From: Phycisphaeraceae bacterium
GTDB taxonomy: Bacteria > Planctomycetota > Phycisphaerae > Phycisphaerales > UBA1924
DNA length: 64,000 nt
Direction of reading: 5' to 3'
Assembly: GCA_019636795.1 (NCBI GenBank)
Contig: JAHBWW010000002.1
Coordinates: 558,001 to 622,000 of the forward strand
Each line of letters opens with the position of its first letter. Position 1 is the first letter of the stretch. The position numbers and the translations under genes were made by a program. Of the stretch, positions 1 to 64,000 are shown piece after piece. The notes below the pieces were generated by a model that saw only the letters and a list, made by a program, of their open reading frames with translations, was not told the DNA's origin and did not search any database.

Positions 1-142
1 CGAAGTCCAACTTATGGTCATGGCAGGCTTGAATCGCGCCCATGGAGTACGCGCCCTTTGCGCCGCCGCCCTCCAAGACCAAGCCTCTTCGCATGCGGGG
101 CTTGTCCGTGAGATGCTCTTCGATTGGGGACACATGCTCCAT
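1..142 (-). CDS. patatin-like phospholipase (N-terminal part, runs off left edge)
   Basis: Only the first ~47 codons are inside the window. Reading leftward from an ATG at 142 (or the in-frame ATG at 94), the protein contains RGLVLEGGGAKGAYSMGAIQ. This matches the patatin oxyanion-hole signature GGGxxG followed by a helix, normally within the first 20 residues of patatin-family lipid acyl hydrolases. The Ser of the GxSxG motif and the catalytic Asp would lie beyond the edge. The same frame is closed by a stop at 155-157, so 142 is the farthest upstream ATG. No clear Shine-Dalgarno decides between 142 and 94. The family call rests on one strong motif; substrate and role cannot be told from this fragment. 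Confidence 0.72.
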   Translation of the reverse strand, partial: MEHVSPIEEHLTDKPRMRRGLVLEGGGAKGAYSMGAIQACHDHKLDF

Positions 143-288
143 TCGGTAAAGATGCTAGCCGGCCGTGGCCATCAAGTCGGCCTTAATCGCGCCCGGGAGG
201 TTGCTTAGATGCCGCTCGACGAGATGGTGCAAGTCCGTCGCGACCGTGTTGGCTATCCGACGGCGTCTGCCTCGTTCGTGGCGACTCG
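143..288. other. short region with no confident gene
   Basis: Between the patatin start and the terminator at 289-312 I see no supported gene. The minus strand has an open stretch ending at a stop at 155-157, whose last ~35 codons read like plausible protein (…ATDLHHLVERHLSNLPG…). It has no convincing start and may be the tail of a decayed gene. Confidence 0.4.
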
Positions 289-312
289 AAAAACCCCGGC
301 CAGTGGCCGGGG
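289..312 (-). terminator. Rho-independent terminator after the small gene at 339-719
   Basis: On the minus strand a near-perfect GC hairpin (CCCCGGCC…GGCCGGGG, stem at 294-312, loop of about three bases) is followed directly by TTTTT. It sits 27 bases downstream of the stop codon at 339, the expected place for an intrinsic terminator of the minus-strand accessory gene cluster. Confidence 0.8.
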
Positions 313-338
313 AAGCGGGATCGGGCGATCCCGTTTGG

Positions 339-719
339 TCAGGCGGGGTCCACCTGCTCTGGCCCCTTGTCGCGCAGGGCGTGGTACTCGGTCATCGCGT
401 CGAGGTGGACATCGATGCTCGCGGGGTAGGTGAGCTTGCCAATGCGTTCGACGATGCCGCGCTCGAGCAGGAAGGCGAGTGCCGTCGCGACCTGCGTGAC
501 GGGCTGGTCGATCGCTCCGGCGATGATTTCGACGGTGTCGCCTTCGCCGAACTCGTCGAAGCGATGCGCGACCGCCTCGAGCGACGCGAGCCTGCATCGG
601 TGCTGGTAAGGCTGGCCACGCCGGGGCGTGACGGCTCGGACGAGCATGCCCTTGTGATCAACGCTGAAGGACTCGACACGCTCGTGTTTGGTGTTGGTCG
701 TGGTCGTGGTCTTGGTCAC
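339..719 (-). CDS. small Thr-rich-start protein, possible winged-helix fold
   Basis: This is a 126-aa protein of unknown function. I chose the GTG at 719 because AGGGAG lies seven bases upstream; another GTG at 725 overlaps the stop of the preceding gene but sits only one base from that motif. Residues 1-12 are Thr/Lys-rich (VTKTTTTTNTKH), like the starts of the neighbouring genes. Residues ~45-105 alternate predicted helices with an Asp/Glu-rich turn and end in FLLERGIVERIGKLTYPA, which resembles the recognition helix and wing of a winged-helix DNA-binding domain; this is inference from pattern only. It is coupled to the HARE-HTH gene upstream and is followed by a strong terminator. Confidence 0.65.
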   Translation of the reverse strand: MTKTTTTTNTKHERVESFSVDHKGMLVRAVTPRRGQPYQHRCRLASLEAVAHRFDEFGEGDTVEIIAGAIDQPVTQVATALAFLLERGIVERIGKLTYPASIDVHLDAMTEYHALRDKGPEQVDPA

Positions 720-721
720 GC

Positions 722-1339
722 TCACGCTCCCTTCTTCGTGCTGGGTCCAGCTTCGAACAGCCCGCGATCGGTCTTGCGGAACCGGGCCGCGTCGCCCTTG
801 CTCGCGATCTCGCGGATGATCGCGGCGTACAGCGTGGCGTGGGGTGTCGCGCCGCTGGTGACCCAGCCGGCTGCGATGGCGCGTTCGGCGATGGCCTTGG
901 CGCTGAGCGGCTCGCGGGCCTCCGTCAGGACCTTGGCGGCGAGGTCGAGGCCGCTGGGCTTGCGGGCGCTGTCGGACTTCGGCTTGAGCGCTTTGGGCGC
1001 CTTGGCCCGTGTTTGGCCCACGCTCGCCCGTGTCGCGTCGTTGGGCGTGGGCGCGTCCTTGCCCAAGCGGATCTCGCCGTTGGCCACACGGGCCGCGTGG
1101 GCGGGACTGTGGCGTGCGGCGCCCGGCTCGCCCGCTTCGATGCGGTCGATGTTGGCATGAGCGATGGCGATCGCCTCTTTGCGGGCGCGTTCGCCCGCAG
1201 CCGTGCGCGCGTTGGCGTGGTCGGGCTTGGTGGTCGCCTTCTGGCTTGGCGTCGCCTTGCTCGTCTTCTTGGCGGCGGCCTTCTTCGTGCTCGCCTTCTT
1301 CTGCGTGGTCTTCTTCGTCGTGGTCGTCGTGGTCGTCAT
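722..1339 (-). CDS. HARE-HTH domain protein with lysine-rich histone-like tail
   Basis: The protein has about 205 aa. The ATG at 1339 has AGGAG at a normal spacing (1347-1351); the ATG at 1345 is too close to it. Residues 1-60 are a low-complexity Thr/Lys/Ala tail resembling histone H1 or bacterial nucleoid-protein tails. Residues ~130-200 (GLDLAAKVLTEAREPLSAKAI…TLYAAIIREI…RFRKTDRGLFEA) match the HARE-HTH module found in HB1/ASXL proteins, RNA polymerase delta and restriction enzymes, which binds DNA or reads modified DNA. The GTG overlap with the downstream gene suggests translational coupling. This is probably an accessory nucleoid or regulatory protein of plasmid or phage ancestry. The domain call is good; the function is unknown. 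Confidence 0.78.
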   Translation of the reverse strand: MTTTTTTTKKTTQKKASTKKAAAKKTSKATPSQKATTKPDHANARTAAGERARKEAIAIAHANIDRIEAGEPGAARHSPAHAARVANGEIRLGKDAPTPNDATRASVGQTRAKAPKALKPKSDSARKPSGLDLAAKVLTEAREPLSAKAIAERAIAAGWVTSGATPHATLYAAIIREIASKGDAARFRKTDRGLFEAGPSTKKGA

Positions 1340-1360
1340 GGTCATGCTCCTTTGCGTTCC

Positions 1361-1392
1361 AAAAACAGCGAAGCCCGCAACACGCGGGCTTC
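1361..1392 (-). terminator. hairpin plus T-run at the end of the DUF6900-like gene
   Basis: On the minus strand GAAGCCCGC-(5 nt)-GCGGGCTTC (1370-1392) is followed a few bases later by TTTTT (1361-1365). The stem overlaps the stop codon of the gene at 1391-1615, so it may attenuate read-through into the HARE-HTH gene rather than end the transcript completely. Confidence 0.55.
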
Positions 1393-1615
1393 AGATGGGT
1401 CGGATCTCGATGTCCCGTTTGCATGCCGGGCACGTGATTCGTGTTGGCGGGGCTGCCTTGCGGCCCGCTTCGTACGCCCGCTCGAGCGCGTCTTTGATCG
1501 CGCAGACCGAAAGGTCGTGGAAGTCGAGACGGTCTGCGTTGCGGGACTCGAGCGTCTCAAGGTCGAGCACCTCGCGGGCGATGCGGTCGATGGCGTTGTC
1601 GCGTGTCTTGTTCAT
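1391..1615 (-). CDS. DUF6900-like small protein
   Basis: This 74-aa protein has an N-terminal helical part (REVLDLETLESRNADRLDFH, then AIKDALERAYEAGRKAA), which I recognise as the pattern of the small DUF6900 family found on plasmids and mobile regions. It ends in a CPAC motif (CPACKRDIEIRP) that could form half of a zinc site. The function of the family is not known. It lies between two other small minus-strand accessory genes with gaps of 27 and 45 bases and is probably co-transcribed with them. The family name is from memory of the sequence pattern and should be confirmed by a profile search. Confidence 0.65.
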   Translation of the reverse strand: MNKTRDNAIDRIAREVLDLETLESRNADRLDFHDLSVCAIKDALERAYEAGRKAAPPTRITCPACKRDIEIRPI

Positions 1616-1642
1616 GGTCGCGTCTCCGTTCGTGGTTGGTGC

Positions 1643-1915
1643 TCAGCGCTGCTCGTCGCATGCGTTCGCGTCGTTGAGAAACTCCTCGATCGCGTTGCGG
1701 TCCATTCCGCTCATGAACTCGACCAGGTTGATCAGGTCGTCGCGGATCTTGCCGAGGTCGGCCACCATGCCCCAGCTCTTGGTGCCGTCGCCCTTCTTGT
1801 TGGCGTGGGCGGCGAGTTCCATTCCGAGGACGTCGATCAGCCGGGCGATGTCGGTGTCGTGCGCGGCGTAGGCGTCGGCTGCGGTCTTCTTCGTGGTCGT
1901 GTTCGTGCTCGTCAT
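1643..1915 (-). CDS. hypothetical small acidic protein, first gene of the accessory cluster
   Basis: This is a 90-aa unrecognised protein. It starts with the same kind of Thr/Lys run (MTSTNTTTKKTAAD) as its two larger neighbours. The rest is predicted helical with an acidic surface (TDIARLIDVLGMELAAH…DLGKIRDDLINLVEFMSGMDRNAIEEFLND). The ATG at 1915 is preceded by AGGGGACCTGCC, a GGGG-type ribosome site. It is the first gene of the minus-strand set, so a promoter should lie in 1916-2189, where I see no clear box. The shared Thr-rich start with genes of unrelated sequence points to a common way of making or recruiting these proteins. Confidence 0.6.
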   Translation of the reverse strand: MTSTNTTTKKTAADAYAAHDTDIARLIDVLGMELAAHANKKGDGTKSWGMVADLGKIRDDLINLVEFMSGMDRNAIEEFLNDANACDEQR

Positions 1916-2189
1916 GGCAGGTCCCCTTCGCGTGTGTGGCGGGGTCGTTCATTCGCCCCGCGTTACGCACATGAAGCCATGACATCGGGTAACATGCAAG
2001 CGGAATTCGCTGCCTTTCCGCTGGAATCTGCAGATTGTGCACAAGTCCCGCCGCATGTGGGCAAAGGAGGCTATCTGTGTCCGAACACATGCCCGAGATC
2101 GCGGACCAAGCCGCTCAGGATGGTGCGCCAGCACGCCGCGGTGCAATGGCCGTCTGTGTGATCAAGTAGCGAAGTCGCGACTCACATGA

Positions 2190-2774
2190 TCAATCAGGCT
2201 TCATCTTGAGCCTTTGCGCCAGCGCCCATTGCCGCCAAGTGTCGGATTCGCCGCGCAGGGCGATGTCGTCGAGCAGGGCTGGGGTGCGGTCGTCGGTGCG
2301 GCCGGTGCGCAGTTGCAGCCGGGCCAGGGCTTGAGCGCTCTGGATGTGGCCGGGGAAGACCGCCAGCGCGGTGTCGTAGGCGGCGAGGGCTTCATCGGTG
2401 CGGCCGGCACGTTCGAGGGTCAGGGCGAGGTTCATGCGGGGGTCGGGGTGGCCGGGCATGAGCTTGCGCGCCCACTCAAACTCCGAAGCCGCCTCGTAAA
2501 GCATGCCGCGCGACAGATACACGATGCCGAGGTTGTTGTGGGCCGGGCCGTAGTAGAGATCCGCCGTGAGCGCCTCACGCAGAAGTCGCTCAGCCTTGTC
2601 GGGATGCCGCTCCATCTGCTCGATGGCCTGCTCGGTCAGCTGCTGCGCGAGCACCGTGTTGCGAGAGACTTCGGATGGTGTTGCATAGGGGCTGCTGACG
2701 GGTTGTTGCTGCGCCGAGCAGCCGCCGAGCAGCATCAGCAGGACCACGCAGCATCCACTCATGGTGCGGCTCAT
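2190..2774 (-). CDS. TPR-repeat lipoprotein at the end of the type II secretion operon
   Basis: This 194-aa protein starts at an ATG at 2774 that overlaps the stop of the GspM-like gene (ATGA), so it is the last gene of the secretion operon. It has a lipoprotein signal with lipobox LLGGC around residue 20, then an Ala/Leu-rich helical region. Tetratricopeptide repeats are visible as GPAHNNLGIVYLSRGMLYEAASEFEWA… and DPRMNLALTLERAGRTDEALAAYDTAL. The position and lipid anchor suggest a pilotin- or scaffold-like accessory of the secretion machine, by analogy with PilF/PilW-type TPR lipoproteins. That role is inferred; the TPR and lipobox are visible. Confidence 0.8.
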   Translation of the reverse strand: MSRTMSGCCVVLLMLLGGCSAQQQPVSSPYATPSEVSRNTVLAQQLTEQAIEQMERHPDKAERLLREALTADLYYGPAHNNLGIVYLSRGMLYEAASEFEWARKLMPGHPDPRMNLALTLERAGRTDEALAAYDTALAVFPGHIQSAQALARLQLRTGRTDDRTPALLDDIALRGESDTWRQWALAQRLKMKPD

Positions 2775-3295
2775 CGAGCATCCTGCCTTTCGCGCGCTTC
2801 GTGCGCGATCATGGTGAGTACTGCCAGCACCGCCATGTCGCCGCCGTGCGCGGCGTCCGATCGCTGCGGTCTCAGATCGATCGCCGCGATCACCCATTGC
2901 GGCTCTTCGGCTCGCCACAGATTCAGGAATCGGCCCAGATCGCGGAGCGATGGTGCCTGGAGCGTCAACGTTGCGCGGCGCTGCACGGCTTGAGACGTGC
3001 CTAGCGCTTTGAGCACGCGCTCGGATTCGGGCGAGACATTCATGATAGCGCTGCTGGCCAGACCCGCCCGAGCCGCGACCGACGCGATGCGAGTGGTCAG
3101 AAGACGATCTGACGCTGGCGCGTCGGCCTCGGGCAGTGAGCGCAGCGCTTCGATATGTCTGGCGATGTCCTGCACCCGCGCCTGCGTCGCGCTTGCCTGC
3201 TCGTGTGCCGCTCGCCAGCGCGGGATGGTGCCAAGCAACATGGTGACCGATGCCATGATCGCGACGATCCAGATCAGGACAATGCTGCGGGTCAT
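2771..3295 (-). CDS. GspM/PilO-like inner-membrane secretion protein
   Basis: This 174-aa protein has one N-terminal transmembrane segment (residues ~4-23, IVLIWIVAIMASVTMLLGTI). A coiled-coil-like stretch follows (RAAHEQASATQARVQDIARHIEALRSL) and then a small alpha/beta domain ending near residue 165. This is the plan of GspM/PilO proteins, which pair with GspL/PilN in the inner-membrane platform of type II secretion or type IV pilus machines. Sequence identity to named members is low, so the call rests on topology and on the neighbours: GspL-like upstream (ATGA overlap), TPR lipoprotein downstream. PilO is the main alternative name. Confidence 0.65.
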   Translation of the reverse strand: MTRSIVLIWIVAIMASVTMLLGTIPRWRAAHEQASATQARVQDIARHIEALRSLPEADAPASDRLLTTRIASVAARAGLASSAIMNVSPESERVLKALGTSQAVQRRATLTLQAPSLRDLGRFLNLWRAEEPQWVIAAIDLRPQRSDAAHGGDMAVLAVLTMIAHEARERQDAR

Positions 3296-4143
3296 GGGCC
3301 AGCCTCCGCGCGGCGCGAGCGGGTGGCGTCGGGCCTCAGGCGCAGGGCGATGCGCGACAAGCCGCGGGCGCTGCTGAGGCGAGGCTCTTCGAGACGCCAG
3401 CCTGCGGGGGCCGAGATCGCTTCAAGCAGAGTCGCTGGATCGGCCGAGGTCGAGACCGCGATCTGGATATCGGCCTCGGCGACATTGATCGATTCGACAA
3501 AGGCATCGGTCGCATCGGGCCAGGCTGAGAGCACCAGCGCCAGCGCGATCGTTGCATCGGCGGGCAGCGAAAGGGCCGAGGCGAGCTGCAGGCGATCCTG
3601 ACGCTGGGCGAGTTCACGCTCGAGAGCCTCCGCATCGACGTTGGCGGCCTGGAGCATCTGCTCGATGGCTGTCTGGCCACGGTTGGCGCTGGCGTGATGC
3701 GACTGCGCACGCCGCTCAAGCCCGAGCGCCATCATCGCTGCGCACAGCAGCAGCGTTGCGGCGTACACGGTGTGTCGGACGGTGCGCTGCCGAGTCAGGC
3801 TGCGCGGTGCAAACCGACCGACCAGAAAGTTCAGACGCGATGGATCGAGGTCGCTGTCGAGCCACTCGGGCAGCGTTGCAGGTTGCAGCGAGATGACGTC
3901 TCGTCCCGATGGGTCGGACCAGACGTGTTGGATGTCTGACGCAGAGACCGCGCAGACGATGGTCTGGCCACGCCCGTCGCGCGCTGCCACCATAGACAGC
4001 GTGTCGGCATCGCTCGGGATGTCGGCTGCGGCCTCGTGAAGCAGGCCCGCAGCCGCCGGGCCATCCTTGCACCGCACCGGCCACTCCACGACCGACCAGA
4101 AGCAGCGCTGCGGCGACCAGGTCACGATGCGCTCGCTGCTCAT
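3292..4143 (-). CDS. GspL/PilN-like secretion platform protein
   Basis: This 283-aa protein has an N-terminal cytoplasmic part (residues ~1-125) that looks like a shortened actin-like GspL domain. A transmembrane segment (residues ~127-145, VYAATLLLCAAMMALGLE), a coiled coil (IEQMLQAANVDAEALERELAQRQDRL) and a ferredoxin-like C-terminal part of ~100 residues follow. GspL links the GspE ATPase to GspM and the pseudopilus. The gene overlaps the GspC-like gene upstream and the GspM-like gene downstream by four bases each, so the three should be translated together. It is shorter than proteobacterial GspL (~400 aa). The assignment relies on topology and context. Confidence 0.62.
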   Translation of the reverse strand: MSSERIVTWSPQRCFWSVVEWPVRCKDGPAAAGLLHEAAADIPSDADTLSMVAARDGRGQTIVCAVSASDIQHVWSDPSGRDVISLQPATLPEWLDSDLDPSRLNFLVGRFAPRSLTRQRTVRHTVYAATLLLCAAMMALGLERRAQSHHASANRGQTAIEQMLQAANVDAEALERELAQRQDRLQLASALSLPADATIALALVLSAWPDATDAFVESINVAEADIQIAVSTSADPATLLEAISAPAGWRLEEPRLSSARGLSRIALRLRPDATRSRRAEAGP

Positions 4144-4610
4144 GACCCGCCTCCGGCAAGCAACAAGGCCACCGTGCGCTCCCCATCGCGCACCACGATG
4201 CCCAAGCGGTCGATCGACTCGATGATCCGCCCGCGCGCAATCTCCTGCCCCACACCGACCGAGACCAGCACATCGCGATCCGGGTCATAGAGCACAGCGC
4301 GCGGCGATCCGGCCTCATCGACGATCGCGATGAGTTGCAGTTTTAGTGGCGGGGGCGGCGGCAGCGGTTTGGGCGCTGCGACCTCGACCGGCGGCGGAGC
4401 GACATACCAGATCGGGACGCCAAAGGCCGACAGGTCCAGTGGCTCGAGTTGAAGACCGTGCGCTAGGCCAGCCACCTCATCGGTCCTGATCACGACCTCG
4501 CCCGATGGCAACGGCCAGAGCGACCAGACCAGAGCGGTCAGCACCGCGCCCGCGCACACCGCAGCGTGCCTCACCCAGCGCGGCGAGCGCAGCGTCCCGT
4601 GCTCCCTCAT
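4140..4610 (-). CDS. GspC-like secretion coupling protein
   Basis: This 156-aa protein has a transmembrane segment (residues ~14-32), a Pro-rich linker (PKPLPPPPPLKLQL) and a beta-rich C-terminal domain (LQLIAIVDEAGSPRAVLYDPDRD…VGVGQEI…IIESIDRLGIVVRDGERTVALLL). The C-terminal domain has the pattern of the GspC homology region, which contacts the secretin. No PDZ domain follows, so it is a short form. Its position between gspE and gspL-like genes fits a type II secretion system; PilP (type IV pili) has a similar fold and is an alternative. Starts and stops overlap at both ends. Confidence 0.68.
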   Translation of the reverse strand: MREHGTLRSPRWVRHAAVCAGAVLTALVWSLWPLPSGEVVIRTDEVAGLAHGLQLEPLDLSAFGVPIWYVAPPPVEVAAPKPLPPPPPLKLQLIAIVDEAGSPRAVLYDPDRDVLVSVGVGQEIARGRIIESIDRLGIVVRDGERTVALLLAGGGS

Positions 4611-6208
4611 GTCTCAAGCTCCTCGCTCGCGTCGATGACGCGCGAGAGCTCGGCCTGCGTCGACACGCCTGAAGCCACCAGCGACAGCCCGTGCTCATGC
4701 AACGTGCGCATCCCGCGCGAGCGGGCCAGCGCCAGGATCTCGTTGGCCGGGGCGCGGTTGCTGATCATCGAGCGCAGCGCGGTATCCAGCACCAGCAGCT
4801 CAAAGAGCCCCGTCCGGCCCTCAAAGCCCGTCATCAGGCACGCCTCGCACCCGCGCCCGTCGCAGGCACCGTGCACCGTCCGCACCAGCCGCTGCGCCAA
4901 GACCGCACAGAGCGATGATGACACCAGAAACGGCTCGACGCCCAGATCAAGCAGACGCGCGATCGCACTGGCTGAATCGCTCGTGTGCAAGGTCGAGAGC
5001 ACCAGATGCCCCGTCAGACTCGCCTGCACCGCAATGCGGGCCGTCTCCTCGTCGCGGATCTCGCCGACCATGATCACATCAGGATCCTGCCGCAAAATGT
5101 GCCGCAGCCCCGTGGCAAACGTGACATTCTTCTTCGGATCGACCTGCGTCTGGCTGATCGCAAGCCCGGCTCCCGAGAGGTCATACTCGACCGGGTCTTC
5201 GACCGTGACCATGTTGAGTTCGCAGCCGCGCATCGAGCCGCCCGCGTTGGTGGCGCTGATCCACGCCAGGCTCGCGTACAGCGTCGTCGTCTTGCCGCTG
5301 CCCGTGGGCCCCGTCGAGAGCACGATGCCGCTGGTGCGCGCGATCTGCGCCAGGTACGCACGCTCAAGATCATCAGTCATGCCCAGACTTGCAAAGCTCG
5401 ACAGGTGCGGCGAGCGCGCGGGATCAAGCAGGCGCAGGACCACCCGCTCGCCATACACGCTCGGCAGCGTGCTGATGCGCAGGTCCGCCTGCCGACCAGC
5501 AGCCGACGCGTGCCGCCCGCCGGCGCGACCGATCGAGACCGAGGCCCGGCCATCCTGGGGCGCACGCCGCTCGGCCACATCCAGACCCGCCATCACCTTG
5601 ATCCGGCTGACCACACTCGCCGCCACCGACGACGGAAGCTCACGCATCGTGTGCAGCGAGCCATTGAGCCGGTAGCGCACCAGCGTGCGGTCGCGCAGCG
5701 GCTGAAGATGCACATCGCTCGCGCCGCGCACCAGCGCTTCAAACAGCACCAGGTCGACCAGCCGCACCGCCGGAGCCTTGCCGTGCGTACTCAAGAGATC
5801 GCGCTCGGCATCGCGCACGGCCAGATCCAGATCCCCCGCGACATCCTCGCCGCCCTCAATGACGATCGCTTCCTCAGCCTCGCGCTCTTCGCTGCGCTCA
5901 GCCGCATACGCCCGGTCAATGGCGATCGCCAGATCTTCGGCCGGACAGGTGCGGACATCGACCGCGCAGCCCAGACGCACCCCGATATTGAAGATCGCCG
6001 CGGGCCGCGTCTGGGCCGAGGCCAGAAGCAGCTCGACGCCTTCACGGCACCCGGCGCTGAGCACCAGGTGCCGACGCGCAAACTCGTGGTCGATCAGGCG
6101 CATAAACGTCTCGCTCGGCCGCGCCGTGCCCGCTGTCCATGCCGCCGTGGCCGTCATGGCCGGCGCAGAACCCGGTCCCGCATCCACATCAGTCGCTGGC
6201 GCGCTCAC
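4607..6208 (-). CDS. gspE: type II secretion ATPase GspE
   Basis: This 533-aa protein is the hexameric motor ATPase that drives pseudopilus assembly at the inner membrane. Visible are the N2 domain with arginine-rich motifs (~145-265), Walker A GPTGSGKTT (300-308), the Asp box, Walker B DPDVIMVGEIRDEE (375-388) and the His box GHLVLSTLHTSD (400-411). In the C-terminal zinc-motif region three Cys remain (449, 454 and 457) in CDGRGCEACLMTGFEGRTG, instead of the usual four. The first ~120 residues are Ala-rich and poorly conserved. It overlaps gspD upstream and the GspC-like gene downstream by four bases. PilB or PulE names are equivalent at family level. Confidence 0.93.
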   Translation of the reverse strand: MSAPATDVDAGPGSAPAMTATAAWTAGTARPSETFMRLIDHEFARRHLVLSAGCREGVELLLASAQTRPAAIFNIGVRLGCAVDVRTCPAEDLAIAIDRAYAAERSEEREAEEAIVIEGGEDVAGDLDLAVRDAERDLLSTHGKAPAVRLVDLVLFEALVRGASDVHLQPLRDRTLVRYRLNGSLHTMRELPSSVAASVVSRIKVMAGLDVAERRAPQDGRASVSIGRAGGRHASAAGRQADLRISTLPSVYGERVVLRLLDPARSPHLSSFASLGMTDDLERAYLAQIARTSGIVLSTGPTGSGKTTTLYASLAWISATNAGGSMRGCELNMVTVEDPVEYDLSGAGLAISQTQVDPKKNVTFATGLRHILRQDPDVIMVGEIRDEETARIAVQASLTGHLVLSTLHTSDSASAIARLLDLGVEPFLVSSSLCAVLAQRLVRTVHGACDGRGCEACLMTGFEGRTGLFELLVLDTALRSMISNRAPANEILALARSRGMRTLHEHGLSLVASGVSTQAELSRVIDASEELET

Positions 6209-8580
6209 CGGATCACCCTCGGCTCGACCACCGGCCAGCCCGTCTCAAGGTCGACCGCTTCAGCCTGTCGATCCGACAGATGCTTGAGACTCTCAAGATC
6301 ATGCTCTCGCATCACACTCGCCCGAATGAACACATAGAACTTCGAGTGGCTGCTCGCGCGGCTCCGGCTCTTAAACGCCTCGCCCACCACCGGGATCCGG
6401 CCCAGCAGCGGCACCTGCGTCACACTCTGCGACTCGTCCTCGATCTCGATCCCGCCCACCACCACCGTGTAGCCATCGGGAATCGTCGCCACGCTGCTCA
6501 CGCGGTTCTGCTGCCGCGCCGGAGGCAGCGTCGGCGAAGATGCCGGACCCAGAAACGCGCTGAGCGACACCGAATACTCCAAAAGCAGATGATCGCCCTC
6601 GGCGATCTGCGGCACAATCGTCACCGTCGTCCCCGCATCCTGCGTGCCGCCAAACGACGTCGTCGACACTGTGTTCGAGGCGTTCACGCTCGCAAACGGC
6701 TGCTGCACTACCGAATCGAGCCGCGCCACCTGGTTGTTGCCCACCAGCAGCGTCGGCATGCTCAGCGATCGCCCGTCCGAGATGCTCTCGATCGCGCGCA
6801 GCACAATCGAAAAGTCACCCGGATTGAGCACCACGCCAGTCAGGCCCGTGGCCGACACCGGGCCATCGAGCTGCCCACCCGTGCGCGTGCCAAGGCCAAA
6901 CAGCGACGACAGCCGGATGCTCGTCTGGCCCGACATCGCCAGTTGCTCGAGTTCCACGCCAAGGTCGCGCGACTGGCTCTCGGTCAACGTCACCAGCAGC
7001 ACATCGAGCATCACCTGCGATTGGCGGACATCCAAGGTCCGCAGCAATGACTCAATCTGGGCCAGCAATCGCGGCTCACCGGCCGCGATGAGCGTGTTGG
7101 TATGTTCGTCGGCTGACAACATCACCGCGCTGCCCGCACCTTGCTGCATCGCCCGCCCGCTCGAACCTGGCGCTGCTCTTGTCGGCGATACGCCTTCCTC
7201 GCTGCCCAGCGGCGGAGGCGCAAGCGTCACGCCATCATCGCGCACTTCCCGCACGCCCGCTGACGTGCGCTCCGACTCGGTCGCGGCCGCTTCCAAAATG
7301 CCGCTGGCCAGCAGATGTTCGAGAATCGAACGCATCTCCAGCACCGAGCGGTTGCGAATCACAAAGGTCCGCACCGGCCGGCGCGCCGCCGACGGCGCTG
7401 CATCCAGCCGGGTAATTAACGTCGCGATCTGCTCATGAGAAGCTGGTGTCGTCGTGATCACAAGACTGCCCGTGATCTCATCAATGATCATGCGCCAGCG
7501 ATCGTCCGTCGGCTGCCGCACCGTCTGCTCGATCAGCGATGCAATATCACGCGGCGCAAAGTGCAGCGGCGTATAGCCCACCGTCTCGAGCCGCTCACGC
7601 GAATCAAGTTCAGAAACAAGTTCACGCAGCGAAGGAAGATGCTCCTCCGTCCCGATCAGCAGCACCGCGCGCGGATCGGCCGCGGCAATCACCTCGCCGC
7701 CCGTCTTGCGCCCCGTGGCAAGTTCACGCTTGGCCGCGACCTGCATGATCAGAGCCGTCATCTGCACGCCCGAGAGATTTGATAATGCAACTTCCTCAAC
7801 CCGCGCCGACGCCGCCGGAAGATCCAGCCGCACCGCCATCTCAAGCACCTGTGCCAGCCGAGGCGAAAGATCGCTCACCACCACCATGCTCTCGCCCGCC
7901 GCCTGCACACTGCCGCCAGGCTTAGAAACCAGACGCGTCAACGTCTCGACCACCTCGCGCGCTGGCCGGTGCCTCAGCCCAAAGCCGATCGACCGAAACC
8001 CAGGCTCGGGGCTCGATGCCGAATGCGGCGGGCTTTGGACGCCAGCCGCAGCACCGGGCCGATCGAGCAGCACTCCGGCTCCTTCGTTGTCTTTCGCGTG
8101 GCGTTCCTTCGCGTCGCCGCCGCCTTCAAGCCCCTCGCCCACAGGCAAAAACGCGGCCGCAGCGTGTGCCGACGCCATCGCCGCACGTACATCATCAAAT
8201 GTCTCAAGCGGCGCAAAGCCCGCCGCATCCGCAAGCCGCACCACACTGTACGACCGATCACCCGACAGCCGCACCGTTGTCAATCCACGCGACACCAGCA
8301 CGCGGTTGGTCACGTACCACAACTCCAGATCACTCACCGCCGACTCAAACCGCATCGTCGCCGACCCGCGCACCACCGACGCGTCATATTCAACATTCAC
8401 ACCAAGACGCCCCGCAGCCAGATCCACCAGCCGCGCAAGCTCAACCTGGCCCGCCGGAAGTGTCTGGTTCGGCTGGGTTTGCGCAGCTTGCCCGATCGAA
8501 GGAGCCACGGAGCACCCAAGGAGCAATGCTGCCCCGAGTGCAGAAGCGGTCCATGGCCTGAGGAGTCTGCGGCAGGGCAT
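6205..8580 (-). CDS. gspD: type II secretion secretin GspD
   Basis: This 791-aa protein forms the outer-membrane ring through which folded proteins leave the cell. It has an N-terminal signal with a possible lipobox (ALLLGC, residue ~23), an STN/N0-like domain (~45-110) and N1-N3 ring-building domains with repeats such as YTPLHFAPRDIASLIEQTV and TFVIRNRSVLEMRSILEHLL. The secretin domain (~525-770) contains VVVGGIEIEDESQSVTQVPL and LGRIPVVGEAFKSR. A long low-complexity stretch lies near residues 140-200. It is the first gene of the secretion operon and starts only 40 bases after the last Rhs fragment. Its promoter must therefore lie in or before the Rhs array. Confidence 0.93.
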   Translation of the reverse strand: MPCRRLLRPWTASALGAALLLGCSVAPSIGQAAQTQPNQTLPAGQVELARLVDLAAGRLGVNVEYDASVVRGSATMRFESAVSDLELWYVTNRVLVSRGLTTVRLSGDRSYSVVRLADAAGFAPLETFDDVRAAMASAHAAAAFLPVGEGLEGGGDAKERHAKDNEGAGVLLDRPGAAAGVQSPPHSASSPEPGFRSIGFGLRHRPAREVVETLTRLVSKPGGSVQAAGESMVVVSDLSPRLAQVLEMAVRLDLPAASARVEEVALSNLSGVQMTALIMQVAAKRELATGRKTGGEVIAAADPRAVLLIGTEEHLPSLRELVSELDSRERLETVGYTPLHFAPRDIASLIEQTVRQPTDDRWRMIIDEITGSLVITTTPASHEQIATLITRLDAAPSAARRPVRTFVIRNRSVLEMRSILEHLLASGILEAAATESERTSAGVREVRDDGVTLAPPPLGSEEGVSPTRAAPGSSGRAMQQGAGSAVMLSADEHTNTLIAAGEPRLLAQIESLLRTLDVRQSQVMLDVLLVTLTESQSRDLGVELEQLAMSGQTSIRLSSLFGLGTRTGGQLDGPVSATGLTGVVLNPGDFSIVLRAIESISDGRSLSMPTLLVGNNQVARLDSVVQQPFASVNASNTVSTTSFGGTQDAGTTVTIVPQIAEGDHLLLEYSVSLSAFLGPASSPTLPPARQQNRVSSVATIPDGYTVVVGGIEIEDESQSVTQVPLLGRIPVVGEAFKSRSRASSHSKFYVFIRASVMREHDLESLKHLSDRQAEAVDLETGWPVVEPRVIR

Positions 8581-8619
8581 ACGAGGAAGTCTACCACATC
8601 GGGGCTGGCCGTGCCGGGT

Positions 8620-9437
8620 CTATGCGAGGCCGACGATTGCGTCCGGCTCGCCGTAGGCCGCGTAGTCGACCTCGAGGCTGGCCCGCTCGCGCAGCCAGAC
8701 CGAATGGCTCGTGCTGCCCCAGTCGTCGCCGATGACGCGTCGGACGCTGAACATGCTGTCAGAGAGTGTAAGGGCCAGGTCGCCGTGCGACCACGCACCG
8801 TCCGGGGGCGTGTAGGTCGTGCCGGGCAGGCCGTGCTGCACGCGACGGGCGACCAGATCGTCGATATACCGCACGCCCCACACCTGCTGGATCACACGGT
8901 CCAGGCCCGCCGAGGTCCCGAAATCTTCATCGATGTGCTCCTCGACCACCTGCCACGCAGCCGAGTAATAATATATCCGCTCGTCATCGACCGCCGTCGC
9001 CTGCGTCGTCTCGGCGTCGTACCGCCGCAGCGTCCGCCAGTTCAGCCCGTTGTACTCGTACACCCACGCAACACCGACCCCGGCTGCCGCGTCACCGACA
9101 CAAGCCGGTTCCAGGCGTCGTGCACAAAGTCCACGTCATATTGAGTCGGCAAAGGCGTGCCCGGAATCGTCCGCGTCTCCTGCTTCAGGTTGCCCGACGG
9201 GTCGTAGGTCAGCGCCGAACTGAACGGCTCGAAGGCCTTGCTCGCCGTCAGCAACTCGTTGGCCAGATTGTGCGTCCGGTCCTGCACTTCGTCGGTGTCG
9301 CCGAAGTCGCCATCGCCCGTCAGGTCAAAGCCCGTCTCGAGCCAGTTGCCGGGCATGTCGAGTTCCCACGACCGCGAGCCGACGGCACTGGTCAGCCCGC
9401 CGACGGATGTTCGGCATTTTTGTTCCGCAAGGTTCAC
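8620..9437 (-). pseudogene. third Rhs core fragment, frameshifted and truncated
   Basis: This is a piece of Rhs core almost identical to the full-length gene at 12547-13095. It begins at 9437, overlapping the stop of the small gene at 9434-9670, and reads GLTSAVGSRSWELDMPGNWLETG onward. Near 9060 one base is missing relative to the full-length copy (TCGTACACCC against TCGTACGACCC). The frame therefore switches from the 9042-9437 reading to the 8620-9063 reading. After RYIDD the sequence departs from the long gene and carries a different Rhs-type stretch (LTLSDSMFSVRRVIGDD…VDYAAYGEPDAIVGLA) that stops before any core-end signature. It is a non-functional remnant, or a reservoir for recombination. 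Confidence 0.85.
8852..9402. repeat. direct repeat C' of the Rhs core (matches 12547-13095)
   Basis: About 550 bp match the Rhs core of the long gene at 12547-13095 with only scattered differences and one single-base deletion near 9060. The repeat ends abruptly on both sides: after the RYIDD codons on the left and at the GGGCTGACC codons on the right. Confidence 0.9.
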
Positions 9438-9670
9438 TGCTGGTCAACAATGAATCGCTCATAGCAGTATGGGCACAGCAAGCCAATCAAAGCGCGATAG
9501 TAGTCATCTCCAGCAGCAATCGTAATGTTGCATATAATGCAGTGTCCGTGAGTAGCAGTACTGACCCATTTAGAGTGCGACCATGAGTGCCGTTTTGCAT
9601 CTTGTACGCACATAGTCAAATAGTCGAGATCAATCCGTGCGCCATTGACTTCTATCCATTTGTCGTCCAC
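9434..9670 (-). CDS. small CxxC/CxxC protein, candidate immunity to the orphan Rhs tip
   Basis: This 78-aa protein has two Cys pairs, CIIC near residue 46 and CPYC near residue 68, separated by ~20 residues, in GHCIICNITI…LLCPYCYERF. The layout is that of a small zinc-binding domain. It has an acidic N-terminus and no signal peptide or membrane segment, so it should be cytoplasmic. It lies 12 bases downstream of the orphan Rhs tip gene, the usual place for the immunity gene of an Rhs toxin, and its stop is overlapped by the next Rhs fragment. Immunity function is inferred from position. I do not recognise a named immunity family with certainty. Confidence 0.7.
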   Translation of the reverse strand: MDDKWIEVNGARIDLDYLTMCVQDAKRHSWSHSKWVSTATHGHCIICNITIAAGDDYYRALIGLLCPYCYERFIVDQQ

Positions 9671-9682
9671 GGAATGCGCCTT

Positions 9683-10942
9683 TCAATCGTACAAGATGCA
9701 CTTTCTGTCTAAAGAGGGACCTCGCCTGCGAATGTCCACATGCGGCGGGCCATGCAGCGGATCTGTGTGAACATTGTATGATCTTTTTGTCACTGGATTA
9801 TAAAAAGTTTCAGCGCCCTCTCGAATACTGCGAGGCGGTCCACACTTCTTGATGAGAGCAGTCCGAGCTTGGCTAGGCGACAGTTGTCGAAAATAAACAT
9901 CCGGAGATATTAGACCACCACTTCGCGTCGAGCAATTTGATGCGGATTCCACGCGAAAAACTGCAGGTACTCGGCAAAACAAGGTGAACAACAGCACCTC
10001 ATCAAGCGTCGAACTGAGTCCAGGATTCTCTCTCCGAACTCCCCACATACTCACAATGTCTTCGGTAGAACGAATCGGCCTGCTATCAAGAACCGGGCCG
10101 AAAGCATCGTTCGAGAAACGACCGGAACATTCATTGTCATGCCATTGCGCTTCGAGTTGCGCCAGCACGAACTGAATCGACATGCGACGCCGCTCGATAC
10201 AGTCACGGTCGGTGTACGCCAGCGAACTCAACCCAGTTTTACATGACGCCACCTGGTTGGCCGCAGCCTCTTCCTGCGAGGCCACATCATCCGCGAGAGT
10301 CGCGATATAATCAGCAACTCGACTACATCGAGCATCGCTGCACAGCTCCGAAGCGCCGAGATCCTGGAGAATGGGCATCATCTTTGGAGTGCGACACGCC
10401 CCGCTGCCCGACCATTGAATCATTGTACAAGCCATATCAGGCCGACCACTTGCCAGACCCGACGGGTCAACAAACATGATCGGATCTGACGACCCATACT
10501 GATACAAGTTCCCCCCATCCACATACCCCGCCGGATCTCTCTCGATCCACCGCCCCAGCCTTGGGCTGTAGTGCCTGAATCGCACGCAGTAGATCTGCTC
10601 TTCGCAGTTGAACCTGTAGCCCGCGTAGCCGACCTCGTTGTCCGGCCCGTCTTCGTCGCGAGGCCCGCTGATCCAGCCCTTCGGCAGCGCCGCACGCGTG
10701 CCGAACGCCGCGACGCGCGTGATGTCCTCCGACACACCATACGGCAGGATCGAGCCGTCGCGATCAAGATCCATGTCCGCGTGGTAGCCCGAGTCGCCGA
10801 TCGACTTGCCCTCCCCGTTGATCACCGCCTGCGCGTCGAAATAATCGACCGCACCGTCGCCATTGACATCGCCTCCCCGCGGTGCTTGAAAACGGCAACT
10901 GCGTCTCAACAAGGCACAGAATGACAAGGCGTTCACTCGCAA
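9683..10942 (-). CDS. orphan Rhs tip with alternative C-terminal domain
   Basis: This 419-aa reading starts at a TTG at 10942, right after the stop of the preceding gene. Residues ~20-145 copy the end of the full-length Rhs core: a dockerin-like double EF-hand (DVNGDGAVDYFDAQ, DMDLDRDGSI), then GYAGYRFNCEEQIYC and RHYSPRLGRWIERDPAGYVDG. The next ~275 residues are unrelated to the full-length protein's tip. They hold several Cys and end in a compact module (FYNPVTKRSYNV…HGPPHVDIRRRG) that resembles the end of BECR-type toxin nucleases; that resemblance is weak. It has no signal peptide, so it may be silent until recombined onto the long gene. A candidate immunity gene follows. Confidence 0.78.
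   Translation of the reverse strand: MRVNALSFCALLRRSCRFQAPRGGDVNGDGAVDYFDAQAVINGEGKSIGDSGYHADMDLDRDGSILPYGVSEDITRVAAFGTRAALPKGWISGPRDEDGPDNEVGYAGYRFNCEEQIYCVRFRHYSPRLGRWIERDPAGYVDGGNLYQYGSSDPIMFVDPSGLASGRPDMACTMIQWSGSGACRTPKMMPILQDLGASELCSDARCSRVADYIATLADDVASQEEAAANQVASCKTGLSSLAYTDRDCIERRRMSIQFVLAQLEAQWHDNECSGRFSNDAFGPVLDSRPIRSTEDIVSMWGVRRENPGLSSTLDEVLLFTLFCRVPAVFRVESASNCSTRSGGLISPDVYFRQLSPSQARTALIKKCGPPRSIREGAETFYNPVTKRSYNVHTDPLHGPPHVDIRRRGPSLDRKCILYD
10510..10885. repeat. direct repeat B' of the Rhs core end (matches 12006-12384)
   Basis: About 375 bp match the long rhs gene at 12006-12384. The match covers the dockerin-like insert, the RHYSPRLGRWIERDP core-end signature and the first bases after it. 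Similarity stops at GCGGTGCT on the upstream side and just after the YVDG codons on the toxin side, so the repeat is bounded by the tip junction. Confidence 0.9.
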
Positions 10943-11422
10943 CTAGCCACCATCCGTATTCTGCGTTGAATCCGAAACAATTTTCCGGATCCAGTTTTCA
11001 ATCACTTGATCTTCAAACCCAATCTTTCCAACTCGTTGATTCCAATCCGCTGCTGAGGACTTTCGAGTGGACACTACTAATTGTGAATCAAGAATATTTA
11101 TGCGTACAGTTTCTGCTTCAATAACTACTCTTGGCACATACGAAATAAATGACACCTTGGAGTCCATGGCCAATTTCTTGGACAAGTACTCAGAAAGTAT
11201 CGCCTGTTTCGAATCGCCCGGAAAATACGTTTGTTTAAATGATGGTTCTCCGCCTGGAGTGCGGACGAAAACAGAGATGCTTTCATGCTGTAGTCCGCTT
11301 GGATCGACTGGGGTAGCGTCAAAAACTCGGATGGACCACAAATAGATAAGAATGACCGCAAATGCAGCCGCTATGCCGAAAAACACAAATCGCCTCTTCT
11401 TATTCAATATTTCGGCCCCCAC
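10943..11422 (-). CDS. membrane-anchored protein, candidate immunity to the full-length Rhs tip
   Basis: The protein has about 154-159 aa. Possible starts are the TTG at 11407, which overlaps the rhs stop (TTGA), or the GTG at 11422; no ATG fits. After a basic stretch (NKKRR) there is one strong transmembrane segment (FVFFGIAAAFAVILIYLWSI). A ~115-residue extracytoplasmic domain follows, rich in beta strands (ISVFVRTPGGEPSFKQTYFPG…VSFISYVPRVVIEAETVRINIL). Directly downstream of, and coupled to, the full-length rhs gene, it is placed as the immunity gene. A membrane-anchored outer domain would fit a toxin that acts in the periplasm or cell wall. Function is inferred from context; no family is recognised. 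Confidence 0.68.
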   Translation of the reverse strand: MGAEILNKKRRFVFFGIAAAFAVILIYLWSIRVFDATPVDPSGLQHESISVFVRTPGGEPSFKQTYFPGDSKQAILSEYLSKKLAMDSKVSFISYVPRVVIEAETVRINILDSQLVVSTRKSSAADWNQRVGKIGFEDQVIENWIRKIVSDSTQNTDGG

Positions 11423-14400
11423 AAAACATTTGGCTGAGGTGATGTGCGTCGCGGCGGTTCGGGGAAAAATTTGTCCTTCAGAATTTGGTAGGCATTTTCC
11501 GAAAATTTTCTGCAGGTGGTGTGGCAAATAGAGTAATTTGCTCTTTGGCCATCCAAAGACCGCAGATACTCTTCGGCTTCACGATCTTGGGCGCATGTAG
11601 TTTTGAGTCTGCGATTCTTTTTTTCCTTGGTGGCGTCATCAATCACGTCTTCATAAACTTCTCCATCACCGTCATCTCTGGGGCCATCGATTGGAAATTT
11701 AGTTCCAGGTGGCAATGGGTTTGTCGCCTTTCCATCCTCACCGCTGCTGGACGAATCGTCATCAGAACTATCAGGGTCGGTCGACGAGCCATCGCTGCAA
11801 TCCGAGTCAGGTATGGAACCGCTCGCATCAATCGCTCCGAAACTGATACAGTATTTTCCTGTCTTCTTTGAACAATCTTGGCTCCATGTATCGACACATA
11901 TACGCTGATGAAGACCACGTACCTGTTTTGTGTTCTCAATCCATACATCTAGCCCATATGGATCTTGATGCAGTGACGGGCGAGAAAGAGCATATTGGGA
12001 AAGGTTTGCCCCATCGACATACCCCGCCGGATCCCTCTCGATCCACCGTCCCAGCCTCGGGCTGTAGTGCCTGAAGCGCACGCAGTAGATCTGCTCCTCG
12101 CAGTTGAACCGATACCCCGCATAGCCGACCTCGTTGTCCGGCCCGTCTTCGTCGCGAGGCCCGCTGATCCACCCGCGTGGCAGGGCCGCGCGCGTGCCGA
12201 ACGCCGCGACGCGCGTGATGTCCTCCGACACGCCATACGGCAGGATCGAGCCGTCGCGATCAAGATCCATGTCCGGGTGGTAGCCGCCGTCGCCGATCGA
12301 CTGACCCGCCGCGTTGATCACGGCCTGCGCGTCGAAGTAATCGACCGCACCGTCGCCATTGACATCCCCGCCCCAGCGGTGCTCGCCGCGCCCGTACGGC
12401 GAATACGCCACGCGTTCATACAACACCCCGGCCTCGTCAAGCACAGCAACCACGCTGAACTGTACGTCCGTCGCCAGGAAAAAGATCCCGTCATCCGCAT
12501 CGGCAAAGTCGCCGTCGGCGTTGCGGTCCAGCCGCCGCAGCACGGCATCATCAATGTACCGCAATCCCCACACCTGCTGGATCACACGGTCCAGGCCCGC
12601 CGAGGTCCCGAAATCTTCATCGATGTGCTCCTCGACCACCTGCCACGCAGCCGAGTAATAATATATCCGCTCGTCATCGACCGCCGTCGCCTGCGTGCTC
12701 CCCGAGTCGTACCGCCGCAGCGTGCGCCAGTTCAGCCCGTTGTACTCGTACGACCCACGCAACACCGACCCCGGCTGCCGCGTCACCGACACAAGCCGGT
12801 TCCAGGCGTCGTGCACAAAGTCCACGTCATATTGAGTCGGCAAAGGCGTGCCCGGAATCGTCCGCGTCTCCTGCTTCAGGTTGCCCGACGGGTCGTAGGT
12901 CAGCGCCGAACTGAACGGCTCGAAAGCCTTGCTCGCTGTCAGCAACTCGTTGGCCAGATTGTGCGTCCGGTCCTGCACTTCGTCGGTGTCGCCGAAGTCG
13001 CCATCGCCCGTCAGGTCAAAGCCCGTCTCAAGCCAGTTGCCGAGCATGTCGAGTTCCCACGACCGCGAGCCAACCGCGCTCGTCAGCCCCGCCGTCGGGT
13101 CGCCGACCGTCACCGCCGCCCCACGATCGGCCTGCACCAGTCGATCGAGCTCGTCGTACGAATAGTTCCAGTCCCGATTCGGCAGGTGCGCCCCCGGGCG
13201 CGCATCGTGCTTCGCAATCCGATTCGACGAGGCGTCGTAGGCGTAGACCTCGGCCAGGATCGGCGGGATGTTCGGCACGGCCGAGTTGCTCGCGTGCTCG
13301 TCAAACCCGCCGTCCACCCACATCTGCCGCAGCACGCGGCCGTGACGGTCAAAGCCCGGGTAGACCCCGCTCTCACGCTCGCCGTTGAGGTGCACCGTGC
13401 GGTCAAGACCGAAATCCGGCACGGCATAGTCCACCACGGCAAAGATGCCGAGGCCCACATAGTCGTACAGCACGATGTCCTCGACGGTGGTGTCATCGTC
13501 GATGTCTATGCGCAGTTTCGCGATGCGGCTGAGGCGGTCGTCGATGGTGCCCGAGCCGTAGCCGTAGAAGACCGTGGGCGCGCCGTTGCTCGCCGGATAT
13601 CCAAGCGATGCGAGACGACTGTAGTTGCCGTTCTCCCAGTCGGCTTGGTCGTAGTCGTACGTCACAGCCTGCGTATCGCCGGTGGGCGTGCCGGCCGATT
13701 CCGTCACCGCGCTGTTATGGTCCTGGAACACCTTCTCCACCTGCCAGAGTCCGTTGTAGGTGAACTTGACGCCATTGATCGCCGTGGCGCCCGATGTGTC
13801 CGAATAGGTCGTGACCTCTCCGAGCCTGCCGAGCGGGTCGTAGGAAACCCCGATGCGCCGCGCCCACCCGCTGATGCCGCTCCCGAGCGTATCGGCGATG
13901 TTCACTGTCACCCGCCCGATGGCGTCGCGCTCATAGACGTGAATCGTCCCGTTCTGATCCTTGACGCCGCTCAACTCGCCCAGCCGGTTGTAACCGTAGA
14001 ACACCTTGAAGGCATCCGTGGTCCCCGGCTCGCCGGTCGATTCATCGGGATAATGCACTTCCTTGAGCAGCGAACCGCTGGCAATCAGCGAATCAGTCGT
14101 TCCGGGGCTGGCCGCATTGGTTGTGCCATAGACATATCGAGTGACCTGCACATCCTCGATCGTGTCGTAGCCGTCCTGCACGGCGAGATGCGCAACCTGC
14201 TTCACAACGTTGCCGACCCCGTCGTAGATGTACGAGGTCACCCGGTTGGCATCCATTCTGGTGTAATCGAGCCCGTCGGACACCGTCCAGCGCCCGTTGC
14301 CCGAATCCCAGGTGATCTCAAGTTCCGGATCCGATTCTGGATCGAAGTTCTCGATGCTCGCAGCCGTGCGCCCAAGATCATCCCGAAGCAACCGTGTCAC

Positions 14401-17400
14401 CTTGCCAGCCGGATCCACGGCGTCAAGCATCATGCCCCGCGTGTCATACGTGACCGATTCGATCAGCCACTCCGGGTTCGTCGCGCGATCCGGCAGCGAG
14501 GTCAACGGCTCCGGTGCTTCCCCACCGATCTCGAACAGATCATTCGCGGTGTTCGTGCCGTACTGAACACTGCCGATTCTCCGCAGCGCATCGTCATACA
14601 CAAACCCGGTGTACATCGCAACAGCACTATTCTCGTCGAGAGCCCCCGTGCCACTGGTGTCATCGTGCCGGCGCAGGAAGCGGGACACTCCGGTGACCCG
14701 CCCGGCGGGCGAGTACTGATACTCGGTCTGCTCGATGATGTGGTCGCCTGCGGCATCCACAGCGTCCGCGTAATTTCCTGATGCGCTCGGCAACTCGTCA
14801 TCGGCCCGGTCCGTGACGTACACCGCCGTGGCCCTGCCGTGCGCGTCATACACCCGCTTGACCGCGGGCCCGTTGGCACCCCACTGGGCGATCACCCGAC
14901 CCTGATCGTCGAACCAGGTGTTTGATTCAAGGAAGTCTGGCGAACTGGCCGCCGGATCGATCGCTGTCCGCTCCTTGTAGACCAGCCCCCGCTGGCTGTA
15001 CATCCGCACCATGTACGAACCCCGGTCCGTGTTCGTCGTCGCGGGGTCGATTGCATCCAGCGTGTGTGAATGTCCAGACGCGTACGTCGCCTGGGCGGCG
15101 AGCCGATCCAGGTTGTCATACTTGAAGACCTGATCCGGAGTGTTTGCGCCGCTTGGCGACTCCACCGCGATCAAGCGATCACGATGGTCGAAGTATTGCT
15201 TCGTATCGCGCGAGGTTGATCCATCTTCGTGCTGCCGGACAAGCGTCAGGGTGCCGTTGCCAACACCCGAAGTCGTTGTCTGGGCGCTGTCGTAGAAGTT
15301 TTCCAGCACGGTCACCGGATCGTACTCGGACCCACTTTCATCACGCCCAACGCGCACCTGAACAACGCGATCCATCACGTCGTACTCATGCTCGGTGATC
15401 GTGCCGTTGGGATCAATCCTGCGCGCCAGGCGACCGAGACTGTCGTATGACAACGAAGTCGTGTTCCACGCTCCGCCGCTGACATCTTCCCACTCCTGAA
15501 TCTGTGTGACCAATCCGGCAAGCGAGTGATGCACAACGCGCCGCGAGACCTCGCCTTGCGGAGCATCGGTGAGGGCAGTTTGCCCGACTGGAGTTAACTC
15601 AAACTCGTACAGCCCTGCCAACGGGCTGTAATCTTCCGTGGGATCAAGCGTGTAGTCGCTGCTGCGGATCGTCTGGCCGCCTGCATTAACCCAGGTCACG
15701 CTCGCCAGACCGTCAAACGAGTCATCGAGGAGGCGGTGAGGAAGATCAATCGCGGCCAGATAGAGCGTACCGCTCCGCAACGAGTTGCCTCGCATCTCTC
15801 GCCTGGTGTACCGCGCGACTCCACCAGGAGCAATCGTCCGTGTCACCCGCCCGAGCAGGTCTCGATCATACAGAGTGACCAGTTCCTCGCTGGCATTCGA
15901 GGCCATTCCCCAGCCCTCTGTTGACAGCTCGGCGTGTGACGCCGGCAGGTCGTGCTCTCCGCCCTCTGATCCAAGTTCACCGGGATCTTCAGCCATGGCG
16001 TTGCGAACGACAGCCGACAATCTCCCGGATCCTCTCATGTAACGGCGGTGCGTCAGCGTCAGTTCTTCCGGTGCCGCACCCGGGTGCGCTGACCAGACGT
16101 TGTTGCCCCTGGCGTCAAAGATTTCATACCGCGCAACGGTGTTCTCTGTACCTGAAGGACCGTTTTCGGCCTCGATCTCCCGCTCCACCTCGGCCTTGAC
16201 ATAGGCCAGGGCATTCTGTTCCGTTTCGAAGAACCCGTATGAAAACGAAGTCACTTCAATGTCGTGATCAGCCGTTCCGCCCGCCACGCGGTACCTCTTG
16301 ATCGCCTTGATCAAATCGGTGCGGAAATACTGCGGTTCGTCTTCGTCATCCCATTCATAGTCCTCGGAGTCCACGTACTCGTGCTCTTCAATCAGGTCAT
16401 AGCCGCCGCCTGCCTTGCTGACCCACACCTGAGCGCGACGATTCTCCACGTTGTAGCCGAACTTGTAGGCCAAGCCGGCGGTTGGATCCGCCGTGAAATC
16501 GGGCGCTTCGTCATCTTCATCACAGGGCACATATGAAGTCACAGACGATGGAGTAAATTGAACCTCAAGATTGCCATACTCCCCGTTGTCTGCTTCCTCT
16601 CCCGGATCCCAGTCGACATGGTCCCACGCCTTCGCCCAGATGCGCGCCGTTTCACCTGACGAATCGGCGATCGCTCGCGACACCATGTAAGCGGGATACG
16701 GCTTGCCTTGCACGCTTGTGCCGCTGCGAAGCCGCTCGAAGTCATAGTACCACGTGCGATACGCCAGATAATCCCCGGTGCCATCGTCGACGCTTTCAGT
16801 GATGCGGGCCGTCATGCCCGGGCGGCTCGACCCGCCGGCCCAGTCATAAGAGAAGTAGTCGTACTCCAGCTGCACACCCTGCGCCGCACCGCCGCCGCAT
16901 CCGCACGAACTCTGCACCCACTGGCGAGCTACGCGCTGCGAGGCGTCGTCGTAATCGACGATCTTGGCGCACAAATCGATCAGCTCGATTCCCGTTCCTT
17001 CCAGGTCCGCTGCATCATCCGCGACGGTGCGGAGAAGGTCAGCCGCTTCCTGCATGGTCTTGATATCAGACTCTTCAATCCCCCAGGCGTTTGCGAAGAA
17101 CTCGATCTGCTCCGGCTGAATAATCATCTCGAGCTGCATCGACTGGCCGCGGGCGTTGAGACGATCGTCCAACTCAGTTCCGGCGGTTTCGGTCTCGTGA
17201 TAACGGTACTGAGTGATCCTCGTTCTCCACGAGTCCTCTTCAGAGGGGTCGCCGTCAAGCAGCGTGCGATGCACCACCTCGATGAGCAGTCCGATGTCCG
17301 ACGCACCCACGTCACCGTGAGACGCAACCCCCTGCTGGCCTGCATATCGGTACTGGCAGGTTTGCGTGAGAACCCGATGCCCCTGGGCGTTGAACCGATA

Positions 17401-19365
17401 GACTTCGATAGCGCCAAGCCGGCCGCGAATCGCGGGGTTCGTCTCGGACACGATCCAGTCGAATTCAACCACAGCCTCCGGAGCATCCGGCCCCAGAATA
17501 ACACCCGGTGTGCCGTTCAAATAAATCGTGCTCAGGCGAATCGTCGAGGCCAAGTCCCCAAACTGGCGATACTTGTAGATGCGGCGATTTCCGTACGAGT
17601 CACTCCACTGCGCAATACTCCCTCCTACCTTGTTGAAATCGAGGAAGCCTCCTCCCGGCTCCGAGAGCCTGTAGACATCTACGACATCGTCTCCGACCTC
17701 GATGTCTTCGAGTTCAAGAATGCCCCACTGAACGCGTCGTCCTCCCGGACCCCATCCAACAATCGTCTGCATGGGGTCATACAGAGGCTCGAAGGACCTG
17801 AACTTGTGCATCGGGGGGCCTGTCAGGTGAAGATAATCATGGACGTCGCGCCACAGCCTGCGAAAACTCGAGATCTGCCAGTTGGCCCCGACCAATCCCG
17901 GCACCGGACCCGACGAGGCATGCAGATCCGGATCGCTTGAATAGCCGCGCACAATGCGATAGTCAGGCCCGGTCACCGGCACAACGACGTCAACAACCTG
18001 CTCGACCTTGTGTCCGGTGACGAGATACACCGCAGCGGTTGTGGTACCGCCCCCCTGCGGGTCATCAGGCGAAGGCTCGCCAGCGTCCGCCGGAGAATCG
18101 GGGTCTGCACCACCATCACCGCAATCAACTTCAGCCTCATCGATCCCCGCGCCTCCACTTCCACCGGAACCGTCTGAAGACTCACCATCCTCTTCGTCGG
18201 CAAGATTCTCGGGAAACTCATGGAAAGCGGGTTCAATGACTGCTCTGAGCGGGGTCGCCGGTTTGTAACCGACTTCGGCGTCACCATATAAATAACCATC
18301 ATCTTCAAATTCGACGATCGCGCACGGAATTTCAGCAAAGAGGTCGAGAGGGCCCGACACATCATTGAGCATCGGGCCGTCACACTCGCCTGAAGTCGAG
18401 GCATCGATGACGACGTAAAATCCGTCGGGAAACGGTAACGGAGCAGGAGGGGCCGGAACAGGGAGGTTCGGATCGTGGTTGTCGCTTTCAATCATGGCGA
18501 CATAGAGCTCAACGACATCATCTTCACCGAGGTGATCCAAATTTACTATGCGCACACGAGCTCGTGTGGCTTCCATGCTCATAGATACAAAATGGCGTGG
18601 CTCAAATGGATCAATTAATCCAGGATCATAAGAGTAACTATAGTTGGCAGAGGCACTGAGTGCTCCGCTAAGGCATGACGGGTTGGTGCCCGGGCAAGTC
18701 CATTCACTATTGTTCCACTCACTCTCAATATACGCAGATTCCAACCCCCTTGCCCCTCCACACGATTCGCCGGCCTGTCCTCCCTCAACGCCACTAACTC
18801 CTCGCGAGGAATTATCACTATCTGACAAGCAGAGTTGATACTGGCCGGTAACAAATCTTAGTTGTTGCACATTTTCATACAGCTCATCCATGACTTCAAG
18901 GTAATTTTCATCATCGGCCGGGCCGACCGCCAGATCCCCGTCCAAGTAATTGCTACCTACATTCCTCGCAGTGCCATTAATAATAACTTGATCTTCAAAA
19001 TGTCTTCCAAATGGGTGCAGAGTTGGTATGATGAAGTGCATGTAGAGGGAAGAACTGCCAGATAGAGGATCACTTTCAAAAGCCGCAATCACATCATTCA
19101 CCAACTCTGCCTTTTGTTCGTCGCTCAGCGCTCCTTCCGCTGAATACCACCCGTCTGGCGGATAAGCAGGAGCTGTCGCGTTGCCGATCGGTCGATTCGG
19201 CCAGTCGATCGAGTTGGGCTCGTCGTAGTAATTCGCAATCCATTCAAACCGAGCCTGGATCTGTCGCATCGTCTCTTCAATAGGAAAGGACTGAGCGAAC
19301 ACCGAGCCGCCGCAGGGCAGAATGAAAAGCAGTATGGCCAAGGAGATCAGTCGGATACGATTCAT
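11404..19365 (-). CDS. giant secreted Rhs/YD-repeat polymorphic toxin
   Basis: This 2653-aa protein has a Sec signal peptide (MNRIRLISLAILLFILPCGG…FAQ) and a unique N-terminal domain of ~390 residues. An acidic Gly/Ser/Asp linker (~395-450) follows, then a long Rhs shell starting at VVDVVVPVTGPDYRIVRGYSSDP with many YD-repeat units. Just before the core end sits a dockerin-like pair of calcium loops (DVNGDGAVDYFD, DMDLDRDGSI). The core ends with RHYSPRLGRWIERDPAGYVDG. The ~200-aa tip contains GLHQRICVDTW…ISFGAID and NYSICHTTCRKFSENAYQIL, like a permuted papain-type Cys hydrolase, split by an Asp/Ser-rich insert. It probably acts in contact-dependent competition. A coupled membrane protein follows. 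Confidence 0.92.
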   Translation of the reverse strand: MNRIRLISLAILLFILPCGGSVFAQSFPIEETMRQIQARFEWIANYYDEPNSIDWPNRPIGNATAPAYPPDGWYSAEGALSDEQKAELVNDVIAAFESDPLSGSSSLYMHFIIPTLHPFGRHFEDQVIINGTARNVGSNYLDGDLAVGPADDENYLEVMDELYENVQQLRFVTGQYQLCLSDSDNSSRGVSGVEGGQAGESCGGARGLESAYIESEWNNSEWTCPGTNPSCLSGALSASANYSYSYDPGLIDPFEPRHFVSMSMEATRARVRIVNLDHLGEDDVVELYVAMIESDNHDPNLPVPAPPAPLPFPDGFYVVIDASTSGECDGPMLNDVSGPLDLFAEIPCAIVEFEDDGYLYGDAEVGYKPATPLRAVIEPAFHEFPENLADEEDGESSDGSGGSGGAGIDEAEVDCGDGGADPDSPADAGEPSPDDPQGGGTTTAAVYLVTGHKVEQVVDVVVPVTGPDYRIVRGYSSDPDLHASSGPVPGLVGANWQISSFRRLWRDVHDYLHLTGPPMHKFRSFEPLYDPMQTIVGWGPGGRRVQWGILELEDIEVGDDVVDVYRLSEPGGGFLDFNKVGGSIAQWSDSYGNRRIYKYRQFGDLASTIRLSTIYLNGTPGVILGPDAPEAVVEFDWIVSETNPAIRGRLGAIEVYRFNAQGHRVLTQTCQYRYAGQQGVASHGDVGASDIGLLIEVVHRTLLDGDPSEEDSWRTRITQYRYHETETAGTELDDRLNARGQSMQLEMIIQPEQIEFFANAWGIEESDIKTMQEAADLLRTVADDAADLEGTGIELIDLCAKIVDYDDASQRVARQWVQSSCGCGGGAAQGVQLEYDYFSYDWAGGSSRPGMTARITESVDDGTGDYLAYRTWYYDFERLRSGTSVQGKPYPAYMVSRAIADSSGETARIWAKAWDHVDWDPGEEADNGEYGNLEVQFTPSSVTSYVPCDEDDEAPDFTADPTAGLAYKFGYNVENRRAQVWVSKAGGGYDLIEEHEYVDSEDYEWDDEDEPQYFRTDLIKAIKRYRVAGGTADHDIEVTSFSYGFFETEQNALAYVKAEVEREIEAENGPSGTENTVARYEIFDARGNNVWSAHPGAAPEELTLTHRRYMRGSGRLSAVVRNAMAEDPGELGSEGGEHDLPASHAELSTEGWGMASNASEELVTLYDRDLLGRVTRTIAPGGVARYTRREMRGNSLRSGTLYLAAIDLPHRLLDDSFDGLASVTWVNAGGQTIRSSDYTLDPTEDYSPLAGLYEFELTPVGQTALTDAPQGEVSRRVVHHSLAGLVTQIQEWEDVSGGAWNTTSLSYDSLGRLARRIDPNGTITEHEYDVMDRVVQVRVGRDESGSEYDPVTVLENFYDSAQTTTSGVGNGTLTLVRQHEDGSTSRDTKQYFDHRDRLIAVESPSGANTPDQVFKYDNLDRLAAQATYASGHSHTLDAIDPATTNTDRGSYMVRMYSQRGLVYKERTAIDPAASSPDFLESNTWFDDQGRVIAQWGANGPAVKRVYDAHGRATAVYVTDRADDELPSASGNYADAVDAAGDHIIEQTEYQYSPAGRVTGVSRFLRRHDDTSGTGALDENSAVAMYTGFVYDDALRRIGSVQYGTNTANDLFEIGGEAPEPLTSLPDRATNPEWLIESVTYDTRGMMLDAVDPAGKVTRLLRDDLGRTAASIENFDPESDPELEITWDSGNGRWTVSDGLDYTRMDANRVTSYIYDGVGNVVKQVAHLAVQDGYDTIEDVQVTRYVYGTTNAASPGTTDSLIASGSLLKEVHYPDESTGEPGTTDAFKVFYGYNRLGELSGVKDQNGTIHVYERDAIGRVTVNIADTLGSGISGWARRIGVSYDPLGRLGEVTTYSDTSGATAINGVKFTYNGLWQVEKVFQDHNSAVTESAGTPTGDTQAVTYDYDQADWENGNYSRLASLGYPASNGAPTVFYGYGSGTIDDRLSRIAKLRIDIDDDTTVEDIVLYDYVGLGIFAVVDYAVPDFGLDRTVHLNGERESGVYPGFDRHGRVLRQMWVDGGFDEHASNSAVPNIPPILAEVYAYDASSNRIAKHDARPGAHLPNRDWNYSYDELDRLVQADRGAAVTVGDPTAGLTSAVGSRSWELDMLGNWLETGFDLTGDGDFGDTDEVQDRTHNLANELLTASKAFEPFSSALTYDPSGNLKQETRTIPGTPLPTQYDVDFVHDAWNRLVSVTRQPGSVLRGSYEYNGLNWRTLRRYDSGSTQATAVDDERIYYYSAAWQVVEEHIDEDFGTSAGLDRVIQQVWGLRYIDDAVLRRLDRNADGDFADADDGIFFLATDVQFSVVAVLDEAGVLYERVAYSPYGRGEHRWGGDVNGDGAVDYFDAQAVINAAGQSIGDGGYHPDMDLDRDGSILPYGVSEDITRVAAFGTRAALPRGWISGPRDEDGPDNEVGYAGYRFNCEEQIYCVRFRHYSPRLGRWIERDPAGYVDGANLSQYALSRPSLHQDPYGLDVWIENTKQVRGLHQRICVDTWSQDCSKKTGKYCISFGAIDASGSIPDSDCSDGSSTDPDSSDDDSSSSGEDGKATNPLPPGTKFPIDGPRDDGDGEVYEDVIDDATKEKKNRRLKTTCAQDREAEEYLRSLDGQRANYSICHTTCRKFSENAYQILKDKFFPEPPRRTSPQPNVLWGPKY
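12006..12384. repeat. direct repeat B in the full-length rhs gene
   Basis: This is the partner of the repeat at 10510-10885. It encodes the dockerin-like insert and the Rhs core-end signature immediately before the toxic tip. Confidence 0.9.
12547..13095. repeat. direct repeat C in the full-length rhs gene
   Basis: This is the partner of the repeat at 8852-9402. It encodes the last YD-repeat units upstream of the dockerin-like insert. Repeats B and C do not overlap: each orphan fragment copied a different part of the core. Confidence 0.9.
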
Positions 19366-19561
19366 GGAAGAAATCCTCTATGGACTGAGCCACAGCCTAC
19401 TGTGACTCTGCCTACCAAACGCGCACCCAGAGCGTCGCGGTGATTTCTGCACAATTTTTCAACAATCGGCTTCGTTTGGAGTGCTTGGAGTACTCCCGAA
19501 TCCCGGCGGGCTATGCTGCCGATGAACAAGGAGTGGGCGCTTGACGATGTGAGGGTCGCAA

Positions 19562-20266
19562 ATGCACTATACTGTTGAAGTTATGACAATTGGTCTATTG
19601 CTCGCTGGCACAGCATCCCTGACCATGAATCATCAGCCGGACCCGCCACAGTCGTCTTCCTCCACTCAAACCCTGGTGTTCATCGAGGCGGGCATGTTGC
19701 CCGATGTCCTGGCTGCGGAAGGCATCAGTTCTGCCGAAACGCTCGCGATGCTTGCCGCGTTCGAGGATTGTGACACACTTTGCTCGGGCTTGATCGCGCT
19801 GCATGGAAGCCTTTCCGAGAGCGTTCAGCAGATTGCCTTGATGACGAATCGCTTAGCATCCAATCCACTCGATGACGATGCGCAAGTCGCGCTTGCGGCG
19901 GCGGAGGCCTCACGCACTGGATTGTCACAGCAACTGGTTCAAGCTCGATCGCAGCTGCGCAGATTCATCTGGTCAGAGGCTGGGCGGCCCGGACCCAATG
20001 CAGCATCAGCGTCGTTCCTCGCGGGCCAATCCCAATTGCCGATCGCACTGAGTGCGTATGAAGGCGAAAGCGACTTCCTCTCAACCCTCAAACAAGCCTT
20101 GGTTGCTGAACGCAGGGCCACACGACGGGGAGAAACCTTGGAAAGCAAGCATCAGACCGCGCTGCTTCGAGCACGCTCTGATCTCGCAGTCACCCAGGCT
20201 CAGGTGAATCTGAACGCAAATCTTCATGAAGTGTCCGCTGTTCTTGATTCATGGGGCCAAGAGTAA
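19562..20266 (+). CDS. hypothetical exported helical protein
   Basis: This 234-aa protein is unrecognised. An ATG at 19562 has GAGGG upstream. A hydrophobic segment (MTIGLLLAGTASLTM, residues ~8-22) looks like a signal peptide, with the ATG at residue 8 as an alternative start. The rest is predicted mostly helical, with Leu/Ala-rich heptad-like stretches (LIALHGSLSESVQQIALMTN, SQQLVQARSQLRRFIW, RSDLAVTQAQVNL) that could form a helical hairpin, and one near Cys pair (DCDTLC). It is divergent from the giant rhs gene with a 196-base gap. No function can be stated; coding status is supported by length, start site and signal peptide. Confidence 0.62.
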   Translation: MHYTVEVMTIGLLLAGTASLTMNHQPDPPQSSSSTQTLVFIEAGMLPDVLAAEGISSAETLAMLAAFEDCDTLCSGLIALHGSLSESVQQIALMTNRLASNPLDDDAQVALAAAEASRTGLSQQLVQARSQLRRFIWSEAGRPGPNAASASFLAGQSQLPIALSAYEGESDFLSTLKQALVAERRATRRGETLESKHQTALLRARSDLAVTQAQVNLNANLHEVSAVLDSWGQE

Positions 20267-20802
20267 ACCGCATCACGTCCAAGCCGATGAGGTTCTTCGC
20301 CGCACTGTGTCGCGTGGCGCGAGCAGCCCGATGCGGCGCTCATGGAGTTGCGTGAGCGTCAGGCGTTCAGTGCACGAGTCGACAATCTGCATGGCGCTCC
20401 AAGCGCTGGCGTTGCTGTTCAAGACCAGACGATCCACGCTGCCGTGCCCTTGGGCGACCCGGCCGGGGTCCGGCGCTCTCGGTTTCGGGATCGATGCACG
20501 GGTGCCGATCGGAACCCAAGTTTGGAGGCCACGAGAGGTCTCGCTCTCATACTCTCGGCTAACGCAGTCGTGAACAATGGGGGGTGTTGAGTGGCAGTTT
20601 CGCGAGCGTTTGTTCGACACGGGTCCAAGCTGACCCACTCAGCCTGCTCGGGTGCCGTCCAGAATGGCCTGCATCGACTCCATTTCCAGCGCGGAACCGT
20701 TGGTGCCGGGTGAGGTTGGGTCCACACTGATTACCCGTCTGACGGCCGTTCAATTCAATTGGGGGCCTTGGGGCGTGCGGGCTCGCTAACGACTTGCTGG
20801 TG
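20267..20802. other. 536 bp without a confident gene
   Basis: Open frames here on both strands are short, overlap each other, and have no ribosome site or recognisable domain. Some stretches read like coding DNA that has shifted frame. It lies between the exported protein and a methyltransferase remnant, so decayed genes are the likeliest content. Confidence 0.45.
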
Positions 20803-21123
20803 TTACCGAGTCCGAAGGACTAGCAGAACCTCGCGACGAACAGAGTTCTGCAGGTGCATGTGGTACCGCTGATAGGCATCGAGTTCAATGCACTCGTCCT
20901 CAACAAATCCTGAAGCCTCAGCCACTTCGCGAAGCAGATCGGGAGTGTCGATCGCGAACGCTGATCCACCAAGCGAGCACCGGTTGGGGCCGATCACGAA
21001 CGCTAGCGGTGCCCCCCGCTTCAGGAGGCCGGCCATAGTCCGGAACATGGCCCCCATCTCTGCTAGGTACTTGTAAAGAAGCGAGGGCGTATTCCTGCGA
21101 CGGAAACCGCTTCCCGGCTTCTC
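20803..21123 (-). pseudogene. C-terminal remnant of a site-specific DNA methyltransferase
   Basis: About 105 residues read like the end of a restriction-modification methyltransferase: LYKYLAEMGAMFRTMAGLLKRG, APLAFVIGPNRCSLGGSAF, LLREVAEASGFVEDECIELD, YQRYHMHLQNSVRREVLLVL. In the family this corresponds to the strands and helices after the catalytic motif, including the late AFVIG strand. The SAM-binding and catalytic motifs (FxGxG, DPPY-like) are missing. Upstream the sequence runs directly into the long inverted repeat at 21124-21190, which appears to have cut off the front of the gene. No matching nuclease gene is visible nearby. The remnant is most likely non-functional. Confidence 0.6.
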
Positions 21124-21190
21124 CGCCTCAACGAGCATCCGGAGACAGGGGGAGTGACCGTCCCTCTGTCTCCGGATGCTCGTTGAGGCG
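21124..21190. repeat. long perfect inverted repeat (25-nt arms, 17-nt loop)
   Basis: The arms at 21124-21148 and 21166-21190 are perfectly complementary over 25 bases (beginning CGCCTCAACGAGCATCC on the left). Part of the 17-base spacer (GGGG…TCCCT) can pair further. There is no T-run on either side, so it is not a standard terminator. It sits at the broken end of the methyltransferase remnant and ~220 bases upstream of the gene at 21409. Confidence 0.88.
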
Positions 21191-21408
21191 CTATAAGGGC
21201 ACGGTCTCGTGGGATGGCGAGTGCGTGCAGTAACCATTACCCTACTGGCAGTGTTTCATCTGGACTAGGTCAACTGTAGTGAGTACCCGCTGCCAACAGC
21301 GGGTATGGCGGAAGGGCTGCCGAGCCGGCCACGCGGCTCGCAGTCTGCCGCAAATGGCAGCATGGCCATACAATGTTGTCCAGTGCTTGCACATCGAGGA
21401 ATTCATCC

Positions 21409-22164
21409 ATGCGAGTCATGGAAGCCGTCGGCGCAGATGATAAAGGCTACTTTGCATCGTTGCTTGGCATCGATTCCAGCGAACTGAACCAAGAGTCGAT
21501 CCGACTTCTGCGTGGTTCGCTGATTTTGATGAACCAAGACACTGGAAACGGTCGAATGCTCTCTTGTGTCGCCTTGGTCGAAGCGCTGGGCCAAATTGCG
21601 CGGTTCAATCCAATTTCCATGCCCCTCAGTTACTCCGAACCTAAATATCACATACAACACTCGAGCTGGGTGAAAGAGGCGAATGTGGCACAGGCCTTGG
21701 CACAGTTTGTTTATGCCTGTCGCCCGGATGACGAGCCACAACGAGTGAAGGATACTGCAGAATACGCACTGATTACCTCGGCAACGATGTCGCTACTGGA
21801 GCAAAGCCGTCACGACGCTTGGGTTCCCGGAATGGAAAGCGGTTCGGGCTGGACGAAGGTGTTTCGGGTTACCTCCGCCGGTCGAGACCGAGTTGCAAGG
21901 GCGCTCAACACCGATGTTCCCAAGACATCCGTGCCGCGATATGAGCGTGGCGAGTGGCTCTCAGTCACTGAGGCGGCAGAACTCCTGATCAACGACGTGT
22001 CTGGGATCGACCTCGACAAAGCCAAGGCTCGGGTTTCCAAGGCGGCGACCGAGAAGCGTTTCCGCACCAACGGCATTTCCGGTCGCGACCGCCGCATCGA
22101 TCGCGACTCTTTCAGCACATGGCGGCTCGAGCAGCGTGAGAATGACCTGGACCGACAGGGTTGA
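21409..22164 (+). CDS. hypothetical protein with C-terminal HTH-like domain
   Basis: This is a 251-aa protein. The ATG at 21409 has GAGGA eight bases upstream, which decides it over an ATG at 21373. Residues 1-170 are unrecognised and mostly helical, with a central stretch (NVAQALAQFVYACRPDDE…AEYALITSATMSLLEQSRHDAW). The last ~65 residues (EWLSVTEAAELLINDVSGIDLDKAKARVSKAATEKRFRTNG…DRRIDRDSFSTWRLEQR) look like an excisionase/MerR-type helix-turn-helix with a basic wing. A GC-rich inverted repeat (arms at 22189-22197 and 22209-22217) follows the stop. It could be a regulator of the adjacent mobile element; function is unknown. Confidence 0.65.
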   Translation: MRVMEAVGADDKGYFASLLGIDSSELNQESIRLLRGSLILMNQDTGNGRMLSCVALVEALGQIARFNPISMPLSYSEPKYHIQHSSWVKEANVAQALAQFVYACRPDDEPQRVKDTAEYALITSATMSLLEQSRHDAWVPGMESGSGWTKVFRVTSAGRDRVARALNTDVPKTSVPRYERGEWLSVTEAAELLINDVSGIDLDKAKARVSKAATEKRFRTNGISGRDRRIDRDSFSTWRLEQRENDLDRQG

Positions 22165-22260
22165 ACGCCGGGACTGCGCGGTGTTCCCGCGCGGTGTAGA
22201 CCGCGCCCACACCGCGCTCCGCCCGCAAACCGGCCCGATCTGACGCAAGACCCGCATCGC

Positions 22261-22701
22261 TTGCAATCCGGAAACCTCGTGTATGGCGTGGCTTACGCGT
22301 TTCGGTCCTGCAGCCTGGGGCGTTCCCAATTCGAGGGCGAGGTGCAGCGGTGGCTCGACGCGTATCCCGCGATCCAGCGGCACCTGGACATGCCGTTGGA
22401 CCGAGAGCAGAACGCGGAGGGATCTCGAATCGCCCGCGTCGAGGTCGGCCCGGAGGAGTCGCCACGCGAGACGGCCGCCCGCCTCCGCAAGGCGCTTGGC
22501 TTGGAAGACGACGCCCCAGTCATGAGCGTGATCGACATCCTCGAGCAGTCGGGCGTCCGCACTTTGAAGATGGACACCGACCTCGCGATCGATGGGACGG
22601 CCGCAGCGCTTGGGGAGGAGCACGTCGTCGTGCTGTCCCACGAGTCGTCGGCTGACCTGACCCTTCAATCATCAAGCCGACTACGGAAGTGGTCGGCGTG
22701 A
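22261..22701 (+). pseudogene. truncated ImmA/IrrE-type regulator or peptidase remnant
   Basis: The reading EEVQ-like helix…ESPRETAARLRKALGLEDDAPVMSVIDILEQSGVRTLKMDTDLAIDGTAAALGEEHVVVLSHESSAD resembles the region just before the catalytic HExxH helix in XRE-ImmA/IrrE (COG2856) proteins, where xLRxxLGL…PV…DILEQxGV is typical. Neither an N-terminal HTH nor the HExxH motif is present. The frame ends at 22701 where that helix should start, so the gene looks frameshifted or cut. In intact members the peptidase cleaves a phage or ICE repressor. Its presence beside an integrated element fits such a history. The family assignment is moderate; I note the start is arbitrary. Confidence 0.5.
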
Positions 22702-23139
22702 CTTGGATGCTCTCGAAGCTGGGCATTGCTGGTGGATTGCAAAGACTTCCACGACGGTTTGGCACCTCGTGCAGTGCAGAAGACGCATGTCCGCTGGTAA
22801 GCAGCCCGCTGGGGCCCGGAGGCATCCTTCATGGACGGACGATCCGCGGGGACGCCGGGAAACGGTCGGGGGCAGTGACGTTCCCCTCGGCCATATGCTT
22901 CGGCAAGGTATGCCCTTCACAACCGCGCATTCTGAGCGAATCACCTACGGCCGGCTTAACTTCCCCGTCGGGGAAACTAAATGCCCGAACCCCGTGATCT
23001 ATTGGGATAGACGTCCTCGGATCTCCCGGACCGACGTTCCGCTCCACTGCTCCCACGCGCCTAGCTGCGAGCTTCCACGCATGACAGGCTCCGCCCAAAG
23101 CTTCCACAGGCCACGGGTTCGAGCGGCGGGGGCCCCCGC
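22702..23139. other. 438 bp without a confident gene
   Basis: No reading frame here has both a ribosome site and recognisable content. It may contain the rest of the ImmA/IrrE remnant and the promoter of the AlbA/RecG-like gene at 23140, but I cannot point to clear boxes. The left end of the integrated element could lie here or further left. Confidence 0.4.
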
Positions 23140-25053
23140 ATGAGGTCTGCATCCGAACTTATTGAAGAACTTAACGCAGTGGACGAGTCGACGTCGATCG
23201 AGGCCAAGGCTGGCTCGGAAATCGGAAAGTCGATCATTGAGACTGTGTGCGCCTTCGCGAACGAGCCTGGGCTGGGCGGGGGTTACCTGGTGCTCGGCGT
23301 TGAACGGATCCGTCAGCAGGAGCAGCTCTTTGATGTCGGGTACGAGGCAACGGGATTGACCGTACCGGAGAAAGTGCAGGCGGACCTCGCATCGCAGTGC
23401 GCCTCGATGCTCAGCAAACCGGTGCGTCCCGAGATCCGCGTCGAGAGGGTTGGTAACGCGTCGGTCGTGGTGGCCCATATCCCCGAAGCGGCCTCCACCG
23501 ACAAGCCGGTCTACATCATGAGCAAGGGCCTTCCGAGGGGTGCGTTCCGGCGCATCGGCCCGGCCGATCAGGCCTGCACCGAGGACGACTTGATCGTGCT
23601 TTATGAGGGGCACCGGGCTGAGACGTACGACACGACGATCATCACCGATGGAACGCTCGCGGACATCGACGCAAGCGCAATCAGCGAGTATCGGGCGCTG
23701 CGAGCGAATGTGAATGTGAACGCGGAGGAGCTGACGTGGTCAGACGGTGATCTGCTGCGGGCGTTTGGGTGCGCTCGTGAAGAGGGGGGCGTGGTGCGAC
23801 CGACGGTGGCGGGCGTGCTGCTGTTCGGCACGCCGATGGCACTGCGCCGTTGCTTTCCCATGGTGCGGGTGGACTACATTCGGGTGGCGGGGCGGGAGTG
23901 GGTTAAGGACCCGGACCGGAGGTTCGACACGGTGGAAATCCGTGCTCCGCTCATCTCGACCATCCGGCGGGCGACAAACGCTATCCTCGACGATCTTCCG
24001 AAGTCGTTCTCGCTGCCTTCCGGCGAAATCCAGAGCACGGACGAGCCGATCTTGCCACTGCGGGTGATCCGGGAGGCGGTGGTGAACGCGGTGATGCACC
24101 GAAGTTACCGCATTCAGGGCGCTCCGACTCAGATTATTCGTTACGCGAACCGACTGGAGATCCGCAACCCCGGCCACTCGCTCAAGGCAGAGGATCATCT
24201 TGGCCAGCCGGGCTCGGAGACGCGAAATCCCAAGATTGCGGCGGTACTGCACGAGGTGAACATTGCCGAGACGAAGGGATCGGGCATCCGCGTGATGCGG
24301 GAGTTGATGCAGCGGAACAACCTGCTTCCCCCGACGCTGGACTCGAGTCGCCAGCCCGACCAGTTCGTGGCCACTTTCCTGTTTCATCATTTCCTTGGGC
24401 CGGATGACTTGGCGTGGCTCGGGGGGCTGACCGCCGAGAAGCTGTCGGATGAGGAATCGCGGGCCCTGGTGTTCGTCCGGGAGATGGGGGCGATCGACAA
24501 CGCCGCCTATCGGGAGATCAACCAGACGGACACCCTTAAGGCCTCAACCCATCTTCGCCGCCTGCGGGATCTGAAGCTGCTGGAGAAAAAAGGGTCGGGC
24601 AGCCGGACCTACTACGAGCCGGGAGAGATGTTCGTGCCCGGTCCGCGTACTGGTTCGGCAAGCGCAGGAGCCGAAAGTCACCAGGCGGCGGCGCAAAGTC
24701 ACCAGGCGGCGGCGCAAAGTCACCAGCCTGAGGCCAAAAGTCGCCAGGTGGAGCCCAATCGAGTGACACCCGAGTATCTCCCTCCCCAGATTGCCCACCG
24801 TCTTCCGAAAGCGGGCCAGCGACCGAGTCAGGACGTCCTGCGGGCACTGATCATTGACCTCTGCGCCGCCCAACCGCTGTCCGCAAGGAACTTGGCGGCT
24901 CTCCTTGGGCGGCGAGACCACAAGCCCCTGATTCGCGATCACCTCAGCCCGCTGATCGAAGATGGCCGGTTACACTACACGATTCCCGAAATGCCCAAAC
25001 ATCCCAATCAAGCCTATGCGGCCAGCCCTCCAGATGGGGGGGGTGAACCTTGA
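23140..25053 (+). CDS. AlbA_2/Schlafen-type RecG-like ATP-binding protein
   Basis: This is a 637-aa protein. Residues ~8-150 form an AlbA_2 (Schlafen AAA_4) domain: ESTSIEAKAGSEIGKSIIETVCAFANEPG…YLVLGVE and FRRIGPADQACTEDD. Residues ~190-410 form the COG2865 ATP-binding part, with REAVVNAVMHRSY and KGSGIRVMRELM. A winged-helix segment (~440-490) follows, then a low-complexity tract of SHQ units (~510-540) and a C-terminal HTH-like domain. Such proteins are annotated as RecG-like or putative transcriptional regulators and occur often in defence and mobile regions. It is a cargo-type gene here, ahead of the element's replication genes. The molecular activity is not established for this family as a whole. 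Confidence 0.85.
   Translation: MRSASELIEELNAVDESTSIEAKAGSEIGKSIIETVCAFANEPGLGGGYLVLGVERIRQQEQLFDVGYEATGLTVPEKVQADLASQCASMLSKPVRPEIRVERVGNASVVVAHIPEAASTDKPVYIMSKGLPRGAFRRIGPADQACTEDDLIVLYEGHRAETYDTTIITDGTLADIDASAISEYRALRANVNVNAEELTWSDGDLLRAFGCAREEGGVVRPTVAGVLLFGTPMALRRCFPMVRVDYIRVAGREWVKDPDRRFDTVEIRAPLISTIRRATNAILDDLPKSFSLPSGEIQSTDEPILPLRVIREAVVNAVMHRSYRIQGAPTQIIRYANRLEIRNPGHSLKAEDHLGQPGSETRNPKIAAVLHEVNIAETKGSGIRVMRELMQRNNLLPPTLDSSRQPDQFVATFLFHHFLGPDDLAWLGGLTAEKLSDEESRALVFVREMGAIDNAAYREINQTDTLKASTHLRRLRDLKLLEKKGSGSRTYYEPGEMFVPGPRTGSASAGAESHQAAAQSHQAAAQSHQPEAKSRQVEPNRVTPEYLPPQIAHRLPKAGQRPSQDVLRALIIDLCAAQPLSARNLAALLGRRDHKPLIRDHLSPLIEDGRLHYTIPEMPKHPNQAYAASPPDGGGEP
24660..24741 (+). repeat. in-gene tandem repeat encoding SHQ units
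   Basis: About three and a half copies of a 21-base unit (AAAGTCACCAGGCGGCGGCG-type) encode repeated (A/E)xSHQxxx heptads in the linker of the AlbA/RecG-like protein. The first two full copies are nearly identical; later ones drift to SHQPEAK and SRQVEP. Copy number is likely to vary between strains. Confidence 0.8.
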
Positions 25054-25105
25054 ACCGAAGTGTCGCCTTGCTCGGGAAGGCTGAAGGCTCTCGGCTGGAA
25101 ACCAT

Positions 25106-25534
25106 GTGAGTTCACATATGCGGGACCGATCTCCGATCATCCATCTACTGCTCGCTATTTCCGATGCCGATGATGAACTCGGCCGCTTTGGGGACCAGTT
25201 GTTCGAGCCCACGCGCCAGGTCGACGCTCCCGGTGGCGCGGTTGAGTTAACTGAGCGCTTCCGTGCTGCCGCCGCGGACCTGATCGTCTGGCTGGAAATG
25301 AGGGGCCGACCGGATGACGCGAACGAGATCGATGACGCGATCGCGTCCCTGATTGAGGTCGCCCGGGCGTACGACCAAGGGGAACTGCGTGCCTGGCTTC
25401 GGGACGACGAGCGGGCGGGTCCGATTGAGCCGATCGATCAACTCCAGCAGGCGATGAACCAGGCGGCCGGGCGGCTCGAAGATCTGGCCGATGAGATCCC
25501 CGCTGAGGTCTGGCAGGGCTACGACGATGCGTAG
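25106..25534 (+). CDS. hypothetical acidic helical protein of the integrated element
   Basis: This 142-aa protein is unrecognised. Its start may be the GTG at 25106 or the ATG at 25118; neither has a strong ribosome site. It is strongly acidic and predicted helical throughout (LLAISDADDELGRFGDQLFE, LTERFRAAAADLIVWLEMRG, IDDAIASLIEVARAYDQ, LQQAMNQAAGRLEDLADEI). It overlaps the next gene by eight bases, so the two are probably translated together and may act together. It lies between the AlbA/RecG-like gene and the replication module of the element. Confidence 0.6.
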   Translation: MSSHMRDRSPIIHLLLAISDADDELGRFGDQLFEPTRQVDAPGGAVELTERFRAAAADLIVWLEMRGRPDDANEIDDAIASLIEVARAYDQGELRAWLRDDERAGPIEPIDQLQQAMNQAAGRLEDLADEIPAEVWQGYDDA

Positions 25535-26129
25535 CCCGTTGGCGGTGTTGCTCTCGGCAGCCATCGAAGATGCAAGTGCGGGGCCGCACCGTGGTTTCGA
25601 TCGCCTGCTTGTTGAAATCGGCTCAGACTACCTCGTGCATCTGGAGATTCTGGGCTACTCAGGCTTGGCGTCTCGCATCGAAGGGCGGATCGACGAAATT
25701 CGGCGGTCGTTGTCGCCCGATGGCGATTGGTCATTGGAAGCGATAGACGCCGTGCGCGGAGCGCTCGGACTCGTCGAGGCAACGGATCGAAGGTTGAAGC
25801 AGCCGCCGCTGGCGGGGGTGGGCGCCGAGCGTCCGATGGCGGTGGGTGTCGCCGGTGCTCCGAAGCGCCGCTCCCGGCGCACCGCCTCGGACATCGACAT
25901 GGACGAGTTCAAGATCGCCGAGGCGCTGAGCAAGGAGCCCACGGCGACGCGACAGAAGATCCGCGAAATGACCGGCATCGCCGCGGCCCACATCTCCGAG
26001 TCAAAGGTCTGGCGTCAGCACCGCAGCGCGCAGAAGAACGCCAGGGCGCGGAAGCATGCAGCGCCGGCTGGCGGCATCTATGATCTGAATAGGCGCGCCC
26101 AGCCACAAGAGGATCGGCATGACGACTGA
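25527..26129 (+). CDS. hypothetical protein with C-terminal HTH-like segment
   Basis: This 200-aa protein starts at an ATG at 25527 overlapping the end of the previous gene. The first ~100 residues are helical (LAVLLSAAIEDA…LEILGYSGLASRIEGRIDEIRRSL). A basic linker (PKRRSRRTASDIDMDEF) leads to a C-terminal segment (IAEALSKEPTATRQKIREMTGIAAAHISESKVWRQHRS). That segment has the spacing of a winged HTH, where AHISESKVWRQH is the likely recognition helix. It is probably a DNA-binding protein of the element, partnered with the acidic protein upstream. No family is recognised. Confidence 0.62.
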   Translation: MRSPLAVLLSAAIEDASAGPHRGFDRLLVEIGSDYLVHLEILGYSGLASRIEGRIDEIRRSLSPDGDWSLEAIDAVRGALGLVEATDRRLKQPPLAGVGAERPMAVGVAGAPKRRSRRTASDIDMDEFKIAEALSKEPTATRQKIREMTGIAAAHISESKVWRQHRSAQKNARARKHAAPAGGIYDLNRRAQPQEDRHDD

Positions 26130-26379
26130 CAGTTCCAGAACCCTCGATCCGCGAGTGTGCCGTCACTGACCACCGGTGTGACGGTCACAACAAAGTCAAA
26201 TTTCTTTTCCGGAGAGGGTGCTGCGATCACAGTCGATGGACGCGGTTTCGCCGCGTCTTGACGCCATTTGCAGCGATCTGAGCATGCGGTCAGTGACCAC
26301 GGCGGGTTTGGTTGCAGGCCTATTCGATTCCCGGTACCGAAGACCGGGCACATGGGTCGAGACCGGTTCGGAGCCCGAC

Positions 26380-26616
26380 ATGGCCAGACCCACGAAAGCA
26401 CCGCAGGACAGGCTTTGGACCGTCGCGCGAATCGCCGAGCACCTCAGAGTACCGCGCCACCGCGTTGAATACATCATTGATACCCGGAGGATCAACCCGA
26501 TCGCGACCGCCGGGATCGCCCGTGTCTTTGCGCCAGTAGACGTCGACCGGGTCGGCGTCGAGCTCGGGCGCATCGACGTGGACCGCGACACGGGCGGGAT
26601 GCGGGGTGACGCATGA
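26380..26616 (+). CDS. small MerR/excisionase-like HTH protein
   Basis: A 78-aa reading from the ATG at 26380 contains LWTVARIAEHLRVPRHRVEYIIDTRRINPIATAGIARVF, a typical helix-turn-helix with a following basic turn, as in MerR-type DNA-binding domains. The frame stays open up to a GTG at 26218, preceded by GGAGAGG, so a longer 132-aa form is possible. It ends in an ATGA overlap with the excisionase gene. Such small HTH proteins near an integrase usually control excision or copy number of the element; that role is inferred. Confidence 0.65.
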   Translation: MARPTKAPQDRLWTVARIAEHLRVPRHRVEYIIDTRRINPIATAGIARVFAPVDVDRVGVELGRIDVDRDTGGMRGDA

Positions 26617-26834
26617 GTCGCCACGACCCTGCATCTCCCATGATGGATCGCCTCTTGACCTACAGGGAGGTCGCAGCAGTGCTGGGTGTCAGTGACCGCG
26701 CGGTTTGGACTCTTGTCGATGAGGGCAAGCTGCCCGCCGTTCGGTTTGGGCGCAGTGTCCGCATTGATCCTGCTGATCTCCGGTTGTTCATCGAGCGAGC
26801 AAAGGGAGCGCCCCAGGTGGTGGACCATGGGTGA
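26613..26834 (+). CDS. excisionase-family DNA-binding protein
   Basis: This 73-aa protein contains LLTYREVAAVLGVSDRAVWTLVDEGKLPAVRFGRSVRIDPADLRLFIER. It matches the excisionase/helix_turn_helix family: tyrosine at the start of the first helix, W/V in the recognition helix and the GKLPAVRFGR wing. It overlaps the preceding HTH gene (ATGA) and the primase gene downstream, placing it inside one operon. A role in directing the integrase towards excision from ssrA is likely by analogy with AlpA/Xis proteins, but plain transcriptional control of the primase gene is also possible. Confidence 0.82.
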   Translation: MSRHDPASPMMDRLLTYREVAAVLGVSDRAVWTLVDEGKLPAVRFGRSVRIDPADLRLFIERAKGAPQVVDHG

Positions 26835-29304
26835 CCGGATCGATGCCGTGCTCGATGCGCTCACCCGAGAGGGCTGCAGGCCAACGCGACAGGGTGAGGC
26901 GTGGTCGGCGTGCTGCCCCGCGCACGACGACCGTAATCCTTCGCTGTCGATCGGAGTCGGCGCGGATGCTCGCGTCCTCTTGCACTGCCACGCCGGGTGC
27001 GCGGTGGAAGCGATCCTCGGCGCGCTAGGGCTGACGCTAAGAGAGCTCATGCCAGCACCGATCGTCGAAGCGAGGAGCTTGCCCGCCCTTTCTCGCGAAC
27101 CAAAGAGCGGCTCGACTTTTCCCACCGCCGACGAAGCGATCGCGGCCTATGAGCGCACACACGGGCCATGTGCTGCACGATGGACCTACACCGACACGAC
27201 AGGCGAACCGGTCGGCGAAGTGCTCCGATGGAATCCGCCAACGGGTGGAAAGGTCGTGCGGCCGATCTGTCGGCGCGGCGATGGCTGGGCCATGGCGGCG
27301 ATGCCTGAGCCACGACCACTGCTGCACTTGCCTGAGTTGTCGCATCTACCCGACGGTGCACTGATCTATGTCGTGGAGGGCGAAACGTGCGTGGATGCCG
27401 CTCGGGCCCTCCGTCTTGTTGCCACGACCAGTGCAGGCGGCAGCAAGGCTGCGGGCAAGTCCGACTGGTCTGCGATGAAGGGCAAGGTCGTCGTGATCTT
27501 CCCCGACAACGACCCGGCGGGCGTGGCGTACGCCGAAGATGTAGCGCGGCAATGCCGGGCGGCCGGCGCTCAGGAAGTCCACGTTGTCCGGCTGGCCGAC
27601 CACTGGCCCGGGCTTGCACCAGGCGGCGACCTTGTCGACGTCGTCGCGATGGATGGGGACGATGTCGAGGCATTAAAAGCGAAGTTGGATGCGTTGGCAT
27701 TGGCGAACGCACCCGTCATCGAGGATGAGCCCGTACCGGACTGTCCGGAGAGTCCGCCTACGTTCAATCCCGCTGCACTCTTCCCCGACGCGACCGGTGA
27801 CATCTGCGACTTCTTCGCCGACCTGGCTCGCTCGACCCAGACGCCACCCGAGATGGCCGCGCTGCTTGGCTTGGCCGTGGGGTCGGCATGCATCTGCAAC
27901 GTCGCGTGCATACGAGGGCATGGAGATCACATCGAGCCGGCCCCCTTGTGGGCCCTTGTACTCTCTGAGCCTGGCACGCGCAAGTCGGCAGTGTTAACCG
28001 AACTGCTGCGGCCGATTCTGAAGTGGGAGGCCGACAAGGGTCGCGAAATGCGCCCTCTCATCGCCGCGGCGGCCCAGCGGCATCGCATCGCTGAACGGCG
28101 TATTCGCGCACTCGAGGATCAAGCATCTAGGAATGACAACCCGCTCCAACGCGCTGCGATCGAGGGTGACGCGATCCTGCTCGCCCAAGAGAAGGAAGCG
28201 ACCCCCGTACCAACCTCGCCAGCGCTCTTGGCATGTGAGCCGACGCCGGAAGCGCTTGTGCGACAGATGAAGGACAATCACGGGCGGGCACTGCTCGCGA
28301 GCGCCGAGGGTGACGCGCTCGATATCGTGCAGGGACGTTACTCCGGCGTGCGAAACTACGGCGCGCTCCTGAAGGGTCACGCGGGCGATCCGTATCGTGC
28401 TCATCGAATCGGTCGCCCTTCCGACGTGATCGACCGCCCAGCGCTTGCAGTGGCACTGTGCGTCCAACGGGCGGCGGTCGAGGCGGTGTGGTGCGATCCG
28501 CAGGCGGAGGGACGTGGACTTCTTGCCCGCTTTGCCGTCATCGCCCCCCCGGACCTCGTTGGCACGCGCGACGTACGCCCCGAGCAGGTGGCGGTGTCTG
28601 CGCGGGAGGCGTGGCATTCCGCCATCACCAGACTGCTCTCCTTCGAGCCGAGCGACGATCCCAATGTCGACCCCGTTGCCATCGCGCTCTCACCCGAGGC
28701 CGACGCGGTGTACCACGCCTTCCAACTGCGGAACGAAGCCGCTCTGGGGCTCGGTGATCTGGCCGAGCGCCGCGCGTGGGGCGGCAAGCTCTGCGGCCTT
28801 TCACTGCGGTTCGCGCTGACGCTGCACGCGCTGGCGACTTGGGGTCGAACGAACACGCCCGCGGACGCCACTCACATCGATGTCGAAACGATGGCATCTG
28901 CCATCGCGTGGGCCGACTACCTCGCCGCCTCTGAGCTTCACGCGCGGCTCAGCATCATCGAGCCCCCCGAGGGGCGTGTCATGAAGCGTCACCTCGCACT
29001 GATCTCTCGCCACGGCGGGTCTGTGAGCATTCGCGAGTGGCAACGCCTCCGCTCGCTACGCCGGGCAACCGACGCCGAGGCGGAACTCGACGCCATGGTG
29101 AATGCTGGTCATGGTATGTGGTCATGGCACGCGCCTGGGGCCCGCGGTGGTCGGCCTTCGCGTCGGTTCACACTCAACGGCCATGCCATTGCGTCCGACA
29201 CATCCCCGCCCACGCCGGCAGCACACGCCCCGGATGGGCCGCAGGGCGGGGTTTCGTCAGTTTCGTCAGTGTCAGGCGGTGAGGTCCGCGCGCCCATCGA
29301 CTAA
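26827..29304 (+). CDS. primase / DUF3987 replication protein of the element
   Basis: This 825-aa protein starts at an ATG at 26827 with AGGTGG upstream, overlapping the excisionase stop. Residues ~20-65 carry a CHC2-like zinc motif (WSACCPAHDDRNPSLSI…LLHCHAGC). Residues ~175-245 hold a Toprim fold (GALIYVVEGETCVDAARAL, KVVVIFPDNDPAGVAYAEDVA). From ~300 onward is a DUF3987 (YfjI-like) helicase-type region with LWALVLSEPGTRKSAVLTELLRP in the Walker A position (variant, no GKS/T) and LLACEPTPEALVRQMKDN. It should prime and help start replication of the element after excision. The combination is typical of phage satellites and integrative elements. Confidence 0.88.
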   Translation: MGDRIDAVLDALTREGCRPTRQGEAWSACCPAHDDRNPSLSIGVGADARVLLHCHAGCAVEAILGALGLTLRELMPAPIVEARSLPALSREPKSGSTFPTADEAIAAYERTHGPCAARWTYTDTTGEPVGEVLRWNPPTGGKVVRPICRRGDGWAMAAMPEPRPLLHLPELSHLPDGALIYVVEGETCVDAARALRLVATTSAGGSKAAGKSDWSAMKGKVVVIFPDNDPAGVAYAEDVARQCRAAGAQEVHVVRLADHWPGLAPGGDLVDVVAMDGDDVEALKAKLDALALANAPVIEDEPVPDCPESPPTFNPAALFPDATGDICDFFADLARSTQTPPEMAALLGLAVGSACICNVACIRGHGDHIEPAPLWALVLSEPGTRKSAVLTELLRPILKWEADKGREMRPLIAAAAQRHRIAERRIRALEDQASRNDNPLQRAAIEGDAILLAQEKEATPVPTSPALLACEPTPEALVRQMKDNHGRALLASAEGDALDIVQGRYSGVRNYGALLKGHAGDPYRAHRIGRPSDVIDRPALAVALCVQRAAVEAVWCDPQAEGRGLLARFAVIAPPDLVGTRDVRPEQVAVSAREAWHSAITRLLSFEPSDDPNVDPVAIALSPEADAVYHAFQLRNEAALGLGDLAERRAWGGKLCGLSLRFALTLHALATWGRTNTPADATHIDVETMASAIAWADYLAASELHARLSIIEPPEGRVMKRHLALISRHGGSVSIREWQRLRSLRRATDAEAELDAMVNAGHGMWSWHAPGARGGRPSRRFTLNGHAIASDTSPPTPAAHAPDGPQGGVSSVSSVSGGEVRAPID

Positions 29305-29391
29305 ATCCGTACACATTTTGACGGAATCAGCCCGTCCCGCTTGACCCTTTCCCCCAGCCGTGCATCACTCACGAATACGGAGGTCCGCCTG

Positions 29392-30720
29392 ATGGCAAGC
29401 ATCACCACCCGCAGCAATGGAAGTCGATTCATCAGCTTCCGCACCACCGACGGCACGCCACGGCACATCACGCTCGGCAAGGTCGCCAAGCGCTACGCCG
29501 AAGCCTTCAAGGTCCGCGTTGAGGACCTTGCCAGCGCGGCCATGCATGGCCACGCCCCCGGGGACGACACCGCCCGCTGGCTTGCCAACCTTGACGACCG
29601 CATGCACGCCAAGCTCGCCGCGGTTGACCTCGTCCCCGCCCGCCACAGCGCCACTCTCGGCACACTCATCAACGGCTACATCACTGAGCGAGCCGATGAC
29701 CTCAAGCCCGAGAGCATCCGTAAACTCCGCCAGACGCAGACCAAGCTGCTCGCGTTCTTCGACAAGGACCAGTCGCTGCGGAAGATCGAGCCCGAGGAGG
29801 CAACGGCATGGCGACGGTCGCTCAAAGATCTGGGTCTGTCGGAGGCAGCCGTCCGCACACACTGCGGCAATGCGAAGACGATGCTGGCCGAGGCGGTTCG
29901 CCGCAAGGTCATCGACGCTAACCCCTTCGACACTCTCAAGAGCGGTCCGACCCCAAGTAAGTACACGCGATACGTCACGCCCGAAGAAATCGAGGCCGTC
30001 ATCGACGCCTGCCCGGATTCCGAGTGGCGGCTGCTTTTCGGCCTTGCCCGCTACGCCGGACTGCGCATCCCGAGCGAATCGCACCGGCTCACCTGGGCCG
30101 ATGTGGACTTTCTCGGCGCCCGCCTTACCGTTCACAGCCCGAAGACGGAGCGATACGAGGGCCATGCCCAGCGGGTCGTTCCCATCATGCCAAAACTGAT
30201 GACGTTGCTCCAAGACCGCTTCGAGGCGATGCCGGACGGCGACATGCCGATCGTCGCGATCGGCGGCAAGGGCGCTATCATCCGACAGGTCCGACGCATC
30301 TGCGCCGCAGCCGGCGTCGAGCCTTGGGACCGCCTCTGGCAGACGCTCCGCTCGTCGTGCGAAAAGGAGATGGCGATGACCTTCCCGCAGTTCGCGGTGA
30401 GCAAGTGGATCGGCCACAGCATCACTGTCAGTGGCAAGCACTACGCCAACGCCGTGCCAGACGAGCTGTTTGAGAGAGCGGCGAGCACCGGTGCGACCCA
30501 CCCGAACTGCGCGCAGCGCCAGGCGCAGCAGAAGGCGTCGGAAACGCCTCGAAATGGCCCGAAGCAGGCCGCCACGCCAAAAACGACCAACGGGCGTAAG
30601 TCCGCCCGTTGCGGGAACTTGCGAGATATTTCCGCAAGTCCTTGTCCTACAAGGAAATGGAGCCGGGGGGAATCGAACCCCCGTCCCAATGCAGTCAGCA
30701 GGATGCGTCTACGTGTGTAG
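29392..30720 (+). CDS. tyrosine site-specific integrase, inserted at ssrA
   Basis: This 442-aa protein starts at the ATG at 29392 (GGAGG upstream). The N-terminal arm-binding and core-binding (SAM-like) domains span residues ~1-185. The catalytic domain shows box I Arg in ARYAGLRIPSES, the beta-hairpin Lys in HSPKTER, box II QTLRSS (Gln in place of the usual His), box III WIGHS, and the nucleophile Tyr in KHYANAV. A Lys/Gln-rich tail follows. Its last ~20 codons (WSRGESNPRPNAVSRM…) are the antisense of the tmRNA 3' end. This is a hallmark of integrases whose gene stops inside the attachment site created by integration. Direction and position mark the right end of the element. Confidence 0.93.
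   Translation: MASITTRSNGSRFISFRTTDGTPRHITLGKVAKRYAEAFKVRVEDLASAAMHGHAPGDDTARWLANLDDRMHAKLAAVDLVPARHSATLGTLINGYITERADDLKPESIRKLRQTQTKLLAFFDKDQSLRKIEPEEATAWRRSLKDLGLSEAAVRTHCGNAKTMLAEAVRRKVIDANPFDTLKSGPTPSKYTRYVTPEEIEAVIDACPDSEWRLLFGLARYAGLRIPSESHRLTWADVDFLGARLTVHSPKTERYEGHAQRVVPIMPKLMTLLQDRFEAMPDGDMPIVAIGGKGAIIRQVRRICAAAGVEPWDRLWQTLRSSCEKEMAMTFPQFAVSKWIGHSITVSGKHYANAVPDELFERAASTGATHPNCAQRQAQQKASETPRNGPKQAATPKTTNGRKSARCGNLRDISASPCPTRKWSRGESNPRPNAVSRMRLRV
30658..30720. other. probable attachment site within the ssrA 3' end
   Basis: The last 63 bases of the integrase gene coincide with the T-arm and acceptor part of the tmRNA. This is the region normally used as attB by integrases at tRNA or tmRNA genes. 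I searched the window by eye for a second copy of TGGAGCCGGGGGGAATCGAA and found none, so the other boundary is not identified. Confidence 0.6.
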
Positions 30721-31007
30721 TTGCTGTTTTGAATCTCGGCGTGGTGCCGGCCAGCAACAGCCTGCACTTCGGCCCAGCGACCGGTGAACCTCCTCGCAGA
30801 ATCGGCCGGTTGCACCCCGACTCTGCCAGCCCGATGTCTTGACCCGCCGCCGTATCGGACGTCGAGCGACGGATCGGAAGCCCTTTAGGCTGCCATTGCG
30901 TACTGCGGTTCGGCAGTCATAGTGTTTGCGTGCTTTTTACGAGGCCAGCACGCCCCTCGACACGCATCATCAAGCCTTCCCTGCACGGTCGAAACCACAT
31001 CGGCCCC
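30658..31007 (-). ncRNA. ssrA: transfer-messenger RNA (tmRNA)
   Basis: On the minus strand the RNA begins GGGGCCGATGTGGTTTCGAC and ends GGTTCGATTCCCCCCGGCTCC plus A. The ends pair as a 7-bp acceptor stem (GGGGCCG with CGGCTCC, one G-U). The T-arm and the tRNA-like domain are clear; CCA is not encoded. The tag reading frame is GCA AAC ACT ATG … GCA GCC TAA, giving the peptide ANTMTAEPQYAMAA, which ends in the Ala-Ala needed for proteolysis. The RNA, about 350 nt, rescues stalled ribosomes with SmpB. It starts 15 bases after the MauE-like gene. The 3' end is overlapped by the convergent integrase gene. Confidence 0.95.
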
Positions 31008-31021
31008 AACTTGTCAATGGG

Positions 31022-31561
31022 TTATTCTAGCGCCGGTTGGGCCGACACGCTGTGCGATGTGGCTACTTGTACTGGTCGCGTCGCGCTGAACAACGCCCCA
31101 GCAGCAAGCAGCGAGGCCGCGATCACACTGCGCGTCAGGATCACGCCCCAGTTGGCCTCTCCCGATGCAAGCAGGCCACACCCGCACGAAGTGGGCTCTG
31201 GGGGAGGCCTGATCGTGAGTGCAGCGGCATAACCGGCAAACACCAAAAACACCACAGCACCAGCAAGTAACACCAAGCCCACCGCTCTCTGGCCGCGTGT
31301 CAAGATCAACACGAGCCCCAGCCCGCCAACCAGAAGTTCAACAATCACAAGTGCGGTTGAAGCAAGACCAGCAACCGAACTGCTCAACAAGCCATGCGAG
31401 ACAACCACACGCTTGAATGTCTCCAGATCAGCAATTTTCTCGATTCCCGAGTACAGCAGCAGAAGTGATACGCCGAGCGCGACAAGCAGAAGGGCGGCAG
31501 CTGCCAATCGTGCACAAGGCTTAGGTCCCGCAAACGTGATCACCCCGGGCGCGGCTGTCAT
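31022..31561 (-). CDS. MauE/DoxX-like membrane protein
   Basis: This 179-aa protein starts at an ATG at 31561 that overlaps the stop of the upstream gene by one base. Four transmembrane segments are visible (AAAALLLVALGVSLLLLYSGI, GLASTALVIVELLVGGLGLVLIL, AVGLVLLAGAVVFLVFAGYAAAL, ILTRSVIAASLLAAGALF). A TSCGCGLL motif lies in the third loop. This is the plan of MauE-type proteins, which handle disulfide formation or reduction together with thioredoxin-like partners. The stop lies 15 bases before ssrA. It is the last gene of an exported-protein cassette that includes a Cys-rich protein, so a redox role is plausible but inferred. Confidence 0.78.
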   Translation of the reverse strand: MTAAPGVITFAGPKPCARLAAAALLLVALGVSLLLLYSGIEKIADLETFKRVVVSHGLLSSSVAGLASTALVIVELLVGGLGLVLILTRGQRAVGLVLLAGAVVFLVFAGYAAALTIRPPPEPTSCGCGLLASGEANWGVILTRSVIAASLLAAGALFSATRPVQVATSHSVSAQPALE

Positions 31562-32499
31562 CACCGCGCAACCCTCGCGCGAATCAATACAAACAGCCCG
31601 ATCACCACAACGACAATACCTGTCACGATCAGGGGCCAACTCATTCTCGAGACTCGCTGCTGCTCATATACAATGCTTGCGGGTTCACGGCCACGCATCG
31701 CTTCACCGGAAATTGCAGTAACTCTCATCTCCCCTAAGATCCGGTTATCAACTGCCATTGATTCGATGTTCTCCACCTCGAAGAGTTCTGTCTTCCCATC
31801 GGGAAAATAATCAATCTGGACAAGGCGAAATGGGTTTGCACCGCCTGTCTTTTCGACAACCGCGAAACCCGGCGGTGAACGCTGATCAATCGTGTAAGAG
31901 ATCGTGTCTCCCACCGGATGTCCCATTTCAGGGTCGGCAGCCACTTCAAGCCGTTGTGGGCTACCATCAGCGCTCAGTATAATCGACGCGGCCCGCGTCC
32001 TTGATGTCCCATAGAAGGGCCGTTGAAATGAAACCCGCCACGTCTGGTCAATCGCGCGTTCAATTCGCGATGCTCGTGACGATTCTTGCAACAGCCACTG
32101 TGTATATATGCTCGGAATATAATAACTCAAAGAGAGCCCACTATCGTCGACAGGCTGCTCATCGATGACGATAGAGCCCCGCCGTGCCTCTCCCCTAAAT
32201 GATCGCCCCATTCGATCACGTCCCATGACATCCTGTTGGCTTGCTTGGAACCACGCGCCGGTCACCGCATCATATGCGATAATCATCCGACCGTATCCCT
32301 GCATGCCATTCTTAGTTTCTCCTGAAAATTCGAAAGTCGCGACGATAGTCCCTGATGACTTTCCCCAAGTTGTCGAGGCTTCTTTCAACTCATGCCACGA
32401 TGAATCATAAAATGACGAGTTTTGTGATTCCGACTTCGAGAACCCAGTGGCAACCGCTACATTTAGACACGCCAGCAATACGCAAGATTTGCTCAACAT
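31561..32499 (-). CDS. exported protein with C-terminal membrane anchor
   Basis: This 312-aa protein is unrecognised. It has a signal peptide (MLSKSCVLLACLNVAVATGFS), a beta-rich body of ~260 residues (TIVATFEFSGETKNGMQGYG…SLSYYIPSIYTQWLL…VRLVQIDYFPDGKTELFEVENIESM) and a C-terminal transmembrane helix (MSWPLIVTGIVVVVIGLFVLI) with a short basic tail. The fold hints at an outer-membrane lipoprotein-sorting (LolA-like) or similar beta sheet domain, but that is weak. It overlaps the MauE-like gene and is 27 bases from the Cys-rich gene upstream, so the four genes 31022-33762 look co-transcribed. Confidence 0.68.
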   Translation of the reverse strand: MLSKSCVLLACLNVAVATGFSKSESQNSSFYDSSWHELKEASTTWGKSSGTIVATFEFSGETKNGMQGYGRMIIAYDAVTGAWFQASQQDVMGRDRMGRSFRGEARRGSIVIDEQPVDDSGLSLSYYIPSIYTQWLLQESSRASRIERAIDQTWRVSFQRPFYGTSRTRAASIILSADGSPQRLEVAADPEMGHPVGDTISYTIDQRSPPGFAVVEKTGGANPFRLVQIDYFPDGKTELFEVENIESMAVDNRILGEMRVTAISGEAMRGREPASIVYEQQRVSRMSWPLIVTGIVVVVIGLFVLIRARVAR

Positions 32500-32526
32500 C
32501 GCCGTATCCCCTCGGATTCAAAATCT

Positions 32527-32970
32527 TTACACCGGTGGGCCAGACAGACAACTGTTCTCGCAGTTCCAAATCTGATACAGTTGGGGAAAAACGGTCAGCG
32601 TTCGAGTCCCCACCAGCCAGCAACAGCGTCCGTCTGGCAGAATCCCGATGAGCTTTCCGCCTGGAGGTGGGCCGCCTGCGCACTCTCCACGCGCAAAGTA
32701 CGCACCCTCATTGAGCTCGTAAGAGTAGCAGTTTGCCCATCGCCATCCAGCCCGCGCTTTCACGTGCTGATCATTATTGAACCCGGACACGGCGTCCTGT
32801 TCACACACGACGGCATATGACCCGGAACACGGGCCACCCAATTCAGAAGGCGGATTCTCTTCCGCAGGCCACTGATAAAGATACTTGCAACACACCGGCG
32901 CGGCTTGCGCGATTGCACTTGCCACCAGAATCCCACACGCCAAGATCCCGACAGTTCTACGACCCTTCAT
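32527..32970 (-). CDS. secreted cysteine-rich protein
   Basis: This 147-aa protein has a clear signal peptide (MKGRRTVGILACGILVASAIAQA). The mature part has ten Cys, including two adjacent pairs (PVCCKY, GRCCWL), and several Trp/Tyr/Gly-rich segments (WRWANCYSYELNEGAYF). This is typical of a small disulfide-stabilised secreted protein. No family is recognised. Its neighbours are a pseudopilin-type protein upstream and a membrane-anchored protein plus a MauE-like redox protein downstream, so it may be the substrate that needs the redox partner. The ribosome site AGGATGAGAAA precedes the ATG. Confidence 0.68.
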   Translation of the reverse strand: MKGRRTVGILACGILVASAIAQAAPVCCKYLYQWPAEENPPSELGGPCSGSYAVVCEQDAVSGFNNDQHVKARAGWRWANCYSYELNEGAYFARGECAGGPPPGGKLIGILPDGRCCWLVGTRTLTVFPQLYQIWNCENSCLSGPPV

Positions 32971-33009
32971 TTTCTCATCCTTTCCACATTCTCTTCCAAA
33001 ATCACTGAA

Positions 33010-33762
33010 TTATCGATCTCGACCACGCACCCCGAACCATGTCGAGATCACTGGCATGCCGATGCCCTCATCAAGGAGCAGCGGCATTTCTTCGTTGAAA
33101 TCCACATACGTTCCGCTACCCGCCGAGCCATCGCTGAATGCGATCGGCGCGATCCAAGGCCAAGCACAGCAAAACCCCGTTCCTCCTTCAGAAGGCGCAA
33201 GTCCGTTGCTTTCTCGCACCAGCAGGCCCTTTGAACTCGGAAAGAGCACCTGAAAGGCACGAGTCGTGTTAGACTTCTGATGAATCGCGAGAGGCACATA
33301 GCCCGGTCTCATTTCATCCGCGTTATACACCATCGCAATCGACATCATGTAAGAGAACAAACGACCGTCGAGCGTATACGGATCGACCTCCGCCACATTC
33401 TCGAAGTGCCCGCTCTCGATCATCGGCAAAGCCCAGTCACCTGCAACCCTGTACAAGTGCCCTGTCAGATCGTATGGATACGGGTGGGCCTCCTTGTAAT
33501 CTCCGGCATACATCGCAATCGTCGCGGCATGCTGTCGCACCAGCGCCACATCGCGCGTCAGTTTCGCCTGCGACATCGCCCGGCCGAGCGATGGAGCCAT
33601 CAGCCCTATCAAGATCATCACGATCCCGATCACAACCACCAGTTCGATCAGCGAGAAACCCCGGATGAGCCGAGTCTTCCGCGTGCACATTGCCCAGCTC
33701 AGCCGGGGCAACGACTCTTGCCTCGGTGACTTCACTTGCACATCGCGTGAGAACTTGAGCAT
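33010..33762 (-). CDS. pseudopilin-type exported protein (prepilin N-terminus)
   Basis: This 250-aa protein has the prepilin cleavage and methylation signature RGFSLIELVVVIGIVMILIGLMAPSL near residue 34. It is preceded by a long basic leader, so the true start may be an internal Met (MCTRKTRL, residue 25). The C-terminal ~200 residues form the globular domain common in Planctomycetota H-X9-DG-type proteins, although no clear HX9DG motif is visible here. It would be processed by a prepilin peptidase and displayed or assembled like a type II pseudopilin. It is the first gene of the exported-protein cassette. Confidence 0.82.
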   Translation of the reverse strand: MLKFSRDVQVKSPRQESLPRLSWAMCTRKTRLIRGFSLIELVVVIGIVMILIGLMAPSLGRAMSQAKLTRDVALVRQHAATIAMYAGDYKEAHPYPYDLTGHLYRVAGDWALPMIESGHFENVAEVDPYTLDGRLFSYMMSIAMVYNADEMRPGYVPLAIHQKSNTTRAFQVLFPSSKGLLVRESNGLAPSEGGTGFCCAWPWIAPIAFSDGSAGSGTYVDFNEEMPLLLDEGIGMPVISTWFGVRGRDR

Positions 33763-33941
33763 GAATATGCACCTCTATCAATTTTCAGTGTACCACTGCC
33801 CCCCCCCGTGTCAAGTCCTCAGATGGTCACGCCAATGTCAACATCGGGGCTACAGCGATTGTGCTGGCTCGTGGGTTTAACGAATTCGCAAAGTCTGATC
33901 GACTTGTGTGCAGCCCCGGACACATGCAATGCCTGGTACGA

Positions 33942-33977
33942 CAAAAAGAAAAACGCCCGAGCCGAAGCCCGGGCGTT
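33942..33977 (-). terminator. Rho-independent terminator of the DUF11 lipoprotein gene
   Basis: On the minus strand AACGCCCGGGC-TTCG-GCTCGGGCGTT (one mismatch) is followed by TTTCTTTTT. It lies 30 bases after the stop codon at 34007. Stem, UUCG-type loop and T-run are all present. Confidence 0.92.
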
Positions 33978-34006
33978 GGTGAGTATTCGTTGAGTTGCCT
34001 CGAAGA

Positions 34007-35665
34007 TTACTCGTAGAAGTTGGTCGTCTCGACCTTGATCAGAGGCCTGGTGATCTCGTTCGAGACCGACTCGGCACGGAAGGACACCTGACCGGCCTTG
34101 ACCGCACGGACCGTAATCCGATAGGTCGCGGTTGCCCCCGGAGCGATCCGAGTGACAGCCGGGAAGGTGATCTCGAGTCCGCGGGCCTGGCCAGTGGCCG
34201 GGCCATCGGGTGTCGCGCCGGTGGCGGAGACGAACTCCATCGTGTTGCCTTCGTCCATGAAGGAGCGGAAGCGAACATTGGTCAGGTCTGCCGAACCCTG
34301 GTTGGTGACGGTGAGCGTGTACGTCACGGTCTGGCGGAGTTCGATCGGGTCCGGATCGTCATAGCCGTCGAGCAGCATCGCGGGAATACCTTCGATGTTG
34401 GTCTGGCACTGATCGTTGACCGCTGTGGCGCAGGTTCCCGTGAGAGTTGCGCGGGCGGTCAGGCTCTGAGCCGACGATGCGCGGACGACGATCTCGCCGC
34501 TCACGCGTGCACCGGGTGCGAAGTTGCCGAGATTCCAGACGACGTTTCCGCCCTGGAGTGTGCCACCGCCAGTGGCGGAGACGAACTCGGAACCTGCCGG
34601 AACGGGAACGACCAGCGAAGCACCAGCGGCCACGCCGTCACCCTTGTTCTCAGCCGTGACCTTGAAGGTCGTGTTGCGGCCGAGGAAGGTGCGGCCGGGG
34701 CACTCGATATCAACTGCGAGCACAGCCTGACGCACGGTGGTGCGAGCTGCCTCGGCGGTGGCCTTCAGATCGCCTTCGGCTGCGGCATTGCCCGCGAACG
34801 AGAACGCGCCTGTCTTGGCAGCCTTGGCCATGACGGTGAAGTCCTGGCACTGTCCGGCTGCGAGAGCCGGGGCGGTGAAGCGAACTTCACGCGCACCGTT
34901 GACGGTGAGACCTTCGGGCAGCGTTTCGGTGACAACGACGTTGGTCGCCGGGCCGGTGCCGGTGTTGCACACGGTGTACTTGATCGGGATGTTGTCGCAG
35001 ATCAAGGCTTCCGGAATGGTCGTGACCGCGAGCGTCAGGGCCGGCTTGACGACAAGGATCTCATTGCAGAGGCTCGTGTCATACGACACCTTGGCGCAGG
35101 CCTGAATACTGCCCTCAGCCGGGGCGGACCCGCGGACCTTGATTGTGCGAACTTCGCGCGGTCCCATCGAGCCGAGAAGCCAGTGCAATGTGCCAGCGTC
35201 CGAACTCGTGACCGACGGATCGGCGGAGATCAGACGGAAGTTGTTCGGGACTGAGTCCCAGATCTGAACATTGTCCAGATCGAGGCTCGTCAGGTTGGTC
35301 ACCCGAATTTCGTAATCGAACGGCGCACCTGCGTTGACCGTGGTCGGGAAGAACTTCTCGATCAGGATCGCGCTCGTGCGTGGATCGCCCGTCGGATACG
35401 CCGCCGAGACCGAGCCACGTCCTGCCGTCACTGCCGGAGCGCGTGTCTCCTGTGCGGGTGCTTGGGCCGGAACGCCGTCTGTCCGACGCTTGGGTGGCCT
35501 CGGATCCCACCACGGATCGGGCTGCCCCTCCAACTCCACAGCGACGTGCTCGACTTTGACCGTCTCGCTTGTCGCCCGCTGTTCATGGGACCGGCATCCG
35601 GTGCCCAGCAACAGCGATGCTGCAAAAAGCACCGCGCCTGCCAGTTTCAACGATTTCACTTGCAT
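34007..35665 (-). CDS. cell-surface lipoprotein with repeated DUF11 domains
   Basis: This 552-aa protein starts at an ATG at 35665 with GGAG six bases upstream. It has a lipoprotein signal with lipobox LLLGTGC. After a Pro-rich linker it holds about four DUF11/CARDB-type beta-sandwich repeats with the pattern NAGAPFDYEIRVTN…VPNNFRLISADPS, IPIKYTVCNTGTGPATNVVV, NTTFKVTAENKGDGVAAGAS and LRQTVTYTLTVTNQGSADLTNV. Such proteins resemble the chlamydial OmcB family and are thought to be structural or adhesive surface proteins. Several Cys are spread over the domains (CAKVSYDTSLC, CDNI, CPGR, CATAVNDQC). It appears to be a single-gene transcription unit. Confidence 0.88.
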   Translation of the reverse strand: MQVKSLKLAGAVLFAASLLLGTGCRSHEQRATSETVKVEHVAVELEGQPDPWWDPRPPKRRTDGVPAQAPAQETRAPAVTAGRGSVSAAYPTGDPRTSAILIEKFFPTTVNAGAPFDYEIRVTNLTSLDLDNVQIWDSVPNNFRLISADPSVTSSDAGTLHWLLGSMGPREVRTIKVRGSAPAEGSIQACAKVSYDTSLCNEILVVKPALTLAVTTIPEALICDNIPIKYTVCNTGTGPATNVVVTETLPEGLTVNGAREVRFTAPALAAGQCQDFTVMAKAAKTGAFSFAGNAAAEGDLKATAEAARTTVRQAVLAVDIECPGRTFLGRNTTFKVTAENKGDGVAAGASLVVPVPAGSEFVSATGGGTLQGGNVVWNLGNFAPGARVSGEIVVRASSAQSLTARATLTGTCATAVNDQCQTNIEGIPAMLLDGYDDPDPIELRQTVTYTLTVTNQGSADLTNVRFRSFMDEGNTMEFVSATGATPDGPATGQARGLEITFPAVTRIAPGATATYRITVRAVKAGQVSFRAESVSNEITRPLIKVETTNFYE

Positions 35666-35877
35666 GACATACTCCAAGTTACGGGTTCACTACCGCTCAA
35701 GAGAACCGAGCGGCCTATCAAATTGCAAACCTGGTCCGATTCGCAAACATCCCACAGAACAGCCCGCAGAACAGACAGTTACGGGGTCACAGTGTAGCAC
35801 CGGCAATCCCCCATTGTCATCATCTACCCTACTTTGAACCATCTATTGTCAACCCAAACCCCAAAGGACCTAAACCG

Positions 35878-36672
35878 ATGCGTGTAGCAGTCATCATTCC
35901 CGCAGCAGGTGCTTCGGCCCGATTTCGCACCGATGACCCTACCCGATCCAAACTAGACGAAGATCTAGGCGGAAAACCTGTTCTTCAGCGCACAGTCGAA
36001 CTCTTCAACACCCGCGACGACGTCGGCACCATTATCGTCGCCGCCCCGGCCTCCGACGATGCCTTCGCTGCCTTCTCGCTGCGACACAGCGACAAACTGT
36101 CACTTTTTGGCGTACAGATCTGCCGTGGAGGAGCCAAGCACCGATACGAATCAGTCGCAAAGGCACTTGCTCTGGTCAGCGACGACCACACTCACGTGGC
36201 CATCCATGACGCTGCGCGCCCTGCTGCTTCAGAGACTCTGATCGACCGCGTTTTTGATGCTGCAGCCCGTCACCCGGCCGTGATCCCAGGCATTCCCCTC
36301 GACGACACCCTCAAACGAGCGGGCGATCCGATCACGGAGTCACCTGACGCCGACCCGATTGCCGCCATCCTCGGCGCATCCACCGGAAATCAACACCTTC
36401 GCCCCGTTCTCGAAACCTGCGACCGCACAGGTCTTGTGGCTGTTCAGACGCCTCAGGTTTTCGAACTTGCTCTCCTTCGCCGCGCTTACGCCCAGAATGA
36501 TCTGTCAAGCACCGACGATGCCTCGCTTGTCGAGAAACTCGGTCAGCGTGTCCTCATCGTCGCGGGCGAACGCCGCAACATCAAAATCACACGCCCCGAA
36601 GACGTGCACATCATCCGCTCGATCCTCGGGCTGCGAGGCCCGGACACACGCGCCACGCACAAACGCTTCTGA
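35878..36672 (+). CDS. ispD: 2-C-methyl-D-erythritol 4-phosphate cytidylyltransferase
   Basis: This 264-aa protein transfers CMP from CTP to methylerythritol phosphate, the third step of the non-mevalonate isoprenoid pathway. Motifs: IPAAGASARF (residues 7-16; Gly-rich CTP loop), KPVLQRTVELF, RGGAKHRYESVAKAL, HDAARPAAS (~106-114) and a VQTPQVFELALL segment with TDDASLVE. The C-terminus is slightly longer than in E. coli IspD (236 aa). It starts the operon with gatC 24 bases downstream. Isoprenoid supply here would support undecaprenyl phosphate synthesis for the peptidoglycan genes nearby. Confidence 0.95.
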   Translation: MRVAVIIPAAGASARFRTDDPTRSKLDEDLGGKPVLQRTVELFNTRDDVGTIIVAAPASDDAFAAFSLRHSDKLSLFGVQICRGGAKHRYESVAKALALVSDDHTHVAIHDAARPAASETLIDRVFDAAARHPAVIPGIPLDDTLKRAGDPITESPDADPIAAILGASTGNQHLRPVLETCDRTGLVAVQTPQVFELALLRRAYAQNDLSSTDDASLVEKLGQRVLIVAGERRNIKITRPEDVHIIRSILGLRGPDTRATHKRF

Positions 36673-36695
36673 CTTTCCTGCCTCTACACTTTCCG

Positions 36696-37001
36696 ATGCC
36701 TCCCCTTTCAGCCGACGACATCCATCGCCTCGCGCGACTCGCCAAACTTTCGATCGCTTCCGATCAAGTCGCGGACCTGCAGGCTCGGCTCGAAGCAGTC
36801 CTCCACCACGCCGAGAACCTCGCGACCCTCGATCTGGAAGGTGTCGAACCGATGTCTCATGTCGAGGGCGACGTCAACCGCCTCGCGTCCGACGAACTCG
36901 GCCCGCACCTCGACCACGACGCCTCGCTCGGCTTGGCTCCGGACCGATACACCGACTATTTCAAAGTTCCCAAGGTTCTCGGCGAAGGCGGCGGAGCATG
37001 A
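36696..37001 (+). CDS. gatC: Asp-tRNA(Asn)/Glu-tRNA(Gln) amidotransferase subunit C
   Basis: This 101-aa protein is the size of GatC, the small helper subunit that stabilises the GatA-GatB complex converting misacylated Glu-tRNA(Gln) or Asp-tRNA(Asn) to the correct form. Typical motifs: SADDIHRLARLAKLSIASDQ, VEPMSHVEGDVNRLASDE and the end D.APDRYTDYFKVPKVLGEGG. It overlaps the DUF2314 gene by four bases (ATGA). GatA follows that gene. No gatB lies in the window. Confidence 0.95.
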   Translation: MPPLSADDIHRLARLAKLSIASDQVADLQARLEAVLHHAENLATLDLEGVEPMSHVEGDVNRLASDELGPHLDHDASLGLAPDRYTDYFKVPKVLGEGGGA

Positions 37002-37918
37002 TCGGCTCGATCCTGCGCACACTGACGCGGCTCTTTCGCCCGCGCGCCCGGCGCAGCGATCTCAACTTTTCTGTCGTCATCCTGATGAAGGAACTCCCCA
37101 ATCTGACAGATGCTGAAATTGTCAGTGCGGTGCGCCGCGCGCTTCCGACGAGTGCTCCGACTCTGCTCGAAGCGTCTGCCCTCCCGGCTCCAGACTTCGC
37201 TCCGAACCTCGAAGATCCCGGACGCATGATTCCCGTGGCTGTGAATCGCTGTGTGTACGGCATCCTGATCGCTCGCTTTGCGTACGACCCCGACCCCGAG
37301 TCCAACACCACCCCGACCTCCCGGCCTGACTTTGATGCTGCCTACCGCGCGCACAAGGCATGGATCGCCATCGACCATCTCGGGGGCGACACCGATCAGG
37401 CCTTTGCTGTCATCGGACAAATCGCTGCCGAGATCGCGCCTTCCACTGCCACGCTCCTCTTCCTGCCGGGTCTCAATCTTGCTGCGATTCCCACGCCCGA
37501 AATTCTCGAAGCCATGCGCACGGGGCCGTGGCTCGACCTGATGAGCAATGTTGCGCAGCCCTCCGTTATCCACCGCCCGCAAGATGATGCTGCCCTTGCC
37601 GATGCTGCACGCGAAGCCCACTCGCGATTTCCCGAGTTTGCCGAAGCCTTTGCGCTCAAGAAAGGCATCAACCACTCGGCTAAGTTTCCCTTCGACGATG
37701 GCCAGGCGGTCGAACATATGTGGATCGACGTCCACGCCATCACTGATACCACGATCTCAGGCACGCTCGGCAATGAGCCTCACGAGGTCAAAGGCTTCGC
37801 ACTGGGCGACCAAGTCACACGCCCGATCGACCAACTCGAGGATTGGCTCTACATTCACAACAACGACATCGTCGGCGGATTCTCCGTTCAGATCCTCATT
37901 GACGAGCACGAATCATGA
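36998..37918 (+). CDS. DUF2314 domain protein between gatC and gatA
   Basis: This 306-aa protein starts at an ATG inside the gatC stop (ATGA), and its own stop is overlapped by gatA in the same way. The last ~110 residues (EAFALKKGINHSAKFPFDDGQAVEHMWIDVHAITDTTISGTLGNEP…LGDQVTRPIDQLEDWLYIHNNDIVGGFSVQIL) match DUF2314, a small beta-sheet family of unknown role found in many bacteria. The N-terminal part looks like a stand-alone alpha/beta unit (NFSVVILMKELPNLTDAEIVSAVRRAL). The double overlap with both amidotransferase genes suggests a link with that enzyme or simply stable operon order. Function is unknown. Confidence 0.85.
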   Translation: MIGSILRTLTRLFRPRARRSDLNFSVVILMKELPNLTDAEIVSAVRRALPTSAPTLLEASALPAPDFAPNLEDPGRMIPVAVNRCVYGILIARFAYDPDPESNTTPTSRPDFDAAYRAHKAWIAIDHLGGDTDQAFAVIGQIAAEIAPSTATLLFLPGLNLAAIPTPEILEAMRTGPWLDLMSNVAQPSVIHRPQDDAALADAAREAHSRFPEFAEAFALKKGINHSAKFPFDDGQAVEHMWIDVHAITDTTISGTLGNEPHEVKGFALGDQVTRPIDQLEDWLYIHNNDIVGGFSVQILIDEHES

Positions 37919-39309
37919 CCAGCCTCGCCTCTCACGCCATCGCTGCTGCCCACGCCCATCAGCCGTCGCTCAACGCCTTCACGCAGATCTTTGATCCGGC
38001 GGACGTCGATCTGCGCGACAAGCGTCCAGCCATCAATGACACGCTCAGCAGCACCCCCATCGCCATCAAGGACAACATCTGCACGACCCAAGGCCTCACC
38101 ACTGCGGGCAGTCGGATTCTCGCCAACTACCGCTCACCGTTCGCCGCCACCGCCGTCGCTCGCCTCGAAGCTGCTGGCGTTGCCATCATCGCCAAGACCA
38201 ACATGGATGAGTTCGGCATGGGCTCTTCGACCGAGCACTCGCCCTTTGGCCCAACCTCGAACCCCTGGAGCCTCGATCACGTTCCCGGTGGAAGCTCCGG
38301 CGGCTCCGCGGCTGCTGTTGCGGCACGCATCGTCCCCGCGGCGCTCGGCTCCGACACCGGAGGCTCCATCCGTCAACCGGCTTCACACTGCGGGGTCGTC
38401 GGGCTCAAGCCCACCTATGGCCGCGTGAGTCGGTTCGGGCTCGTCGCCTACGCCTCGAGCCTCGATTGCATCGGCCCGATCACCGCCAATGTTCGCCTCG
38501 CAGCTGCGATTCTTCAGACCATCGCCGGAGAGGATCCGCACGATTCGACCTCCTCGCGCCAGCCCGTGCCGAACTACCTGGCGACGATAGATGAACCGAT
38601 CCCTGACCTGCGCATCGGTCTCGTGCGCTCGATGCTCACCGAGCACAATCACCAGGACGTGAACGCTGCGGTCGAGCGCACCGCTGGCGCACTTCGGCTG
38701 CGTGGCGCGACCATCGTCGATGTCGATCTTCCGACCGCGCCGCTTGCCATCGATGCGTATTACATTGTTGCGACGGCAGAAGCGAGTTCCAACCTTGCTC
38801 GCTACGACGGCGTGCGCTATGGCGTGCGGGCTGCGCTCGCGCCGAGCGACTCGCTGGATGACTTGTACACACGCTCGCGTTCGCAAGGCTTCGGGCGCGA
38901 GGTGCAGCGGCGCATCATGCTCGGAGCGCACGTGCTCTCAGCCGGGTACTACGACGCATACTACTTGCGTGCGCTCAAGACTCGCCGACTCATCAAACAG
39001 GACTACGACCGCGCTTTTTCCGAGCACCGCGTCCACGCATTGCTGATGCCTGCATCGCCCGGGCCCGCATTCCGCCGTGGCGAGAAACTCGCCGATCCAC
39101 TCGCGCTCTATCTCGAAGATATCTACACGGTCGGCATCAACCTCGCCGGGCTGCCAGCCATCACGATTCCCGTCGCTACGACCTCCGCCACGCCCTCGCT
39201 TCCGATCGGAGTGCAACTTGTCGCTCGCCCGTTCGACGAACAGACACTGCTCGCGATTGCTCGCGCAGCCGAGGCCGAACTCGATTTTCAATTCAAGCCC
39301 GCGATCTGA
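37915..39309 (+). CDS. gatA: Asp-tRNA(Asn)/Glu-tRNA(Gln) amidotransferase subunit A
   Basis: This 464-aa protein carries the amidase signature. The catalytic triad region is visible as the Lys in IAIKDNICT, the cis-Ser in the GGSSGGSAAAVAAR segment, and the nucleophile Ser in GSDTGGSIRQPA. It releases ammonia from glutamine to amidate Glu- or Asp-tRNA. Length is slightly short of the usual ~485 aa. It is the last gene of ispD-gatC-DUF2314-gatA, and it is convergent with the FHA protein, leaving only 16 bases between stops and no visible terminator. Confidence 0.96.
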   Translation: MTSLASHAIAAAHAHQPSLNAFTQIFDPADVDLRDKRPAINDTLSSTPIAIKDNICTTQGLTTAGSRILANYRSPFAATAVARLEAAGVAIIAKTNMDEFGMGSSTEHSPFGPTSNPWSLDHVPGGSSGGSAAAVAARIVPAALGSDTGGSIRQPASHCGVVGLKPTYGRVSRFGLVAYASSLDCIGPITANVRLAAAILQTIAGEDPHDSTSSRQPVPNYLATIDEPIPDLRIGLVRSMLTEHNHQDVNAAVERTAGALRLRGATIVDVDLPTAPLAIDAYYIVATAEASSNLARYDGVRYGVRAALAPSDSLDDLYTRSRSQGFGREVQRRIMLGAHVLSAGYYDAYYLRALKTRRLIKQDYDRAFSEHRVHALLMPASPGPAFRRGEKLADPLALYLEDIYTVGINLAGLPAITIPVATTSATPSLPIGVQLVARPFDEQTLLAIARAAEAELDFQFKPAI

Positions 39310-39325
39310 TCGAACACGATGAAAC

Positions 39326-40135
39326 TCAACGCGACTTCTTGGGTCTCATCCAGTTCGACAGTTTCTGCGAGATGCTCGCGCCTGCACCGTCGTCTGCCGA
39401 CTCCTGGCGAACAACCACCGGTGCCGGGGTTGCAGGCTTGGTGGGCTCCGGCGCCGGGATGGCCAGCAGCGTCGTTGCGGTCAGCGTCATGCCATCTTCG
39501 CCGACTTCCGGGTCCGGCCTCCATGACGGGCCACGTCCTTCAGCCATGCTCGCAGCGACCGAATCGTCGGGCACGAACTCGAACCCGTCAGAGAACTTCA
39601 CGAAGCGCAGCACAGATCGCCCAAGCCGCACTTCATCGCCGTGATTGAGCGCGACCGACAGATCGATGCGCGTGCCATTGACGATCGTTCCCCATCGACT
39701 GCCCAGATCCTCGACGAAGTGCCGCCCGCCGCGAACCACAATGCGGAGGTGCCGACGAGAAACATGCTCGTCTTCGAGCACAATGTCGTTCTTCTTGCTG
39801 CTGCGGCCGATCAGGATGTCCGTCCCTTCCTCCATCGGCAGCACCGAGCGCAGCCGACGGATGCGGTCGGCTTCGGGCGTCGAAACCAGTAGTTCGGGGC
39901 GAGTCCAGTTGGCACTGTTGATTTCGCCCTCATCGAGCAGTTCGGAGGCAGGCCTGACGCGCACCCGCACGCTCCCGATGCTCACCCACTCGCCCTTGGT
40001 CACGCGACGCAACTGTGTGAACTCATCGCCCTTAGCACTGATGCCACCCTGGTCAAACTGCACCGTCACCATGCCAGTTGCTCCCGATCGGTCGGGCTGG
40101 TTTTCGACTTCGACGATGTAACGCTGAATGGGCAT
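39326..40135 (-). CDS. FHA-domain protein
   Basis: This 269-aa protein starts at an ATG at 40135, the start that begins the conserved part; the ribosome site is weak. Residues ~90-165 are a forkhead-associated phosphothreonine-binding domain with the usual motifs: ILIGRSSKKNDIVLEDEHVSRRHLRI, EDLGSRWGTIVNG and LNHGDEVRLG. The N-terminal ~85 residues form a second beta-rich unit, and the C-terminus is an Ala/Pro linker ending in a basic tail. It lies 125 bases downstream of the Ser/Thr kinase gene, so it is a likely reader of that kinase's phosphorylation. Confidence 0.88.
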   Translation of the reverse strand: MPIQRYIVEVENQPDRSGATGMVTVQFDQGGISAKGDEFTQLRRVTKGEWVSIGSVRVRVRPASELLDEGEINSANWTRPELLVSTPEADRIRRLRSVLPMEEGTDILIGRSSKKNDIVLEDEHVSRRHLRIVVRGGRHFVEDLGSRWGTIVNGTRIDLSVALNHGDEVRLGRSVLRFVKFSDGFEFVPDDSVAASMAEGRGPSWRPDPEVGEDGMTLTATTLLAIPAPEPTKPATPAPVVVRQESADDGAGASISQKLSNWMRPKKSR

Positions 40136-40259
40136 AAGGGGTTTACACTTGCCTGAGACGCGCAAAGTCTTGCCGCATCATTGGATACGAGCGCTCGATC
40201 ATATCGGTTCAATCCGGGCAGATCCATGAGATTTTCCGGATCGGCGTAGCCGGTCGATG

Positions 40260-42524
40260 TCAGGTCAGGAACGGAATGCGCCCCTTGCGCTCGACACCCA
40301 TCTCGACCCGCAGCCAACCCCGCAGGGCTTCGCCCATGTCCCCAGCCTTCATAAACCGATCATCCGGTCGGCGGGCCATGGCCTGGAGGCAGATCCGCTC
40401 GAGAATCTCAGGCACAGACCACACCAGCGTGCTTGGCTTGCCCGGTGCTTCGGTCACGATATCGCGCAGAACCTCGGCCACCGTCCCGCGAAATGCTGGG
40501 CGATACACCAGAAACTCATACAACACCGCACCAAGGCTCCACACATCCGCCCGCGCGTCATTCAACTGCACCTCATCCGAGAAACTTGCCCAGTCTGCCA
40601 CACGCTCGGGCGACAAGTACCGAGGTGTCCCGACCCGCGCACGCCCGATGCCCTGCCGATCCGCAGGCCTGGCCGCAAGACCAAAGTCCGTAATCATCAT
40701 GCGCCCGTCGGAAGACAGAAGAAGATTGCTCGGCTTGATGTCGCGATGCAGCACACCCTCCGAATGGGCGCGCTCAAGGCCGTCCGCAACGCCCGCAACC
40801 CAGTACGCAACCAGCCGGTAGTACGCGTTCTTGTCGGGGAGGAGCAGTTCGCGCAGTTCGGCGGGCGAACGCTTCGGATCGACCCCGGCCGTCGCGAGCA
40901 CCGCATCCCCTGTGAGCTGATGCGCAGCCTTGGACTCAAACCGCTTGACCAGTTTGGATCCGTCAAGCCCGCGCACGAACTGCATGATGTAGTATCCGCC
41001 TCGGCCGAGCTTTTCGAACCGGGCGACTTGCACGATGTTCGGATGCTCGAGCTTGGCTGCAGCCCTTGCCTCGTGCTGCAACTGCTCCTGAGATTCCGGA
41101 TCCACCGAGCGCAGCACCTTGATCGCGACATCCTTGTCCAGTTGCGTGTCATACGCAAGAAACACGCGCCCCATGCCGCCCGACCCGATTTCTTCCTTGA
41201 TCGCAAACCCTGGAATCTCGGGCAGCGAGTCCTCAGCCGCTGCTGCATCGGGCGGAGGCGGAGGCGTGCCGCGCGTTGCGTGCGTCGCGGATGATCGCTC
41301 CGGGTCCGCCGTTACATCCGCATCCGTAAGCGAGTTTGTGCGCCCCGCTCGCGAGTAGCCTTGTGAAGGCGAAACGTCAAAGGCTGCGGGTGCAGCCGCC
41401 GGGATCGGCGCCGCTGGAGCGCTGGGTGATGGTCGCGACGGTGCCCGGGCCGCTCGAGAGCGCGAGCCGCTGCGCTCCGATGCGAGCCGCGACGCAATCT
41501 TCACAGCCCGCTCGATGCGCTGGGCCGCGGGCCGCTTGGCGTGGCTGATCGTCAGCCACACATCTTCCGTGTCTGGGTTTCTGCCATCAATCTCATCATC
41601 GAGCATCACCATGCACCGCAGGAACTGATAGACGTGTTCCTCTTCCTCAAGGCCATACCCCTTAGCACGCTCCACCCCGCGCTGGATCAGCAAGCGCAAA
41701 GCCGAAGCATCGCGCACACTCGGGTACGACGAGAACTCTTCACGCAAGTCGCGTTCGATGCGGTCAACCAGACTCGCATCGGGGCTGTAGGTCATCGCCC
41801 GCGCCCATGACTTGCTCGTGCCCGATTCACCCTGCGAACTCGAAGCCGATGGTGGCGTCACGTCTGATGCCTGCTGGCTCGGTGAGGGCGGCTGGAAAGA
41901 CGCTGGGGACTCGCGCCTTGCCACCGGTTCGGGCGCTGGCGTCGCTTGTTCAAACACCGCCTCTGAGGCTGCCTGACCGATGGCCGGTTCGACCAGTTCT
42001 TCCTTGCGAGGCCAGAGCGATTCATCACGCGTCGCGCTGTCATCGATGCCGCGCGTTGGAGCCGCCCAGCCCGAAGGCGTCGTCTCTACTCCGGCCGTCG
42101 GAGGCGGCGCGACTGGTGCCGAACGCCCCGCCGGTGCGTCCGCCGCAGGAGTCACGACATTTCGCACGACCTCGGGCACTTCGCTCTGTGTCGTTTCGCC
42201 CGAAGCATCATCCCGTGTCACGCGCACCCGAATCAGCGTCGCTCCCACGAGCAACTCGCACCGCGCGGGCAATGCACCAGGCTCTGCCAGAAACTCGCCG
42301 TTGAGGCATGTCCCGATCTCGTCGTCGAGATTCTCGACCATCAGTCCCTTGTCCGCGACGAAAAGGCGGCAATGCCTCGGCGCGGTCATATCGTCGTCGA
42401 GCGTCACGCCACAATCGCGACTACGTCCCACGACACACTCATCGCCCAGGTTCCCGAGGTTGATCGAGAACGTTTGGACCTTGTCCGCTGGTTCGACAAT
42501 TGCCAGTTCGATCCGATGGGCCAC
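40260..42524 (-). CDS. Ser/Thr protein kinase with N-terminal FHA domain
   Basis: This 754-aa protein starts at a GTG preceded by GGGGAG. An FHA domain spans residues ~25-95 (CVVGRSRDCGVTLDDDMTAPRHCRL). A Pro/Ala/Ser-rich linker and a conserved helical middle (VDRIERDLREEFSSYPSVRDAS…LRCMVMLDDEIDGR) follow. The kinase domain begins near residue 445: GSGGMGRVFLAYDT, the catalytic Lys in VAIKVLR, HRDIKPSNLLL, TDFGLAARP and the APE-region GTPRYLSPERV. It has no PASTA or transmembrane segment, so it is cytoplasmic. It lies directly downstream of mraY and upstream of an FHA protein. A role in controlling cell-wall synthesis is suggested by location only. Confidence 0.95.
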   Translation of the reverse strand: MAHRIELAIVEPADKVQTFSINLGNLGDECVVGRSRDCGVTLDDDMTAPRHCRLFVADKGLMVENLDDEIGTCLNGEFLAEPGALPARCELLVGATLIRVRVTRDDASGETTQSEVPEVVRNVVTPAADAPAGRSAPVAPPPTAGVETTPSGWAAPTRGIDDSATRDESLWPRKEELVEPAIGQAASEAVFEQATPAPEPVARRESPASFQPPSPSQQASDVTPPSASSSQGESGTSKSWARAMTYSPDASLVDRIERDLREEFSSYPSVRDASALRLLIQRGVERAKGYGLEEEEHVYQFLRCMVMLDDEIDGRNPDTEDVWLTISHAKRPAAQRIERAVKIASRLASERSGSRSRAARAPSRPSPSAPAAPIPAAAPAAFDVSPSQGYSRAGRTNSLTDADVTADPERSSATHATRGTPPPPPDAAAAEDSLPEIPGFAIKEEIGSGGMGRVFLAYDTQLDKDVAIKVLRSVDPESQEQLQHEARAAAKLEHPNIVQVARFEKLGRGGYYIMQFVRGLDGSKLVKRFESKAAHQLTGDAVLATAGVDPKRSPAELRELLLPDKNAYYRLVAYWVAGVADGLERAHSEGVLHRDIKPSNLLLSSDGRMMITDFGLAARPADRQGIGRARVGTPRYLSPERVADWASFSDEVQLNDARADVWSLGAVLYEFLVYRPAFRGTVAEVLRDIVTEAPGKPSTLVWSVPEILERICLQAMARRPDDRFMKAGDMGEALRGWLRVEMGVERKGRIPFLT

Positions 42525-42611
42525 AGTGCTCCCCGACGCGATACCTCCCGACGGCGGCTCAGTGCCGACCCGAACGAGTCTACCACTATACGAACCCGGA
42601 CGCCGAGTGTC

Positions 42612-43784
42612 TCATCGCACCTTGATGCTGGCCAAGGCAACCACCGCCAGCAGGATCGTCACAATCCAGAGCCGGACAACCACCTGCTGCTCCCCCCACC
42701 CACCCAGGTGCAGGTGATGGTGGTACGGAGCACACCGAAAAATACGTTTACCCCCGGTTGCGCGGAAGTACCCGACCTGAAGCACCACCGACCCGATCTC
42801 GACCAGGCACACGCCCATCAGCACCAGCGCCACCGCTTCCTGCCGCACCACCACCGCGATATATGCGATCAGCCCCCCCAGCGCCAATGAACCCGTGTCT
42901 CCCATAAACACCATCGCCGGGGAGCAATTCCAGAACAGGAATCCGACGCACGCCCCAGCCATCGCACCGGCCACGACCGAAAGCTCCTCCGCCCCCACCA
43001 CATGAGGCACCAGCAGGTAATGCGCCCAAGTCTCCGTGCCCCCAATCAGCGCCAGGGCCAACATCGCCAGCGACGCAACCCCGCAGATCCCGCTCGCCAG
43101 CCCGTCCATCCCGTCTGTGATGTTCACCGCGTTGCTCAGCCCCCCCACCATCAGCATCGAAAGCAGCATGAAAGGCCCAAGCGAAAGAAAAATCAGCCCC
43201 GCCGACATGCCGCCGATCTGCGATGTATAGGTCTTCTGAAACGGCAGGTTCAGCACGTGTGCAATGTCGCGCGCCGCTTCCGTGTTCCCCTCGCGAAACA
43301 CGAAGTACCCCACCAGCAGCCCGATGCCCAACTGAAACACCAGTTTTTCCCACGCATAGAGACCCTGCCTTCCAGTCCCGCGCCGCGCAGCCGTGAGCTT
43401 CAGCCAGTCGTCAAACCCCCCCAGCACCGCCAGCCATACCAGCACCACGAGCGACAGCAGCACATAAAAGTTCGCAAGGTCAGCCAGCAAAAGTGTCGAG
43501 AGCCCGATCGCTGCAACAATGAGCACACCACCCATCGTCGGCGTGTTGGCTTTGGTCACCGCCGTCTGGCGAAGCGCCGCCGCATCGGTCAGCCCCGAAT
43601 CCCCGATCTTCATGCGCACCAGTTTCCGAATCGTCGGCTTGCCCAGCGCGATGACGATCAGAAACGACAACCCGATCGCAGCCAGCGCGCGAAACTGGAT
43701 CTCATCGAACAGGCTGAACAAAGGGTACAAACCCGTCGAAACCAGCCAATCACGCAATGTCTGGTGCAACAGATAAAACATCAA
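42612..43784 (-). CDS. mraY: phospho-N-acetylmuramoyl-pentapeptide transferase MraY
   Basis: This 390-aa membrane protein with about ten transmembrane segments makes lipid I from UDP-MurNAc-pentapeptide and undecaprenyl phosphate. Motifs: TPTMGGVLIVAAIG (near residue 80), GFDDWLKL, the AVNITDGMDGLASGI signature, GDTGSLALGG, and the HHHLHLGGWGEQQVV segment of the C-terminal HHH motif. It is slightly longer than E. coli MraY (360 aa). It overlaps murF by four bases. Its presence argues that this organism makes peptidoglycan. Confidence 0.97.
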   Translation of the reverse strand: MMFYLLHQTLRDWLVSTGLYPLFSLFDEIQFRALAAIGLSFLIVIALGKPTIRKLVRMKIGDSGLTDAAALRQTAVTKANTPTMGGVLIVAAIGLSTLLLADLANFYVLLSLVVLVWLAVLGGFDDWLKLTAARRGTGRQGLYAWEKLVFQLGIGLLVGYFVFREGNTEAARDIAHVLNLPFQKTYTSQIGGMSAGLIFLSLGPFMLLSMLMVGGLSNAVNITDGMDGLASGICGVASLAMLALALIGGTETWAHYLLVPHVVGAEELSVVAGAMAGACVGFLFWNCSPAMVFMGDTGSLALGGLIAYIAVVVRQEAVALVLMGVCLVEIGSVVLQVGYFRATGGKRIFRCAPYHHHLHLGGWGEQQVVVRLWIVTILLAVVALASIKVR

Positions 43785-45217
43785 TCACCCGCAGTGCCTG
43801 TAGGTTGTCGCAGGGGCGCCACGACGACATTCGCGCCGAAACGTTGCTCGATCGCTGCAATCGCCCGCTCCAGCCGGCTCGAACGCGATGCCTTGACCAG
43901 AACCACATCGCCAGGCCTCAGATGGCCCGCAATCGCATCCCACACGCCCTCCTCATCCGACAGCAGCAGCACCTCGATCGAGCCGCTTGCAGCCGCCTGG
44001 TCGCGCGTGTGTTGCACATGGTCGCCGACGAGAATGACCAGATCGGCCGGGCGCTCGTGCGCGATCCACTGCCCGAGGGCGCTGTGCTGTTCAGTTGTCT
44101 GAGCGCCCAATTCGAGCATGTCGCCGAGAATCGCAACCCGTCTGCCGCGCTCGTGCCACGCCTTGAGCGCCCGCAAGGCTGCCTGCATGGATTCCGTGTT
44201 GGCGTTGTATACGTCATTGAGCACCGTCACCGCCCCGAGGCGTTGCACGCCCAGTCGCATCTCGGCCGGCACAACGCCAAGCAACCCCTGCCGGATCGCC
44301 TCGTCATCCAGCCCAAGTCGTCGCCCGACACCGATCGCTGCCGTCGCGTTCACCGCGTTGTGCTCGCCGATCAAAGGCACGCCGAATCGCACGCGCTCAT
44401 TGATCGTAAACTCGACGCCGCGCTCCGTGCTCACCACGTCCGACGCGCGCAGTTCCGCCTCTTCTTCAGCCCCGAACCACACGCTCCGCGCAAGCACATC
44501 CTGTGGCACATATCGACTGAGCATCGGCGCACTCGACGGCAGCAGCGCCAGACCCGAAGCTGCCAGATGCGACAGCATCGACGCCTTCTCGGCTGCGACA
44601 CCCTCGATCGAACCAAGTTTCTCCAGATGCGAATGCCCGATCATCGTGATGACGCCCACATCCGGCTGGCAGATTCTCGCCAGATATTCAATCTCACCCG
44701 GAGCGTTGGTCCCGAGTTCGCACACCACATACTGATCGCTCGGCTGGGCCCCCAGAAGCGTCAACGGAAGCCCGATGTCGTTGTTGAACGACTTGAGCGG
44801 TGCCGAACCGCGCAGTTTCTGACTCAACACCGCGTGAATGAGGCGCACCGTCGTCGTCTTGCCGCAACTGCCAGTGACCCCCACGACCTTGAGCCTTGGC
44901 ATGCTCCTTCGATACGCCGAAGCGAGCCGAACCAGCGCCTGCCGCGCACTCTCGACCTTGAGCACCGCAACGCTGTCAGGCAATCGAGCGGTCGGCCGCT
45001 CCACGATCACGAGCGGGCTTCCACCCTTGACAGCCTGCTCGACAAACGCGTGCCCATCATGGTTCGGGCCGGCAATTGCGATAAACACCTGGCCCGGGCG
45101 AACGGTGCGCGAGTCAATGCTCACGCCCTGCATCGCTGGCGGCGCATCTCCAGCACCACGCGCGAGCCACACGCCCCCCGCCGCCGCCCGCAAGGATTCA
45201 AGAGTCCAGAAACTCAT
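43781..45217 (-). CDS. murF: UDP-MurNAc-tripeptide-D-Ala-D-Ala ligase
   Basis: This 478-aa protein adds D-Ala-D-Ala to UDP-MurNAc-tripeptide. It has the ATP loop VTGSCGKTTTVRLIH (near residue 115), the NDIGLPLTLLGA segment, ELGTNAPGEIEYLARICQPDVGVITMIG with HLEKLGSIEGVA, NAVNATAAIGV and a C-terminal domain with LNDVYNANTESMQAALRAL and LGDMLELG. These are typical Mur ligase landmarks, and the tripeptide/DD signature distinguishes it from MurE. It overlaps murE upstream and mraY downstream by four bases each. Confidence 0.97.
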   Translation of the reverse strand: MSFWTLESLRAAAGGVWLARGAGDAPPAMQGVSIDSRTVRPGQVFIAIAGPNHDGHAFVEQAVKGGSPLVIVERPTARLPDSVAVLKVESARQALVRLASAYRRSMPRLKVVGVTGSCGKTTTVRLIHAVLSQKLRGSAPLKSFNNDIGLPLTLLGAQPSDQYVVCELGTNAPGEIEYLARICQPDVGVITMIGHSHLEKLGSIEGVAAEKASMLSHLAASGLALLPSSAPMLSRYVPQDVLARSVWFGAEEEAELRASDVVSTERGVEFTINERVRFGVPLIGEHNAVNATAAIGVGRRLGLDDEAIRQGLLGVVPAEMRLGVQRLGAVTVLNDVYNANTESMQAALRALKAWHERGRRVAILGDMLELGAQTTEQHSALGQWIAHERPADLVILVGDHVQHTRDQAAASGSIEVLLLSDEEGVWDAIAGHLRPGDVVLVKASRSSRLERAIAAIEQRFGANVVVAPLRQPTGTAGD

Positions 45218-46746
45218 GCGAGACTTGCCTCCCGCGATTGCGCACGCCGCACACTCAGGAACTTGGCCGCTTCTTTCGAGTCATCGAACACGCGCGCGAT
45301 CACCCGTTGCGGGTCGGCTGGGTCGGGCAAAATCTGCTCCTTCTCGTGTCCCTTGCCCGCGATCACGATCACTTCTCCAGCTACCGCCCCGAGAATCGCT
45401 GTTGCGATGGCCCGCGACCGATCAACATGCACATCCACGCGCCCGCGATCGCGCACGTCAATCCCTTCGACAATCTGCGCCACAATCGCGCCCGGCGACT
45501 CGCGCCTCGGGTTGTCGCTCGTCACGATCACCCGATCGGCATGCTCTGCTGCAATTCGTCCCATCATGGGCCTCTTCTCGCGGTCGCGATCTCCGCCACA
45601 CCCGATCACAGCACACAGCCGCTTGCCGCCCGCTTCGCGCACTGCCTGCAGCACATGCGCCAGGGCATCAGGCGAGTGGGCATAGTCCACAAACACCGCG
45701 ACATCATCCGCCGGTGTACTGATCAGTTCCAGGCGGCCCTCCGGCGGGTTCAGATCCTGAATCGCCCCATCGAGTCGCTCACCCGCAGCCTCAGGCTCGA
45801 CCTTCTCCAGCACAGACTCGCACGCCAGCACAGCCTGCATCGCGTTCATCGCGTTGTACGAGCCAAACGTCGCGAGCCGGGCTCGCCGCGTTCGAACCCC
45901 GCCTTCGATCACGACCTCCAGACCCGAAAGTTCGTGCGACACGATTCTGCCCGTGCGGTCGGCTTGGTCCCCCATTGAGCACCGACGCACATGTCGCGCA
46001 GGCGCGACAATCTCTGGCGCCGCCGGGTCATCAAAATTGGCGATGGCCACACCATCTTCGCGCAGCAACCCGAAGAGCCGCCGCTTGGCTGCAAGATAAC
46101 GCTCCCGCGACCCGTGATAGTCGCCGTGGTCATGCGTCAGATTCGTGAAGATCGCCACGTCGAACCGCAGGCCATCGGTCCGGAACTGGTCCAACGCATG
46201 GCTCGAAACCTCCATCACCACAGCCCGGCACCCCGACTCAACCATGGTCGCCAGCGTGCGACTCAGTTCTATCGCCGGAGGAGTTGTCATGCTCGCCCGG
46301 GCGATCTCCCGCCCGTCATCAACCTCGATCGTCCCGATCAGCCCGCACCGCACGCCGCAGCGATTCAGGATCCGATGAACCAGATGCGCGATGGTCGATT
46401 TTCCATTGGTCCCGGTCACGCCCACGATCGCGAGTTTCGACCCCGGCTCGCCATAGAACCGCTCGGCCAAGACCGCGCTCGCCAGCGCCACTTGTGGCGT
46501 CACGCACACCGCGACCCCACGCGGACACTCGATCTGTTCGTCATCCGTCAGCACCGTCGACGCACCGGCCTCGACGGCATCGCGCGCAAAACGCCTGCCA
46601 TCGCTCGAAAGCCCCGCTCGCGCAATGAACAACGACCCCGGCATCACCGTCCGACTGTCTTCTGTCAGGTCGCAGATGCGCACGCGCGCCGCGTCCCCCT
46701 GCACAACGCGCACATCCAACCCCGCAATCAACCGATCGAGCATCAT
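45214..46746 (-). CDS. murE: UDP-MurNAc-L-Ala-D-Glu--diaminopimelate ligase
   Basis: This 510-aa protein adds the third residue of the stem peptide. The ATP loop is GVTGTNGKSTIAHLVH (near residue 117). The motif SDNPR in VTSDNPRRESPG selects meso-diaminopimelate, so the wall should be of the DAP type. Other landmarks are EVSSHALDQFRTDGLRFDVAIFTNLTHDH and VDYAHSPDAL. It starts 40 bases after queA and overlaps murF. The order queA-murE-murF-mraY suggests one transcript, possibly extending to the kinase gene. Confidence 0.97.
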   Translation of the reverse strand: MMLDRLIAGLDVRVVQGDAARVRICDLTEDSRTVMPGSLFIARAGLSSDGRRFARDAVEAGASTVLTDDEQIECPRGVAVCVTPQVALASAVLAERFYGEPGSKLAIVGVTGTNGKSTIAHLVHRILNRCGVRCGLIGTIEVDDGREIARASMTTPPAIELSRTLATMVESGCRAVVMEVSSHALDQFRTDGLRFDVAIFTNLTHDHGDYHGSRERYLAAKRRLFGLLREDGVAIANFDDPAAPEIVAPARHVRRCSMGDQADRTGRIVSHELSGLEVVIEGGVRTRRARLATFGSYNAMNAMQAVLACESVLEKVEPEAAGERLDGAIQDLNPPEGRLELISTPADDVAVFVDYAHSPDALAHVLQAVREAGGKRLCAVIGCGGDRDREKRPMMGRIAAEHADRVIVTSDNPRRESPGAIVAQIVEGIDVRDRGRVDVHVDRSRAIATAILGAVAGEVIVIAGKGHEKEQILPDPADPQRVIARVFDDSKEAAKFLSVRRAQSREASLA

Positions 46747-46785
46747 GATTCAATGGTTCCGCCAGGCGCCCAATCACACATCGGT

Positions 46786-47916
46786 TCACCGCCGCTCAGG
46801 CGCACACACGCTTGAACCAATTTTCGGCACAATCAGCATGGCGTCGCCGTAACTGTAGAAGCGATACCCCGTCATCACCGCCTCGGCGTACAACGCCCGC
46901 AGCCGCTCCACCCCGCCAGGCACAATCGCCGCCACCATCGCCAAAAGCGTCGAACGAGGCAGGTGAAAGTTCGTCAGCAACACATCCACACGCTCCCATG
47001 CGTACCCCGGCGCGATCAGCAAATCCGTCTCCATCCACGCGCCCGGCTGCTCGCCCCCTCGCAAAGCCCGCCCATAGCTCTCCAGCGTGCGCGCACTTGT
47101 GGAACCAACCGCAACCACGCGCCCCGGATGATCCATCGCCCACCTTGCGCCCCCCAGCGAACACCACTCCCGGTGCATCACATGCTGCTCGACAAACTCG
47201 GATTCGATCGGCTTGAACGTCCCCGCACCCACCTGAAGCACCACCTCGCCCCGACGCACGCCACGAGATTCGATTGCATGGAGAAGCTCGCGCGTGAAGT
47301 GAAGACCCGCAGTTGGTGCCGCCACCGAACCCAGAACAGGTGCGTTCCTGGCCTCTATTGCCACCACCGTCTGGTACGCCCTTCGATCGGCGTCCTCTGC
47401 CACAATCTCCCCCGCCCGTGCGCGCGCACCACGGATGTACGGCGGCAATGGTGTCAGACCGATGCCATTGAGCACCTCGGGCGTTGTGTGCCCGCCCTCG
47501 ACCGCCGCTTCCCAGACCCCGTCATCGCTCACTCGTCTGATCAGTTCAAGAACGTACCCCGATGGCCGATCACCCCGATCGAGCAGTTCAAATCGCTTCC
47601 CCGCTCGCAGGCGTCGGGCTTTGAGAAAGAGGTGCCAGGTGAGTGCATCCCCTTGCGTGACGTCGCCGAGCCACAGCCCTTCCGCAAACCCGCCGGTCTC
47701 GATCGCCCTCCCCCTGAACCGGGCTGGGAGCACCTGTGTTTGGTTGAGGATCAGGGCGTCGCCGGGCTCCACGAGGTCGGGCAGATCGGCAACACGGAGA
47801 TGTTCGACGCGATCAGGCCACACGACCATGAGCCGTGCTCGCTCGCGAGGCTCGGCTGGGGTGGTCGCGATCAGGTGCTCGGGCAGGTCGTAGTCAAGTG
47901 CCTTCGTGAGCAACAT
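46786..47916 (-). CDS. queA: tRNA preQ1(34) S-adenosylmethionine ribosyltransferase-isomerase
   Basis: This 376-aa protein transfers the ribosyl part of SAM to preQ1 at tRNA position 34, making epoxyqueuosine. Motifs: DYDLPEHLIATTPAEPRERARLM (residues ~8-30), PGDALILNQTQVLPARF, GSVAAPTAGLHFTRELL, LQVGAGTFKPIE, HREWCSL and the NFHLPRSTLLAMVAAI signature. It is the first gene of the minus-strand cell-wall group. Its promoter should lie in 47917-48187, which contains a perfect hairpin at 48069-48095. Confidence 0.97.
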   Translation of the reverse strand: MLLTKALDYDLPEHLIATTPAEPRERARLMVVWPDRVEHLRVADLPDLVEPGDALILNQTQVLPARFRGRAIETGGFAEGLWLGDVTQGDALTWHLFLKARRLRAGKRFELLDRGDRPSGYVLELIRRVSDDGVWEAAVEGGHTTPEVLNGIGLTPLPPYIRGARARAGEIVAEDADRRAYQTVVAIEARNAPVLGSVAAPTAGLHFTRELLHAIESRGVRRGEVVLQVGAGTFKPIESEFVEQHVMHREWCSLGGARWAMDHPGRVVAVGSTSARTLESYGRALRGGEQPGAWMETDLLIAPGYAWERVDVLLTNFHLPRSTLLAMVAAIVPGGVERLRALYAEAVMTGYRFYSYGDAMLIVPKIGSSVCAPERR

Positions 47917-48068
47917 GAGCGATGGTATCCGTCAACGTGCGTTGCTCAGGCACCACACCACTTCGGGCGGCCGAATTCGAGTCGCTTGTCGAACCATCGA
48001 GCCAGAGCCCAGGAGTGCATTTCTTATCGGGCTGTTTTGAACATGAGCGGTACGGCGCACATTGTGCA

Positions 48069-48095
48069 CACCTTCGATCGTGCGGATCGAAGGTG
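48069..48095. repeat. 11-bp perfect inverted repeat between queA and a small gene
   Basis: CACCTTCGATC-(GTGCG)-GATCGAAGGTG. The arms at 48069-48079 and 48085-48095 are perfect and there is no T-run. It lies in the non-coding stretch 47917-48187, which otherwise holds nothing I recognise. It could be a regulator-binding site for queA or the small gene at 48188, or an RNA hairpin. Confidence 0.5.
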
Positions 48096-48187
48096 CCACA
48101 GCCCATCATCCATTTCACGGGTACACACCCGGAGCGGTAGCTCCTTGCCCCAAGGATGAGGGGTGCGCGCCGGATTGCCGGGCACCA

Positions 48188-48430
48188 ATGCCGTTTGCAG
48201 ATTTCCTGGCTGCCCGCAACCGACTCGCACGCGAAGCCGAAGCCGATCGACCGCTGCTCGGGTCGCTCCGCCCCGAACGTGACGCGCTGCATATGCCCGC
48301 AGCACCAGAAGGGCCTCGCCTCAGCGATGTGCCACCCACGCGCCCGCCAGACATTGCTCAACAGATTGTGCGCGAATATCGCAAAGTGCGCACCGTTGCA
48401 ACTGGTTCGCTGATCGATCTGATCATCTGA
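48188..48430 (+). CDS. possible small hypothetical protein
   Basis: This 80-aa reading from the ATG at 48188 (MPFADFLAARNRLAREAEADRP…) is helical and charged at both ends, with a Pro-rich centre and the end IAQQIVREYRKVRTVATGSLIDLII. It has no strong ribosome site and no recognised family. It is the best open frame of a 535-bp interval between queA and the gene at 48452, and is convergent with that gene. I report it with low confidence. Confidence 0.38.
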   Translation: MPFADFLAARNRLAREAEADRPLLGSLRPERDALHMPAAPEGPRLSDVPPTRPPDIAQQIVREYRKVRTVATGSLIDLII

Positions 48431-48451
48431 ACAAGTCCTGGCCGTCTCGCG

Positions 48452-49363
48452 TCACGATCGTCCGATCACGCGCACTACGAGCGACACCGTGCGCCCCGCG
48501 ACTGCTACAAGCCCGCCCTGGGGCTCGACCTTCACATTTCGCAACAGCAGGCGTGAGGCCCGTTCACTGGCGCACAGTGCTGCATCGCAGGACATCTCGA
48601 TCAGTCGCACCGACGCCTCGCCGACAATCACGCGAATCTCGTCTTCTTCGGGCTCTTCGAACTCATCGCGGCGGCGCTCGAATGCGCTTCGATACGCTGC
48701 TCCCGCTTCGCGCAGTCGCTCGCGTCCATCGTCCGCTGCCAGCGAGGCAAAGGCACTGCGAAGGTCTGCGAGTTCCGGCTCAAGTACGCGGCGTGCATCA
48801 ACGAGGCGCTCGCCACGACCCTGTAGGATCACGGGAATGGTGATGCCCCCGAGCACACGACCAGAATCTTCCTCGAACTTCTGCGAGAGGCTCGCCGCGG
48901 TCGAGCGCGCCACGAACAGCCCGTGTCTGGAGGCAAACCGATCAAGACCGGCCGCGACAGGAATGCACAACGCGGGGTTGGGCCCACCCCGCAGCAGATC
49001 GTGAGCCAAAGCCTCGATCGAGTCGGCGGGTTCATCGGCCAAGGCGGATTCGATCACCGGGCGCAATGCCGCCCACGCGGGATTTTCGAAGATTTCGTGA
49101 TGCACTGCCCGCACATCATCGCCCGGCTCGTGCCCGTTGTTGCCAGACTGGAGCACACCTTCGTTCCATAGCGGAATTGTCCATCGCCAACTGTCGACCA
49201 CGCGAGCATAGCGCGGGGCCGAAAGGGCCAGCGACTCGGCATCACCCCGCAGACCACTGCGCGGAAGGGGCATGAGCGTTACAGCCCGATCGCACAACAA
49301 GAGCGCCACGAGGGCCGGTGCTTCTCGTGTCGTGAGGTGATAGGGGCTGATGACGGCGTCCAC
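48452..49363 (-). CDS. conserved-looking hypothetical protein next to the hydrolase lipoprotein
   Basis: This 303-aa protein starts at a GTG (49363) that shares one base with the stop of the hydrolase gene (TAGTG), so translation is coupled. It has no signal peptide. The N-terminal part (ISPYHLTTREAPALVALLLCDRAVTLMPLP) and the middle (ALAHDLLRGGPNPALCIPVAAGLDRFASRHGL, RGERLVDARRVLEPEL) look like a helical enzyme-like fold. The C-terminal end is beta-rich. I do not recognise the family. Confidence 0.7.
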   Translation of the reverse strand: MDAVISPYHLTTREAPALVALLLCDRAVTLMPLPRSGLRGDAESLALSAPRYARVVDSWRWTIPLWNEGVLQSGNNGHEPGDDVRAVHHEIFENPAWAALRPVIESALADEPADSIEALAHDLLRGGPNPALCIPVAAGLDRFASRHGLFVARSTAASLSQKFEEDSGRVLGGITIPVILQGRGERLVDARRVLEPELADLRSAFASLAADDGRERLREAGAAYRSAFERRRDEFEEPEEDEIRVIVGEASVRLIEMSCDAALCASERASRLLLRNVKVEPQGGLVAVAGRTVSLVVRVIGRS

Positions 49364-50667
49364 TATTGTTCCTCGCCCCGATCAAACTCCTGCTGCCTCA
49401 GCCATCGCAGCACGCGCGGAGTCTGAGCGTTGAGCGTCATGAACATCAGTTCATGCCCAACCTGATAGACCCAGCGTTCGGGCTTGCCGAGCTTCTCCCA
49501 CAGCTGGTCGCCATAGCGGGACGGCACCGCCCGATCATTCGTGCCGTGCAGCATCAGGATCGGAATGCCTCGAATCGACTCGGCCAAATGATGGCCGTCA
49601 AGCGGAGCGTTCTCCAGATATCGCGTGGCCACTTCGTCAAACATCGCTCGCTTCTCGCGGCTGGTCAGTGCGGGCTCGCCGTATTCGAACGTCATGGCTT
49701 CAACCCACGGCGCGTAGTTGCTCTCTTCATTGATCATGAGGAAGTTTGCGCCGCCAGCGATGAATACAGCCGCGTCGAAGCGAGGAGCATTGCGGGCGAG
49801 AATCGTTGAGGATGCCATCGCTCCGCCACTCATCCCGATGAGCACATGGGTGCCGTCAGCCAGGTCGGGCCGAAGCGTGTGCACATGGCGTACGCCGGCT
49901 TCGATGGCATAGGCGGTCTCGGCTGCCCGCTGCCCAAGTTCGGCTGCGATGGTCCGGGCCGATGCGTCGAGGTTGTTGCGATCGATCGAGAACGTGATGC
50001 GTTCGGTGAATCGCGAAGGCGGCGCAAGGAGTCGCAGCACCGCCCAGCCATCAGCCCGGCACAGTTCGACGAAGCGATCGATGACTGGCTCGGGGACACC
50101 GAACAGGCCAGGCGCGAGTGCGATGAGACCTCGCGGCTGCTCGGCAGCCGAGTCGTAATACGCCAACCACGAGCGCTCGAGCATCACGACGGGCATACCT
50201 TGAAACTCGACCGCCAGCCGCGCAGAGACGAACTTGAACATCGCTGCCGGATTTGAGTCGGTCACGCGCGCTCGCCCCTCGCGCTGGCGTTGAAAGATGA
50301 AACTTCCCGGGCCTTCGAGAATGTAGCGATATCCGGACTCGGCTCGAGTTGACGCTGCGAGCAACGCTGCATCCTCCTGCTCATCAGGCCCGCCGCGAAG
50401 GTAATGCTCAGGCCCCAGGCGCATGCCGCGCCACGAACTCAACGGGCCTTCGACCGGGACAATGACACCCATCGAGCCTTCACCGGCCCATCGAGCAGGC
50501 CACAGACCTGTAGTCGCTGACTCCTGCGTCGGAACCTGGCGCACCTCGGCCTGCGATGCGACCAGAGGCTGAGCGGACTGAATGCGCATGCACCCGCTGC
50601 CGGTGATACTGGCGAGTAATGCAATCAATGCCGCGCGGACGAAATGTCGGCTACTGTCTCGCAACAT
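49363..50667 (-). CDS. alpha/beta-hydrolase lipoprotein
   Basis: This 434-aa protein starts at an ATG at 50667 with a lipoprotein signal (ALIALLASITGSGC). The first ~120 mature residues are unique. From ~145 onward is an alpha/beta-hydrolase fold: PRGLIALAPGLFGVPEPVI, the nucleophile elbow VLIGMSGGAMASS (Ser in GxSxG), the Asp loop LMLHGTNDRAVP and the His in YQVGHELMF. It is a surface or periplasmic esterase, peptidase or acyltransferase; the substrate is unknown. It is divergent from the DUF368 transporter gene (46-base gap), so the two may share control. Confidence 0.85.
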   Translation of the reverse strand: MLRDSSRHFVRAALIALLASITGSGCMRIQSAQPLVASQAEVRQVPTQESATTGLWPARWAGEGSMGVIVPVEGPLSSWRGMRLGPEHYLRGGPDEQEDAALLAASTRAESGYRYILEGPGSFIFQRQREGRARVTDSNPAAMFKFVSARLAVEFQGMPVVMLERSWLAYYDSAAEQPRGLIALAPGLFGVPEPVIDRFVELCRADGWAVLRLLAPPSRFTERITFSIDRNNLDASARTIAAELGQRAAETAYAIEAGVRHVHTLRPDLADGTHVLIGMSGGAMASSTILARNAPRFDAAVFIAGGANFLMINEESNYAPWVEAMTFEYGEPALTSREKRAMFDEVATRYLENAPLDGHHLAESIRGIPILMLHGTNDRAVPSRYGDQLWEKLGKPERWVYQVGHELMFMTLNAQTPRVLRWLRQQEFDRGEEQ

Positions 50668-50713
50668 ACACCACATCGTATGGGGTTCGCACGACTCGCT
50701 GGACAACGCCTCC

Positions 50714-51754
50714 ATGAAGACTCATTCGGCTGAAACACCCGTGCGGGTTCGTCCCGGAATCGCCCTACTTACCCGAAGCCTCATGGCGGGCGTTCTGATG
50801 GGCTTGGCAAACCTCGTTCCAGGGATCAGTGGCGGAACGATGCTCGTCGCGACGGGCATGTATACGCGATTCATCGAAGCCGTGGCCGATATTTCCAGAC
50901 TTCGCTTTCGCCCCGAGAGTCTGTGGATTCTTGGCAGTGTTCTGATCGGTGCCGGGCTGGCCATCGGCGGGTTTTCGAACCTGATCTCGGTCGCACTGAT
51001 CGAGGCCCGATGGATCATGTATTCGCTCTTCATCGGGCTGACGCTCGGGGGGGCGCCGCTTCTGATCCGGATGTTGCGGCCTATGACGCTCGTGCCGATT
51101 GTCATGACCCTCGTGGGCATCGCCATCATGCTCGGCGTTGTGTGGTTGCAGACAACGCGAGACGGCTCATCGGCATCGGCATCGGGACCAGTGCTGTTGA
51201 CACTGGCTGGGGCGGCTGCTGCATCGGCCATGATCCTGCCGGGAGTGAGCGGGGCATACCTACTGCTGCTCCTGGGGGCCTATGAAACCGTCATCGATGC
51301 CATCAAGAACTTCTTTCGGGCGGCGCTTTCGTTCGACGTGACGACCGCCATCGCGCAGTTGCCCGTACTGATCCCGATCGGGATCGGAGTCGTTGTTGGT
51401 GTTGTCGGCGTCTCAAACGTGCTCAAGATTGTGCTCCACCGTTTCGAGCGTGCGACGATCGGATTTTTGCTCGGCCTGCTGCTCGCGGCGCCTGCCGGGT
51501 TGTACCCGTTCGTTGATTCGGTCGAGCCGCAAGTCGGCGACACGATCAAGGGCCAGATCGTGACCGAAGACAACCGCGAATCCTTCAAACCCAAAGATTG
51601 GCGCGTCGAACGCTTCGCACCAGGCGCGATGCACCTCGGCGGCGCTCTCGGGCTCGTCGGCGTCGGCTTCGCCGCCACTCTTGGCGTCGCACGACTCGGG
51701 CGCGAAAAACCCGCACGCGGTGCTCACTCCGCGAACAACGCATCCACGAACTGA
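50714..51754 (+). CDS. DUF368 family (PopT-type) polyprenyl-phosphate transporter
   Basis: This 346-aa membrane protein starts at the ATG at 50714. It has about eight to ten transmembrane segments and two inverted-repeat signatures: AGVLMGLANLVPGISGGTMLV and ASAMILPGVSGAYLLLLLGAY. These define DUF368, whose PopT members flip undecaprenyl phosphate back across the inner membrane for reuse in wall and glycan synthesis. That function is from published work on the family, not visible in the sequence. The 3' end overlaps ftsY antisense by 31 bases. Confidence 0.9.
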   Translation: MKTHSAETPVRVRPGIALLTRSLMAGVLMGLANLVPGISGGTMLVATGMYTRFIEAVADISRLRFRPESLWILGSVLIGAGLAIGGFSNLISVALIEARWIMYSLFIGLTLGGAPLLIRMLRPMTLVPIVMTLVGIAIMLGVVWLQTTRDGSSASASGPVLLTLAGAAAASAMILPGVSGAYLLLLLGAYETVIDAIKNFFRAALSFDVTTAIAQLPVLIPIGIGVVVGVVGVSNVLKIVLHRFERATIGFLLGLLLAAPAGLYPFVDSVEPQVGDTIKGQIVTEDNRESFKPKDWRVERFAPGAMHLGGALGLVGVGFAATLGVARLGREKPARGAHSANNASTN

Positions 51755-52641
51755 TCCGGGTCGAAAGGCTGTACATCCTGTGGCGTTTCGCCAACGCCAA
51801 TGAACTTGACCGGGATGGATGTCGTCTCGCGCACCGCGATGACGATGCCGCCCTTGGCAGTGCCATCGAGTTTGGTCAGGAAGATCCCGGTCACGCCCGC
51901 AGCAGCCGAGAACTCTTCGGCCTGTCGCAGCGCGTTCTGCCCGCTGGTGGCATCAAGAACAAGAAGGACTTCATGAGGCCCGCCTTCGATCTGCCGCGCG
52001 ACGACCGAACGGATCTTGCTCAACTGCCGCATGAGCGGGTCCTGCGTATGCAGACGGCCGGCCGTATCGAGAATGAGCACATCAACGCCGCGCGCCTTGG
52101 CCGCGGTACAGGCATCAAAGGCAACCGCTGCGGGGTCGCCACCCTGCTGCCCCTTGACCACATCGACCCCGAGCCGCTCGGCCCAGATTTCGAGTTGGCG
52201 AACCGCCCCGGCGCGAAACGTATCGCACGCACCGAGCAGCACAGTGCGTCCTTCACTGCGCAGCACATGACAGAGTTTGGCGATGCTCGTCGTCTTACCC
52301 GCGCCGTTGACGCCGGTGACGAGAATGACGGTCGGGGGTGCGACGGCAAAGTGCAACACGCGATCTTCAGCCGGCCACAGTGCCTTGAGTTCACGCTTGA
52401 GATACTCGAGTACATCTTCGCCGCGCGCGATGGTGCCCTTCTTTGCATCCTCGCGAATGCCCTCGATCAAGGTGCGCGTCGTGACAACGCCGACATCCGA
52501 AGCGAGCAAGCGCGACTCGAGTTCGCTGATGAGCGCGTCATCGACCTTGCGCCCGACCAGCAGCGAGCGAATCTGCCCAATGAATGTCTCGCGCGTGCGC
52601 TCGAGGCCGGCCTTGAGTTTGGACAGCACCGAGCGGATCAC
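51724..52641 (-). CDS. ftsY: signal recognition particle receptor FtsY
   Basis: This 305-aa NG-domain GTPase docks SRP-bound ribosomes at the membrane. G motifs: VTGVNGAGKTTSIAKL (G1, near residue 112), DTFRAGAVRQLEIWAERLG, DTAGRLHTQDPLM (G3), TKLDGTAKGG (G4) and IGVGETPQDVQPFD. The acidic A domain of E. coli FtsY is absent; the N domain begins almost at once (LSKLKAGLERTRETF). It overlaps nusB by four bases and runs 31 bases into the end of the convergent PopT gene. Confidence 0.97.
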   Translation of the reverse strand: MIRSVLSKLKAGLERTRETFIGQIRSLLVGRKVDDALISELESRLLASDVGVVTTRTLIEGIREDAKKGTIARGEDVLEYLKRELKALWPAEDRVLHFAVAPPTVILVTGVNGAGKTTSIAKLCHVLRSEGRTVLLGACDTFRAGAVRQLEIWAERLGVDVVKGQQGGDPAAVAFDACTAAKARGVDVLILDTAGRLHTQDPLMRQLSKIRSVVARQIEGGPHEVLLVLDATSGQNALRQAEEFSAAAGVTGIFLTKLDGTAKGGIVIAVRETTSIPVKFIGVGETPQDVQPFDPDQFVDALFAE

Positions 52642-53117
52642 GCTTCATCCTCGTTCGTTTGTGGCGTGACGGCAGCTCGCTTCATGACGGCCGCCAGCAC
52701 GCCATTGATGAACTGTGGCGATTTTTCGGTGCTGAACAAGCGCGCGAGTTCAACCGCCTCGTTGATCGCGGCTTTGGGTGGCGTCTTGCCCGAAACTATC
52801 TCCCAGATGCCAAGCCGCAGAATCGCCCGATCAATCGCCGCCTGCCGATGCGGGGGCCAGTCCGGGGCGAGTTCGAGCAGCATCCGATCCGCGTCACTGC
52901 GAAAGGCGTACACCTCGTGTGCCATCGCGTACGCGCGATCAAAGTCTGCCTGCTTGAGAACCTGATCGGGCTTGCCAATCTCAAGCCCCTCATCGCGCCA
53001 CCCCTGCGCATCATCGAGTGATGCGCGGATTGATTCAGCGTCATTCACGCCTCGGGCGTCAAACTGGTAGAGCGCCATTAGCGCAAGGCGTCGTATGTCG
53101 CGATGCGTTGCACTCAT
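52638..53117 (-). CDS. nusB: transcription antitermination factor NusB
   Basis: This 159-aa all-helical protein binds NusE and boxA RNA during antitermination at rRNA operons. Motifs: RRLALMALYQFDARG (residues 9-23), FRSDADRMLLELAPDWPPHRQAAIDRAILRLGIWEI and the C-terminal INEAVELARLFSTEKSPQFINGVLAAV. It sits between ribH and ftsY with four-base overlaps on both sides. ribH-nusB is a common pairing in bacteria. Confidence 0.96.
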   Translation of the reverse strand: MSATHRDIRRLALMALYQFDARGVNDAESIRASLDDAQGWRDEGLEIGKPDQVLKQADFDRAYAMAHEVYAFRSDADRMLLELAPDWPPHRQAAIDRAILRLGIWEIVSGKTPPKAAINEAVELARLFSTEKSPQFINGVLAAVMKRAAVTPQTNEDEA

Positions 53118-53644
53118 GAGCTAGAACTCGCGGTCTTGTCAGTTCGCACGCTGCTCAACGCATGCACAAGACCAGGCCGCCCGATGCGCGACGCCATCTC
53201 GATCGCTCTGACCGCGCCGACAGATTCAAGCAGAGCGGTCATCGCCTCGGCCCCTTTGTTACCCTTGTCACCCCCAGCGCGAGCTTCGGCCTGTCCAGTA
53301 TCGCGCACCGTCAAGACTCCGAACGCCACTGGAACCCCCGTCGCGAGTGTCACGCCCGTCAAGCCCTGTGCCACCGCAGCTGCCAGATGTTCGTCATGCC
53401 TTGTCTGGCCTTGAATGATGCACCCCAGCGCGACCACGCCCGCATAGAGCCCGCTCCTGGCCGCGTGCAGGCAGATTCCCGTCAGTTCGAACGAACCGGC
53501 CGCGTCGATAATCCCCAGCATCGCCGGATCGCCACCCGCATTGCGATATGCCTCGACCGCGCCCGCGCACATCACGCCGGTCACCCGCTCGTTGTAGCGG
53601 CTGACGACGATCGCCACCGGAGGCTGACTTTGTGCTGCGTGCAT
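53114..53644 (-). CDS. ribH: 6,7-dimethyl-8-ribityllumazine synthase
   Basis: This 176-aa enzyme makes lumazine, the penultimate riboflavin precursor, usually as an icosahedral shell. Signatures: IVVSRYNERVTGVMCAGAVEAY, the PGAFE-like loop present as AAGSFELTGICLHAA, and CIIQGQTRHDEHLAAAVAQGLTGV with the catalytic His of the family. LTVRDTGQAEARAG replaces the usual LT…QA.AR segment. It overlaps nusB by four bases. Confidence 0.95.
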   Translation of the reverse strand: MHAAQSQPPVAIVVSRYNERVTGVMCAGAVEAYRNAGGDPAMLGIIDAAGSFELTGICLHAARSGLYAGVVALGCIIQGQTRHDEHLAAAVAQGLTGVTLATGVPVAFGVLTVRDTGQAEARAGGDKGNKGAEAMTALLESVGAVRAIEMASRIGRPGLVHALSSVRTDKTASSSS

Positions 53645-53737
53645 CGAAGGCGATCGTAGAGCCGCCGCCTTCGTGTTTCCCGGTCACACGACACGCACGA
53701 GCCCCTCTATCGCCATTCTCGCCTTGCCCGGCCCCGA

Positions 53738-54865
53738 TCAGAGACCGTCGTCGTTCTGGCCCCACTTGTCCTTGGGCAGATGACGATGGTGAATGCTGAT
53801 CACTCGCGCCAACTGACGCCCGAACAGACGCCCCAGCACCCCGATAATCTCGTGGTCACGCTCTGTGAACGGCGAACGCTCATGCCGGAACGCAACCAGC
53901 ACCGCCAGACACTCTTCAGCCTCGTGGCACGGCACCACCATCGCCTCGCACGATTCGAGCCAGTGCGACTCATCATCAAGCCAGGCCTCGAACCCCGCTG
54001 CATCGCGCAACCACACCGTCGCGTGGTGCCCCTCGAATCGTGGTGCGAACGCCGACGCCAGATGATCGAGCATCACCTCAGCATCTTCCTTGTTCCGGTC
54101 GTAGTTGACATAGGCCCCGAGTGTGAACTCGCCCGAACTCGAGGGCAGAAAAATCGCAGCGTTGGTCGAGCCGATTTTCGAAAGCAGATACTCCAGCGTG
54201 GTCCGCAGCAGCGACTCAAGATCAAGTTCCTGCCGCAGCAGGCTGTTGAGTTCGCTCGACACACTGATGTGTTCGATCTGCGAAGAGAGATCCTGATACG
54301 CCCCCACAAGATCGGAACACAACTCGCCGACCTGCCTCGATACCTCCTGGCGAGCGACATTGAGCCGGAGGCAAAGCCCGCGCAGTTTCAGCGCCCGCCG
54401 CTCGCGCTGCCGCAGGTGCTGCGCCCTGTCGAGCCCCGCACTGACGTGCTTGTGCAGATCCGCCGCCCCGATACTCGTCGGCAGCAGGTCGATCGCGCCG
54501 CTCCGCATCGCCCGCAGCGCGTCTTCGAGCGAAGGATCCTCATCGAGCAGGATCGTCACGATTCCGGGTTCGTGCGTCGAACACTCTGAACACAGATCAA
54601 ACGCCTGTCCATCGCGCAGCGAGCAGTCAATCAAGGCCACATCGATCGTACATTCGCGCACCATCGATCGCGCATCAGAGATGTTGGCAACGCTTCGCAC
54701 CAGGCAACCGCTCGAATCCAGATGCGCACACATCCGCTCGCGCAGATGGCGCTTTGGCGACACCACCAGAACTTGCGCCCGGTTCTCGCCCTCCGGCACC
54801 GGCCGAGTCTGCTCGCCGGATTGCGGCTGCCCCGCTTGTTGAGATGGATCAAGCCACTGAGTCAT
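53738..54865 (-). CDS. response-regulator protein with GAF domain
   Basis: This 375-aa protein has a receiver domain at residues ~30-150: LVVSPKRHLRERM, the phospho-acceptor region VALIDCSLRDGQ, and a late Ser (PTSIGAADLHKH) where Lys-Pro is usual. A long coiled coil (~155-220, ALKLRGLCLRLNVARQEVSRQVGELCSDLV) leads into a GAF domain (~225-360, DLESLLRTTLEYLLSKIGSTNAAIFLPSS…FTERDHEIIGVLGRL). No output enzyme follows. It is the last gene of a three-gene signalling cluster, 24 bases after the HDOD-kinase gene. The acidic pocket of the receiver is degenerate, so it may act without phosphorylation. Confidence 0.85.
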   Translation of the reverse strand: MTQWLDPSQQAGQPQSGEQTRPVPEGENRAQVLVVSPKRHLRERMCAHLDSSGCLVRSVANISDARSMVRECTIDVALIDCSLRDGQAFDLCSECSTHEPGIVTILLDEDPSLEDALRAMRSGAIDLLPTSIGAADLHKHVSAGLDRAQHLRQRERRALKLRGLCLRLNVARQEVSRQVGELCSDLVGAYQDLSSQIEHISVSSELNSLLRQELDLESLLRTTLEYLLSKIGSTNAAIFLPSSSGEFTLGAYVNYDRNKEDAEVMLDHLASAFAPRFEGHHATVWLRDAAGFEAWLDDESHWLESCEAMVVPCHEAEECLAVLVAFRHERSPFTERDHEIIGVLGRLFGRQLARVISIHHRHLPKDKWGQNDDGL

Positions 54866-54889
54866 GATGCTCTGTCTCCCGTCCTCACG

Positions 54890-57046
54890 TCACGCTGCAG
54901 ATTGATGCGCCGCAGGTAGTTCGATCGTGGCGAGCGTTCCTCCGCCCGCGTTGTGTTCCAGCCGAATCCGACCACCGAGGTGCTCGATCCAGCGTCTGGC
55001 ACGAGCCAACCCCATGCCTCTCTGCCTCCCTGCCGGGTGCTCACTGAAAAATGGATCAAACGCATGGTCCATCGCCCGCTCACTCATTCCACGCCCGCAA
55101 TCGCGGACACGCAAATAGATTCGGCTATCCGCTGCATCGAAATGAGCCTCAATACGCACCTCTTTGTCCGGTCCGGCCTGCACCGCGTTGACAAGCAGTT
55201 CCGCGAGCGCCATCGCTGCAAGTTCTCGGTCTTGCACCACGCCAACGGCGTGTTCGACCCCCTCAATCAAGATCCGGTGCTCTCCCGGGACTCTCGCTCG
55301 AACATGTTCGATCGCATGCTCAACCACCCCCGCAACGTCCGATACTTCGCTGCCAGACGGTTCGGGCATGGCCAGTTCGTGGAGCTCCGTGATCAACGCG
55401 CTGAGCGATACTGCTGCGTTCTCGATGGCTTCGACATCCGACACAAGCCCCGTTGGATCAAGACTGCTGCGCAGCAACTGCGCCCGGCCTCGAATCACCG
55501 CCAGCGGGTTGTTCATCTCGTGCGCCGCCCCCGATGCCAGTTCACCCAGGCGCGCCATCGACGCCTTTTCGGTCAATTCCGCCTGCATCTCGGCCAGCGA
55601 ACGGTTCGCCTGTGCGAGTGCATCTTCCAGGTCCTGCGATGCGTCGAGCCGCACCGCCGCCAGCAGCACATGCACGCACGCCTCGCGCAATGGCGAAAGA
55701 TCAACCCGTGCAGCCATGTCCATCCAATCGCCCGCTCCATGCACACAAACCAGAAGATCCTCGCGATCAACGAGCCAGAACACATCGCGCCCAACAGGCG
55801 CCTGGCTCACCTCGCGGATCTCGGTGATCGAACCGTCCGCGTCGTGCTGCGCAGTGCGCCACACGCCGTACTCGCCGATCCGAAACGTCGCAGCACAGTT
55901 CCTGATGTCGAGAACTTTGCCCAGCGCCCCGATCGTCGCGCCCAGCGCAACCGCAAAGCAACAAGGCCCGCTCGTCGCGTCGAGTAGCTCACCCGCAATC
56001 TGCGCAATCTCACCCGCCCGCTGCGCACGTTTCGACTGTTCACTCATGGCCCGGTTCAGCCCGGCAAGCGTCCGGTTCGCGTCCGAGAGCGCCTTGAGCA
56101 GCAGTTCAGGCGTCGTTTGTTCTCCCAGACCCAGAATCGAACTCCGCCTTGCCACTTCTTCCACCAGTTCAGGCACAACCGATTCGACGCGCTCGCAACT
56201 GAGTCCCAGCAGTTCGAGCTCTGTCTGCGATGAGCCCGCAGGATGAAAATCGCCAGACCACCCAAGGTGTTGCGCACGACACAGCGACCTGGCCAGCGTC
56301 ACCAGAGCAATCAGCGAGCGATCACTCGACATTGGCACTCCCGCAATCGGCTGATCGCAGAACCAGATCGTGTCGCGCACAAACTCGGGCAATCCCCAAC
56401 TCTGCGACAACCTTCGACCTGCGGTGTGATGATCGAGCCCGAGGATCGTGCGTTCGACCGATGCGCTGGGCAGGCGCTTGCGCTGCGAAGCATCAATGAT
56501 CTTTTCATAGGCTTCGGGCACAATCAGGTGCAGCACAAGCCTGCCCAGCCCGTGCAACAGCCCGCCTAGGAACGCCTGATCGGGCTTGATCGACTCGCCC
56601 TTGGCGCCTTCGCGTTCGTGCAGGCGCGCAAGCATCTCGGCTGCACAGGCAACAGCGATCGAGTGCGTCCAGAAGCCGTGCGCGTCAAACCCATGCCGCG
56701 TTCCCGTTTCGATATCGTGGTGCGGCGACTGGCGGCTCAAGACGCCGATGACCTCAACACCCAGCGCGACCGATCGCACCGTTTCCTGCCCGAGCATCAC
56801 CACCGCCCGGCGCACACTCGTGATGCGATCTGCAAGCCCCTTTTCCGCTGAGCGGCACAGCTTGAGCATCGTCGCCGAGAGCGCCGGGTCAGACTCGATC
56901 AGCATCACGATTTCATCGAGATCAACTTCGCCGCCCGCACCGGCATGAATCAGCCTCGTAGCAATCGGGCTGAGCGTCGGAAGCCGATCGACTTCTCGCA
57001 GAATCCGTTCGACATGCTTATCGCGCTGCGAGGGGAGGGCCGACAT
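54890..57046 (-). CDS. HDOD-domain histidine kinase
   Basis: This 718-aa protein has an HDOD domain at residues ~8-215 (LPTLSPIATRLIHAG…SVRRAVVMLGQETVRSVALGVEVI…LGGLLHGLGRLVLHLI). A helical GAF-like middle follows (~330-480). The HisKA dimerisation helix (SMARLGELASGAAHEMNNPLAVIRGR, phospho-His in AHEMN) and the HATPase_c domain with N box AMALAELLVNAVQAGP, G1 RVRDCGRGMS and GMGLARARRWIEHLGG complete it. It has no membrane segment. It sits between an HTH-REC regulator and a REC-GAF protein, which are its probable partners. Confidence 0.93.
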   Translation of the reverse strand: MSALPSQRDKHVERILREVDRLPTLSPIATRLIHAGAGGEVDLDEIVMLIESDPALSATMLKLCRSAEKGLADRITSVRRAVVMLGQETVRSVALGVEVIGVLSRQSPHHDIETGTRHGFDAHGFWTHSIAVACAAEMLARLHEREGAKGESIKPDQAFLGGLLHGLGRLVLHLIVPEAYEKIIDASQRKRLPSASVERTILGLDHHTAGRRLSQSWGLPEFVRDTIWFCDQPIAGVPMSSDRSLIALVTLARSLCRAQHLGWSGDFHPAGSSQTELELLGLSCERVESVVPELVEEVARRSSILGLGEQTTPELLLKALSDANRTLAGLNRAMSEQSKRAQRAGEIAQIAGELLDATSGPCCFAVALGATIGALGKVLDIRNCAATFRIGEYGVWRTAQHDADGSITEIREVSQAPVGRDVFWLVDREDLLVCVHGAGDWMDMAARVDLSPLREACVHVLLAAVRLDASQDLEDALAQANRSLAEMQAELTEKASMARLGELASGAAHEMNNPLAVIRGRAQLLRSSLDPTGLVSDVEAIENAAVSLSALITELHELAMPEPSGSEVSDVAGVVEHAIEHVRARVPGEHRILIEGVEHAVGVVQDRELAAMALAELLVNAVQAGPDKEVRIEAHFDAADSRIYLRVRDCGRGMSERAMDHAFDPFFSEHPAGRQRGMGLARARRWIEHLGGRIRLEHNAGGGTLATIELPAAHQSAA

Positions 57047-57058
57047 CGCTCGCGCTCC

Positions 57059-57661
57059 TCACTCAGCCGTCACCAGCTGATCGATGCGCCGCAAAAGCAC
57101 GTCAACATCGAACGGCTTTTTCAGAAAATCATCCGCACCCGCCCGCATCAGCGCCTCGACTTCCGTCTGCTCAATCACGCCACTGATGAAGATAATCTTC
57201 GTCTCGCGCGTGGATTCTCGCTCGCGAAGGCGCTGGCACACCACATTGCCATTGATGTCCGGAAGCATGTAATCGAGAATGATCAGGTGAGGCTTGAACG
57301 ACTCGGTCAAGAGCCCTGCTTCATACCCCGACTCGGCGGTCGCGACCTCGTAGCGCCCCGTCCGCGTCAGCAGATCGACAAATAACTCGTTGACATTCGA
57401 ATCGTCATCAACCACCAGCACCCGCTTGCGGTCGCCTTCGATCGGATCAAGCGGAATGCCATTGGCCCGCATGAAGCGGATCAGTTCATCGCGCGGTATG
57501 CGGCGAAACTTGGACCCAGGCACCCGAAACCCCGTCAGGCGCCCGCTGTCAAAGCAACGAATGATCGTCTGTTGACTGACTTTGCAGACTTGGGCTGCTT
57601 CTCCGGTGGTGAAGATCTTCTTGTCTGACCAGCGTGGCGGTTTGGCGCTCTCGGTTGTCAT
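57059..57661 (-). CDS. response regulator with N-terminal excisionase-type HTH
   Basis: This 200-aa protein starts at the ATG at 57661 (GGGG upstream). Residues ~14-70 are an excisionase/MerR-like HTH (KIFTTGEAAQVCKVSQQTIIRCFDSGRLTGFRVPGSKFRRIPRDELIRFM). Residues ~78-198 are a receiver domain: VLVVDDDSNVNELFVDLL, the acceptor Asp in LIILDYMLPDINGN, IIFISGVIEQTE and the conserved Lys in FLKKPFDVDVLL. The order HTH-REC is the reverse of most regulators and is common in Planctomycetota. It is the first gene of the cluster with the HDOD kinase and REC-GAF protein, 12 bases from the next gene. Confidence 0.93.
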   Translation of the reverse strand: MTTESAKPPRWSDKKIFTTGEAAQVCKVSQQTIIRCFDSGRLTGFRVPGSKFRRIPRDELIRFMRANGIPLDPIEGDRKRVLVVDDDSNVNELFVDLLTRTGRYEVATAESGYEAGLLTESFKPHLIILDYMLPDINGNVVCQRLRERESTRETKIIFISGVIEQTEVEALMRAGADDFLKKPFDVDVLLRRIDQLVTAE

Positions 57662-57886
57662 GAGATTCCCCTGCGTTAATTGCTTCAAGCCTCTCCGGTC
57701 AACCTCTCTGCCAAACCCCGCCTCCCATCTTCTCCAGATTCACTGGTTCTCATCGACACCCAGACTGCCCAACTTCACCGGAATGTCCGAGTTACCCTCC
57801 ACACAAGATCCACACAAACCGCCCAAACGGTTCCAAGTGATCCCCGACTTTTGGGAGTATGTTCACCCCGATACCACCACGTTTGG

Positions 57887-58567
57887 TTATTTGGAGCGGG
57901 TTTCTCGCCACCGAGTGACCGCTTCTGGCTCCCGCGCGTAGAGCGGCAAGACCACATCGGCAGGTGCGCCATTTGCTGCCAGGACTGCTACCGCAACGGG
58001 ATCACAAGTCGGTGGACTGATCGGAACGCCGGCTGCGGAAGCCCATTCTCGGACCATCGGGGGCAGGAACTGATCCGCAATCACTTCGGTCGGCTTGCAC
58101 GCCAGCAGCTCCTCGGACGACATGACCACGCCGGTCGGCTCGCCCGCGAAGTGCACATACATGCGCACGCCCTTGACCGCCAGGACGACCGCGACCCGTG
58201 CGGAAAGTTCCTGCTTCTGCTGCGCGCGCGTAGCGAACTGCACAAGTGCTGTCGGGATGCCGACGCACTCACCACCGCAAGCCTCAGCGATCATCATCGC
58301 TGTCGTACACGCCACACGCAGCCCGGTGTACCCGCCGGGCCCAATCGACACGCCGATGCGGCCAAGTTCTGCCGGTGCGACGCTGGCGGCCGCACAAAGT
58401 CGGTCGATCGCGGGCATGAGGTCATCATCGTGCCTGCCCGTCGCTCGAAGCCACTCGACGCCGAGGACTTCGACCAGGGATTCTTCTGTGCGCACAAGCG
58501 CGACCCCGGCTGCCGGGCGGTCGGTGCCTGATGATGGATTGCTGGTCTCGATGCCGAGGATGAGCAC
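57887..58567 (-). CDS. tsaB: tRNA threonylcarbamoyladenosine biosynthesis protein TsaB
   Basis: This 226-aa member of the ASKHA/YeaZ family forms the scaffold of the TsaBDE complex that installs t6A at position 37 of ANN-decoding tRNAs. Motifs: LILGIETSNPSSG (residues 2-14), HDDDLMPAIDRLCA, and IGVSIGPGGYTGLRVACTTAMMIAEA with the typical GPGSFTGLR-like loop. An insert follows DPSSGTDRP-type sequence. The gene is monocistronic in appearance, with 33 bases to the ArfB-like gene upstream and 225 empty bases downstream. Confidence 0.92.
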   Translation of the reverse strand: MLILGIETSNPSSGTDRPAAGVALVRTEESLVEVLGVEWLRATGRHDDDLMPAIDRLCAAASVAPAELGRIGVSIGPGGYTGLRVACTTAMMIAEACGGECVGIPTALVQFATRAQQKQELSARVAVVLAVKGVRMYVHFAGEPTGVVMSSEELLACKPTEVIADQFLPPMVREWASAAGVPISPPTCDPVAVAVLAANGAPADVVLPLYAREPEAVTRWRETRSK

Positions 58568-58600
58568 GGTGCAGTGTAGAGCCTGACCTCTGGGATGGTG

Positions 58601-59050
58601 CTACGAGTGATCCGGCTTGCGACGGCTCCGCTTGACATCGGATTGCCGCTTTTTTTCATCAATGCGACGTTCGATCGCCCAGCGCGGGGTGCGCGTGGCC
58701 CTGCGGGTGCGAGGCGGATTCATGGCTGTCACGAGCAGAATCCGCAACCGTGACAAGCATGATTCGCGGTTGCGCCGCTGCGATCGAAACTCGTCGGACG
58801 CGATCACCAACTCGCCGGCCTGTGTCATTCGACTGCCCGCCTGCTCGATCAACCGCCTCCGTGCGTCCTCAGCGATCGGCAGGTCCGTAACCCGAAGGCG
58901 CACCTGAGCCTTGGTCGCGCGTTTGTTGACATTCTGCCCCCCGGGGCCGGAACTGGCGACATAATCCACCCGCACCATGGCCGGATCGACGCGCACCCCG
59001 GGTGCGAGTTCGAGAAGTCCATCATCGGGAGTTGTGCCCGGCGTGTTCAC
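58601..59050 (-). CDS. arfB: ArfB/YaeJ-type peptidyl-tRNA hydrolase
   Basis: This protein has about 149 aa from the GTG at 59050; the frame is open to a GTG at 59116, which would overlap the divergent barrel gene. The release-factor-like domain carries VRVDYVASSGPGGQNVNKRATKAQVRLRV with the GGQ motif that hydrolyses peptidyl-tRNA. A basic C-terminal tail (AIERRIDEKKRQSDVKRSRRKPDH) is the part that enters the empty mRNA channel in E. coli ArfB. It rescues non-stop ribosomes independently of a stop codon and complements the tmRNA system encoded at 30.7-31.0 kb. Confidence 0.9.
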   Translation of the reverse strand: MNTPGTTPDDGLLELAPGVRVDPAMVRVDYVASSGPGGQNVNKRATKAQVRLRVTDLPIAEDARRRLIEQAGSRMTQAGELVIASDEFRSQRRNRESCLSRLRILLVTAMNPPRTRRATRTPRWAIERRIDEKKRQSDVKRSRRKPDHS

Positions 59051-59110
59051 CTCGTTATCGTTACGCTTGTCGCATTCAGCGGTCCACCCGCTCAGGAAGG
59101 AAGGTTCATC

Positions 59111-59980
59111 TTGCACCTCGTGCCTCTTGCTCTGGTCGCCCTTACTGGTTCAATCGCGCTTGCTTCACAGGATGATGCGCCGCCGAGCCCCTGGCAAAAC
59201 CAGCCTCGCAACTCATGGACACTGTCGTTTGAACCTCGCATCTGGTACGCCGGACCGAGCGGCGACATCCGCTTCCCCGGCGGGACCGCGAGCGACGACA
59301 AGATCGACCTGGCCGACCTGAACAGCGATGACCCCCGAGTCACACCCTATGGCGAACTTCGCTTTCAACGCGGACGATGGCGTATCGAGATCGCGGGATC
59401 TGCCTTTGACGCTGACAACAGCAGCACCATCGCGACGACGCAGACACTCGGCAGTGTCGCGGTGTTCGCGGGAGAGCGAGCCAGACTCGACTTTGCTCAC
59501 GCCTCGTTCGAAGCTCGGGCTTTGTATCGATTTTATCAGTACGTCGATGGTTCAACTGCTGATGGACGCGACATCGTCCAGTTCACAATCCACGCTGGGG
59601 GTGGCCTGCGGATCACACACATCGACCTCGATTTAGCAGTCATACCCACCGACCCCGCCCGTATCGGGAACGAAATTACATCGCTTTCTTATACCCATAC
59701 ATTTGCCGAGCCGATCATCGCGGCTTCGATGGGGTTGCAGGTCTATGAACGGTTCGACCTTCGCGTGGAAGGGACAGCGGGGTACTTCTCGACCGGGGAC
59801 TCATCCTCGGCCAGTTTTAGCATCGAGCCCACCTTTGGGTGGTATCCTGTTGATAACCTGGGGATCGAAATCGGATATCGCATGCTGATTCATCGCATGG
59901 AAGATGGGAAGGATCCATCCCAGTTTGAGTGGAATGGCTCGATAGCAGGGCTTTTTGCGGGGGTCTCCGTACGTTTCTAG
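59111..59980 (+). CDS. outer-membrane beta-barrel protein
   Basis: This 289-aa protein starts at a TTG at 59111 with AGGAAGG upstream; no ATG or GTG fits better. It has a short signal peptide (MHLVPLALVALTGSIALASQ). The body alternates short polar and aromatic strands (WTLSFEPRIWYAG, TPYGELRFQRGRWRIEIAGSAFDA, FEARALYRFYQY, VYERFDLRVEGTAGYF, FSIEPTFGWYPVDNLGIEIGYRML) and ends in a C-terminal Phe strand (GLFAGVSVRF), the recognition signal of barrel proteins. It is probably an OmpA/OprF-like or autotransporter-like barrel of 8-12 strands; the substrate or partner is unknown. Confidence 0.8.
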   Translation: MHLVPLALVALTGSIALASQDDAPPSPWQNQPRNSWTLSFEPRIWYAGPSGDIRFPGGTASDDKIDLADLNSDDPRVTPYGELRFQRGRWRIEIAGSAFDADNSSTIATTQTLGSVAVFAGERARLDFAHASFEARALYRFYQYVDGSTADGRDIVQFTIHAGGGLRITHIDLDLAVIPTDPARIGNEITSLSYTHTFAEPIIAASMGLQVYERFDLRVEGTAGYFSTGDSSSASFSIEPTFGWYPVDNLGIEIGYRMLIHRMEDGKDPSQFEWNGSIAGLFAGVSVRF

Positions 59981-60219
59981 ACCAAATGGACGAGATTCTC
60001 TCGATATCTCGCAAGTTCCGTGTTGACGGGAACCTACGATTGTGCGATACTGATTCTCGGGTTCGGTTGCTGGGGAGTTTCCGGACCCGCGCGGGCGTCG
60101 TCCGCCTCAAGCAATGAATTGTTTGAGCGTGATGGCGTGGGGATTGCTCGTCGCCCCGAATAGGCCGGTGCGAAGGGTGTTGTTGAGAAGACCTTTAGCA
60201 AGAATGCAGTGGGGAACGA

Positions 60220-60588
60220 ATGGGAACTATCACAAAAAAAGACTTGATTGACCGCGTCGCCCTGACCACGAGGATCAAGCGCACTGTCGTCAAGAAGGCT
60301 GTTCAGGAGTTCCTCGACCAGATTGTCGAGGATCTCGGCAAAGGGCACAGGCTCGAGTTTCGTGACTTCGGCGTCTTCGAGATCCGCGAACGCGCGCCGC
60401 GAACCGCCCAGAACCCCAAGACGCTTGAACGCGTGAAGGTTCCCGCAAAGCGCACCATCAAGTTCAAGGTCGGGCGCAAGATGCGCGAAGCACTCGATGC
60501 CGGGTCGTCGAGCAATGGCGTGCCCGTGATCGAAGTCCGGACTCAATCGCTCAATAGCGTGAACCACACCAACAACTCATTGAACTGA
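60220..60588 (+). CDS. HU-family nucleoid protein with extended C-terminus
   Basis: This 122-aa protein has its first ~95 residues matching HU/IHF: TKKDLIDRVALTTRIKRTVVKKAVQEFLDQI, LEFRDFGVFEIRERAPRTAQNPKTLERVKVPAKRTIKFKVGRKMRE, with the bent-DNA arm around RTAQNPKT (Pro at the arm tip). The last ~25 residues are a Ser/Asn-rich tail not found in ordinary HU (90 aa). The start is the ATG after a typical AAGAATGCAGTGGGGA spacer. It compacts or bends DNA. Confidence 0.93.
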   Translation: MGTITKKDLIDRVALTTRIKRTVVKKAVQEFLDQIVEDLGKGHRLEFRDFGVFEIRERAPRTAQNPKTLERVKVPAKRTIKFKVGRKMREALDAGSSSNGVPVIEVRTQSLNSVNHTNNSLN

Positions 60589-60658
60589 TCCGCAGGTTTG
60601 AGTCGCATGAGTGGGTCTGTAGTCGCCCCAAGCGTGGGCGTCGGTATTCGTTGGTGCA

Positions 60659-61882
60659 TCAATCAATGTGCAGCGCGGGCGAGGCGCCCGAGAGGCTCAG
60701 CATGCGCTCGAGCGCGATGTTCGCCAGCGAACGCACATGCGGGTGCACCCGGATGACATTGCGTGCGATGGACGGGCCATCGGAATGATCCGCTCCGGTA
60801 CCGATGCCGCACAGTCCATCGAGTACCCACAACAGGTGAGGCTCATCGATCCTGAACATGGTGGTACAGAGGCATTGGCAGTCGGAGAGGATGCGGACTC
60901 CGACCCCTCGCCCAGCCGCCTCGCGCGCGATGCGCAGAACAAGGTTGTGCTCGGTCCCGATTGCCCACTTCGAGCCTTGGGGGGCTGAGCGGATCGTGTC
61001 GATGATGAACTCGGTTGATCCCGCGAGGTCTGCCAGATCGACGACTTCTTTGCAGCACTCGGGATGGACGAGGATGCGTGTCGGCTCGGCACCGCTGGGG
61101 AGGGCTGCGTTTTCCTGATGGATTGCAGCACAGTGTTCGGGTCTGAAGAGTTTGTGGACCGAACAATGCCCGGCCCAGAGAATGACACGCGATTGGAGCA
61201 GTTCTTCCTCGCTCGCGCCGCCGAAGGGCTCGCCCGCCTGCGTCAGTTTCGGATCGTAGAGGCAGGTCTGCGTGCGTGCATCGAGCCCGAAGCGAACTGC
61301 GGTGTTGCGTCCGAGGTGCTGATCTGGCAGGAAGAGGATCTTGACGTCATCACCTTGCGACATTGCCCATCCGAACACGCGGTCGGCGTTGGAACTGGTG
61401 CAGCAGGAGCCGCCATGTTCACCGACAAAGGCTTTGATCGCTGCGGTGGAGTTGACGTACGTGATGGGAACAAGCGTGCCGGACCACCCTTGCCTGGCAA
61501 GAGAAGCAGTGATGGCGTCCCATGCGTGGACGGTTTGGTCGTGGTTGGCCATGTCGGCCATGGAGCAGCCGGCTGAGAGATCGGGCAGGATGACCTGCAC
61601 CGATTCCGGGGTCAGGATGTCTGCGGTCTCAGCCATGAAGTGCACGCCACAGAACACGACGTAGCGGACATCGCGCTGGCGTGCGACGCGGGCGGCGAGC
61701 TGGCTGAGTTTGAGCGAGTCTCCGGTCAGGTCGGCGTGGCGAATGACACGATCGGTCTGGTAGTGGTGGCCGAGAATGACAAGATGCTCGCCGAGGCGGG
61801 CGCGACGATCGTCGATCGCGTCCTTCAGCGCGCTGTCTGACATTGATGTGTATCGCTCGGGGAGCGACGGTTGCCACAGCAT
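60659..61882 (-). CDS. nadA: quinolinate synthase A
   Basis: This 407-aa protein condenses iminoaspartate with dihydroxyacetone phosphate in de novo NAD synthesis. It holds one [4Fe-4S] cluster bound by three Cys: CGVHFMAETADIL near residue 97, the CCTSSNAD region, and CQCLCTTMFR near 325. Other motifs are LPDQHLGRNTAVRFG and VHPECCKEVV. I start at the ATG at 61882, since GGTGG lies at proper spacing; the GTG at 61891 overlaps that site. It is the only NAD gene here and stands alone. Confidence 0.95.
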   Translation of the reverse strand: MLWQPSLPERYTSMSDSALKDAIDDRRARLGEHLVILGHHYQTDRVIRHADLTGDSLKLSQLAARVARQRDVRYVVFCGVHFMAETADILTPESVQVILPDLSAGCSMADMANHDQTVHAWDAITASLARQGWSGTLVPITYVNSTAAIKAFVGEHGGSCCTSSNADRVFGWAMSQGDDVKILFLPDQHLGRNTAVRFGLDARTQTCLYDPKLTQAGEPFGGASEEELLQSRVILWAGHCSVHKLFRPEHCAAIHQENAALPSGAEPTRILVHPECCKEVVDLADLAGSTEFIIDTIRSAPQGSKWAIGTEHNLVLRIAREAAGRGVGVRILSDCQCLCTTMFRIDEPHLLWVLDGLCGIGTGADHSDGPSIARNVIRVHPHVRSLANIALERMLSLSGASPALHID

Positions 61883-61950
61883 GAAATCCACCTTTCCGCT
61901 CGAAGAAAGGGTAGGTTCGGAGTGAATGAAAGGCTGTGGAATTCAGGTGG

Positions 61951-62292
61951 TCAGGCGGCTGCGGTTTGCGGCTCGGAGGCTGAGGCGGCTTCCGCATTCT
62001 CAAACTGGACAGCCACGACCTGATGACGATCGAGCACCGCGCTCGACCGCACCACCCGAGCAGCAATCAAATCGCTGGCGCGAATCACCACGTCGCTCTC
62101 GTGTGGAAGGGCGACGGCGATCTCCTGACCTTCAGCCAGCGCATGAGGAGTCTGGACCGTCAACAGGAGCCCGCCTGGCGACTGATCGGTTGTGACCGCT
62201 GACAGATAGCGTCCTGTTCGGGGACAGCGCACCTTGCATTGAATTTCAGCGCAGTGCCTCGGATGCTTGCGACGTTCAGCGGGTGCGGTCAT
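61951..62292 (-). CDS. PilZ-domain protein
   Basis: This 113-aa protein starts at the ATG at 62292 with GGAGGG eight bases upstream. It begins with the PilZ c-di-GMP-binding motif RRKHPR (RxxxR type) at residues ~7-12. The second motif TDQSPGGLLL (D/NxSxxG) follows at residues ~35-44, and then a six-stranded-barrel pattern (EGQEIAVALP…VIRASDLIAARVVRSSAV). It is a stand-alone PilZ adaptor, likely to respond to c-di-GMP. It is divergent from the glycosyltransferase gene. Confidence 0.88.
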   Translation of the reverse strand: MTAPAERRKHPRHCAEIQCKVRCPRTGRYLSAVTTDQSPGGLLLTVQTPHALAEGQEIAVALPHESDVVIRASDLIAARVVRSSAVLDRHQVVAVQFENAEAASASEPQTAAA

Positions 62293-62454
62293 GAGACGGT
62301 CCCTCCATGGACTGAACGGTCTATCGGTCCAGGGGGCCTCGAAGGCATGAATAGGCGCAGGTCTGGCGCGATCGGCAAGAACTGCCGGGGTGATTTTGCG
62401 CAAGGGGTCTGATCGTCAAGTTTCGGGCAGGTGGGTCCCGATATGGGCGGGAGT

Positions 62455-63501
62455 ATGACCATCTGTGCAAGCATTGTGATTCCGACGTGCGGGCGAGTCG
62501 AGAAGTTGAGAGAGTGCATCAGGCTGCTGGGGAGGCAGAGCATTCCTTCGAGTTCGTTCGAGGTGCTCATCGGCGTGGACGGGCAGGTGAGCGGGCTGGA
62601 GGAGCGCTGCCGCAGCGCGTGGACCGGCCCGGCTGAGCACCTGCACTTCACCCAGGGGCCCAAGCGGGGTCAGGCGTGGGTCCGGAATCAGTTACTCCGG
62701 CAGGCGCAGGGCGAAACGCTGATCTTCCTCAACGACGACATGAGACCCGAGCCGATGCTTGTTGCTGCTCATGTGCGCGCGCAGGCAAGCCTTTCGACAC
62801 CAAGTCAACCCACGATCGTGATTGGAGATTCGCCCTGGATCGAGAGTGACCCTGATCGGCTGTTCGATCGGTTGGTGCGTGATACCTCGATGGTGTTTTT
62901 CTATGACCAGATGCGCGATGCGCCCGATGCGCTCGATCGAGACTGGGGCTTTCGGCACGCGTGGATGCTCAACCTTTCGATTCCAAGGCGGGCGGTTGAA
63001 GCGGTCGGAGGCTTGACAGAGTTTCCCAGCACGTATGGATTTGAAGATGATGAACTGGCGTGGCGGCTTGCCCAGCGATTCGGGTCTGAGGTGCGCTACC
63101 GCCCGGATGCGGTGGCGTGGCACGACCATCGCTACGAGCCAATGGAGTATCTGACACGCGAATATCGGCTCGGGTACGCAGCCCTTGGATTCGCAGCGAT
63201 GGCTCCCGAGTGTGCGAGGGCGTTGTTCAAGCGCGATCTGCTTTCGCCGGCTGAGCGTGCGTATACGGAAGCGTTCGTCGAGCGCGAACAGTCCGGTGCC
63301 CAGCGAGCGCTAGGTTCGTTCCTGCAGACCGCGAGCATGCCAGGCGCATTTGTCGATGGGCCATTCTCGCGAGAACTGCTCGATGTGTGCTACAGCCAGC
63401 ACCTGCCACTGAAGCGCTGGTGCTGGCGATCGGGCCTGCTCGATGCGTTGCGCGGTGAAGCCGAGCGGGCCGATACGCCTCGAGTCATGCTGGCTGCTTG
63501 A
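62455..63501 (+). CDS. family 2 glycosyltransferase
   Basis: This 348-aa protein starts at the ATG at 62455 (GGGAG upstream; an ATG at 62443 and an earlier start at 62431 are alternatives). A GT-A fold is visible: SIVIPTCGRVEKLRECIRLL, FEVLIGVDGQ, FLNDDMRP (DxD-type) and FGFEDDELAWRLAQRF in the late family-7/GT2 ED motif. The last ~100 residues are helical and unrecognised. It probably transfers a sugar in surface glycan synthesis. It is convergent with the glycosyltransferase at the right edge, overlapping it by 17 bases. Confidence 0.9.
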   Translation: MTICASIVIPTCGRVEKLRECIRLLGRQSIPSSSFEVLIGVDGQVSGLEERCRSAWTGPAEHLHFTQGPKRGQAWVRNQLLRQAQGETLIFLNDDMRPEPMLVAAHVRAQASLSTPSQPTIVIGDSPWIESDPDRLFDRLVRDTSMVFFYDQMRDAPDALDRDWGFRHAWMLNLSIPRRAVEAVGGLTEFPSTYGFEDDELAWRLAQRFGSEVRYRPDAVAWHDHRYEPMEYLTREYRLGYAALGFAAMAPECARALFKRDLLSPAERAYTEAFVEREQSGAQRALGSFLQTASMPGAFVDGPFSRELLDVCYSQHLPLKRWCWRSGLLDALRGEAERADTPRVMLAA

Positions 63502-64000
63502 TTGGATGATCCGCAGCATAGAGGCGGTGGACGCTGATTCCCTGGCGCTCGTACACATCGCGACGTGCCCAGAGTACCTCTTCGTGCAGATACGAACTGA
63601 GCACCACATCGGTCGCGCCGGTAGCCTGTGCCTGCGCAGGAAGCACGACAGGAAAGCGAAGCGGATCGGGAGAGCGCGCAGCCGAGTCGTCGTCAGCAAA
63701 GCCGACAATGCGAGCCGGAGAGGAGAGAATGGTGCTCATGAGTGCTCGCGTGTGCGCTCCGCAGCCATGGATGAGGATTGCTCGACCCGCCAGCGAATGC
63801 AGGATGCGAGCAAGGCGATTTTCGGCGTCGGCAGGAACGGAGGCCGGGCGAGTTCGGTCGTGAAAGATGATGGGCATTGCTGCCTGGGCGGTTATTGGGG
63901 GGTCAGTTGCAGCGCGGCCGAGTTCTTCGATGGCATGGCGAACCATGGTTTTGATTGAGAAGTGCGCGAGTGCGCGAGCGTGAGCGGCTCGCCCAGCCGC
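63485..64000 (-). CDS. C-terminal part of a glycosyltransferase-like protein with nucleotide-binding module (runs off right edge)
   Basis: The frame is open from the stop at 63485 to the window edge. Reading in from the edge, ARALAHFSIKTMVRHAIEEL is the typical end of a GT4-type glycosyltransferase (a …HFS…MV… last helix). After a linker comes a ~100-residue alpha/beta unit with GRAILIHGCGAHTRALMSTIL and IVGFADDDSA, and a final DVVLSSYLHEEVLW. This looks like a PglD-type or CoA-binding Rossmann unit. A fusion of a GT4 domain with a small nucleotide-binding domain would be unusual; alternatively the frame belongs to one large sugar-processing protein. Only the last 171 codons are visible. Confidence 0.65.
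   Translation of the reverse strand, partial: AAGRAAHARALAHFSIKTMVRHAIEELGRAATDPPITAQAAMPIIFHDRTRPASVPADAENRLARILHSLAGRAILIHGCGAHTRALMSTILSSPARIVGFADDDSAARSPDPLRFPVVLPAQAQATGATDVVLSSYLHEEVLWARRDVYERQGISVHRLYAADHPIKQPA

What the first reader, a model, noticed from the sequence alone, without database searches (positions are those of the whole stretch)
8620..19365. Rhs toxin array: one full-length gene followed by two orphan core fragments with different tips
Downstream of a 2653-aa secreted Rhs gene lie two more Rhs pieces. One (9683-10942) repeats ~375 bp of the core end and then carries a different C-terminal domain. The other (8620-9437) repeats ~550 bp of an earlier core part. Each of the first two tips is followed by a small gene in the immunity position. 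This is the arrangement of tip reservoirs known for Rhs loci in Enterobacteria (established for those), but here the protein is planctomycete-like with a Sec signal peptide. Homologous recombination through the repeats could swap tips: the 12006-12384/10510-10885 pair would replace tip 1 with tip 2 and delete the first immunity gene.
Basis: partly seen in the sequence, partly recalled or inferred. Interest (0 to 1): 0.78.

Follow-up and report, generated by a model that had tools for sequence, protein, structure and literature searches.

The report
Rhs toxin-tip array beside secretion operon
A planctomycete carries a giant secreted toxin gene followed by a spare toxin tip with its own antidote gene, a known kind of swap reservoir, but here the toxin gene belongs with a type II secretion operon that lies beside its relatives across this bacterial class and may be its private exporter.

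Summary
The array is real. Rhs A (11404-19365, 2653 aa, Sec signal) is followed by a small membrane gene, then an orphan core end with an unrelated tip (9683-10942; 92% nucleotide identity to A over 375 bp, stopping 59 bp before the DPxGL junction) and its own small gene. That small gene pairs with the same tip domain in two distant Planctomycetota, so it is very probably the cognate immunity gene. The second "fragment" (8620-9437) is not a tip: it is a frameshifted core remnant that stops inside the core. Orphan tip modules are common in relatives, and some tips are orphan in one genome and on a full-length gene in another, so a reservoir role is well supported. No recombinant was observed. 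The larger finding lies outside the given coordinates: genes 2190-8508 form a T2SS-like operon. Operons with this secretin type lie beside Rhs genes across Phycisphaerae: head to head in 41 of 57 loci, same strand in 3 more, against Rhs on the far side in 2 of 51. In the window the Rhs block is inverted relative to that arrangement. I propose dedicated T2SS export of polymorphic Rhs toxins. The linkage is shown; export is inferred.

The parts
11404..19365 (-). Rhs A, full-length polymorphic toxin, 2653 aa, N-terminal Sec-type signal peptide (MNRIRLISLAILLFILPCGGSVFAQS)
   Evidence: RHS_repeat 3.2e-24 and Rhs_assc_core 5.2e-13; homologs in 43 of 61 relatives
11407..11946 (-). tip A (180 aa), activity unassigned; weak PPPDE-peptidase resemblance (E 0.031, below cut-off)
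   Evidence: G+C 47.5% against 59.9% for the core
10943..11407 (-). putative immunity gene A; small protein with one N-terminal membrane segment; TTG start overlaps the TGA stop of Rhs A
   Evidence: sequence; G+C 43.7%; no homolog found
9683..10942 (-). orphan module 2: core end (to about 10453) plus tip 2; no signal peptide, first ATG at codon 57
10513..10886 (-). core-end repeat, orphan copy, 92% identical to 12009-12383, same codon register, start-to-start distance 1496 bp
12009..12383 (-). core-end repeat, Rhs A copy
9686..9964 (-). tip 2 C-terminal toxin domain, 56-62% identical to domains in two other Planctomycetota
   Evidence: AlphaFold2 pLDDT 79.6, no significant PDB match
9434..9670 (-). 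immunity gene 2 (78 aa, CxxC...CxxC); homologs (42% and 37%) directly follow the tip-2 homologs in L160 and L161
8620..9437 (-). frag 1: frameshifted core remnant without a tip; 8857-9406 is 96% identical to 12547-13098
12547..13098 (-). Rhs A copy of the second repeat pair
19562..20266 (+). p230-family gene (234 aa), divergent from Rhs A; conserved beside Rhs in relatives and beside Rhs B
6205..8508 (-). GspD-type secretin of the Rhs-linked subfamily
   Evidence: Secretin 1.9e-28, GspD 2.6e-57; copies beside Rhs B and Rhs C
4607..6157 (-). GspE ATPase
   Evidence: T2SSE 5.3e-110, GspE 8e-144
4140..4610 (-). GspC-like inner-membrane/periplasmic protein (assigned by position and sequence look)
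   Evidence: no family hit; position matches L113 operon
3292..4143 (-). GspL-like protein (the positional counterpart in L113 hits T2SSL weakly, E 0.0027)
2771..3295 (-). GspM-like protein
   Evidence: T2SSM E 0.004, below cut-off
2190..2774 (-). TPR lipoprotein, pilotin-like (PilW/Tgl-like)

Best explanation
This is a polymorphic Rhs toxin locus. Rhs A is exported through Sec and then, most likely, through the T2SS-like machine whose genes belong with it (GspD, GspE, C-, L- and M-like proteins and a TPR lipoprotein, perhaps sharing GspF and pseudopilins encoded elsewhere). Outside the cell it delivers its C-terminal tip to competing bacteria; the small gene after the tip protects the producer. 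The orphan module 9434-10942 is a silent spare: it has no signal peptide or proper start, and it is read only if homologous recombination between the two in-register 375-bp core-end repeats (1496 bp apart) joins its tip and immunity gene to the Rhs A body. By simple deletion this would remove tip A and immunity A; by unequal exchange after duplication both could be kept. Frag 1 is a decayed core remnant. Shown: the repeats, the register, the junction, the conserved tip-2/immunity-2 pair, the recurrence of such arrays, tips shared between orphans and full-length genes, and the linkage of this secretin type with Rhs. Inferred: export route, toxicity, immunity function, and the swap.
For: Repeats and register. 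Within arrays, pieces share 78-96% DNA identity over 220-900 bp that as a rule ends within about 90 bp upstream of DPxGL while tips are unrelated. Third-codon excess of differences (36 of 53, p 5e-7). Tip 2 and immunity 2 travel as a pair. Orphan tips match main tips in other genomes: L137 with L116 (54% over 292 aa), L084 with L125 (52%), L080 with L066 (38%). Secretin-Rhs linkage: 44 of 57 upstream against 2 of 51 downstream, p 6e-16; 18 of 45 Rhs-type secretins near Rhs against 0 of 33 other secretins, p 1e-5. Three copies in this genome all lie beside Rhs. L113 has a complete T2SS gene set with p230 next to Rhs.
Against: No recombinant seen; relatives are different species, so there is no strain-level swap. 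Tip A has no homolog in 392 genomes and its activity is unknown. The window operon lacks GspF and pseudopilins. 13 of 57 secretin loci show no Rhs. Linkage is not proof of export. Counts were made with loci of uneven length and partly with hand-listed coordinates.
Confidence: 0.72

Rival explanations
1. The orphan module is a relic: an old full-length Rhs gene was displaced by a new tip and its remains are decaying, kept at most for the immunity gene.
For: Frag 1 is clearly decaying (frameshift, truncation). The orphan lacks a start and signal peptide. A string of past immunity genes is an expected by-product of tip replacement (PMC3482391).
Against: The 419-aa frame of module 2 is open, its differences from A sit mainly at third codon positions (21 of 31), its tip/immunity pair is intact and conserved elsewhere, and multi-tip arrays recur in many genomes.
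Confidence: 0.3
2. The orphan tips serve as an immunity collection against neighbours rather than as a reservoir of weapons.
For: Each real tip module keeps a small gene; orphan immunity expression is known in CDI systems (PMC3150448).
Against: The toxin halves are kept open too, and tips occur as orphan in one genome and as main tip in another.
Confidence: 0.25
3. The T2SS operon is near the Rhs genes only because both sit in a repeat-rich, recombining region; Rhs A leaves the cell by another route (lysis, surface anchoring).
For: The B and C operon copies are 99-100% identical over 6.3 kb although their Rhs genes are unrelated at DNA level, so operons move or convert between loci. No experiment exists.
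Against: The head-to-head order recurs across families and genera of Phycisphaerae and is absent at other secretins; p230 is conserved between the two.
Confidence: 0.2

Closest known systems
Orphan rhs-CT/rhsI modules of Enterobacteria (Salmonella LT2 rhs-main/rhs-orphan, Dickeya; PMC3967940, PMC3150448)
   Same: Full-length rhs, immunity gene, then orphan core end + tip + immunity; repeat of similar length and identity (522 bp at 95% in Salmonella, 375 bp at 92% here); junction at DPxGL; orphan lacks start and export signal.
   Different: Sec signal peptide instead of T6SS export; no T6SS genes here; dockerin-like segment inside the core end; T2SS-like operon beside it; recombination demonstrated there, not here.
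Polymorphic toxins assigned to 'T2SS/Sec' export (Zhang et al. 2012, PMC3482391)
   Same: Signal-peptide RHS toxins of planctomycetes with standalone tip cassettes in toxin-immunity order.
   Different: Table 1 there lists no signature neighbourhood genes for this route; here a specific T2SS operon is linked.
Bcn-A, an Rhs-related bacteriocin of Xanthomonas perforans (PMC7259588)
   Same: Rhs-related antibacterial protein whose activity was lost in an xpsD (T2SS secretin) mutant.
   Different: Depends on the general Xps T2SS; no dedicated operon next to it.
CdiA/cdiI orphan arrays (PMC3150448) and Neisseria MafB cassettes (PMC3482391)
   Same: Constant secreted body with downstream silent tip/immunity cassettes.
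   Different: Other protein families and export routes.

Membership tests
Rhs polymorphic toxin | YD/RHS repeats and Rhs-associated core domain before a variable C-terminus | tested here: met
   PF05593 3.2e-24, TIGR03696 5.2e-13
Rhs polymorphic toxin | toxin tip followed by cognate immunity gene | tested here: inconclusive
   gene order met for both tips; pair conservation shown for tip 2 only; activity not testable
orphan rhs-CT reservoir | downstream fragment sharing the core end, different tip, own immunity gene, no start/export signal | tested here: met
   module 9434-10942
orphan rhs-CT reservoir | same features in frag 1 (8620-9437) | tested here: not met
   no core end, no tip, frameshift
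orphan rhs-CT reservoir | recombination with the main gene occurs | not testable with these tools
   no reads or strains; indirect support from shared tips
T6SS-exported Rhs | T6SS genes (VgrG, PAAR, Eag) at the locus, no Sec signal | tested here: not met
   Sec-type signal; the ORFs scanned around the locus gave no such Pfam hit; the whole genome was not searched for T6SS
Type II secretion system | GspD secretin and GspE ATPase | tested here: met
   (Pfam over cut-off; NCBIfam GspD/GspE best hit but below equivalog cut-off)
Type II secretion system | GspF and pseudopilins in the operon | tested here: not met
   absent from the window operon; six GspF-type loci elsewhere in the genome; GspF, GspG, further prepilin-type genes and a weak GspK hit are present in L113
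Type II secretion system | exports the linked Rhs protein | not testable with these tools
   needs deletion and secretome work

The most novel reading that the evidence does not exclude
Phycisphaerae have a dedicated, horizontally duplicated T2SS branch (own secretin, ATPase, C/L/M proteins, pilotin-like lipoprotein and the p230 protein) that exports giant Rhs toxins whose tips are renewed from orphan cassettes beside and far from the main gene: a T2SS-based competitor to the T6SS route of Proteobacteria.
Probability: 0.5. Interest if true: 0.78.

Novelty: new variant of a known kind. Interest (0 to 1): 0.6.

Why it matters
How giant Sec-signal Rhs proteins cross the outer membrane of diderm bacteria is unclear. 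A secretin operon conserved beside such genes across a bacterial class turns that into a testable hypothesis, names the genes to delete, and extends the tip-reservoir idea from Enterobacteria to planctomycetes with sequence-level evidence that tips move between main and orphan positions.

Tried and rejected
Frag 1 as a tip module: rejected. Gene conversion from mismatch clustering: weak for frag 1 (longest identical run 172, p 0.006), none for module 2 (p 0.29). Inverted repeats at the inversion ends: none found. Tip A structure from a single sequence: pLDDT 44, useless. Tip 2 domain: good model (79.6) but no significant PDB match; a BECR-type RNase fold is only a guess from its helix/strand order. 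PDB sequence searches: nothing. Integron-like or RNA identity of the dispersed palindromic repeats: no Rfam hit, not pursued. First genome-contig scan with the Rhs protein gave no relative; the secretin alignment worked. A YD-motif regex alone undercounted Rhs (29 of 57) and was replaced by tblastn.

Full report
Observation. All pieces lie on the minus strand. Rhs A is 19365->11404 (2653 aa) with RHS repeats, a Rhs-associated core and a dockerin-like segment near the core end. Its first residues are a typical Sec signal peptide. Its TGA stop overlaps a TTG start of a small gene ending at 10943. Module 2 (10942->9683) repeats the core end (10513-10886 against 12009-12383, 92%) and then carries another tip, followed by a 78-aa gene (9670->9434). 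Both copies of the repeat have the same codon register. Identity to Rhs A runs from -433 to -59 bp relative to the end of the DPxGL motif and is absent in the tips. G+C falls from 60-62% in the cores to 44-53% in tips and small genes, the classical Rhs pattern.

Frag 1. The piece 8620-9437 aligns to 12547-13098 (96%), but a 1-bp deletion near 9062 breaks the frame and the sequence ends in core-type sequence also found at C2:84030 and C2:87991. It has no tip and no immunity gene. Recombination through it would give a tipless Rhs.

Immunity. Tip 2's last ~90 residues are 56-62% identical to domains in two Planctomycetota of another family (L160, L161). In both, the next gene is a homolog of the 78-aa protein (42% and 37%). 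A pair kept together over that distance is good evidence for toxin and immunity. For tip A no homolog was found, so its partner is assigned by position only.

Own genome. The window is C2:558001-622000 of a 3.49-Mb, 8-contig genome. A second Rhs (B) at C4:438586-444846 is 91% identical over residues 1-2086 and runs into the contig end; C3 begins inside a core end with another tip, so the assembly probably breaks at this repeat. A third, different Rhs (C) lies at C2:~318 kb. Further orphan pieces lie at C4:214 kb, C2:171-176 kb, C4:361-367 kb, C1:16-19 kb and C2:88 kb, most of them ending in distinct tips.

Relatives. 43 of 61 genomes have homologs. Of 12 full-length genes with at least 3 kb of downstream sequence read, 8 have a core-derived piece downstream (my count). 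In arrays, pieces share 78-96% DNA identity up to the junction and then nothing. Among 90 tips few resemble each other, but some orphan tips match main tips of other genomes (L137/L116, L084/L125, L080/L066), and in L073 the full-length gene and its nearest orphan share a tip (67% over 184 aa). These are the footprints expected of tip exchange. A same-species swap was not available to test.

Secretion operon. Genes 8508->2190 encode GspD, GspE, C-, L- and M-like proteins and a TPR lipoprotein (C, L and M assigned partly by position and weak hits). The same operon lies beside Rhs B and Rhs C. From an alignment of seven such secretins a scan of genome contigs returned 77 loci, nearly all planctomycete MAGs and mostly Phycisphaerae. 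Of 57 with at least 4 kb upstream, 41 have an Rhs homolog head to head and 3 on the same strand; on the downstream side it is 2 of 51 (Fisher p 6e-16). In the 61-genome set, 18 of 45 Rhs-type secretins lie within 12 kb of a full-length Rhs, against 0 of 33 other secretins (p 1e-5). Between them usually sits the p230 gene. In L113 the operon also encodes GspF, GspG, further prepilin-type proteins and a weak GspK. This genome's copies lack those, and six GspF-type loci lie elsewhere, so sharing is possible but unproven.

Inversion. Beside Rhs B the order is GspD<- p234<- RhsB->. In the window it is GspD<- frag1<- module2<- RhsA<- p234->, so the Rhs block with p234 is inverted relative to the operon. 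No inverted repeats were found at the ends. Three relatives also have Rhs on the secretin's strand (L101, L108, L124).

Known background. Recombination between main and orphan rhs through a 522-bp, 95% repeat was shown in Salmonella, with the warning that simple deletion removes the first immunity gene (PMC3967940; PMC3150448). Zhang et al. list a T2SS/Sec route for signal-peptide toxins with no signature neighbourhood genes (PMC3482391). In Xanthomonas an Rhs-related bacteriocin lost activity in a T2SS secretin mutant (PMC7259588). My searches of open-access papers found no report of a T2SS operon linked to Rhs in planctomycetes; subscription papers were not searchable.

Verdict. One genuine spare tip plus one dead core remnant: a known kind of reservoir in a new lineage. 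The unreported part, as far as I could search, is the conserved T2SS linkage, which suggests a dedicated export route.

Noticed in passing
G000 C4:431059-437348 and C2:309450-315739 (L061/L024 and L062/L022): T2SS operon copies beside Rhs B and Rhs C are 99-100% identical over about 6.3 kb although the adjoining Rhs genes are unrelated at DNA level; recent conversion, transfer or an assembly effect.
   Followed up: partly
L021 1727, 4184, 5241, 14035; L028 7670, 7841; L030 8411: Dispersed palindromic repeats of about 100-150 bp lie between genes at several loci, including Rhs arrays; no Rfam family matched.
   Followed up: partly
window 12250-12370 and 10760-10880: A dockerin-like calcium-binding motif sits inside the Rhs core end.
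   Followed up: no
L101, L108, L124: Relatives in which the Rhs gene lies on the same strand as the secretin, like the window, instead of head to head.
   Followed up: partly
window 30655-31007: tmRNA gene on the minus strand.
   Followed up: no
L073 (G012 C6): Six tip-bearing pieces in 19 kb; the full-length gene and the nearest orphan carry related tips, as after a recent duplication or swap.
   Followed up: partly
L030 6880-6999 (C2:454879): A short remnant of Rhs core lies near another GspD/GspE pair of this genome.
   Followed up: no
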